Shown here: piece after piece, positions 1-34,810 of the stretch
Layout: every line of letters begins with the position of its first letter
Numbering within the stretch: position 1 is the stretch's first letter
IMG/VR virus record: IMGVR_UViG_3300030116_003700
Span: 1 to 34,810 of that record
Reading direction: 5' to 3' (one strand)
Length of the DNA stretch: 34,810 nucleotides
DNA from: a virus
The notes under the pieces: model-generated
Database searches by the model: none
The model's input: the letters and a program-made list of their open reading frames with translations, nothing else
What the model was told of the DNA's origin: nothing
Position numbers and translations under genes: made by a program

Positions 1-3000
1 CCAATCTCCTTCATCAACAGTAATATATTCTTCATCAATTGACACATCTTCTAACACTCTAACAGATGTTTTTTCTGCCATTCTAAACATTTTATATGGT
101 GTACTTGAAAATCTATAATTGTAATAATGACTATTAGCAGCGTTTCTTGTTACTAGTGCGTTTACAAAAAAATCAAATTCAACAGGTTCATAAGATGGAT
201 TTTCTACATCTATTGGATTAAACCACATATCAAAACCACATTCAATTAATCTACCTAAAGTAAATCTTTTCATTGATGAAGGGGTAATACTAGCCGATAC
301 AATAGGAAAGTGATTATAATCAGAATTAAATTTGATTTGTTTTGAAACATTTCCTTGCCAATGATTATGTGTGATATTATTACTTTTAGATGAATTTTTA
401 CCTTCTAAAAATATATTAAAATCACCAAATGAATAATTAGAATTTGAATACCCTATATGATTTTCGTTATTTATACTATCTGAGTAAATATCACAAGGAG
501 AATAAATGTGGTATTGAGTACATGAAGGTGTATAAATATCTAATTTATTTCTCATTTGTCTAACAAAATTATCTATATTTTTATTACTCATTCCTGAAAA
601 ATATGTATGCTTAGGTAAAATAAAATTATAATTGTAAGAACCAACTGTATGTGTAATTTCTCCTAAAGCATTAGTATCTCCTGTGCTTGATGTACTACCA
701 GACATTTCAACAACAGAACCATTACTATCTTGTCTTAATTTAGAATATACAGGTTGTGTAATACTTTTACTACTATCATACATATGATAATCAGCCCAAT
801 TGCTACCTAATACAGGCATTGTACCTCTATTATCAGGAGGGAAATATCTTAAATTAAATGCTGTTTCAGTAGTAGTATCAAAAATACTAGGACATTCTAA
901 TAAAGGACTTATAATAGTAGGACTATTACCTGAAGTAAAACCTTCTTTAAATTTAAATGCTCTAGCAAAACCTGATGCTGAACCTTTAGAATTAGCATAT
1001 GTGCTATTATAAGACCTAAAACCTAATGCTGAGTTACCAGTTATTCTAGTTTTCCATAACGATGATTTACCACCTTTACCAAAATCAAAGTATCTATAAA
1101 TAGGAACACCATAATTATCATTTTCATGTTTCCAAATTATATGTTTCTTTTTACTATTTTCAGCAGTATAAGTTTTATTATGTACTAATTGTAATAAACC
1201 ACCATTGGATAAACTTTGAGTATTTAAGAAATACATACCTAAAGTATTACTATGTGCCGTATCATTTGAATTAGAATCTACTCTTGCTAATATAAAAGGA
1301 CTTACAGGTGCTATTGTAATTGTTGTATTTGATGTACTATTTTTACTAATATTAACTACATCATAATTTGTTAATGAAGATACAGTAGGTTGGTTAAAGT
1401 AAGTTACAGAAGAAGTAGTTTCATTTGCTAACCTAAACATAAATGGGTTATCTGTGCTAATGCCTCTAATATCATTTATATCATACCCTGAAGAAAAATC
1501 ACCTGTTGTAGCAGCACTATAAACTAATTCTTCTCCTGATGTATTTAATCCACCTGTAAAGAAAATACCTTTACCGCTTGCATTTAATATATTTTTAGCA
1601 CCATCAGTTGAACCACTTATACTTGTACCTGAAATTAAATAATCAGAATTAGTATTGGTATAAATAAAACCATGAGTAGTTCTTACATAATCTATTCTTG
1701 TAGGCTCGTAAAAAGTAATTGTAGACATAACTATATTTTTAACTACTCCTATTAATACTCCATCGGAACGATAGAGGGCAGTTTTATTACCTAACCAATC
1801 TTGATTAGAACCTGTATAATCAGCACCTATAAATATTGTAGCAGTAGTGCTTCCAATAGGTGTATCAGTTAATTTAACATCAGAAGCCGCTACTTGTTGA
1901 ATTGGGGATTTAGAACTATATACATAATCTTTGGAATGCAAATAATTTTTATTTACTACGGGTCCTAATAATTTATGTATATTATCTCTACCTGTTACTA
2001 CATATTTTAATTGTCCATCTTCAATATAATCTTCCATGTATTCTACTGAACCATTAAAAATTATTTTATCTACAATAAAACTACCTGAAAAATAATCCAA
2101 ATAACTATTAGTTAAAGACGGTTGATATAAACTAGTTGGTAAATTATTAGGAACAATTAATTTTCTATCTTCATTAATAGTAGATAAAGTAATTCTATTT
2201 CCTGAATATTCTCTATCTTTTAAAATTAATTCAATAGAAGAAGTATAATTAGCATTTAAATTAAAACTAACTAATAGATTACCTGTAATAGAAGACCATT
2301 TCTTTCTATAATATTCAACACCATTAATATTATTAATATCTTGTAAACCACCTGATGACCATGAAGTATCATTAATATGTCTATAATGACTCACAGTTAT
2401 ATCTTGAGTAAATAATTGTGTGCTAACATCTAAAGTTAAAGAACCAATATCAGAAACATTAGCAATTTTATAATGATAATTTCCTATTCTTATAATTTCT
2501 ACATTTGTTCCTGAAGAAGCATTAACTAAATAATTAGGTTCTCCTGAAATAAATCCTAAATTTTGTTTACTATTTAAACCTCTAATTTCAATTACATTTG
2601 CTGTTTTATAATATGCTAATCCAGGCAATTGAGCATCTGCTTCATTAGTAAATTGTTCTTCAAATAATATATTTCTAACTTTTAATGAATCATATTCTTT
2701 AAGTTTCTTATCTATAATTTTATTAGGGTCAGCAAATCTAATTTCTGAATATGTACCACTTTTACTTATTGTAGTAAATACATTTAAATCTAATAGATGT
2801 GGAAAAATATTTGCCTTTTCAGGAGAAGAAACATATTCTATATATCTTCTAGGACCTTTTGTATCATTAGAAGAAGTTTGATTATTTTGTGCTCTAAAAC
2901 CATTTCTAAAACAATTTATCCAATTATGATGTTGGAATGTATATGTATCTGAATATACAGCAAAACTACTTTGATTAATTTCATTAGCAGTATTACCTAC

Positions 3001-3855
3001 TGCGTTTACTTGAATATCATTAGTATGTAGGTTATCTGTTAAACTTACATTATATGTATAAGGACTTCTATCTACTATTACCCTACCTGCTTTTGGTTGT
3101 GTTAAAAAAACTGAAGTATCTTCTTCACTTCTATCACTATTACTTTCATAAAATTTTCTTTTTAATTGATATTTAGTTAAGTAATTTAATTGTCCAGCAT
3201 TATTTAATCTTTCATCATAAAAGTAAAAATGAGGCTTTTGTACTACTGAATATAAATCAAATCTTTTATCTGAATCTCCTGCACCGTTACCTAATAAACC
3301 ATATGCTACTGCTACTACTTCTGTATCATTAGTTTTATGTGGTCCTTTATAAATAGCAAATTTTGTATTTACAGGTAAAGTATGACTAACTTTAGGACTA
3401 AACTCAATACCATCATTTGCAGAATCAAATTGTACTTGTTCTGTAATTTTAGCAATATGTAATTTATTTTTGTGCGTGTTTAAATTAGCAACAGTAAAAT
3501 CTTCAGTAGAATATATTACAACAAAATAATCATAGTTAGCATCCATTGTTAATGTAGTACCAGCAGGCAATTTTAATCTATATTCTGTTGTATTCTGTGC
3601 ATTAGATAATACATCTAACTGTGTTGTATTAAATGGTAATATTCTATTAAAAACACTAGCACCATCATCATGTATAGAATGTGTTGAATTATCCGTTCTA
3701 ATTTCATAAAATGTTAAATTAGTCAATTCATCAAGAGTCAAGTTCTCATTAACAATAACAGGGTTAATAGATGTTTTAGTTTGACTGTTTCCAAATGTTC
3801 CATCTGCACTACTGTAAGCAGTTTGTCCAGCATTTAATACATATGTATCAGTCAT
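1..3855 (-). CDS. Giant distal tail protein, C-terminus beyond the window
   Basis: The frame opens at ATG 3855 and stays open to base 1, giving 1285 codons without a stop, so the C-terminus lies outside the window. The start is well placed: GAGGAGG lies about 7 bases upstream, and the ATG shares one base with the stop of the LamG gene (TAATG). The protein is rich in Asn, Ser, Thr and Tyr with many short beta-type stretches, and no signal peptide or membrane segment was seen. Around residues 640-670 it contains VVTGRDNIHKLLGP, and residues 694-708 carry a beta motif also found in two other tail genes. Size, composition and position after tape measure and distal tail genes suggest a tail tip, baseplate hub or fibre protein. 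The function is inferred from context; I do not recognise a specific family. Confidence 0.8.
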   Translation of the reverse strand, partial: MTDTYVLNAGQTAYSSADGTFGNSQTKTSINPVIVNENLTLDELTNLTFYEIRTDNSTHSIHDDGASVFNRILPFNTTQLDVLSNAQNTTEYRLKLPAGTTLTMDANYDYFVVIYSTEDFTVANLNTHKNKLHIAKITEQVQFDSANDGIEFSPKVSHTLPVNTKFAIYKGPHKTNDTEVVAVAYGLLGNGAGDSDKRFDLYSVVQKPHFYFYDERLNNAGQLNYLTKYQLKRKFYESNSDRSEEDTSVFLTQPKAGRVIVDRSPYTYNVSLTDNLHTNDIQVNAVGNTANEINQSSFAVYSDTYTFQHHNWINCFRNGFRAQNNQTSSNDTKGPRRYIEYVSSPEKANIFPHLLDLNVFTTISKSGTYSEIRFADPNKIIDKKLKEYDSLKVRNILFEEQFTNEADAQLPGLAYYKTANVIEIRGLNSKQNLGFISGEPNYLVNASSGTNVEIIRIGNYHYKIANVSDIGSLTLDVSTQLFTQDITVSHYRHINDTSWSSGGLQDINNINGVEYYRKKWSSITGNLLVSFNLNANYTSSIELILKDREYSGNRITLSTINEDRKLIVPNNLPTSLYQPSLTNSYLDYFSGSFIVDKIIFNGSVEYMEDYIEDGQLKYVVTGRDNIHKLLGPVVNKNYLHSKDYVYSSKSPIQQVAASDVKLTDTPIGSTTATIFIGADYTGSNQDWLGNKTALYRSDGVLIGVVKNIVMSTITFYEPTRIDYVRTTHGFIYTNTNSDYLISGTSISGSTDGAKNILNASGKGIFFTGGLNTSGEELVYSAATTGDFSSGYDINDIRGISTDNPFMFRLANETTSSVTYFNQPTVSSLTNYDVVNISKNSTSNTTITIAPVSPFILARVDSNSNDTAHSNTLGMYFLNTQSLSNGGLLQLVHNKTYTAENSKKKHIIWKHENDNYGVPIYRYFDFGKGGKSSLWKTRITGNSALGFRSYNSTYANSKGSASGFARAFKFKEGFTSGNSPTIISPLLECPSIFDTTTETAFNLRYFPPDNRGTMPVLGSNWADYHMYDSSKSITQPVYSKLRQDSNGSVVEMSGSTSSTGDTNALGEITHTVGSYNYNFILPKHTYFSGMSNKNIDNFVRQMRNKLDIYTPSCTQYHIYSPCDIYSDSINNENHIGYSNSNYSFGDFNIFLEGKNSSKSNNITHNHWQGNVSKQIKFNSDYNHFPIVSASITPSSMKRFTLGRLIECGFDMWFNPIDVENPSYEPVEFDFFVNALVTRNAANSHYYNYRFSSTPYKMFRMAEKTSVRVLEDVSIDEEYITVDEGDW
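1732..1776 (-). repeat. Shared tail beta motif, copy in giant tail protein
   Basis: Residues 694-708 read LYRSDGVLIGVVKNI. They align without gaps to LFDANGVFMGTIKNI in the neighbouring LamG protein and LYTNAGKFIGKVYGF in the tail tube protein. Conserved positions are Leu, an aromatic, Gly6, Gly10 and Val/Ile12. It probably forms a small beta hairpin inside a tail-decorating domain. Confidence 0.45.
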
Positions 3856-5018
3856 TAATCTTCCTCCTCAAATGTTAAGTATAATAATAAATTTCTATGT
3901 TGTGGTAATAAAGTGTATAAAGAACTAAAATCACTATAATAAGAATTAGTAATAGCCATTTCATGTATTTCACCCATAAATTGAGTTTTTCTATCTTCAG
4001 GATAACTTAAAGATGCGTCTTTACCAATAAATATATTATCAGTACCAAAAGTAAAATTAGTTTTAATAAAGTTAGGAGATAATCTATCTGTATGAGTTGC
4101 CGATGCTATTTCAACATTATTTAAAAATAAACTTATTTTACCTGTTGCGTCATCAAAACTTAATGCTAAATGATAAAGACCTTCTAAATAAGGTGCTTCT
4201 AACAAAGGCTTCTTGTATATTTTACCATCAGTAGCATCATATTGTGCTTTTGTATATCCTGAAACGGTAGTATCAATAGTAAAATTAAAGTTTGTTATAT
4301 TTTTTATTGTACCCATAAATACACCATTAGCGTCAAATAACTCCATTTGTTCATGCACTAATTGTTTATGTCCTGAATCTGTAAATTGTATATCTCCTGT
4401 AAATAACATTTGTGTAGAACTTGATGGTGAAACGGTTGTATCAACCATATTTTGAATTGAACCTAAATATTTAATATCATCTGTAAGTGTATAATTAGTA
4501 TCTCTTGCTCTAATAATAGTTGGACTGTTTAATGTAAATGGGTTAGTAATAGTCATTTTACAACAAATTCTATATTCAGCAGGCTGGTTATCATTATGTT
4601 TAGTTGTATTTTCTAAATACAATTCTAATTTTTGTGATTTAAATAACATCATTTTATGATTTGAACCTGTACCATCCCAATTAAATCTATGATTTAAAGG
4701 TAAATATTTTTCACTTTGATAAGCCCCTTCTCCTGAACTATGTCCAATATATGTTGCTTGCTTATATGCAGGCATAGTTTTTTGTGAAGTTAAAATACCA
4801 TCAGGGTGAGCAGGGCTATTATTGGTTGTTCTTGTACCTGCCCCGTTAATATCATAAGGAGTAAAAATATATTCCATTGTAAAATCTCCCTCATGTTCCC
4901 AAATACCATAAGGCGTTTCAGCAATATTTTTACTATAATTTATTGTAATATTTCCATCGCACATAACAGGAAATTGGATTGCCTTTTGGCTTCCCATGTA
5001 TGCGTTATAATTACTCAA
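3855..5018 (-). CDS. LamG/lectin-like tail protein, probable receptor binding
   Basis: I place the start at TTG 5018 (387 residues). GGTGA at 5024-5028 lies exactly 5 bases upstream; a GTG at 5027 would sit inside that Shine-Dalgarno. The C-terminal part, about residues 275-365, has the run expected of a LamG/concanavalin-like beta sandwich: GLYHLALSFDDATGKISLFL, then NVEIAS, then IFIGKD, then a GEIHEMAI strand. An N-terminal beta region (about 40-60 and 120-180) may form another sandwich. Residues 227-241 carry the shared tail beta motif. Such domains bind glycans or surface proteins, so host attachment at the tail tip is likely. It lies between a distal tail protein and the giant tail protein. 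The fold call is by eye. Confidence 0.72.
   Translation of the reverse strand: MSNYNAYMGSQKAIQFPVMCDGNITINYSKNIAETPYGIWEHEGDFTMEYIFTPYDINGAGTRTTNNSPAHPDGILTSQKTMPAYKQATYIGHSSGEGAYQSEKYLPLNHRFNWDGTGSNHKMMLFKSQKLELYLENTTKHNDNQPAEYRICCKMTITNPFTLNSPTIIRARDTNYTLTDDIKYLGSIQNMVDTTVSPSSSTQMLFTGDIQFTDSGHKQLVHEQMELFDANGVFMGTIKNITNFNFTIDTTVSGYTKAQYDATDGKIYKKPLLEAPYLEGLYHLALSFDDATGKISLFLNNVEIASATHTDRLSPNFIKTNFTFGTDNIFIGKDASLSYPEDRKTQFMGEIHEMAITNSYYSDFSSLYTLLPQHRNLLLYLTFEEED
4296..4340 (-). repeat. Shared tail beta motif, copy in LamG protein
   Basis: Residues 227-241, LFDANGVFMGTIKNI, match the motif in the giant tail protein at nine of fifteen positions (L, N/D-G-V, G, K-N-I and similar aliphatics). 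The upstream flank is also alike, with a (I/L)F(I/T)G strand about 20 residues before. Confidence 0.45.
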
Positions 5019-5023
5019 AAATA

Positions 5024-5028
5024 TCACC
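5024..5028 (-). promoter_or_regulatory. GGTGA ribosome binding site that decides a TTG start
   Basis: The minus strand reads GGGTGATATTTTTGAGT. The TGA is also the stop codon of the upstream gene, and TTG 5018 follows GGTGA by 5 bases. The same arrangement precedes TTG 16552 and TTG 22133. Confidence 0.6.
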
Positions 5029-5842
5029 CTACAACAAATGCTACTTCAAAGTCCATTGTAAATTGAACAAATGTACTGTTAGCATCAAAGGTACAATTGA
5101 AACTTCTAATGAACCCTTTCATACCTTGAATTTCAGTATTGCTATGTATTGGTTCTGCAAAGTTGCTAAATGCTGTTCCTTCATCTGTATCAGGAAAAAC
5201 TGCATAAATACTACCTGCATTATCTTGACTTCTAACTTTGTAAGTAAATGGAATTAAAGGTAGATTTTCAATAGCCGTAAATGAAGTAGGATTATTACCT
5301 AAATCCTGTGCGGCTCTTTCGTCTAAACCTTGATGATATTTATATTCGTGATTAACTCTACTAGGAATAAGAATAATTAATTCATTCATATTTTGTGTGC
5401 TTTGAAATGCTGAAGAATCTACACTTGAATGTAATAACTGTGCTACTTCATGGGCGGTCATAAATACACTTGGGTTTAATAACATTTGATTACTTGAAGT
5501 TCTCGCTTCATTTTTGTAATTCTGCTTAAATTGTTTTGTAATAAATTGGTCTGTAATAAAACCGCTTAATGAAACAGTTTTTTGACACATACCTAAATCT
5601 AATGCTAGTGTTTGTGCTTCTCCTGTAACTGCACCAATTCCAGGAACAGGTAATGCTGGAACAGTTTTTGAAGTGCTAATACTAATTGACTCGCATTTTA
5701 AACCAATTCTATTTGCTTCAAAGGTAGTGCTATCTTTACTTCTTGCTCTTGTATTAACAAAAACCATATGTTGAATACCTTGCGAATTATCTGTTTGTAT
5801 ATTGTTATCTATTTGTGCGTAATTCCATAATTGATTAGTCAT
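5024..5842 (-). CDS. Distal tail / tail-tip protein candidate
   Basis: A 272-residue protein with mixed beta-rich content and no membrane segments. ATG 5842 has GGGTGA 5 bases upstream, and that TGA is the stop of the tape measure gene, so translation is coupled. Residues about 75-95 (ALDLGMCQKTVSLSGFITDQ) resemble the strand-turn-strand of tail tube and distal-tail folds, where a leucine-rich strand precedes a signature like T-V-x-L-x-G. The C-terminus ends in alternating hydrophobics (FTMDFEVAFVVG), again beta. In siphovirus gene order the first gene after the tape measure is usually the distal tail protein, which caps the tube and carries the hub. The role is inferred mainly from position; a tail-tube-like baseplate component is the alternative. 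Confidence 0.55.
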   Translation of the reverse strand: MTNQLWNYAQIDNNIQTDNSQGIQHMVFVNTRARSKDSTTFEANRIGLKCESISISTSKTVPALPVPGIGAVTGEAQTLALDLGMCQKTVSLSGFITDQFITKQFKQNYKNEARTSSNQMLLNPSVFMTAHEVAQLLHSSVDSSAFQSTQNMNELIILIPSRVNHEYKYHQGLDERAAQDLGNNPTSFTAIENLPLIPFTYKVRSQDNAGSIYAVFPDTDEGTAFSNFAEPIHSNTEIQGMKGFIRSFNCTFDANSTFVQFTMDFEVAFVVG

Positions 5843-5847
5843 TTATA

Positions 5848-7761
5848 TCACCCTCTAGTTCCTGAACTTGTACTTCTATTAATTTCTCTTGAAATAATCT
5901 TACTTACTTTTGTAGCCATATCTCTAACTTCAGCGTCTGATGCACCTATTCTTCCTTGTACATTAACAGTAATATTGGTTGTATTACCAACCATTCCTTT
6001 ACTTTGTTGGTTAGAATAAACTCTTGAACCTGATGGTACATCTAGTATTTCAGGACCTCTTTCTCCTACAACAGTTAAACCACTTGCAGGACCACCTTCC
6101 GCTTTAAATCCAAATGCTTTACCAATAGCGGTTGCTAATGCACCTACTAAAGCAACAACTAATGCCCCTACAATAATAAAAGGCATAGCGGCTAATATAA
6201 CAGGTATGGCTATTAGTATTAATTTAATTGCTACAACTAAGGCAATTACTATAAATATAGCACCAACAATCATAGCACCTAAATTATCTGATGCAAAACC
6301 AAACTTTTCCATTAATCTACCACCCCATTCTAATAGAGGCGTAATAATAAGAGCCATTATAGCAGGTCCAATTACTGTTTCCCATACACCAAGTATTAAT
6401 TGATATGCTAATTCACCAAATGCTACTGCAAAATTTAATAGTCTTTCCCAAAATGAACCATCACCATTAAATAATTCTTCCGTTGCTGACCAAAATTCAG
6501 CAAATGCAGAAATTAAATTACCAACAAATTCTACTATAAATCCTATTGTTGCTACTATACCATCAAATACTCCTCTAAGATATTTGAATATACCTAATTT
6601 TTGTAATAAGAAAAAGCCAATAACAAACAAAGTTATGAATAAAATAATTTTACCAAATACCAAACCAGCCATTTTAAAGAAATTACCAACCATTTTTAGA
6701 TTTAATTTACTTAAACCAGTTCTAAATTTTTTTAATTTATCAGCAGCCTTCTGTTTCATTTCTTCAAACTTCTCACTTCTTTTACGCCACTTTGATTTTT
6801 GTTTTTCCCAAAAGGTAAACTGTTTCATATCATCATCAGAAATAGTAATCTCCGAAATAGTAAAATCTTGTCCAGCATCTGCTAATTTATCTACATCTGT
6901 ACCTGATAATGTTTGTTCTTTTCTATTTCTTGCTAATTGACCTTTTTTCTTTCCACCTTTGTATCTTCTTCTACCTTCTACTTTAAATTCAAAACCTTTA
7001 TCAGATAATTCACCTGCTAAACTTGCTTGTTGTTTTCTAATTTCTACTAACTTTTCATTTATTTCATTTTGTTCATCAGCATCAGCAGTAGAATTAAGTG
7101 CGTTTCTAAGTATTAGTTTTTCTTCTTCTAAACTTTGCATTTTAGCAAGTGCTCTTTGTTCTTCTTTACCTACTTCTACAAATCTTTCTTTTTTAACCAA
7201 AAGGTCATCATTATCTTTTAAACGCTTTTTCATTTGTCTAATAAGAAGTGAATCATGGTCTTTTTCAGCAGCCATAATTTTTACTTTAGCCTTTTGCATT
7301 CTTGTTTCTATTTCAGCAAGAGCAGTTGTAGTACCTAAAGTCATTTGAAGTGTCTTAAAATATTTACTACCAAAAAGAATTTTTCTAGCAGTATTATCTA
7401 CATCTGTATCAGTAATCTTACTTGTTGCTTCTAATACTTTTTCAACATTTTTTAATGCCTTTTCTCTTTTAATTGTTTCTTCAAGCATTTCTTGTTCTTG
7501 CTTTAATCTTCTTTGTTCAAGAATTTGAGCACCCTGAAGTAAATTAGAAATTGCTTTAATTTTATTTTGTATTCTCCAAAACCCTGTTCCTGAGAAGAAA
7601 CGAGCAACGGAAACCCATGCTTGTCCTGTTGCTGTACTTGTTTTAGTAATATCAGTAAAACCCTTGATAATACCTGTTTGTAGACGAGAAACATCTCTCA
7701 TTGATTGGGTTACTTCATCTAACCCTTTTACCCAATCTTCTATGTCCTCATCACTAGCCAT
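5848..7761 (-). CDS. Tail tape measure protein
   Basis: The protein is 637 residues. An N-terminal helical part (residues about 85-250) is rich in Lys, Glu and Gln and looks coiled-coil. A basic stretch follows (RRRYKGGKKK, 264-273). Residues about 355-550 hold several strongly hydrophobic segments, for example IILFITLFVIGFF and LILIAIPVILAAMPFIIVGA. The C-terminal region has GGPASGLTVVGERGPEILDV (556-575); the GERGPE signature is typical of tape measure proteins. This family runs inside the tail tube, sets tail length and helps DNA entry into the cell. At roughly 0.15 nm per residue, a known rule of thumb, it would specify a tail near 95 nm. It follows the chaperone genes by 5 bases. The start has no strong Shine-Dalgarno and may rely on coupling. 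Confidence 0.9.
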   Translation of the reverse strand: MASDEDIEDWVKGLDEVTQSMRDVSRLQTGIIKGFTDITKTSTATGQAWVSVARFFSGTGFWRIQNKIKAISNLLQGAQILEQRRLKQEQEMLEETIKREKALKNVEKVLEATSKITDTDVDNTARKILFGSKYFKTLQMTLGTTTALAEIETRMQKAKVKIMAAEKDHDSLLIRQMKKRLKDNDDLLVKKERFVEVGKEEQRALAKMQSLEEEKLILRNALNSTADADEQNEINEKLVEIRKQQASLAGELSDKGFEFKVEGRRRYKGGKKKGQLARNRKEQTLSGTDVDKLADAGQDFTISEITISDDDMKQFTFWEKQKSKWRKRSEKFEEMKQKAADKLKKFRTGLSKLNLKMVGNFFKMAGLVFGKIILFITLFVIGFFLLQKLGIFKYLRGVFDGIVATIGFIVEFVGNLISAFAEFWSATEELFNGDGSFWERLLNFAVAFGELAYQLILGVWETVIGPAIMALIITPLLEWGGRLMEKFGFASDNLGAMIVGAIFIVIALVVAIKLILIAIPVILAAMPFIIVGALVVALVGALATAIGKAFGFKAEGGPASGLTVVGERGPEILDVPSGSRVYSNQQSKGMVGNTTNITVNVQGRIGASDAEVRDMATKVSKIISREINRSTSSGTRG

Positions 7762-7766
7762 TTAAA

Positions 7767-8009
7767 TCATCTCGGTATATTTGGTATTTTACTCATTTGT
7801 CCTTTCATATCTTTTTGTACTTTTTCTAATTCACCTGCTTTCATACCTTCTATTATTTCATATGTCATCATTAACTCTTTTACTAATGTTGCGGGTAATT
7901 GATAGGCTTCGCTAGGTGGTATATTTAATTCCTTACTAAGTGTGTAAAGAGTCAAGAGAGATAGCACTTTAGGGTTTTCAACCTTTCCTTTAACTAATGC
8001 ATCCCTCAT
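7767..8009 (-). CDS. Tail assembly chaperone, second frame (GT-type)
   Basis: An 80-residue helical protein directly before the tape measure gene. Its ATG overlaps the stop of the preceding chaperone (ATGA, 8006-8009), and it lies in the -1 frame relative to that gene. A slippery heptamer T_TTA_AAA at 8015-8021 lies in the zero frame of the upstream gene. A -1 shift there would join residues 1-119 of the first protein to R-E plus these 80 residues, giving about 201 residues. In many tailed phages such G/GT pairs hold the tape measure protein soluble and recruit tube subunits, and only the longer fusion binds the tape measure. Independent start at ATG 8009 by reinitiation is also possible. No sequence family was recognised; the call rests on position, size and the shift site. 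Confidence 0.7.
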   Translation of the reverse strand: MRDALVKGKVENPKVLSLLTLYTLSKELNIPPSEAYQLPATLVKELMMTYEIIEGMKAGELEKVQKDMKGQMSKIPNIPR

Positions 8010-8371
8010 TTCTCTTTTAAATCAGGGTCTACCTCCATCATTCCGAAGGGGTCGGGCAAAATAGACTTGATTTGATTACCCACATATGGGTTTAATCTTA
8101 GTAAATCAAGCGGTGTTAATGCTGGTTCTGTCTTATCAATAAATGCTTCAAATAGATAATGATACACTTCTGTAATATCCATTGATACATCTTGAGCCTT
8201 TGCGTTAATATTGAATAACTTCATTTGAGCCTGTTCCAATTGTAAAAATGTAGGGTCTTTTACCCACACTTTCATGTATTCATCTTCTTCAGGGTCAATT
8301 TTTACATAGTGTAATTCACTATTTGTTTTATTCAATAACTTGCTTTTGTCGTTCACAATTTTCTTTTCCAT
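8006..8371 (-). CDS. Tail assembly chaperone, first frame (G-type)
   Basis: A 121-residue protein between tail tube and tape measure, the place of the gpG-like tail assembly chaperone. The middle (EEDEYMKVWVKDPTFLQLEQ) is a style seen in such chaperones, a short beta part followed by helices. The C-terminus is acidic. GGAAG stands about 8 bases before ATG 8371. Near its 3' end GAT-TTA-AAA-GAG carries the slippery heptamer at 8015-8021. This protein would be the main zero-frame product and the fusion the minor one. A 76-base gap separates it from the tail tube gene, one of the longest in the window. Confidence 0.7.
   Translation of the reverse strand: MEKKIVNDKSKLLNKTNSELHYVKIDPEEDEYMKVWVKDPTFLQLEQAQMKLFNINAKAQDVSMDITEVYHYLFEAFIDKTEPALTPLDLLRLNPYVGNQIKSILPDPFGMMEVDPDLKEK
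8015..8021 (-). promoter_or_regulatory. Probable -1 ribosomal frameshift site (TTTAAAA)
   Basis: Read in the zero frame of the upstream chaperone this is T_TTA_AAA, a canonical X_XXY_YYZ slippery heptamer, four codons before the stop codon. The downstream chaperone frame is exactly -1, and no stop intervenes. I did not identify a downstream pseudoknot. Confidence 0.65.
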
Positions 8372-8447
8372 TTATAATACTTCCTTTTTTCATAATTACC
8401 TACCACCCAACCGAATATATCTATTTTTTTTTTGATTTCTTTGAATC
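8372..8447 (-). other. 76-base gap between tail tube and chaperone genes
   Basis: The gap contains a run of ten T on the plus strand, which is a run of A in the transcript, followed by ATAGATATATTC. The TATATT could be a weak TATA-like element for the chaperone and tape measure genes, with the A-rich stretch as its upstream element. No convincing hairpin or short gene was seen. Confidence 0.25.
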
Positions 8448-10766
8448 TTACTTTTGCATAATCCAACCTGCATGTGCATCCATTGTACTTACACGAATAG
8501 GCATGATGCTAAAGTCTACATAAATAGGACCTTTATCATCAGGAATAGGCCAAACATTTGAACCAATCATGTAATCATCAAATTGTAATTTAATTCTTTC
8601 ACCGTTTTCTTTAGTGAATAATAATTGAATTAATGCGTTTGTTCCATCTGCCTCAAGAGTTAAATTAGAACGGTGTCCACTTTGTCTTCTTAATTCATCA
8701 AACATTCTTCTATCTGTAACTTGTGCAGTAATAGTTAATTCATAGGTTCTTTGACCTGGAACTGCCATTTTAATTTGTTTGTTATACTGCCCAATGTATC
8801 TTTTATCAGTTACATTGTTTGTAATTGTCATAGATACAGTTTGAATTTTCATAAAGTTAGCACCGAATAAACTAACTGTTCCATCGCTAAAGTAAAATGG
8901 TTCTAATAATGAATGTCTTGCTTCTGTTACATCTGTATCTTTACCTGTTTGTTGCCCAAAGTTAAACAATCTCTTGAATTCAGTTGTATCATTGTTTGTA
9001 GCATCATAGGCTTTTGAAACATATCCATCAGGACATTCAAAGGCTCTTTTAACATTTAAGTTAATTGAACCCTTAACTTCTTCATTTTCATTTGCGGTTA
9101 AAGTCATACTATTAACCATACAACCTGGGAATAATTGAGAATAAACAGTTTCATTATATGTATTTCTATCTACTCTTGGTGCACTTCCTAAATTACTTGC
9201 CTTTTCATTTGTTAATTCTAAAGCAAATGTAGGTAATACCGCATCATTTCTTTCACTAAAAGTATAAGTTACAAGACCACTTGCTAATCCATTACTAACA
9301 TCAGGTAATGCAATTTTACCAGCAGCAGTAAATGGTAATAGTGGTGGACATAATGTTTGTGTACCCTTTAATACTCTATGGAATTTACCATTAGTAGCAC
9401 TTGTATGTCCTGTTGTATCATAATCATCAGCATCAGTATTAATACCTGCATAAACATTATGTTGTGTATTATCAACAGAATCAGCAACTTGGAAAGCATT
9501 TGTTCCAGCATGAGTTGAAGGTGTATTATCTAAGGTAATTGAATTTAGATTTCCTAAAGCGTAGTATAACCATGAACCATGATTTAAATTAATATCTAAA
9601 CTTGCTTCACCAGCAGTTTCCATTCCTTTGTATTGATAACTATAATTTCTTGTACCTGCTAATGCTAAATTAACTTGTTTCATTTCAATATCTACTGATG
9701 GTGCTGTAACTGTATTAACTAGACCAATCCAATTATCTGATAATGTTTTAGGTGAAACTGTATGAATAGATGTAGATGAAGGTACAGTTGCTGAAACTCT
9801 TTTACCCCAATAAATATTATCAGCAGCACTAGCAGTAGCACTACCAAATTGTGCATAATTAATAAGTGTACCAGCAGCATTAATAGTAATAACAATACCT
9901 AATGGTGTAGAACTACCTCTACTTGAAGCGTCAGTTGAAAATACATCACCAGCAGTTAATTTACCTGCAAGACTTACACTTGAAGTAATAGTACCAATAC
10001 CATTAGTTTCTCCACCATCATCTGATACTGTTGCTAATGAACCTGAACAAATATGAATTGTATCATCATTAGTAGTACCATCATGTGCATTTTGTGAAGT
10101 TAATTCAGCACCATCTGTACTAAACCCATATACTTTACCAATAAACTTACCTGCATTTGTATATAGTAAATCATCAACATTTAGATTTTCTACTGTTCCG
10201 TTAAGTCCATCATTTACTGTTAACTCAAAATGCCCACCCAAATAAGGAGTAGACATTGTACCTGATGTTCTTTCTTCTAAAGAAATAGGTGCTGGAATAA
10301 CTGAACCACGACTTTCAAGAACAATATATCCTCTTCTATGTGTTCCTGAACCATCTAATAATGAATCATTTTCTGCCCAAAGACTATTATAATCATTTAA
10401 ATTACCTGCAAAATAAATTGCATCAGCATCATTACCTGCTACAAGTGCAGTTTGTCTTAATGTTGGGTTTTCTCCTAATTTATCAGTCCAAAAGAATTTA
10501 GCAGTACATCCTGTATATAAATCAGGAACTAAATGATAGTAATCAGTAAAATGTTTTACATCATCTGTTCCTTCTCCGTGTGCATTTTCAATTACAACAC
10601 CTGTTCCATCTACTGCATAACCTAATGAATATTTAATTAGATTTGCTTTATTCGTTCCTGTTCTTCCTAATGTTGGTCCATATGGCATATATCCTAAGAA
10701 CAATTCACTTTCATAAGCCATTGTTACTGATGTACCTGAACCCATCCATGTTTCATTTGTAGTCAT
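8448..10766 (-). CDS. Major tail tube protein, enlarged
   Basis: A 772-residue, beta-rich, Thr/Ser/Asn-rich protein between the tail terminator and the chaperones, where the tube protein is encoded. The start, MGSGTSVTMAYESELFLGY, resembles tail tube openings. The C-terminal third has tube-like strands: EEVKGSINLNV, later VPGQRTYELTITAQVTDRRM, then YVDFSIMPIRV. Typical tube proteins have 150-350 residues, so the central part, roughly residues 170-450, looks like inserted surface domains; it holds the shared beta motif at 201-215 and many repeats of short Ser/Thr/Gly strands. ATG 10766 has GGTGA 4 bases upstream. Polymerised rings would form the long tail tube, with the extra domains outside. 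A tail sheath is a weaker alternative. Confidence 0.75.
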   Translation of the reverse strand: MTTNETWMGSGTSVTMAYESELFLGYMPYGPTLGRTGTNKANLIKYSLGYAVDGTGVVIENAHGEGTDDVKHFTDYYHLVPDLYTGCTAKFFWTDKLGENPTLRQTALVAGNDADAIYFAGNLNDYNSLWAENDSLLDGSGTHRRGYIVLESRGSVIPAPISLEERTSGTMSTPYLGGHFELTVNDGLNGTVENLNVDDLLYTNAGKFIGKVYGFSTDGAELTSQNAHDGTTNDDTIHICSGSLATVSDDGGETNGIGTITSSVSLAGKLTAGDVFSTDASSRGSSTPLGIVITINAAGTLINYAQFGSATASAADNIYWGKRVSATVPSSTSIHTVSPKTLSDNWIGLVNTVTAPSVDIEMKQVNLALAGTRNYSYQYKGMETAGEASLDINLNHGSWLYYALGNLNSITLDNTPSTHAGTNAFQVADSVDNTQHNVYAGINTDADDYDTTGHTSATNGKFHRVLKGTQTLCPPLLPFTAAGKIALPDVSNGLASGLVTYTFSERNDAVLPTFALELTNEKASNLGSAPRVDRNTYNETVYSQLFPGCMVNSMTLTANENEEVKGSINLNVKRAFECPDGYVSKAYDATNNDTTEFKRLFNFGQQTGKDTDVTEARHSLLEPFYFSDGTVSLFGANFMKIQTVSMTITNNVTDKRYIGQYNKQIKMAVPGQRTYELTITAQVTDRRMFDELRRQSGHRSNLTLEADGTNALIQLLFTKENGERIKLQFDDYMIGSNVWPIPDDKGPIYVDFSIMPIRVSTMDAHAGWIMQK
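10122..10166 (-). repeat. Shared tail beta motif, copy in tail tube protein
   Basis: Residues 201-215, LYTNAGKFIGKVYGF, keep the Leu-aromatic start, both glycines and the aliphatic pattern of the copies in the LamG and giant tail proteins, but lack the final KNI. This is the most divergent copy. Confidence 0.35.
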
Positions 10767-10792
10767 TTTATCACCTATTTACTTACTTACAT

Positions 10793-11407
10793 TTATACTG
10801 GTCTTGCCAGTTTCTTCATAACAACACTTACTTTATATCCAAAAATTCTATTCTTTTTATCATTACTTTCAGTTCTACTTCCTAAAATTAAATGATTCAC
10901 ATTTTCATAAATTTGTGAGCCGTTCTTTAACCACCCTCTTCTCTTCTGTTCAACTATATATCTTACTAGTAAATAAAGACTTTGTATTCTTTCTATACCA
11001 AATGTTCCTTGAGGACTAACTCTAGTATTGTCATTTAATATTCTATCGTCTTGTCTTGTTCTAATACTAATAGACATATTATATACTTCATCTCTAATAT
11101 CCCAAAAAAGAGTAGGGTAATCAATTGAATTACCTGTTTCCATAACAACAATTACATCTCTTGAATGTATAATACCATCTGTTGCAGATTCTTTTTTACT
11201 AGCAGTATTAATTCTATTACCACCCTTTGACCTACCTTGAGCATCTACTGTTTTACCACTTGTAAAACTTCTAATATCCATAATAATTGGTTTAACTGCA
11301 TGAACATCAGCAATTGTACCATTACCACTTGATGTATTTAAAGCATTAATAGCATCATTCCAATTTGATTCTAATAAATCTACAAGATATTCTGTTTCAC
11401 TTACCAC
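10793..11407 (-). CDS. Probable tail terminator / tail completion protein
   Basis: I place the start at GTG 11407 (204 residues), because GGTGA at 11414-11418 lies 6 bases before it; a TTG at 11413 directly abuts that site and is unlikely. The start overlaps the previous gene by 11 bases. An N-terminal helix (YLVDLLESNWNDAINAL) is followed by an alpha/beta core, with VIVVMETGNS as a strand, YPTLFWDIRDEVYNMSISIR as helix plus strand, then IERIQSLYLLVRYIVEQ as a helix, then a closing strand. This order fits the small alpha/beta tail terminators that close the tail end at the neck. Its place just before the tail tube gene agrees. No diagnostic motif exists, so the call rests on fold pattern and context. 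Confidence 0.6.
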   Translation of the reverse strand: MVSETEYLVDLLESNWNDAINALNTSSGNGTIADVHAVKPIIMDIRSFTSGKTVDAQGRSKGGNRINTASKKESATDGIIHSRDVIVVMETGNSIDYPTLFWDIRDEVYNMSISIRTRQDDRILNDNTRVSPQGTFGIERIQSLYLLVRYIVEQKRRGWLKNGSQIYENVNHLILGSRTESNDKKNRIFGYKVSVVMKKLARPV

Positions 11408-11645
11408 GAACAATCACCCCATATTCTTCTTTTAATTCTCTCATTAATTCTTGTTCAACATATGCGTCAATCATTTCTTCAGTAGTAGGTACTAAAGGGT
11501 CATCAGATAACATTACATCTATTTCTAATAAAGAAATGTATTGTTCTTTAATTCTACTTCTCCTTTCATTAACAGTATTAGATAAATCTTGTAATTTATT
11601 GACTGTTTTTTCATTAGCAAAAGGTAAAACTGTATTCCATGCCAT
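11397..11645 (-). CDS. Small helical neck-region protein
   Basis: An 82-residue, mostly helical, charged protein beginning MAWNTVLPFANEKTVNKLQD. ATG 11645 is preferred to GTG 11654 because AGTGA, a near match to the operon's GGTGA signal, lies 5 bases upstream of the ATG. It directly follows the adaptor gene and overlaps the tail terminator gene. The position is that of a head-completion or neck component. I do not recognise a family. Confidence 0.6.
   Translation of the reverse strand: MAWNTVLPFANEKTVNKLQDLSNTVNERRSRIKEQYISLLEIDVMLSDDPLVPTTEEMIDAYVEQELMRELKEEYGVIVRGK
11414..11418 (-). promoter_or_regulatory. GGTGA ribosome binding site that decides a GTG start
   Basis: The minus strand reads GGGGTGATTGTTCGTGG inside the end of the 82-residue gene. 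GTG 11407 follows GGTGA by 6 bases, within the spacing of the other genes. Confidence 0.5.
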
Positions 11646-11646
11646 A

Positions 11647-12741
11647 TCAATCACTATCTATCAAATATATTAGTCTCTTTTTCATCTTAAGAATCTTTTC
11701 TACATCTGCTCTATAAGTATCAAATTTAGTCTTAATATCTAATCCTGATTGATTATTTTCACCTAATAAGATAGTATTATCATCAGATGACATTAATTCA
11801 CAACAAACTAATTTTGTTGCTGCTTCTGTAATAACTGCTGGAACTCTTTGTCCACCTGTCATATATGTAACTTTCATTGAATGTTTAACTTGATATGGGT
11901 ATCTAGTTCTAAAGAAAACTGTACCATCTGATTCAATATTCCACCAACCTTGTGTTCTTGAATTATCTTTTTGATTATCACTAAAAGCAGATGCGCTTAT
12001 ACCTGAACCATTAGCAGTAATAGTACAACCATCACCGTCATCATTAGGTAATAAAGAAGCAATAGTAATTGAACCATCTTCATTAGTTCCAGCATAAAAG
12101 AATTTACTAATATGACTACCTAATGTACCTGTAAATGATTTTTTTCCATCAGAACCTGTAAATTCTCTAGTGTTAACAGGCAATTGTTCATTAATTAAAT
12201 AAACTAATTCTTGTGCAGTAGTATGATTACCATATACATTATTAAAAGTATTACTTGTTGTATGTGGTTCTAATGTAAATGTTTCACCACCGTTAGGTAA
12301 TTGTAATACTAAAGATGTAATTTGTGTATAATCACTAATTGTAACTTCAGAAGTAGCACCTGCTAATTCATCATACTTATCCCCTTTCCAAGCGGTTAAT
12401 CTAATAATTTTTCTTACATTCTCATAATGTAATCTAATAAATCCAACATAATCTGTGTATCTATAATCTTTATTATATCTATACATTCTATGCCAATCAA
12501 AATCAAAATCATGCCACTCATCTTCAATAATCATTGGTCGCCATGATTCTTTTGTATATTCATCTATGTAATCTTCAGCATATCGGATTAATTCTCCTAT
12601 ATGTGCTAAAGTAGGAATTGTATCTGATGTAAAAGGTGCAATACCTAATAAATCTGTAATTCTTGTCATGTCAGTATAATAACCAACACCGTTATCATAA
12701 TCAGCCTTATTAATTGCTGTATCTGATGGTCTTGTAATCAT
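11647..12741 (-). CDS. Head-tail connector / adaptor protein with a beta insertion
   Basis: 364 residues. The N-terminal helices (ITDLLGIAPF, then LAHIGELIRYAEDYIDEYTK, then SWRP) and the C-terminal helices (VPAVITEAATKLVCCELMSS, then KFDTYRADVEKILKMKKR) match the pattern of gp6/gp15-type adaptors, which bind the portal ring and open the path to the tail. These normally have about 100-150 residues. Here the two halves are separated by roughly 150-200 residues of beta-rich, Thr/Gly/Asp-rich sequence (about 130-290), probably an extra domain on the neck surface. ATG 12741 overlaps the stop of the 1016-residue gene by ATGA, which suggests coupled translation. The adaptor call is from pattern and position. 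Confidence 0.65.
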   Translation of the reverse strand: MITRPSDTAINKADYDNGVGYYTDMTRITDLLGIAPFTSDTIPTLAHIGELIRYAEDYIDEYTKESWRPMIIEDEWHDFDFDWHRMYRYNKDYRYTDYVGFIRLHYENVRKIIRLTAWKGDKYDELAGATSEVTISDYTQITSLVLQLPNGGETFTLEPHTTSNTFNNVYGNHTTAQELVYLINEQLPVNTREFTGSDGKKSFTGTLGSHISKFFYAGTNEDGSITIASLLPNDDGDGCTITANGSGISASAFSDNQKDNSRTQGWWNIESDGTVFFRTRYPYQVKHSMKVTYMTGGQRVPAVITEAATKLVCCELMSSDDNTILLGENNQSGLDIKTKFDTYRADVEKILKMKKRLIYLIDSD

Positions 12742-15700
12742 CTAACTGCCCCCACTAATAATGATGCTCTAGTTCTTATTTGTTTATAATACTCATATCT
12801 TAATGGGTCATAAGGTCTTGCTTGAGTTACTTGTTCTCTACCTGCATAATCAACAGGTTTTCCTCTTAATCTTGTAGGTGGTTCACCTGCTCTTTGTTGT
12901 ACAAATGGTGTTCTTTCACCTTTAGTTTTATAACTAAGATAATGTATTCCACCTGATTTCCAATTTAATATACCTTTTAGTCTAACCTGTTTACCACTTA
13001 AATCTATAATGACTTCAAGTTTTCTAGTATCAATATATACTAATGCGTTTCTTACATCGTTAAATCCTACATCTTCAGCCATCGCTTCAGCAACCGCATC
13101 TTCTAAATCAATAGCATTTACAATTCTAATAAAATCCTCCTTTTCAGGTTCTTTAAAACTATCTTTCATATCATTCCAATCTAACTGCAAATCATCTCTC
13201 ATATCTGAAATTGCTTGTCTAGCACCTTTACCTTTAGATTCAGTACCATCAATAAATACATCACTTTCAATAATATCTATATATTCCTTTGCACTAAATT
13301 GTGTATTACCATCAGAATCTTTAGTTATTTCTTCAAACTTATTTAACATCTTTTTAAAAGAAGCACTATTAATATCCATAGATTTAAATCTGAAAAACTC
13401 TTTTAATTCATCAGTAAAGTTAGCAATATCTATTGCAGTATTACTTAAATCATCACCATCAAGTTGTGTTAAGTATTTAATTAAATCAGATGTTTCTACA
13501 TCTTCAATACTAACATTATCTAAATCAGCATCTATTAATCCCTCACTTAATGCTTGTTCTGCTTGTTCAGTAGCATCTTTATCATCTGTAACTTGTTGTT
13601 CTCTTTGTTGTCCTTCAGCAGAAGCCATTTGTTCTTCTAAGGCTTCTTTACCTCTTCTTTCTAATTCATCAATGGCTTCTCTATATTCTCTTTTTTGTTT
13701 ATTAGAAAGTCTAGCATACTCACTTTCTGATAATCTTTCTACTTCATCTTCTTCAGATTCATCAAGAATATCTTCAGCCTCTTCAATAGCATCTAAATAA
13801 TTTTCTTTAATAATATCTAAATTTCTAAATGCTTCTACTAAACCTTCCATTCTTTGTAAAAAGGCTTGTTCTCCTTTATTACCAGCAGCATATCCTGAAA
13901 TCTTTTTAATAAATGCATCATAAGTAAATTTCATTTTACCATTAGAATCAAGGAAAAAGTCTAAATCAACATCTCCTAAATCAACTTCTACTTCCATTTG
14001 TTCTTCTTGTATTTCATTAATTTCATACAAGTGTTTTAAATATTGTTCAAGGAAATTAAAAGAACCTTTACTAATCCACTTCTTTTTCTTTTCTAATGAT
14101 TCCTCAGTAGTGCTTGTTGTTCTTCTTAAGAAAGCAGTTAAAGCATTTCTAATTGATTTGTATTGTTCTAATGCTGAAAAATAAGGTAGGTATTGTTGTG
14201 CTCTTTCAGTAGGTACAGTTTTATCTACTCTTATAGTACCCTTTAATCTATTTTTCTTTAATGGGTCTTTTCTAATACCTACTACTTCTTCTGATTCAGC
14301 ACCAACGGCTCTAGCATAAAGGTTTTTCATATTTAATTCTGTTTCTTTAGGTAAATCAATTTTAACTTTAATATTTGATTGTACCTTACTTGATAATTTT
14401 TTAGGTACTTTTATTGTATCAGCATCAAAAATACGCTTTGTTTGTCCTTTAGAATCTGTTGTTCCTGTACCTAATAATGCTAAATAATCATCCTTTTCAA
14501 CAGGAATAGGTCTATCTCTAAATTCTGTTCTTTTACCACTTGGGTCCTCTTTAGGTGCTCTTGGTTCTTCTAATTTAACCCATGTACCAGCACCATATTC
14601 ACCTATAATCTTATTAATTTCTTTAGCATATTTTTCTGCATACTTTTGTAATAAATTACCTACCAATTGTGGTTCTGTTCTTGATACCCAACTTTTTAAC
14701 TCATCTAAATCATCTATTTCAGCAGTATATAATTCACCGTCATCTCTAGTTTCTTTAACACTTATAGGGTATAATTCAGGATTATCAAAACCGTATATTT
14801 CTATAAATTCATTAAAATCAAGTTCTACTTCTTCATTATTTTCTATTGCGTTAGCAATATTTCTAGGAATTTTTAATTTTCTAAGATATTTTTCTTGCAT
14901 TTCTTTTCTTTTGTCTGTATAGTCTTTCCAAGAAACACCAAATGTATCTTCAAATGCTTGTTGATTTTCTTCCCATCTAATAAAATCTTCTCCAATTAAA
15001 TTACCTAAAGCAATTGCCGCTTTAGGGTCATCAGGGTCAAAAGATAATCTAAGATAAAATCTTTGAGCATCTTTTGTATTTTGTATTACTTCTTTTAATG
15101 TAACTTCATCATTAAAAGTAAAATTTTTCATTTGTTCTAAAATCTCTTCAGCATTTTCTATTTGTTCTTGTTGTACTTTTTTCTTTTCAAGATATACTTT
15201 TTTAACTTCAGGTGATGATTTCTCATCTATAGTTTCGTTTAATGCTGAGATTTCTACTTTAGCATTTCTAATAATTCCCATTAATTCTTTATATGTTTTA
15301 CCTTGTTGAAAATCTTCTTCAGGTGTATCAGCAATAGAAAAACCTTTTGGGTTTTGTAAATTATATCCATATGGGATTTTAACTGTTTTTTCTTGGTAAG
15401 AACCATCTTCTTGTTTTTCTTGAATTTCAGTTTCTACTTGTTTTGTATATTTATCAGGGTTATCTTGTAATTCTAATAATGTAGAATTAAGCAATATTTC
15501 TAATGCTTCTTTGTTAATTTGATTAAACTTTTCTCTATCAAAAGGTAAATCAGGGTCTGCTTCCCATTCACTTTTACTTGATAACCATGTTGTTAAACCA
15601 TCTTGAACATTTTGTTGAAACTTCATCGGTCTTGTAGTAGGAATAATAAATTGGTAAAAAATGCTTAAAGCAACATCTTTATCCCAAACTGTTCCATCTT

Positions 15701-15788
15701 CAATTTCATCAACCTTTCTAAAATCACCTACTAATGTAGATGCTTGGTCAATTGCCGATTCAGTATCTTCTTTAATAAAGTCGCTCAT
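12738..15788 (-). CDS. 1016-residue virion-cluster protein of unknown function
   Basis: A very large, hydrophilic, mainly helical protein between the small capsid-associated proteins and the neck adaptor. The start is supported by a G-rich GGGGGTG about 6 bases before ATG 15788. There are no membrane segments or signal peptide. Helical, Glu/Lys-rich stretches lie around residues 160-240 and 655-750; the second contains DILDESEEDEVERLSE and many Gln/Glu. The C-terminus is basic and Arg-rich (GEPPTRLRGKPVD, later YEYYKQIRTRASLLVGAVR). Siphovirus operons rarely hold so large a gene at this point. Possible roles are an internal head protein ejected with DNA, a neck structural protein, or an assembly factor; the sequence does not decide. 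I recognise no catalytic motif. Confidence 0.75.
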   Translation of the reverse strand: MSDFIKEDTESAIDQASTLVGDFRKVDEIEDGTVWDKDVALSIFYQFIIPTTRPMKFQQNVQDGLTTWLSSKSEWEADPDLPFDREKFNQINKEALEILLNSTLLELQDNPDKYTKQVETEIQEKQEDGSYQEKTVKIPYGYNLQNPKGFSIADTPEEDFQQGKTYKELMGIIRNAKVEISALNETIDEKSSPEVKKVYLEKKKVQQEQIENAEEILEQMKNFTFNDEVTLKEVIQNTKDAQRFYLRLSFDPDDPKAAIALGNLIGEDFIRWEENQQAFEDTFGVSWKDYTDKRKEMQEKYLRKLKIPRNIANAIENNEEVELDFNEFIEIYGFDNPELYPISVKETRDDGELYTAEIDDLDELKSWVSRTEPQLVGNLLQKYAEKYAKEINKIIGEYGAGTWVKLEEPRAPKEDPSGKRTEFRDRPIPVEKDDYLALLGTGTTDSKGQTKRIFDADTIKVPKKLSSKVQSNIKVKIDLPKETELNMKNLYARAVGAESEEVVGIRKDPLKKNRLKGTIRVDKTVPTERAQQYLPYFSALEQYKSIRNALTAFLRRTTSTTEESLEKKKKWISKGSFNFLEQYLKHLYEINEIQEEQMEVEVDLGDVDLDFFLDSNGKMKFTYDAFIKKISGYAAGNKGEQAFLQRMEGLVEAFRNLDIIKENYLDAIEEAEDILDESEEDEVERLSESEYARLSNKQKREYREAIDELERRGKEALEEQMASAEGQQREQQVTDDKDATEQAEQALSEGLIDADLDNVSIEDVETSDLIKYLTQLDGDDLSNTAIDIANFTDELKEFFRFKSMDINSASFKKMLNKFEEITKDSDGNTQFSAKEYIDIIESDVFIDGTESKGKGARQAISDMRDDLQLDWNDMKDSFKEPEKEDFIRIVNAIDLEDAVAEAMAEDVGFNDVRNALVYIDTRKLEVIIDLSGKQVRLKGILNWKSGGIHYLSYKTKGERTPFVQQRAGEPPTRLRGKPVDYAGREQVTQARPYDPLRYEYYKQIRTRASLLVGAVR

Positions 15789-15801
15789 TCTTTACACCCC
15801 C

Positions 15802-16101
15802 TCAAGAGTGTAAAACAAATGCTTCTAAATTAGTCCATGAAGAACATTCTACTCTTAATCCGTTTCTACAAAGAATACCATCTGTATAATGAAACTCAAT
15901 AGTAGAAGTAGGAGTACACACATATCTTGCTACAAGATTTGTTGTTCCTGTTCCCGTATTATCTGCATAAATAGATACTGTAACTGCCGCACCTATTGTA
16001 TCTGTTGGAGTTAAAATAACCCCATTAAACACACAAGGACTACTTGCAGTTAACTGAACATTTGTATTGTCTGTTATTCTTGTACTTTGAATTCTACCCA
16101 T
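15802..16101 (-). CDS. Small beta-rich virion protein
   Basis: 99 residues with alternating hydrophobic pattern (VFNGVILTPTD, AAVTVSIYAD, TSTIEFHYTDG) typical of a small beta barrel, and four cysteines. GGTGA at 16108-16112 lies 6 bases before ATG 16101. It stands near the capsid gene, so a capsid decoration or vertex/neck protein is likely. An 88-base gap with a hairpin precedes it. No family recognised. Confidence 0.6.
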   Translation of the reverse strand: MGRIQSTRITDNTNVQLTASSPCVFNGVILTPTDTIGAAVTVSIYADNTGTGTTNLVARYVCTPTSTIEFHYTDGILCRNGLRVECSSWTNLEAFVLHS

Positions 16102-16141
16102 TTTATATCACCTATATGCTTTCGCTGAGAAGAACTAGACA

Positions 16142-16167
16142 GGACACCACTAATAAAGGTAGTGCCC
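16142..16167 (-). other. RNA hairpin in the 88-base gap before the 99-residue gene
   Basis: On the minus strand GGGCACTAC pairs with GTGGTGTCC around an 8-base loop, giving 9 pairs of which two are G-U. No T-rich run follows, so it is not a standard terminator. It ends about 40 bases before ATG 16101 and may be a stability or processing element separating expression of the small virion proteins. Confidence 0.35.
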
Positions 16168-16189
16168 CATCTAATTCTAATCATTTTAC

Positions 16190-16552
16190 TTATTGTAGTA
16201 ATTCTAGCAGTTTTGCTTTATTATCTAACTTTTTGTATTCCAAACCCTTTTCATCACATAGGGCTTGTAATTCCTTTTTAGTTAGAAGGGATAAGTCAAC
16301 ACTTTCTTCTTCACCTTCAGATTCTTCACTAGATTCTTCTACTGCTTCTTCAACCAATTCTTCGGTTTCTTCAACAACAGGTTCTTCTAATACTTCTTCT
16401 GCTGATTCTACAAGTGTTTCATTCTCAATTTCCCAACCTTCAGCGTTTCTTACTTTTCTTACGAAAGTATCACCGACTTCTTTCCATATATTAGGAGGAA
16501 ACTCAACGCCATAAAGACGAGCAAATCCTAATGTATATCTGATTCTAGCCAA
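16190..16552 (-). CDS. Acidic-linker protein with C-terminal HeH/SAP-like domain
   Basis: TTG 16552 is chosen (120 residues) because GGTGA at 16558-16562 lies 5 bases upstream; a TTG at 16567 would precede that signal. Three parts are visible: an N-terminal segment (RIRYTLGFARLYGVEFPPNI), a very acidic Glu/Ser linker at about 45-85, and residues 88-120 (LLTKKELQALCDEKGLEYKK onward), matching the helix-extension-helix pattern of HeH/LEM and SAP-type domains. Such domains bind DNA or proteins and occur at the ends of phage head or neck proteins. It lies between a decoration candidate and the 99-residue protein. A role linking capsid to DNA or neck is possible but inferred. Confidence 0.65.
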   Translation of the reverse strand: MARIRYTLGFARLYGVEFPPNIWKEVGDTFVRKVRNAEGWEIENETLVESAEEVLEEPVVEETEELVEEAVEESSEESEGEEESVDLSLLTKKELQALCDEKGLEYKKLDNKAKLLELLQ

Positions 16553-16557
16553 TGAAA

Positions 16558-16562
16558 TCACC
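16558..16562 (-). promoter_or_regulatory. GGTGA ribosome binding site that decides a TTG start
   Basis: The minus strand reads AAGGTGATTTCATTGGC; TTG 16552 follows GGTGA by 5 bases. This removes the 5 residues that an earlier TTG would add. Confidence 0.55.
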
Positions 16563-16563
16563 T

Positions 16564-16911
16564 TCAAAGATTACCAAATGCTCTAATTCTAACTGAACCA
16601 ACTGCGGTATCACTTGTAGTAGAGTTATTACCCAAATCGTCTGCATAATGCAATTTTACACTAGAAGAAGATTCATAAGCACCCGTTGTCAAAGTAATTA
16701 CAGGTTGAATCAAATAATGATTCGGATTTTGTGCTCCTGTAACAATTACACAAGAAAGGGTACTCAAACCTAATTCCGATGCTTGGATTACTTCTCCACC
16801 TGGGGTTAAACTACTAATGTTGATAACTGCGTCTACGACATATTCATTACCGTAAACTTTTGGCTTATCAGAACCTAAATGGTCTGTTAATAATACTGTT
16901 GTATGTGCCAT
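16564..16911 (-). CDS. Small beta protein, capsid decoration candidate
   Basis: 115 residues, almost entirely short beta strands with Thr, Ser and Val (YVVDAVINISSL, STLSCVIVTGAQ, YLIQPVITLTTG, GSVRIRAFGNL). GGTGA at 16918-16922 lies 6 bases before ATG 16911. It follows the major capsid gene by 29 bases, where many tailed viruses encode a head decoration or stabilisation protein. The codons contain more G and C than the tail genes, as in the capsid gene. No family recognised; a small head-tail joining protein is the alternative. Confidence 0.6.
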   Translation of the reverse strand: MAHTTVLLTDHLGSDKPKVYGNEYVVDAVINISSLTPGGEVIQASELGLSTLSCVIVTGAQNPNHYLIQPVITLTTGAYESSSSVKLHYADDLGNNSTTSDTAVGSVRIRAFGNL

Positions 16912-16940
16912 ATTATATCACCTATTTAACTCCAATAACC

Positions 16941-18269
16941 TCATTGAAGGTTAGTAATCTTTCCTTGTCCTTTAACGAATGTGCAAACTACTTCACCGAT
17001 GGTTCTATACATTCCTCGGTTTCCAAGTTTGCCAACACCGAATGGGTCGCCTGAATCAATACCACCTTCAAAGTATTCGGTTGGTTTTAATGTAGCAAAG
17101 TGCAAGTGGTCTGTATCTAAGATAAAGATGTCGCTTAGTCCACTACCTGAACCTGTACTTCCCATTTCCTTTGTTGGGATAATTGGAATATCATGGTATG
17201 TAGCAACCTTAAATCCAACTTCTCTACCTTTAACACCTTTAATACCGTTAACAGTAGGCATAACTTCTGCTCTACCCATATATCGCTCTTGTGCTTGTAG
17301 TAATTCACCCAATGCTTGAATAGTATCATATCCAGTTAGAATAACCTTTGGAGATGCACCACGAATTTGAAGTTCTCTTAATGCAGTATTAAGAAGATTC
17401 AAAGTCAAGTTTCTACGAGAAGCATATGAAGCACCAAAGTCAATGAAAGCATCTAGCCATTCATTTCCAGCAGCACTTCTATCATGTCCGTAAATGTGGT
17501 CATATAGACCCAAATAAGCATTATCATCATATCCACCTGTGAATAATCCTGCACCGCTAGTAGTGTCCATAGCCTGTAATTCAGCCTTTGAAGAAATAAT
17601 CTTATACAAAGACATTAAATTGTTTTGAATACCTGTTAATGGTGCACCTGAATTATCCATTGATTCAAGAGGCATAAGTAGCATGTGGTTCATGGCTTCA
17701 GCGTGTGAAACACCAACTTCTTCTCTATAAGCAGCCATAATATCGCCAATACCATCATCAAGTTTCGCCATAGCAGCAGCAAGTTCTGAAATTTCAAACT
17801 GATGTGCAATAGTTTTTGGCGAACAGAATAGGGTAGAATAAACAGGCTTAATTGGGCTAAATGCTTCATTAGTGTTAGTAGTAAAAGCAGCGTTTTCTTC
17901 AACACCACCAATTAGTCCTTCTGTTTGTCCTGATTCATCAGTTCCACTACCAGTAGACCAAACATCACCAGCACCACCCAATGCTCTTTCTGTTAAAACT
18001 CTCCAACCGCTAGAAGACCATGGCTTCTTAGGTAGCATAGCAAATGCATTAATTTCACGGTTTAACATAGACCAAACTTTCTGTCCGTAAATGAGGTTAT
18101 GTAGTGCTTTCGTTCCTGTGTTCAAACTTCCATCAGCGTTAGTTACATCATGTGTTCCATGAATACCCGAAGTCAAACCACTAGCCTTTAATAGACTACT
18201 AAATTGACCTGTACCGTAGGTTGCTCTTTCTAAATCTTCAATTGTTCTAATTTGATTAATTCCTGACAT
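16941..18269 (-). CDS. Major capsid protein, HK97-type fold
   Basis: 442 residues directly after the protease-scaffold gene. The C-terminal half has features common in HK97-fold capsid proteins: a helix with KVILTGYDTIQALGELLQAQ (the spine and A-domain region), then EVGFKVATYHDIPIIPTKEM, a late IFILDTDHLHFATLKP strand, and a closing GMYRTIGEVVCTFVKGQGKI strand. A helix around residues 160-190 holds EISELAAAMAKLDDG. The first 100 residues may include an N-arm. It builds the icosahedral head on the scaffold, and the S78-type protease encoded next door likely matures the prohead. GGTGA at 18276-18280 lies 6 bases before ATG 18269. Base composition is richer in G and C than in the tail genes, as expected for a highly expressed gene. 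Confidence 0.88.
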   Translation of the reverse strand: MSGINQIRTIEDLERATYGTGQFSSLLKASGLTSGIHGTHDVTNADGSLNTGTKALHNLIYGQKVWSMLNREINAFAMLPKKPWSSSGWRVLTERALGGAGDVWSTGSGTDESGQTEGLIGGVEENAAFTTNTNEAFSPIKPVYSTLFCSPKTIAHQFEISELAAAMAKLDDGIGDIMAAYREEVGVSHAEAMNHMLLMPLESMDNSGAPLTGIQNNLMSLYKIISSKAELQAMDTTSGAGLFTGGYDDNAYLGLYDHIYGHDRSAAGNEWLDAFIDFGASYASRRNLTLNLLNTALRELQIRGASPKVILTGYDTIQALGELLQAQERYMGRAEVMPTVNGIKGVKGREVGFKVATYHDIPIIPTKEMGSTGSGSGLSDIFILDTDHLHFATLKPTEYFEGGIDSGDPFGVGKLGNRGMYRTIGEVVCTFVKGQGKITNLQ

Positions 18270-18295
18270 TTTTTATCACCTTTATTTCTTATATT

Positions 18296-18318
18296 CTTTG
18301 AGTGTTAAACTCTCAAAG
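18296..18318 (-). other. RNA hairpin upstream of the major capsid gene
   Basis: CTTTGAG pairs perfectly with CTCAAAG around a 9-base loop. It overlaps the stop of the protease-scaffold gene and lies 26 bases before ATG 18269. A short GGGA/TCCC stem lies just upstream. No T run follows, so it is not a clear terminator; it might protect a processed capsid transcript. Confidence 0.35.
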
Positions 18319-19032
18319 GGAAGAAACCTCCCTAACGAGTTCGTTAACTTGTTCCCAAGATAGTTCGTGAATGTTGTTCATCTTAAGAACAATATCTTCG
18401 GGAATAGCAGGTGCGGCATTAGCCGCTTCTACTTGCTTTGCAATAACTGAATTGTTGCTTTCTAAGGACTTTCGGAGTTCAGCAAACTCATTCTTTAGTG
18501 CGCTAACTTCAGCACTTGCATCATAATTCTCCTTTGCGATTGCATCGGATTCAGCCTTCAATTCTGCTTGATAACGAGCCTCAAAATTCTCCTTAACAAC
18601 ATCATACATTCTAGCCTCTTCTTTTTCAGCCTTAAATTGAGCATAAGCCTTAGCAAGGTTTTCCTCGCTCAAGTCCAAAGTAGGAACATCTTGTGCCTTT
18701 CTTGCTAGATACTCACTATATTCCGAACCATATCTACCTGTTAAAGCACCATCAATTCGGGTTTGACCTGTTGGGTTATCTCCGTAGACAATTGATTCAG
18801 CCTTTGCTTCCTCGTCTACTTCCATCTTTTCATCTTCATCTTCTGCTTTGTATGACATGGATTCTTCATCATCCATTTTATCTTTCATAGCCATGTTTTC
18901 TTCATCATCACCCATAGCCATCATTTGTTCATCATCGCTTTCTTCCTTCGCAATAGTTGAATTAACCTGTTCTCTCAATTGAGAAACAATGCCGTTAAAT
19001 TCTTCCAATGCTTTATTAATTTCATCTGACAT
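18313..19032 (-). CDS. Nested in-frame scaffold protein
   Basis: Within the protease gene, ATG 19032 (Met189) is preceded by AAAAAAGGTGATAAAATG, with GGTGA 4 bases upstream, the same signal that starts the capsid and tail tube genes. It would yield 239 residues starting MSDEINKALEEFN, exactly at the junction between protease and scaffold. A nested scaffold inside a protease gene is known from lambda (C and Nu3). The product would be the abundant scaffold, and the full-length protein the minor protease-scaffold fusion. The evidence is the ribosome binding site plus domain boundary; protein data are absent. Confidence 0.6.
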   Translation of the reverse strand: MSDEINKALEEFNGIVSQLREQVNSTIAKEESDDEQMMAMGDDEENMAMKDKMDDEESMSYKAEDEDEKMEVDEEAKAESIVYGDNPTGQTRIDGALTGRYGSEYSEYLARKAQDVPTLDLSEENLAKAYAQFKAEKEEARMYDVVKENFEARYQAELKAESDAIAKENYDASAEVSALKNEFAELRKSLESNNSVIAKQVEAANAAPAIPEDIVLKMNNIHELSWEQVNELVREVSSL

Positions 19033-19596
19033 TTTATCACCTTTTTTGTTTTCGTAATTTTTTTGTTCTTTAATTATTTCAAATTTTGCTTCGGGGTTTA
19101 TTCCCTCTTCGCATATAGTTACTTCGTGGAGTTCTAATTTATCTATTTCTTTATATGTACCAATATCAGGGTCATATCTATTTGCCTTACTCATGGCTTG
19201 ACCACCAATACTGAAAGAGCGCAATTTGCCTCTTCTAATATCTCTTGAAACTTCTTTTGCTTTTTCAATGTCGTTTCTCATTTTAATAACAACAAAGAAA
19301 CCTGTATCATCACAACCTGTTTTTAATACATTACCTTCGGAATCAGTCCAATTATCAATAACTTCTCCGACTTGAACATTAGAATGGGTAATCATAACAT
19401 TTCTATAATCACCCTTCATAAAATCAGCAGATGCTTCACGGATTGCTTCTAATGTAATAAGGTCATTTTGCTTATCTACAACATCTACTGAAGCATATCC
19501 AGCAATAATTAGTGGTTCGTTTTTACTACCCTTTAGGATAATTAATTCCGAACCATCAGTATAACTACTACCTTTCATAGTAGGAACTAGCATCAT
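18313..19596 (-). CDS. Prohead protease (S78-type) with C-terminal scaffold
   Basis: ATG 19596 is chosen (427 residues) because GGTGA at 19602-19606 lies 5 bases upstream; earlier ATG and GTG codons overlap that signal. Residues about 15-175 fit the HK97 prohead protease: GYASVDVVDKQNDL (33-46), MITHSNVQVGEV with probable catalytic His71, SFSIGG with probable Ser129, and LELHEVTIC with Glu158. From about residue 189 the sequence becomes acidic and Met/Glu/Asp-rich and then helical coiled-coil, ending VNELVREVSSL, as scaffolds do. The protease cleaves scaffold and capsid arms and itself during head maturation. An internal start at 19032 probably makes the scaffold alone. The capsid gene follows after 43 bases. 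Confidence 0.88.
   Translation of the reverse strand: MMLVPTMKGSSYTDGSELIILKGSKNEPLIIAGYASVDVVDKQNDLITLEAIREASADFMKGDYRNVMITHSNVQVGEVIDNWTDSEGNVLKTGCDDTGFFVVIKMRNDIEKAKEVSRDIRRGKLRSFSIGGQAMSKANRYDPDIGTYKEIDKLELHEVTICEEGINPEAKFEIIKEQKNYENKKGDKMSDEINKALEEFNGIVSQLREQVNSTIAKEESDDEQMMAMGDDEENMAMKDKMDDEESMSYKAEDEDEKMEVDEEAKAESIVYGDNPTGQTRIDGALTGRYGSEYSEYLARKAQDVPTLDLSEENLAKAYAQFKAEKEEARMYDVVKENFEARYQAELKAESDAIAKENYDASAEVSALKNEFAELRKSLESNNSVIAKQVEAANAAPAIPEDIVLKMNNIHELSWEQVNELVREVSSL
19037..19041 (-). promoter_or_regulatory. Internal GGTGA ribosome binding site for the scaffold
   Basis: GGTGATAAAATG inside the protease gene repeats, base for base, the signal before the tail tube gene (10766). In the coding frame it encodes G-D-K-M. 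Confidence 0.6.
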
Positions 19597-19626
19597 GCTC
19601 ATCACCCTTATATTTGTTTGTACAAC

Positions 19627-19634
19627 TATATAAA
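19627..19634 (-). promoter_or_regulatory. Possible archaeal TATA box before the protease gene
   Basis: TTTATATA on the minus strand lies in the 47-base gap between the ligase stop and ATG 19596, 30 bases before the ATG. It matches the archaeal TATA consensus and would place transcription start near the ribosome binding site. An AT-rich genome yields such matches by chance. Confidence 0.3.
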
Positions 19635-19643
19635 CTAAACTGA

Positions 19644-22133
19644 TTATTCAGTATATTTTAATGATTTATTTTCATCTTGTTCTATATTCCACATTCCTTC
19701 ATCACTATCTTTGTCTGTGGGTTTAGTTTCATACCCTGTCCACGCAATCCATGTTTTTTGACCGTCTATTGGTACTACTCTAAAATGAAATTTACCTGAA
19801 TACAATTTACCATCTAATAAATATTCATGGTAGCCATCTCTTTGAGAACCTAATTTAATTGTACCTTTATCTAATAATTTATTTTTATCTATTTCATTTT
19901 CTAACTGTGCTCTATATTTACCTGCTTTACCAAATAACTCATACAAATCTTCAGTTTCACTTTGTTCTATTCTCCAAGACATTTCTTTATCTTTATAATT
20001 AAATATAAAATTTAAATCACCATCATCTCTTTTCCAAACTTCATATGTATTTTCATCTACTTTAATAATAGGTTCTTCATCTTTAACTAGTACCTTTTCA
20101 TCATAACTAAAAGAATCTCTATTTTTATTATAGTTAATTCCATAAGCAGGTCCTTTTTCCATAATCATTCTAGACAAACTTTTTTCTATATTTTTAGTAT
20201 CAGAAAATAATCTATTAATAATACTAGGTAAAGCCTTTTTAATTTTATCAACTAATTGATTTGATTTTAATTCACCATCAATTAATTGTTGTTGAATATA
20301 AGTATATAATATACCATTATCTTTAATATATGCTTGTCTTAATTCATCTTTCCATATATCTATATCAATAATAGCATTTTTAGACATTAAGTTATTTTCG
20401 TAAAATCCTGATAAAACAAAACCATCTGTTTCAATAGATGTTTTTAATATAGTATCACCATGAACACCATCTGATAATTTGTACCCTTTTTCTAATGCCT
20501 CAATAGCATAATCTTTTGCTGACTTTTTATTATCTTTAGATAAAAATTCTAATGTAATAATTTTTTCTGCTTCTGTAACTTCAGGCTTTTCAATAAACTT
20601 TGCACTATAAATTGAAAAACCATTAGCAGTTTTCTTTACTTCGTCTACCTTTACTCGGATTATTGAACCATCTTTTACTTCAGTTTTAGTATTAAGTGCT
20701 TTACCAACACTTAGATATTTTTTACCATCTACTTCTACTAATGGTTTATAATCTTCATTATCAACAGGTCCAGCACCTAAACTATAACTAAATGTACCAT
20801 TTTTATTTTCTCTTGTAGATAATACAATTAAATCTAAGTCAACAAACTTTTTCCATTTAATCCACTTTGGATTTTTCTTTTTACCTACAACATAAGATGA
20901 TTTAGCATCTTTAATTACCACACCTTCTGATGTAGGATTTTTCATAATTGTTTTAGAATATTCTTCTATTTCTTCTAATGAATCAGCAAATCTTGTATTA
21001 CTTTTATTTGGAAATCTAAGATATTCATCTGAATGTGCTGAAAAATTATTCATTAATCTAGTTAGTCTATCTTCTAACTTTTCATTCCAAACATCTTCTC
21101 CTTCTAATTTCATTATATCAAACACATTTACTTTTAATTCATACTGTTTATCACCTTTTTCTGAATTAATAAAAGCAATTGTATCTGCTCTATGTAATGG
21201 TTCGTCTTGATTATATAATGTAACTTCTCCATCTAAAATACATTTAGGAAACTTTTCATTATCTAATATCTTAATTTGTTTATCAAACTTAGATGTAATA
21301 TCTCTATTATTAAATGAATAAACTTTGATAGTATCTGTTTTATGAATTTGTATTCTCATACCATCATATTTTTCTTGTACTACCCATTCACCTGTAAAAC
21401 CTTTTAATTCTTTAATATCATCTATTTCAAAAATTCTATACATTGGTTTATTTGGTACAATAAAATTATTTTTAGTACCTTTATCTTCTTTTAATACTCT
21501 TTTAGAATCAATTAATTCATTCCATTCTTGAGGTGTATGTTCAGTAGTATACACCTCGTAAAGTAATTCTCTTGCTGCTGGTAATTTAGTTTTTAATCTT
21601 TTAATGTCAACATCTTCACCATAGTTAGTTTTAACCCAATCATATATTTCTCTATCTGTTAAATCTAAACCAACATAACCTTCTGTAAAATTATCAGGAA
21701 TATCTACTTTATCCTCCCAAGTATCTAATGCCCCTCTACCTGCTCTATATGCCCAATGTAAAAACATGGCTAATACAGTTTTATCATTAACTAGTTTTTC
21801 AGTAATCTTTTCACCGAATTTTTTTCTAAATGGGTCATTAGTTAAAGATGAATCATTCTTTAAATTTTTCATAGTTTCATAAACTCTTTTTGCTTTAGCA
21901 CCTTTGGGGTCTTTTACTGCATCGGAATATAATAAATTTTCTTCCATTTTATCTCTTAGAATATCTCCTAAATCAGAAGGAGAATCCCATCTACCTCTAA
22001 GAGTTTCTAATGTAGATTCCCATTCATCTCTATAATCTTTAGGTCTTTCTCTTGCGCTAAGATAAGATATTCTAACCTTATTATATAGTTCTCTTATATC
22101 CCTTGAAGTAGGGTCAACCCTTTCAGTAGGCAA
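19644..22133 (-). CDS. ATP-dependent DNA ligase with extra N- and C-terminal domains
   Basis: 829 residues from TTG 22133, which follows GGTGA (22139-22143) by 5 bases. The nucleotidyltransferase core is clear: motif I EKYDGMR with AMP-accepting Lys255, ILDGE (299-303), VFDIMK (337-342), EGVVIKD (403-409), and KWIKWKK (423-429). An OB-fold follows to about residue 510. The first 225 residues form a helical domain that only loosely resembles a ligase DNA-binding domain. About 300 residues extend past the OB-fold; residues 697-800 (VWKRDDGDLNF, later LLDGKLYSGKFHFRVV and WIAWTGY) loosely resemble the LigD 3'-phosphoesterase barrel but lack its usual His residues. Encoded between portal and protease, it may seal nicks or ends during packaging, or travel in the virion. 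Confidence 0.88.
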   Translation of the reverse strand: MPTERVDPTSRDIRELYNKVRISYLSARERPKDYRDEWESTLETLRGRWDSPSDLGDILRDKMEENLLYSDAVKDPKGAKAKRVYETMKNLKNDSSLTNDPFRKKFGEKITEKLVNDKTVLAMFLHWAYRAGRGALDTWEDKVDIPDNFTEGYVGLDLTDREIYDWVKTNYGEDVDIKRLKTKLPAARELLYEVYTTEHTPQEWNELIDSKRVLKEDKGTKNNFIVPNKPMYRIFEIDDIKELKGFTGEWVVQEKYDGMRIQIHKTDTIKVYSFNNRDITSKFDKQIKILDNEKFPKCILDGEVTLYNQDEPLHRADTIAFINSEKGDKQYELKVNVFDIMKLEGEDVWNEKLEDRLTRLMNNFSAHSDEYLRFPNKSNTRFADSLEEIEEYSKTIMKNPTSEGVVIKDAKSSYVVGKKKNPKWIKWKKFVDLDLIVLSTRENKNGTFSYSLGAGPVDNEDYKPLVEVDGKKYLSVGKALNTKTEVKDGSIIRVKVDEVKKTANGFSIYSAKFIEKPEVTEAEKIITLEFLSKDNKKSAKDYAIEALEKGYKLSDGVHGDTILKTSIETDGFVLSGFYENNLMSKNAIIDIDIWKDELRQAYIKDNGILYTYIQQQLIDGELKSNQLVDKIKKALPSIINRLFSDTKNIEKSLSRMIMEKGPAYGINYNKNRDSFSYDEKVLVKDEEPIIKVDENTYEVWKRDDGDLNFIFNYKDKEMSWRIEQSETEDLYELFGKAGKYRAQLENEIDKNKLLDKGTIKLGSQRDGYHEYLLDGKLYSGKFHFRVVPIDGQKTWIAWTGYETKPTDKDSDEGMWNIEQDENKSLKYTE

Positions 22134-22138
22134 TTATA

Positions 22139-22143
22139 TCACC
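22139..22143 (-). promoter_or_regulatory. GGTGA ribosome binding site that decides a TTG start
   Basis: The minus strand reads GAAGGTGATATAATTGCC; TTG 22133 follows GGTGA by 5 bases and opens the ligase gene. Confidence 0.55.
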
Positions 22144-22144
22144 T

Positions 22145-22840
22145 TCATTGGAGTTCATTCTTTCTATCTTGAGGCATCATTACCTTATTTGACGGCACTC
22201 TTGTAGTATTCATAAACTTCTCTAATGCTTTTGCTGCTTCTTCAAGAGTAGAGAGTAATGCTTTTGCATCACTTGTGGACATATCGGCTTTCTTTTCTGA
22301 TAGTGCTTTAAAATCACTACCTTCTAATTTTCCATCACCATCAACATCTAACTTCTTTTGTTTTGGTGATAAGCCTTTTCTTTCATCTTCATCAGCCATC
22401 ATTGAACCAGCAGCGACTCTTGGTGCTAACATACCTAAACCATATGCAAGTTTTTCTGCTTCAAATTCTTGTTGTGCTTCATCAACAACTGCATCAATAT
22501 CTTCTTTACTTAATGATGAACCTGTAAAATCTCTTGAATTATTATTGTATGGATTAATAGCCTTGTAAACTTCAGGCTTTGTTTGTGAAATAGCCATACC
22601 TACAATTGTTTTATTACCTAATGTAGAAGCATCTGTTTCATTCTTAGTACCAACATCTACCTTCTTTGATGTAGGTTTCTTAGTAATTGGTGCTTCACTA
22701 AAATTAATATGACTACCTAAATGATTATTAATTTGATTAATCATTTCTACTAATTGTGTTATTACTGCGGTTGTCTTATCCTCACTTCTAGAATCTGTAC
22801 CAAAGTGCATTGTTGAATCTTGTTTATCTGTCCATTCCAT
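22145..22840 (-). CDS. EF-hand-containing protein of the head cluster
   Basis: ATG 22840 is preferred (231 residues) since GGGGAG lies 8 bases upstream; GTG 22849 would touch that site. Residues 165-176 (DVDGDGKLEGSD) form an EF-hand loop with Asp at positions 1, 3 and 5, Gly at 6, a Leu at 8 and Asp instead of Glu at 12, preceded by GLSPKQKK and followed by FKALSEKK. That fits one calcium-binding loop. The N-terminal part is polar and low in structure; residues 110-135 and 187-212 are helical. Single EF-hand-like loops occur in some phage virion proteins, where calcium may steady assembly. A role in the head is inferred from position. Confidence 0.65.
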   Translation of the reverse strand: MEWTDKQDSTMHFGTDSRSEDKTTAVITQLVEMINQINNHLGSHINFSEAPITKKPTSKKVDVGTKNETDASTLGNKTIVGMAISQTKPEVYKAINPYNNNSRDFTGSSLSKEDIDAVVDEAQQEFEAEKLAYGLGMLAPRVAAGSMMADEDERKGLSPKQKKLDVDGDGKLEGSDFKALSEKKADMSTSDAKALLSTLEEAAKALEKFMNTTRVPSNKVMMPQDRKNELQ

Positions 22841-22841
22841 T

Positions 22842-23075
22842 TTACTCACTCCCCATCTTAACTACTAATTCGTCAATTTCTGACCAATCCATTTTAGCAA
22901 TTCTATCATTAGTAATATCTACTTCAGGATTACCATTAATAGAAGGTCTAACCCCATCTACCTTTACTAATCCTGATTTCATAACGAGATTATCTGCATT
23001 ATATACGGTTCTTTCTAAGACCTTTACTCGGTCAACTAATTCTTTTAACAATAATGTTAGTTCTTCATCTTTCAT
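22842..23075 (-). CDS. Small coiled-coil protein
   Basis: 77 residues. The N-terminal helix (LTLLLKELVDRVKVLERTVY) has a heptad-like leucine pattern, so a short coiled-coil oligomer is likely; the rest is polar and acidic at the end. CAGGAG lies about 10 bases before ATG 23075, and the start overlaps the upstream stop by ATGA. It abuts the EF-hand gene. No family recognised. Confidence 0.6.
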   Translation of the reverse strand: MKDEELTLLLKELVDRVKVLERTVYNADNLVMKSGLVKVDGVRPSINGNPEVDITNDRIAKMDWSEIDELVVKMGSE

Positions 23076-25648
23076 TTTTCATCTACTCCTGCTTTTGGAA
23101 ATATTAATTTGCGAAGTTCATCGTATAATCTTTCGTAGTCCTTACGCAATTTGGTAGCCAACTTGACTACTTTAAGGTTTTTATCTTCTAGTTTAATAAC
23201 CTTTTTACCTAATTGTTTATCACCCTTTACTACACCTAGCGATTTTAATACCTTAATAACATCTGCTAACTTAAGGAAATCATGTCCAAAGTATTCTGTT
23301 GGGTCGGCAACATTTAGGATTGTTTTTAATTTCTTCTTTTGAGTTTTATTTAGGGATTCAAGAATAAGCCCTGTATCTTCTTTGACTATAATATCATCTG
23401 ATTCACCTAAGTAATCTAGTAAATCTCCAAGTGATTTTTTAGTATCTTTAGAAGCCTCTTCATAATATGGGAATCTTGTATATTTAGTTCTATTAATCAT
23501 TTTGACCTTTCCTTTCTTATCACGGATTATACCCATATTATTTCTTTGAGGTTCTTTGACCTCTTCTTTCTTCCAACCAACCTTTCGCCAAATTTCATCA
23601 TCTGAAAACTTTCTTGTACCATCTTCATTTTTAATATCCTTTAATCTTTCAGTTTCCTTATCAATAAAGTTTCTTAATTTTTCTCCTCTTGCTGGTCCTT
23701 TTGGTTCTTCTTCTTCTCTTTTACTTCTAAATTTCTTATTACCTTTCTTATCAAAGTAAAAGTCGCCACCTACTGTTGATGATTTAATTCCTCTTCTTGT
23801 AGGTTTAAATTCTTCTTCTTCTTTAGGACCTTTTGCTGGTTCAATAAATCTAACTTCTTCATCTGTTTCTTCTACTTGTCTATCTCTAAGTAATTCAGTT
23901 AATAGGTTTCTATTACCTTTACCTGTTCTACTAAACTTCATATGTGCTTTTAGTAAATAATAAAATATAGTTTTACCTTGTACTTTTTCATCACCTTGAC
24001 TTCTGATACTTTTTTCAATATCTTCAAGAGCCTTTTTATTTTTACCTTTGAATTTTCTACTAATAGATTCATCATTCATAATTCTAAACATCTGCATAAT
24101 AACTTCATTTCTATTATCTGCTGATATTTTCTTAATAGCATTATTGTATCTTCTTTGTATTCCTACAACTGATACTTTACCTGTTTGAGAATCTAATACT
24201 ACACCTTCTTTGACCGCTTTAACTAAAGCAGGTAAAATAGTTTGTTCTAGTTTAATATAATCTTGTAATGCTGATTGTCCTTCTTTTGGTTTAATACCTG
24301 CTAAACCATCAGTAAATCCTTGAAGCCAATAAGCAAAGTCAATAGGAGGATTGTCATATTGTTGTGTTTTAGCATGTTCCTCCCAAACTTTTTCATAAAT
24401 AATTGATAATGTATTTGTAGGTGGTAAAAACATAGGTGGATTACCCATTCTATTTACTTTAATTTCTAATTCAGTTTTCTTTTCTTCATTAGCCTTTTCA
24501 TATTCTTGTAAAGAAGAACCTACTAATTTTAGTATTTCATTAACAATAGGTTTTAATGTTCCTGCACCTGCTGAAAACCATGAGTTATCTTGTAAATCTA
24601 CTTTAACAAATCTAGGTTGTAAAAATTCAGAACTTTGTTTTTTAGTTAATGCAGGACTTAATCTATCGTTCTTACCCCATATAGGAGTAATTCTTAGTGT
24701 TCTTGTAACATTAGACATTTGACCTATTTTATTACCTTCTGATTTTGCTAATAGAGAAGTTTTGGTTCTACCTGCTACTGCTTCTGTTCTTTTCTTTGCT
24801 GCTTCAGCCTCTTCAGAATCTAATGCGTTTTTAATAGCAGTTAATTTTTTTGTTACTTCTTCTACATTTACATCTTTATAAGTAGGTAATTTTTCTTCAA
24901 TAAATTTAGTAATTCTTTTAGACATTAAATCTTTACCTGTTGTTGAAGAACCAATTAACTGTACTAAATCATATGTAATTTGAGCAGGACCTGATTGTAA
25001 ATAATCACTCCATAAAGCATCTGCTTCAGAAGGCTTAATTTCTCTTCTTAGTGCTTCTCTAAGTTTTCTTTCAGCCTCTTCTTTTTTCTTTCTTTTTTCT
25101 GCTCTTTCTTTACCTTCAGCAATTTCAGCCTGTCTTTCTTTACCCCTTCTTTTAATTTTACGCTGTTGTTCATCTCTAATTAGTTTATCACCAAATGCAT
25201 AAAATTGTTCTAGTCTTACTGCATCTGAAGTTCCTGAAAAAGTATCGGGGCTAATATCAAAAGGTTTATCTTGAAAAGGTTCTGCTGGTTCAGGTTGTCC
25301 TAAATCAAATCTTTTTCTTCTATCTTTTTCTCTATCTTCAGGTTCATTAGGATTTTGATATTCTCTACCAGCCGCTTCTCTTTGTTCTGATGTTCTACCT
25401 GTATCGGGAAATATGATATTTTCCATTTTTTCATCAGGGTATTCTTCTGCAAGAATATCCATAATAATAGTAGATAATAGTTTTTCTCTACCACCTTCAT
25501 TCCAAATTTTCTTGGCTTTTTTATCAATCCTTCTCCAATCCTTAGCAGTAAAATTAATTGCTTTTAGTATATCTTCATAATTAGAACTCACGGCTTTCGC
25601 TAAGAGTTCATCTAAATAATCCTCAATTAAAGCCGTTGATGTAATCAT
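23072..25648 (-). CDS. 858-residue charged protein of unknown function
   Basis: ATG 25648 is chosen, with AAGGA about 9 bases upstream; TTG 25654 lies closer to that site and is less likely. It is hydrophilic and mostly helical. Residues about 150-205 are a strongly basic helix-rich stretch (KIKRRGKERQAEIAEGKERA) that could be coiled-coil or bind DNA. Residues about 600-700 are low-complexity with alternating Glu and Lys/Arg blocks. A region near 320-400 has more mixed structure (TLRITPIWGKNDRLSP). There are no membrane segments and no catalytic motif I recognise. It sits between portal and ligase. Possible roles include an internal or injected head protein or packaging factor, but nothing seen decides this. 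Confidence 0.75.
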   Translation of the reverse strand: MITSTALIEDYLDELLAKAVSSNYEDILKAINFTAKDWRRIDKKAKKIWNEGGREKLLSTIIMDILAEEYPDEKMENIIFPDTGRTSEQREAAGREYQNPNEPEDREKDRRKRFDLGQPEPAEPFQDKPFDISPDTFSGTSDAVRLEQFYAFGDKLIRDEQQRKIKRRGKERQAEIAEGKERAEKRKKKEEAERKLREALRREIKPSEADALWSDYLQSGPAQITYDLVQLIGSSTTGKDLMSKRITKFIEEKLPTYKDVNVEEVTKKLTAIKNALDSEEAEAAKKRTEAVAGRTKTSLLAKSEGNKIGQMSNVTRTLRITPIWGKNDRLSPALTKKQSSEFLQPRFVKVDLQDNSWFSAGAGTLKPIVNEILKLVGSSLQEYEKANEEKKTELEIKVNRMGNPPMFLPPTNTLSIIYEKVWEEHAKTQQYDNPPIDFAYWLQGFTDGLAGIKPKEGQSALQDYIKLEQTILPALVKAVKEGVVLDSQTGKVSVVGIQRRYNNAIKKISADNRNEVIMQMFRIMNDESISRKFKGKNKKALEDIEKSIRSQGDEKVQGKTIFYYLLKAHMKFSRTGKGNRNLLTELLRDRQVEETDEEVRFIEPAKGPKEEEEFKPTRRGIKSSTVGGDFYFDKKGNKKFRSKREEEEPKGPARGEKLRNFIDKETERLKDIKNEDGTRKFSDDEIWRKVGWKKEEVKEPQRNNMGIIRDKKGKVKMINRTKYTRFPYYEEASKDTKKSLGDLLDYLGESDDIIVKEDTGLILESLNKTQKKKLKTILNVADPTEYFGHDFLKLADVIKVLKSLGVVKGDKQLGKKVIKLEDKNLKVVKLATKLRKDYERLYDELRKLIFPKAGVDEK

Positions 25649-25650
25649 GT

Positions 25651-25875
25651 TCAAACTTCCTTCATCTTTTTACTTACTCTCGGTCCACCTACAATAACCC
25701 CTGGAACTGATTGTGCATTAATATCTTTTGCTTCAGGTGGGGTTTCAGGTACACCAGCAGGAACAGTATTTACTGTTTGCTTTTGCACAGGTTCGGGTGT
25801 GTTCACTTTCTTTTGCATACTTTCTATTTCTTTCTTTGCTGCTTGTAGTCTTCTGTTAATTATATCTTTATTCAT
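25651..25875 (-). CDS. Short helical protein after the portal gene
   Basis: ATG 25875 gives 74 residues starting MNKDIINRRLQAAKKEI. An upstream ATG at 25965 would overlap the portal gene by 89 bases and has no comparable signal, while AAGGAGA lies about 10 bases before 25875, in the portal's last codons. A short basic helix is followed by a Pro/Val-rich, flexible tail (VPAGVPETPPEAKD). It could be a portal accessory or scaffold-like peptide. No family recognised. Confidence 0.55.
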   Translation of the reverse strand: MNKDIINRRLQAAKKEIESMQKKVNTPEPVQKQTVNTVPAGVPETPPEAKDINAQSVPGVIVGGPRVSKKMKEV

Positions 25876-25876
25876 T

Positions 25877-27484
25877 TTAACCAACTCTCCTTTCTGTTCT
25901 TCTATCAACATTATTATTTGCTGCTTCTTGAGGTAGACCTGTATTTCTTTTAGGAGGTCCAACACTCATTGATGGTTTATTTCTACTTGCAAATGCTTCT
26001 TCTTGCATTTGTCCTAATTGACTTGCATCAATATCTGTTCCTGCATATGGGTCAGTTTTTAATGGTTCATCACTACCGCCTTTACCTTTTGGTTGTTCTT
26101 TAGGTTCAGGTGGTGGTTTAGAGAATATAAAGTTTCCATCTTCATCCATATCTACTTCAAATCCTAAGTTCTTAATTTGTGTAGCCATATTAATTTCAAT
26201 TTCTCTCTTTCTTAATTCAGCCACATTATCTTCTTCTTCGGAACGGAGTAATGTAAGTTTCCAATCTGTAATACCAAATTCTCCTACTAAATATGGGAAT
26301 AGGTATAGATTATATACATTTTGAGCCATCTCTACACTTCTATTAGTTACAAGAATCTGCATACCTTCGTTATTCAATCCACCACTTGTTGATGAATCCG
26401 CCATAAAGATATTACTTACTCCATAGAATGCTGAAATTCTAGTTCTCAAATCTTCTTTAACATTGATATAATCCATTTCCTTTAATGTATTCATAAACTG
26501 AATCCACTCAACAGAACCTTTCTGTCCTCCTTCAGTTTCAATACCCATAATAGGAATATAATGTGGGTCTTTTTCTAACTTCTCTTTTACACCTTTCCAA
26601 TACTTAACAAGTGATTCCATGTTATTTGTTTGTACTGCAAGAATACCTCTTGGTGTTCTAGCCTTTGTATAAGATGTATTAATGTATGTTTCCATAGCAG
26701 TTAAAGTAGTAATATGACTCCATAATGTTAAGATAGGAGGGAAGCCATATAATCTACTTGGATTGTATTTACTAATATGAATAACTTCTCCTTTAATGAA
26801 ATATTGGTCCTCTCCATGCACTCTATTAATATAATGAACAGGGTGTAATTTAGAATTACATTCAGGACAATTTCCTGGTGTATCACTATATACTTCTCTA
26901 TGAGTTAAACAAGTATAATGTGCACACCCTTTATCTCCTTCTTGGTCTACATCAATATACATAGTTAATGGGTCGCCTCTATAAATCTCTTTAATTCTAT
27001 GCATAGCCATATTACCTTCTTCATCTAAGTAATATTCTTTAACTAAAATTAAATAAGCATCATCAGCGATATTTAAATCAGTTTCTAATTCTTTTAGTAC
27101 ATCAATAAATCTTTGTTCTGATTCATTTACATACCCATCAAAGAAATTATCAGCATAATGTTTTTGTTGCATAGATGGTTTTCTAAAACTTACACTACCA
27201 CAGTTAGCACACTTCTCTACTTCTTTATCATATTCAGTACCACAATTATTACACTTCTTTACAAAAGCCTTCTCCCAAACATATCCTCTTCTAAATATTT
27301 CAGTCTTTAATTGTGTAATACAAGTTCTAACAACAGTAGATGAATTGGCTACATGGTATAATACAGGTCCAATTACATGTTGTGCATGACGCTTTTCTTG
27401 TATACCTAAATTATAAATATCTTTATCATGCGGTGTAGGAGTTTTTCTCCTAATAAATTTTCCTAAATAATCTCTTAATCCCAT
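25877..27484 (-). CDS. Portal protein with two zinc-ribbon motifs
   Basis: 535 residues after the terminase, in the usual portal position. The core shows portal-like features: an early HVANSSTVVRTCITQLKTEI helix, GEVIHISKYNPSRLYGFPPI (the wing/clip region with G-x-P-P), then TAMETYINTSY, later DLRTRISAFYGVSNIF, and a Pro/Gly/Gln-rich tail. The portal ring is the DNA gate of the head and binds the terminase. Two inserts are unusual: Cys78-x2-Cys81-x10-Cys92-x2-Cys95, and Cys192-x2-His195-x10-Cys206-x2-Cys209. Both have the same spacing and look like zinc ribbons. ATG 27484 overlaps the stop of the endonuclease-like gene by one base, with GGTG about 7 bases upstream. Portal identity is confident; zinc binding is inferred. 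Confidence 0.85.
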   Translation of the reverse strand: MGLRDYLGKFIRRKTPTPHDKDIYNLGIQEKRHAQHVIGPVLYHVANSSTVVRTCITQLKTEIFRRGYVWEKAFVKKCNNCGTEYDKEVEKCANCGSVSFRKPSMQQKHYADNFFDGYVNESEQRFIDVLKELETDLNIADDAYLILVKEYYLDEEGNMAMHRIKEIYRGDPLTMYIDVDQEGDKGCAHYTCLTHREVYSDTPGNCPECNSKLHPVHYINRVHGEDQYFIKGEVIHISKYNPSRLYGFPPILTLWSHITTLTAMETYINTSYTKARTPRGILAVQTNNMESLVKYWKGVKEKLEKDPHYIPIMGIETEGGQKGSVEWIQFMNTLKEMDYINVKEDLRTRISAFYGVSNIFMADSSTSGGLNNEGMQILVTNRSVEMAQNVYNLYLFPYLVGEFGITDWKLTLLRSEEEDNVAELRKREIEINMATQIKNLGFEVDMDEDGNFIFSKPPPEPKEQPKGKGGSDEPLKTDPYAGTDIDASQLGQMQEEAFASRNKPSMSVGPPKRNTGLPQEAANNNVDRRTERRVG

Positions 27485-28866
27485 TATACTACACCACTTT
27501 CTATTTCATCCATCAAAGTCATTTTACAATTATCGTGATATTTAACTACTACTTCAGGGTCAATACCATATTTTTCAAATTCTGTTGGGTTTCTAGCATC
27601 TTTCCAATTTTCATATTTCATTAATTTAAAAATCTCTTGAAGTCTAGGTTTTGCCCAATCAGCCTTCTTGTGTTGTTGTTTGATTCTTATAGCCTCTAAT
27701 AATAGTTTCCCTTGTGCTTTCTTCATTCTTAGGTGAGGCATACACTTATCTAAGATACTTCCTATATCTCCTTGACTGTAAAAATTAAGTCTATGTTGAC
27801 TTCTATTATTCTCTCCTACCTTTTGGTCTAAATGTAATCTACCACATTTTAGTTCTGCTTCAAGTTCTTGGAAAAATGCTTTGCCTCTATTACCTGTTGC
27901 AATCATACCTATTCTTGGTGCATAATTAGAATCCATTGTAATGTAGCCATCAGAATCAATAAAACCAGCAACATAGGAATAAAGGTCTTTCTTAATTAAA
28001 TCTTTTACTAGATAATATTGATTATCAATCTTAGTAGCCTGAGCCTTCTTTAACATTTTAGAAATTGATTGAGGAGTAGATATTTTATTATATCCTTCAG
28101 GTAATCTAGCGTGTACTTCATTAGATGTTAAACCTGGACTTTTACAAATAATATCTACCACATGTGATTCAATAATTTCTTTCTTTGATTTTCTAATTGC
28201 TTGGTGTGGAATATTTTTAATTATCTGTCTTATTTCTTTTTTACAGTCTTTAATAATATTATTATGATTAGTGTATTCAGCACCATAATTTAGTTCTGAT
28301 TTTTCTAATTCACTTTCCCACATCTTACATAGTAATTCTACAATTTGTTCTCTTTGTTTACCATCTTTAATTGAATGTAATTTTTGTATTTTAGATACAT
28401 TAAGAGTCATAGATTTTAATGGGGATTGATATGGTTTTAACCAATATACTGAATCTATACATTTTTGTACATAGTGTTCATATGCTGTAATTAAGTGGTC
28501 AATACCTTTTGTTAACTTTAATTTAGATTCTCCCTTAAATTTTCTTCTCATATCTCTAAGTTCTTTAACAATATCAGGAATATTTTTATCTACAATAATA
28601 GGTTCAATAGGGAATGTTTGAATATAATCTGTTGCTTCAGTTAAATTAATATTCATATTTTTAGAAATGTCTTTTAAAATATCTATTTCATTTCCATATT
28701 GGTTTGATAACCATGAATTAAATTCTTTTTTGAATTGTTCAGCAAGTTTTTCTTTAGGTACTTTTTCTTGTTCATCTAAAACTTTCTTTTGGTCTTGAAT
28801 TCTTTTAACTTCTTGAAGATTTTCTTCTACTTCTTCAATATTAATATCAGCCTTAATTAATACCAT
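27484..28866 (-). CDS. LAGLIDADG endonuclease-like protein with winged-helix domain
   Basis: ATG 28866 is chosen (460 residues); AGGAGGTGG lies 8 bases upstream, whereas GTG 28875 overlaps that site. Residues 298-309 (YVAGFIDSDGYI) form a LAGLIDADG motif with the acidic catalytic position, followed by strands and helices (RIGMIATGNRGKAFFQELEA, then CGRLHLDQ, later HRLNFYSQGDI and LRMKKAQGKLLLEAI) of a single-motif domain, which would act as a dimer. Residues about 228-290 (IICKSPGLTSNEVHARL) look like a winged helix. The first 220 residues are helical and unrecognised. Homing endonucleases cut specific DNA to spread genes. Here the gene is tightly overlapped by its neighbours and may be settled in the operon. 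Confidence 0.82.
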   Translation of the reverse strand: MVLIKADINIEEVEENLQEVKRIQDQKKVLDEQEKVPKEKLAEQFKKEFNSWLSNQYGNEIDILKDISKNMNINLTEATDYIQTFPIEPIIVDKNIPDIVKELRDMRRKFKGESKLKLTKGIDHLITAYEHYVQKCIDSVYWLKPYQSPLKSMTLNVSKIQKLHSIKDGKQREQIVELLCKMWESELEKSELNYGAEYTNHNNIIKDCKKEIRQIIKNIPHQAIRKSKKEIIESHVVDIICKSPGLTSNEVHARLPEGYNKISTPQSISKMLKKAQATKIDNQYYLVKDLIKKDLYSYVAGFIDSDGYITMDSNYAPRIGMIATGNRGKAFFQELEAELKCGRLHLDQKVGENNRSQHRLNFYSQGDIGSILDKCMPHLRMKKAQGKLLLEAIRIKQQHKKADWAKPRLQEIFKLMKYENWKDARNPTEFEKYGIDPEVVVKYHDNCKMTLMDEIESGVV

Positions 28867-30247
28867 AAATTCCACCTCCTATGTTTTGGGGAGTAGGTGA
28901 GGGGTTAAAAAGACTACTCCCATCAATATCTATAAAAGTATCAGAAAATTGTTTTGTAGCATAGTTAGCCAATGCTAATGCAATAACTATATCATCATGT
29001 GCGCCTACACCCTCAATTTTACCATTAGCATTAATACCAAAAGCACCTAATTCTTGTTCAATTAACTGTGTTACTCCTCTTGATGTTTCGTCTTTCATAG
29101 GTAATACTAACTTATGGTTATCAATATTCATTTGAAGATTTAGGATAATTTCTTCTTTCTTTTTTCTACTCATAGTAAATTCTCTAACAGGGAAATCTGA
29201 AATATTTTTAAGTTCCATAGCAAATGCTTTAGCAAATGTATTAGTTTCAATCATTACTATTTCAGGTCTATATCTTCTACATAACTCCATGATATGTTGT
29301 ATATGTTCTCTAAAATCTAGACCCTTTGCTCTAAACATATGAACAACTTGTTTATTCATATCATCATCTACTTCTATAACCATCATTACTGTATAGTCGC
29401 CATTTGCTGATATAGCAGGGTCATAACCAATATAATATCTATACCCTTCTCTTGCTGAAGCATGTAATCTAGCATTTCTATCTTTACACTCATTAATATG
29501 GTTAGGGTCAAATAACATTGTATTTGTACTAATCGGAATACAAAGATATTCTCTTGTAAACTTCATAGAACCTATTTCCATTTTTCTTTCTTCTAATTTT
29601 TCTAAGTTCCATCTATTACCCCAAAGTGCTGAACCATCTTGTTTAATTGCTGGATAGCGTTGAACATCATATGCAGGATTTTCTTCTAATTGTGCAAATA
29701 TATCTGTATATGTAAATGGTGTACCTACCATTCTAAGTGCTGCTGTATGGTGAAGTGTAGGAATCATATCTCCCCAAAACCAATCTGTTACTCTTTGAAT
29801 ACCTGTCATACTAAACTCTTTCAAAGGGTCGTCAATAATAATTTCTTGAGGGTGTAATCCTCTAATCTGTGAACCAACTGAACGCTCTAATATTTCATTA
29901 CCGTTAGTTAAACGCATAGCCCCAACTGCCCAACCGCCTCTAGGTTTAAATTTCTTTAACTGTGGTATATTAGTAAACATTCTATCTATATCTTTCATGT
30001 GTACCATTGTTTGTTTATGGTTAGATGAAATGTATAACATTTGATATGGTGGTTCTTGAAAACATAATTGATAAACACACCATGAATGAAAGAAAACAGA
30101 TTTTCCGTGGTCACGACTACAAATAATAACTGTTCTATCTGTACTTTGTGTAAAGTCTAACCACTCTTGATGAAAATCAGCCAATTCATAACCTAATACT
30201 TTTTCAAAAAAATATTTAAAATTTCCTTTGGACATCTTCAAGTCCAT
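28853..30247 (-). CDS. terL: Terminase large subunit
   Basis: 464 residues from ATG 30247. The ATPase shows Walker A SRDHGKS (44-50), Walker B EIIIDD (135-140) and a coupling motif GTPFTY (175-180). The nuclease domain has IGYDPAISANGDYT with Asp276, IVMIETNTFAKAF with Glu334, and AHDDIVIAL with Asp418/Asp419, the metal-binding acids of the RNase H-like fold. It is the packaging motor: it docks on the portal, pumps DNA and cuts it at the head-full or cos point. The C-terminus overlaps the endonuclease-like gene by 14 bases. The start is not certain: no Shine-Dalgarno precedes ATG 30247, and GGTGA at 30276-30280 would instead favour an in-frame ATT at 30271, adding 8 residues. Confidence 0.93.
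   Translation of the reverse strand: MDLKMSKGNFKYFFEKVLGYELADFHQEWLDFTQSTDRTVIICSRDHGKSVFFHSWCVYQLCFQEPPYQMLYISSNHKQTMVHMKDIDRMFTNIPQLKKFKPRGGWAVGAMRLTNGNEILERSVGSQIRGLHPQEIIIDDPLKEFSMTGIQRVTDWFWGDMIPTLHHTAALRMVGTPFTYTDIFAQLEENPAYDVQRYPAIKQDGSALWGNRWNLEKLEERKMEIGSMKFTREYLCIPISTNTMLFDPNHINECKDRNARLHASAREGYRYYIGYDPAISANGDYTVMMVIEVDDDMNKQVVHMFRAKGLDFREHIQHIMELCRRYRPEIVMIETNTFAKAFAMELKNISDFPVREFTMSRKKKEEIILNLQMNIDNHKLVLPMKDETSRGVTQLIEQELGAFGINANGKIEGVGAHDDIVIALALANYATKQFSDTFIDIDGSSLFNPSPTPQNIGGGIYGIN
28872..28880 (-). promoter_or_regulatory. AGGAGGTGG ribosome binding site inside the terminase gene
   Basis: The strongest Shine-Dalgarno seen in the window. It lies 8 bases (from AGGAGG) before ATG 28866. 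In the terminase frame the same bases help encode the GGGIYGIN C-terminus. Confidence 0.65.
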
Positions 30248-30275
30248 TTCAGATAATAAATCAAGAGTAATATAA

Positions 30276-30884
30276 TCACCAACCCTTTATGAGTTTCCAT
30301 GCTTTTTCCATCGGTCCTTCTTTTTCATTATATACATACCATCTTCTTTTACCCGATGCTTTTAATCTATCTACTGCCCATTTAGGTTGCATTTCACTAT
30401 TTAAAATAAAATCTCTTTGATTATCATAATAATCACTAGTATTATTATTATTTAGTGTTACATTAAAAGGTATATCTTTTTGTATTGCTTCTGCTTTTGC
30501 TGCTTCATTTCTTGGTGCTCTTTGTAATCTATTTACACCTTTTCCTCTAAAGTTAGGAATACCCAAATCTGTTAATGTTTTTTCTTGTTCAGGTGTTGCC
30601 CACCCTAAAACATAATTACCACCATCAACAATTAAATCTTCGTAAGAACCCCAACCTGAATATCCAATAGTTTTTCCTATCATTTCTTTGTTAGGTTTTC
30701 CATCAACATCTACACTTACAATTACAGGATAAAAATATTGTAAATTATTAGCATCTCTAAATGTAACTGCTGATTTAGTATTTCTATTTGGTCTACGGTA
30801 GCCCCAATCTCTTTCTAAATTATCAAGGACTGTTGCTTCAGAAACAGGTCCTTTAATCTGTACTTTAAGATTGGAAATTAACAT
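30276..30884 (-). CDS. 202-residue protein before the terminase
   Basis: An alpha/beta protein with strands at the start (MLISNLKVQIKG), an Asn/Gly-rich middle, and a basic C-terminus (RLKASGKRRWYVYNEKEG, later WKLIKGW). ATG 30884 shares one base with the upstream stop (TAATG), with AGGG about 11 bases before. The final TGG-TGA includes the GGTGA seen before the terminase. It stands where a small terminase subunit would be expected, but no helix-turn-helix was clear, so that role is only a possibility. Confidence 0.6.
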   Translation of the reverse strand: MLISNLKVQIKGPVSEATVLDNLERDWGYRRPNRNTKSAVTFRDANNLQYFYPVIVSVDVDGKPNKEMIGKTIGYSGWGSYEDLIVDGGNYVLGWATPEQEKTLTDLGIPNFRGKGVNRLQRAPRNEAAKAEAIQKDIPFNVTLNNNNTSDYYDNQRDFILNSEMQPKWAVDRLKASGKRRWYVYNEKEGPMEKAWKLIKGW

Positions 30885-33460
30885 TATCTAAACATCCCTT
30901 TAATTTTGTATACTACTTCTTGTGAAATACCGTAGTTAGTTGCTAATGAATTAAACGATGAATCTGATTTTACAATATTGTAAATATCTACACCGTATAT
31001 GTCTACTTTATTTTCTTTCTTTACCATATCAATAATAAAAGATAAATCTTCAATATCGGTAATATCTAAATTACTTCTGTAAATTCTTTGACCTGCCATT
31101 TTTCTAATCATATCTGTTGCTTCTAACATAGCATGAGTAATTGGACCTGTCATTTTCATAATTGGTTTCTTTAATTTATTGATTAAAGCCTCATGCTTTC
31201 TTCTTAATTGTTTATCTTTAGCCATATTATCTTCAATAAATACTTTCCAATCAGGGTCTTCTAATAACACTAATAAGTTTTCAATAGTATAGTTATTATT
31301 TTCTTGTTGCTCTTTCCAATAACTTAGAGGTTGTCTACGCCATTTCCATTGAGCAACTTTACTTTCATCTCCACCTAATGAATCAAAAGCAATTTCGTAT
31401 AACATAGCACCCATTACCGATTTAATCTCTTTAGTAATTTCTTCGGTTGGTGCTTCATCTGTTTCCTTTGCTACATTATTTACAATTTCCCAAAACTTAA
31501 CAAAAGAACTTAAAGCCTCTTCAAATGTGTTAATTAATTTATCACTAATGTAAAGTGATTGTGGGTCTTTAAATAAATCTAACCAATCCATAACCCTACC
31601 ATAATCTCTTGAATCTACAAAAGGAACATAGCCTTGTCTTAATGCTCTCTTTACTTGTTGTTTTCTTGTACCTTTTAAGTGTGTAAATATATCTCTAAAC
31701 TGTGCTGATGTAAAGAATTCAGGTACATCACCTAATAATACAAAATCACTTCCTAGCGGTTCCATATAATATTCTTCCAAATATCTAACCATACTATCTA
31801 ATTCTTGTAATTTTTGAGCATCAACTTCTGATACCTTAATAGGTAATTCTAAGGATTCTCCACCTTGCATATACATTTGTTCATACTTAACTTGACCTGA
31901 TGCACCTTTAGGTGTAACTGACCTTCTAGCAATAGGAATTGTACCTTTTGATAATTGTAATACTCTACCTAATACTCTAAAGAAACCTTTTGTTTCAGCA
32001 TTAATATATTCTACTGCTTTTTTATAAGGCATTCTTTTAGTAACAATATCAAAATTTTCTGCTGATGCTTCTACTTCTACCTCTACTCCTAAAGTAGTGA
32101 AGGCTTCAATGATTTCATCATTATCCATCATTGGTAAATAGTATTGATTTTCATCAGCCATAGCGGTTGTTGCATCTTTGTATTGGTCTAAAAATAAATC
32201 AATTTCTTCATCTAATAATTCCTCTAATTCTGCAATATATTTAGATTCTTGATTTGTTCTCATAATAGATTTAATTTCTTGTTTTACTTCATTTACAACA
32301 TTAGGTGATATATCTGATACTTCTTTATCTATACCTAATATTACATAGAGAGGGTCAAAACCAACATCTTGTCTTTTTAGTAATTCAGCCGCTTCTTTTT
32401 CTTTTGCGGTTAATTCTGCCTGTAAATTTTCATCTATTGAAGCACCGCCTCCACCTTGAACAGGGTTACCATCTTCTGTAAATTGTGGTTCTACTCTAGC
32501 CGAACTTTGTACTTCTCCTTCTAATTCTTCTACTTCTCTAAATACTTGTAGACTTTCAGGAATATCTGCTCTAATAGCCCTTAAAAATTGATAAGTTAAT
32601 TTAAGTTTTTTAGCCTCATCTGTATAATCACTTCTTGTAATTTGTGTAAGTTTTAATACATAATTAGGTAATACAACAGATTCTAATGCTTGTCCTAATT
32701 CTACTTCAGTATCAGTAAAACCACCTTCTCTTGTAATAGTTATACCACCTAATTCTCTTGCTAGTCTTTGAATTGCTGGTTGTATCATAGCAAGGTAATC
32801 ATGTAAAGATTGAAATTCATTATATATTTCTTTCCAATATTTATAATACTTTTCTCTTTCTTGTACCTTCATTACTTGTACTTGACTAAGTGAATCAGCG
32901 ATTAAATTTAATTGTTTAAATTCAGATTCTTTTAATTCATATTCTTTTTCTTCATCAATATTTTCTATTAAATCTAATAGTCCTTTGATTAATGTAAGTT
33001 CTTCTTCGCTAAAGGGTGCAGTATCACCTTTTAAGTTACTATTATCTAAACCACCTTTTAATGTTGTAATAACATTTTCTTTATCATCTAATAAATCTAA
33101 AGTAAAATTTAATTGACTAACTCCTCTTGCTTGAATTGCTGCAATAGTTTCATCAATAGCCTTATTTCTATTACCTGTTGTAATTATACCTGATAATGGT
33201 TGATTATTAATAGCAAAATATTTAGCCATACCATTTTCAGGATGAAATATTGCATCTCTTTCTTCAAGAACTCCTGCTTGGTCTTTTAGAAATGTATCTA
33301 ATTCTTCAGGAGTTAATCCCTCTCCTATTTCTTGAAGTCCTTGTAAAATATTATCTAATACTTTTTGTGATGGTTCACTATCATTAAGTTTAGTATTAAT
33401 AGCCCTTCTTAGTCTAGTAGTTAGGGCTTTACCAGCCTTGTTAAATATTTGTTCAGTCAT
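30884..33460 (-). CDS. 858-residue protein of unknown function upstream of terminase
   Basis: Mostly helical and acidic, with no membrane segment. ATG 33460 overlaps the upstream stop by ATGA, and AAGGAG lies about 10 bases before. Notable parts are an N-terminal helical region, a Gly-rich GGGGAS linker near residue 335, a mixed region around 475-560 with KRMPYKKAVEYINAETKGF and GTIPIARRSVTP, and a C-terminal LATNYGISQEVVYKIKGMF that resembles a helix-turn-helix. The latter could bind DNA. It might be a packaging or internal head protein, but I find no catalytic signature. It differs by eye from the other 858-residue protein (23072-25648). Confidence 0.72.
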   Translation of the reverse strand: MTEQIFNKAGKALTTRLRRAINTKLNDSEPSQKVLDNILQGLQEIGEGLTPEELDTFLKDQAGVLEERDAIFHPENGMAKYFAINNQPLSGIITTGNRNKAIDETIAAIQARGVSQLNFTLDLLDDKENVITTLKGGLDNSNLKGDTAPFSEEELTLIKGLLDLIENIDEEKEYELKESEFKQLNLIADSLSQVQVMKVQEREKYYKYWKEIYNEFQSLHDYLAMIQPAIQRLARELGGITITREGGFTDTEVELGQALESVVLPNYVLKLTQITRSDYTDEAKKLKLTYQFLRAIRADIPESLQVFREVEELEGEVQSSARVEPQFTEDGNPVQGGGGASIDENLQAELTAKEKEAAELLKRQDVGFDPLYVILGIDKEVSDISPNVVNEVKQEIKSIMRTNQESKYIAELEELLDEEIDLFLDQYKDATTAMADENQYYLPMMDNDEIIEAFTTLGVEVEVEASAENFDIVTKRMPYKKAVEYINAETKGFFRVLGRVLQLSKGTIPIARRSVTPKGASGQVKYEQMYMQGGESLELPIKVSEVDAQKLQELDSMVRYLEEYYMEPLGSDFVLLGDVPEFFTSAQFRDIFTHLKGTRKQQVKRALRQGYVPFVDSRDYGRVMDWLDLFKDPQSLYISDKLINTFEEALSSFVKFWEIVNNVAKETDEAPTEEITKEIKSVMGAMLYEIAFDSLGGDESKVAQWKWRRQPLSYWKEQQENNNYTIENLLVLLEDPDWKVFIEDNMAKDKQLRRKHEALINKLKKPIMKMTGPITHAMLEATDMIRKMAGQRIYRSNLDITDIEDLSFIIDMVKKENKVDIYGVDIYNIVKSDSSFNSLATNYGISQEVVYKIKGMFR

Positions 33461-34810
33461 TCTTCTTCATCTCCTTTTAATTCTTGTAAAAGACCCATTC
33501 TAACTAAATGTTCTTTAGCAGTAGCAGGTTGTCCGTCTAAGTCTACTTTGTTTGTGGTATATTTACCTTCTGTATCGCTACCTATTTCACGACATATATC
33601 ATGTAATTCAGTATGTACTTTATCATCTAAGTTTAATAATAATTTATTTAATTCTGTAATAATAGTTTCTAAACTATCTCTACAACCCATTAAATTTTCC
33701 TTAAAAGATGTTTGGTCTATATCATCTAAGAAACCTTCAATGATTAATTCTAACTGTTCTTCTTCATCATCAAAACCTTCTTCTTCTTCTAAAACATCTT
33801 TAGCCTTTTCCATATTAATATAGAAACGCTTACTTATCTTATCAATTGCTTGATTATAACTATCTAAGAAAGAATCATCATAAAATATTCTAATCATAGT
33901 TAAAATAACTCTCATTGTATCAACAAATGATTCTTCACCTAATGTTTGGAATGTTCTTCCTGCTGGAATATAATTTTTAAATCCTGTTGTGGTAGATAAA
34001 ACCTTTACTTTTTCTTGAAACTCGGCTGAACTATCTGAATTACTATATTGTAAAAATAACCAAGACCACATATTCGCTAAAAATATTTTAGATAAATCAA
34101 TATCAAAGGAACTAATAGCATCACTATAATTTATAGAACCATCGCCTCTACCTAAATAAAACTCAACTGTTCCAGGTCCTATACTAATATTATTTTCCTT
34201 GTATATTCTTTTTATCTCTTCTAATTTTTCTTGGGATATTTTACCCTGTGCTGTTTTTTGTGATTCTCTTAATAGATTTCTAGCCTGTACTCTAGCCCTA
34301 GAAGATTGATTTACATAGGTTTTGTATTGTTCAAAAATTTCACCCTTCTTATCATCAATTTGTTGTTTAATCCAACCTAAAGCCTTTTCCTCATTCTTTT
34401 TATTTTCTAATAATTCTTGTTCATCTAAATCTGTTAAATCAACTTCAATCGTATGTGGACCAATTTCAACTGATGCTGGTGCTTTATCAATTTGACTCTT
34501 TAAATAAAATTCAGCAAATTCTGTTCTGTATGAAGATTGTCTATATCTAAAAGATAATCCCTTTCTACCAAAATCAATTAGTTTTAGTGTCATATCTAAT
34601 TTTCTTTGTGCAACAATAGCAACATCATGTAGTATTTCAGCACCTTGTACTTTGAAAGGTTCTATATTTGTATTATTAGTAGCACCTGATGTATGTAAAA
34701 TATCCATAAACCTACGGAACTTAGATACTTCTTTCATATTTTGTATTTTTAATTCAATGTTTTGAACAGGAACTGCTTCAACAAATAATTCTGTTCTTCT
34801 TGTGGCTTTT
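33457..34810 (-). CDS. Large helical protein, N-terminus beyond the window
   Basis: Reading frame open from the right edge, so the start lies outside. An internal ATG at 34737 has no convincing ribosome binding site, and the 24 codons upstream are open and look coding (RRTELFVEAVPVQNIELK). At least 450 residues are seen, helical and charged, with an acidic stretch LEEEEGFDDEEEQLELIIEG near the middle-to-end. The stop overlaps the next start by ATGA. Function unknown; operon position suggests a head, packaging or early virion role. Confidence 0.7.
   Translation of the reverse strand, partial: KATRRTELFVEAVPVQNIELKIQNMKEVSKFRRFMDILHTSGATNNTNIEPFKVQGAEILHDVAIVAQRKLDMTLKLIDFGRKGLSFRYRQSSYRTEFAEFYLKSQIDKAPASVEIGPHTIEVDLTDLDEQELLENKKNEEKALGWIKQQIDDKKGEIFEQYKTYVNQSSRARVQARNLLRESQKTAQGKISQEKLEEIKRIYKENNISIGPGTVEFYLGRGDGSINYSDAISSFDIDLSKIFLANMWSWLFLQYSNSDSSAEFQEKVKVLSTTTGFKNYIPAGRTFQTLGEESFVDTMRVILTMIRIFYDDSFLDSYNQAIDKISKRFYINMEKAKDVLEEEEGFDDEEEQLELIIEGFLDDIDQTSFKENLMGCRDSLETIITELNKLLLNLDDKVHTELHDICREIGSDTEGKYTTNKVDLDGQPATAKEHLVRMGLLQELKGDEEE

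Follow-up and report, generated by a model that had tools for sequence, protein, structure and literature searches.

Why would a virus encode a DNA ligase among the genes that build its head? The question is raised by an ATP-dependent DNA ligase of 829 aa with a TTG start, whose gene occupies positions 19644..22133 of the window (the whole stretch of 34,810 nucleotides analysed here, which is the first 34.8 kb of the 61-kb IMG/VR record IMGVR_UViG_3300030116_003700) and, like every other window feature located below, lies on the minus strand. The record is a genome fragment and does not contain PolB. The nearest named relatives of the window's portal are the portals of HCTV-5 and HVTV-1, haloviruses of the Druskaviridae (~30% identity), and most longer relatives of the virus contain two family B DNA polymerase matches as well as a replication ligase on the strand opposite to that of the structural ligase. 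As these traits agree with the gene modules described for magroviruses, which infect Marine Group II archaea (PMC10768690, PMC12999244), the window virus is placed as a magrovirus-type archaeal tailed virus (order Magrovirales). Published work describes magroviruses as ubiquitous and as infecting Poseidoniales of the surface ocean. The left end of the window (1-3858) is a single open frame of ~1289 codons that runs off the end of the record and is missed unless open-ended frames are listed; the possibility that the first 3.9 kb are non-coding was thus ruled out.

The original prediction located the ligase between the portal and the protease rather than in a replication region, and the annotated neighbourhood agrees with this. 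The next gene downstream encodes a prohead protease of the S78 family (18313..19605; Pfam PF04586, 1.6e-10; phrog_23555, 8.4e-18), followed by a major capsid protein of the HK97 fold, SU10-like (16941..18269; Pfam PF17236, 2.4e-7; phrog_24667, 1.8e-28). Upstream are a 234-aa protein with one EF-hand-type calcium loop (DVDGDGKLEGSDF; 22145..22849; Pfam EF-hand_7, 0.0015, below the cut-off), an 860-aa protein with no Pfam or PHROG family below E 0.01 (23072..25654), the last ~100 residues of which are kept in most related loci, and the portal protein (25877..27484; phrog_18178, 5.5e-73). The terminase large subunit (28853..30247; phrog_38, 1.8e-51) is separated from the portal by a 463-aa protein (27484-28875) assigned to HNH by PHROG (phrog_5046, 1.1e-5); this protein contains a LAGLIDADG-type motif, AGFIDSDGYI, and is found in the same place in most related loci.

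This arrangement is a conserved rule in the magrovirus group. Among 163 distinct relatives, synteny was counted over same-strand ORFs of at least 90 aa downstream of the ligase, in loci with enough sequence. Of 153 loci, 151 have the prohead protease as the first of these ORFs, at a median gap of 34 nt; in 113 of 115 the major capsid protein is among the first four, and the portal is upstream in all 47 loci where this could be scored. The gene content of the portal-ligase interval varies across relatives, so the linkage of ligase, protease and major capsid protein is tighter than its surroundings. In the two exceptions (L041 and L058), an insertion of four to six small genes separates the ligase from the protease; the ligases of these two match that of the window from residue 213 only, the N-terminal domain being missing or diverged. 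Transfer of the structural ligase to a replication cluster was sought in the 163 relatives and not seen, the ligase of the replication module being a different protein. One paper notes in passing that a group A magrovirus region includes portions of the genes for an ATP-dependent ligase and a prohead protease (PMC7318539); in the literature checked, which lies outside two main magrovirus papers (2017 and 2025), no comment on their adjacency was found beyond this mention. As far as checked, the ligase architecture and gene linkage were previously unremarked.

The catalytic core of the protein was predicted to be complete, and it appears so in every relative aligned. Homologues align from about residue 3, which makes the assigned start and the numbering of Lys255 credible. 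The Pfam family DNA_ligase_A_M (PF01068) matches residues 243-428 (E 4e-28, 98.9 bits against a cut-off of 26.2), and the PHROG assignment is ATP-dependent DNA ligase (phrog_114, 1.4e-26); the score against NCBIfam TIGR00574 dnl1 is 99.3 bits, under its cut-off of 217.8. Based on Pfam, the alignment and VIA-align, the nucleotidyltransferase core with motifs I, III, IIIa, IV and V spans residues 226-430 (20844..21458), including the codon of the catalytic Lys255 in the motif EKYDGMR (21369..21371), and is followed by the OB-fold domain at residues 431-515 (20589..20843). In an alignment of 54 sequences, with relatives 42-78% identical to the window ligase, nine signature residues are identical throughout, namely K255, D257, G258 and R260 of motif I, E303 (III), F338 (IIIa), E403 (IV), and K426 and K428 (V). 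The AlphaFold2 model of the protein has a mean pLDDT of 81.8; its residues 219-536 align with human LIG1 by VIA-align at Z 22.2 over 296 residues, and similar scores (Z about 22 over model residues 216-536) are obtained with LIG1 and archaeal ligases. The canonical C-terminal motif VI (FPR..R.R.DK) is unrecognisable in the structural ligase and is present in the replication ligases, and so self-adenylation by the structural enzyme may be unusual.

Pairwise dN/dS between close pairs is ~0.02-0.24 across all four segments of the ligase, and all parts of the protein, extra domains included, are under purifying selection. The low dN/dS, the occurrence of a ligase relative in at least 490 IMG/VR stretches and the near-invariant synteny together argue that the gene is not a chance observation. 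No homologue was found in Druskaviridae or vir335, where HCTV-5 gave only a sub-threshold match of 13 bits, and named phage records gave no tblastn match. The only matches in cellular genomes are five contigs filed under metagenome-assembled genomes of Maricaulis sp. IN14 and Altibacter sp. EAC109 (L093-L097), which are probably misbinned magrovirus contigs.

Published accounts of magroviruses list 'an ATP-dependent DNA ligase' among the replication genes, and in long genomes this is a separate protein. Of the related viral records that reach 70 kb, 26 of 27 (12/12 and 14/15 in two sets) encode a ligase of ~505-537 aa on the strand opposite to the structural ligase. In the first set of 12 records its distance from PolB, where both genes could be placed, is ~9 kb, and it has a canonical DNA-binding domain (PF04675) and an obvious motif VI. 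Three clades are recovered in a maximum-likelihood tree of the core: structural-module ligases (16 rows; support 100/99), replication ligases (13 rows; 99/99) and bacterial LigD (100/97), the last of which excludes the structural ligases; the order among the three clades has no resolution in this tree. A recent duplication of the replication ligase was rejected as the origin of the structural one, given the separate clades and a stem of 2.4 changes per column. With a clade of its own and a separate ligase of ~510 aa in nearly every long record, the structural ligase represents an additional ligase dedicated to the head module. One record of 184,733 bases (G009) contains two structural-type and two replication-type ligases with the polymerase matches doubled, and is probably two joined virus genomes.

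Compared with LIG1-type archaeal and eukaryotic ligases, including the ~510-aa magrovirus enzyme, the structural ligase shares the nucleotidyltransferase and OB core with motifs I, III, IIIa, IV and V, and possibly the N-terminal helical DNA-binding domain as well. It differs in its location in the head module, in ~310 extra C-terminal residues with a phosphoesterase (PE)-like fold, in lacking a sequence-recognisable PF04675 or motif VI, and in belonging to a clade of its own with a long stem. The predicted proportions, with about 225 mostly helical residues before the core and about 300 after the OB-fold, are borne out by the AlphaFold2 model, which gives ~310 for the latter. The proposal that both flanking regions are unusual extra domains is better supported for the C-terminal region, as the N-terminal one may be an ordinary ligase DNA-binding domain that has diverged.

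The N-terminal domain (residues 1-225; 21459..22133) has ~12 helices according to the AlphaFold2 secondary structure and no significant Pfam, PDB-sequence or HH match; in particular, the PF04675 profile that matches the replication ligases does not match the structural ligase. An HH comparison with the DNA-binding domain of the replicative ligases was not significant, with motifs colinear: at low stringency FLHWAYR is paired with the FIRYWLR motif and EIYDWVKTNYG with the VKKxLAKxYG motif. In addition, a Foldseek comparison of the whole ligase aligned ~600 columns to archaeal ligases of 553 residues. These results hint that residues 1-225 may be a highly diverged ligase DNA-binding domain.

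Beyond the OB-fold, the model contains a small conserved beta region with invariant D555, H558 and G559 and then a helical, winged-helix-like segment (together residues 516-690; 20064..20588), of which residues ~600-690 show a weak similarity to PadR-type and cullin winged helices (VIA Z 6-7). Residues 694-802 (19728..20054) are predicted to adopt the fold of the LigD 3'-phosphoesterase, in accordance with the original suggestion that residues 697-800 resemble that barrel without its histidines. When the C-terminal region was modelled alone, Foldseek matched these residues with probability 1.0 to 3n9b, 3p43, 3n9d, 5dmp, 2lj6 and 3p4h, and VIA-align gave Z 11.4 for 3p43 (rmsd 2.6 over 102 residues) and Z 9.6 for 3n9b, the next unrelated chain scoring 7.2. 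The relation is one of predicted fold, as sequence profiles do not detect it: an HH comparison with LigD PE was not significant and PF13298 gave no match. The metal ligands of the Pseudomonas PE are His42, His48 and Asp50 (PMC8656161); these have no counterpart in the viral domain, and the motif H.{5}H.D.R is absent from all 54 members, for which reason an active phosphoesterase was rejected. The domain instead has its own invariant residues (G762, Q764, G767, H769, E770, Y771, R785 and W795). With the catalytic His/His/Asp lost and other positions fixed, residues 694-802 have the appearance of a former phosphoesterase that now serves a different purpose.

The presence of a ligase core and a PE-fold domain in one polypeptide is shared with LigD, the enzyme of bacterial and archaeal NHEJ, and invites the explanation that the viral protein joins ends and circularises the injected linear genome. 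Mycobacteriophages Corndog and Omega, which circularise their genomes with a phage Ku and the host LigD, would be a precedent. The likeness is nevertheless partial, because the domains of the structural ligase are in the order LIG-PE, preceded by an N-terminal helical domain and with no polymerase domain found, the His/His/Asp residues required for PE catalysis are lost, and the core groups outside the LigD clade. Moreover, a search of 18 related viral records, fragments among them, found no Ku match, and an NHEJ system with Ku was rejected on this ground. End-joining is therefore regarded as improbable.

A less specialised explanation is that the enzyme is a ligase for general repair whose gene only happens to be in the structural operon: made late, it would clean nicks from cytoplasmic concatemers to keep the terminase from stalling, without ever being associated with the head. 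All ligase motifs tested are intact and a late operon would provide the right timing. Gene neighbourhood is no proof of head association, as enzymes of late operons can stay outside virions, and no capsid-targeting or MuF domain is recognisable in the structural ligase: there is no MuF or LPD Pfam match in the 829-aa protein and none among the families listed for its N-terminus, a weak LPD25 match being seen in two of 54 C-terminal members. However, the adjacency to protease and major capsid protein in 151 of 153 loci, despite gene turnover between portal and ligase, suggests more than hitch-hiking, and so do the extra domains, which are not seen in the replication ligase. The general repair explanation is accordingly considered somewhat unlikely.

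The fixed position of the ligase beside the capsid protease and capsid genes suggests instead a role in repairing viral DNA during packaging or on entry. The reading preferred here, to which about equal weight is given for and against, is that the protein is a predicted nick-sealing ATP-dependent ligase that belongs to the magrovirus head-assembly and packaging gene set and seals viral DNA at the head. The ligase would be made late, together with the protease and the capsid proteins; its N-terminal helical domain, and perhaps also the winged-helix-like segment, would grip duplex DNA, and the non-catalytic phosphoesterase barrel could be a docking module for a DNA end or for a protein. Sealing of nicks would then take place at the head while concatemers are matured and pumped in, or, with a different timing, inside the virion or just after ejection.

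A role at the head or in the virion is supported by analogy with several systems. Some tailed phages package nicked genomes, phage tf having localized ligatable nicks, and the nicks of phikF77 are reportedly repaired early in infection (PMC3517423). In HVTV-1, one of the nearest cultured relatives, the interval between portal and protease encodes a MuF-type protein and a 1313-aa Zeta-toxin/ADP-ribosyltransferase (ART) protein, of a MuF-linked class for which packaging and injection have been argued (PMC5512222). These polyvalent and MuF-linked effectors, HVTV-1 gp115 and HCTV-5 gp114 likewise place a large multidomain enzyme between portal and protease or major capsid protein; the magrovirus enzyme, a candidate virion protein, differs in being a DNA ligase in which no MuF, ParB, Zeta or ART domain was found. 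The halovirus 'zeta toxin' gp115 of HVTV-1 (L091:20105-24046) has an additional ADP-ribosyltransferase domain at its C-terminus (PF03496, 1.4e-8); the domain is not seen in its homologue HCTV-5 gp114. Finally, a virus-encoded DNA ligase was detected by mass spectrometry in virions of the algal virus PkV RF02 (PMC11953307). The magrovirus ligase may likewise be carried in the particle; the PkV RF02 enzyme, in contrast, is NAD-dependent, comes from an unrelated giant virus and has its encapsidation established by mass spectrometry.

The shared gene slot with HVTV-1 gp115 also allows the explanation that the protein is an injected effector that acts on host nucleic acid such as RNA or tRNA, in the place of the Druskaviridae Zeta toxin/ART, and a secondary Pfam match to RNA_ligase (PF09414, 1.5e-6, 28.9 bits) points in the same direction. 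This match is far below that of the DNA ligase model (98.9 bits), and the OB-fold and LIG1-like arrangement of the core argue for DNA as the substrate, so that an effector of this kind is very improbable. The stronger form of the head-associated reading, in which the ligase is located inside magrovirus heads, is delivered with the genome and seals nicks in packaged or injected DNA, with the dead PE barrel as a docking module, is put forward tentatively, as a possible but doubtful extension of a sealing role at the head.

Nearly all of the long genomes examined thus carry two ligases of different architecture and separate ancestry, one of which is locked in the head-gene cluster. The structural enzyme adds the combination of a ligase with an inactivated phosphoesterase to the catalogue of DNA-joining enzymes. 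To our knowledge, no virion-borne DNA ligase has been described for a tailed virus, and if the virion-borne reading is true, the magrovirus protein would be the first. Its conserved position raises the question of whether the DNA that magroviruses package is nicked, or whether they require a ligase at their portal or inside the particle.
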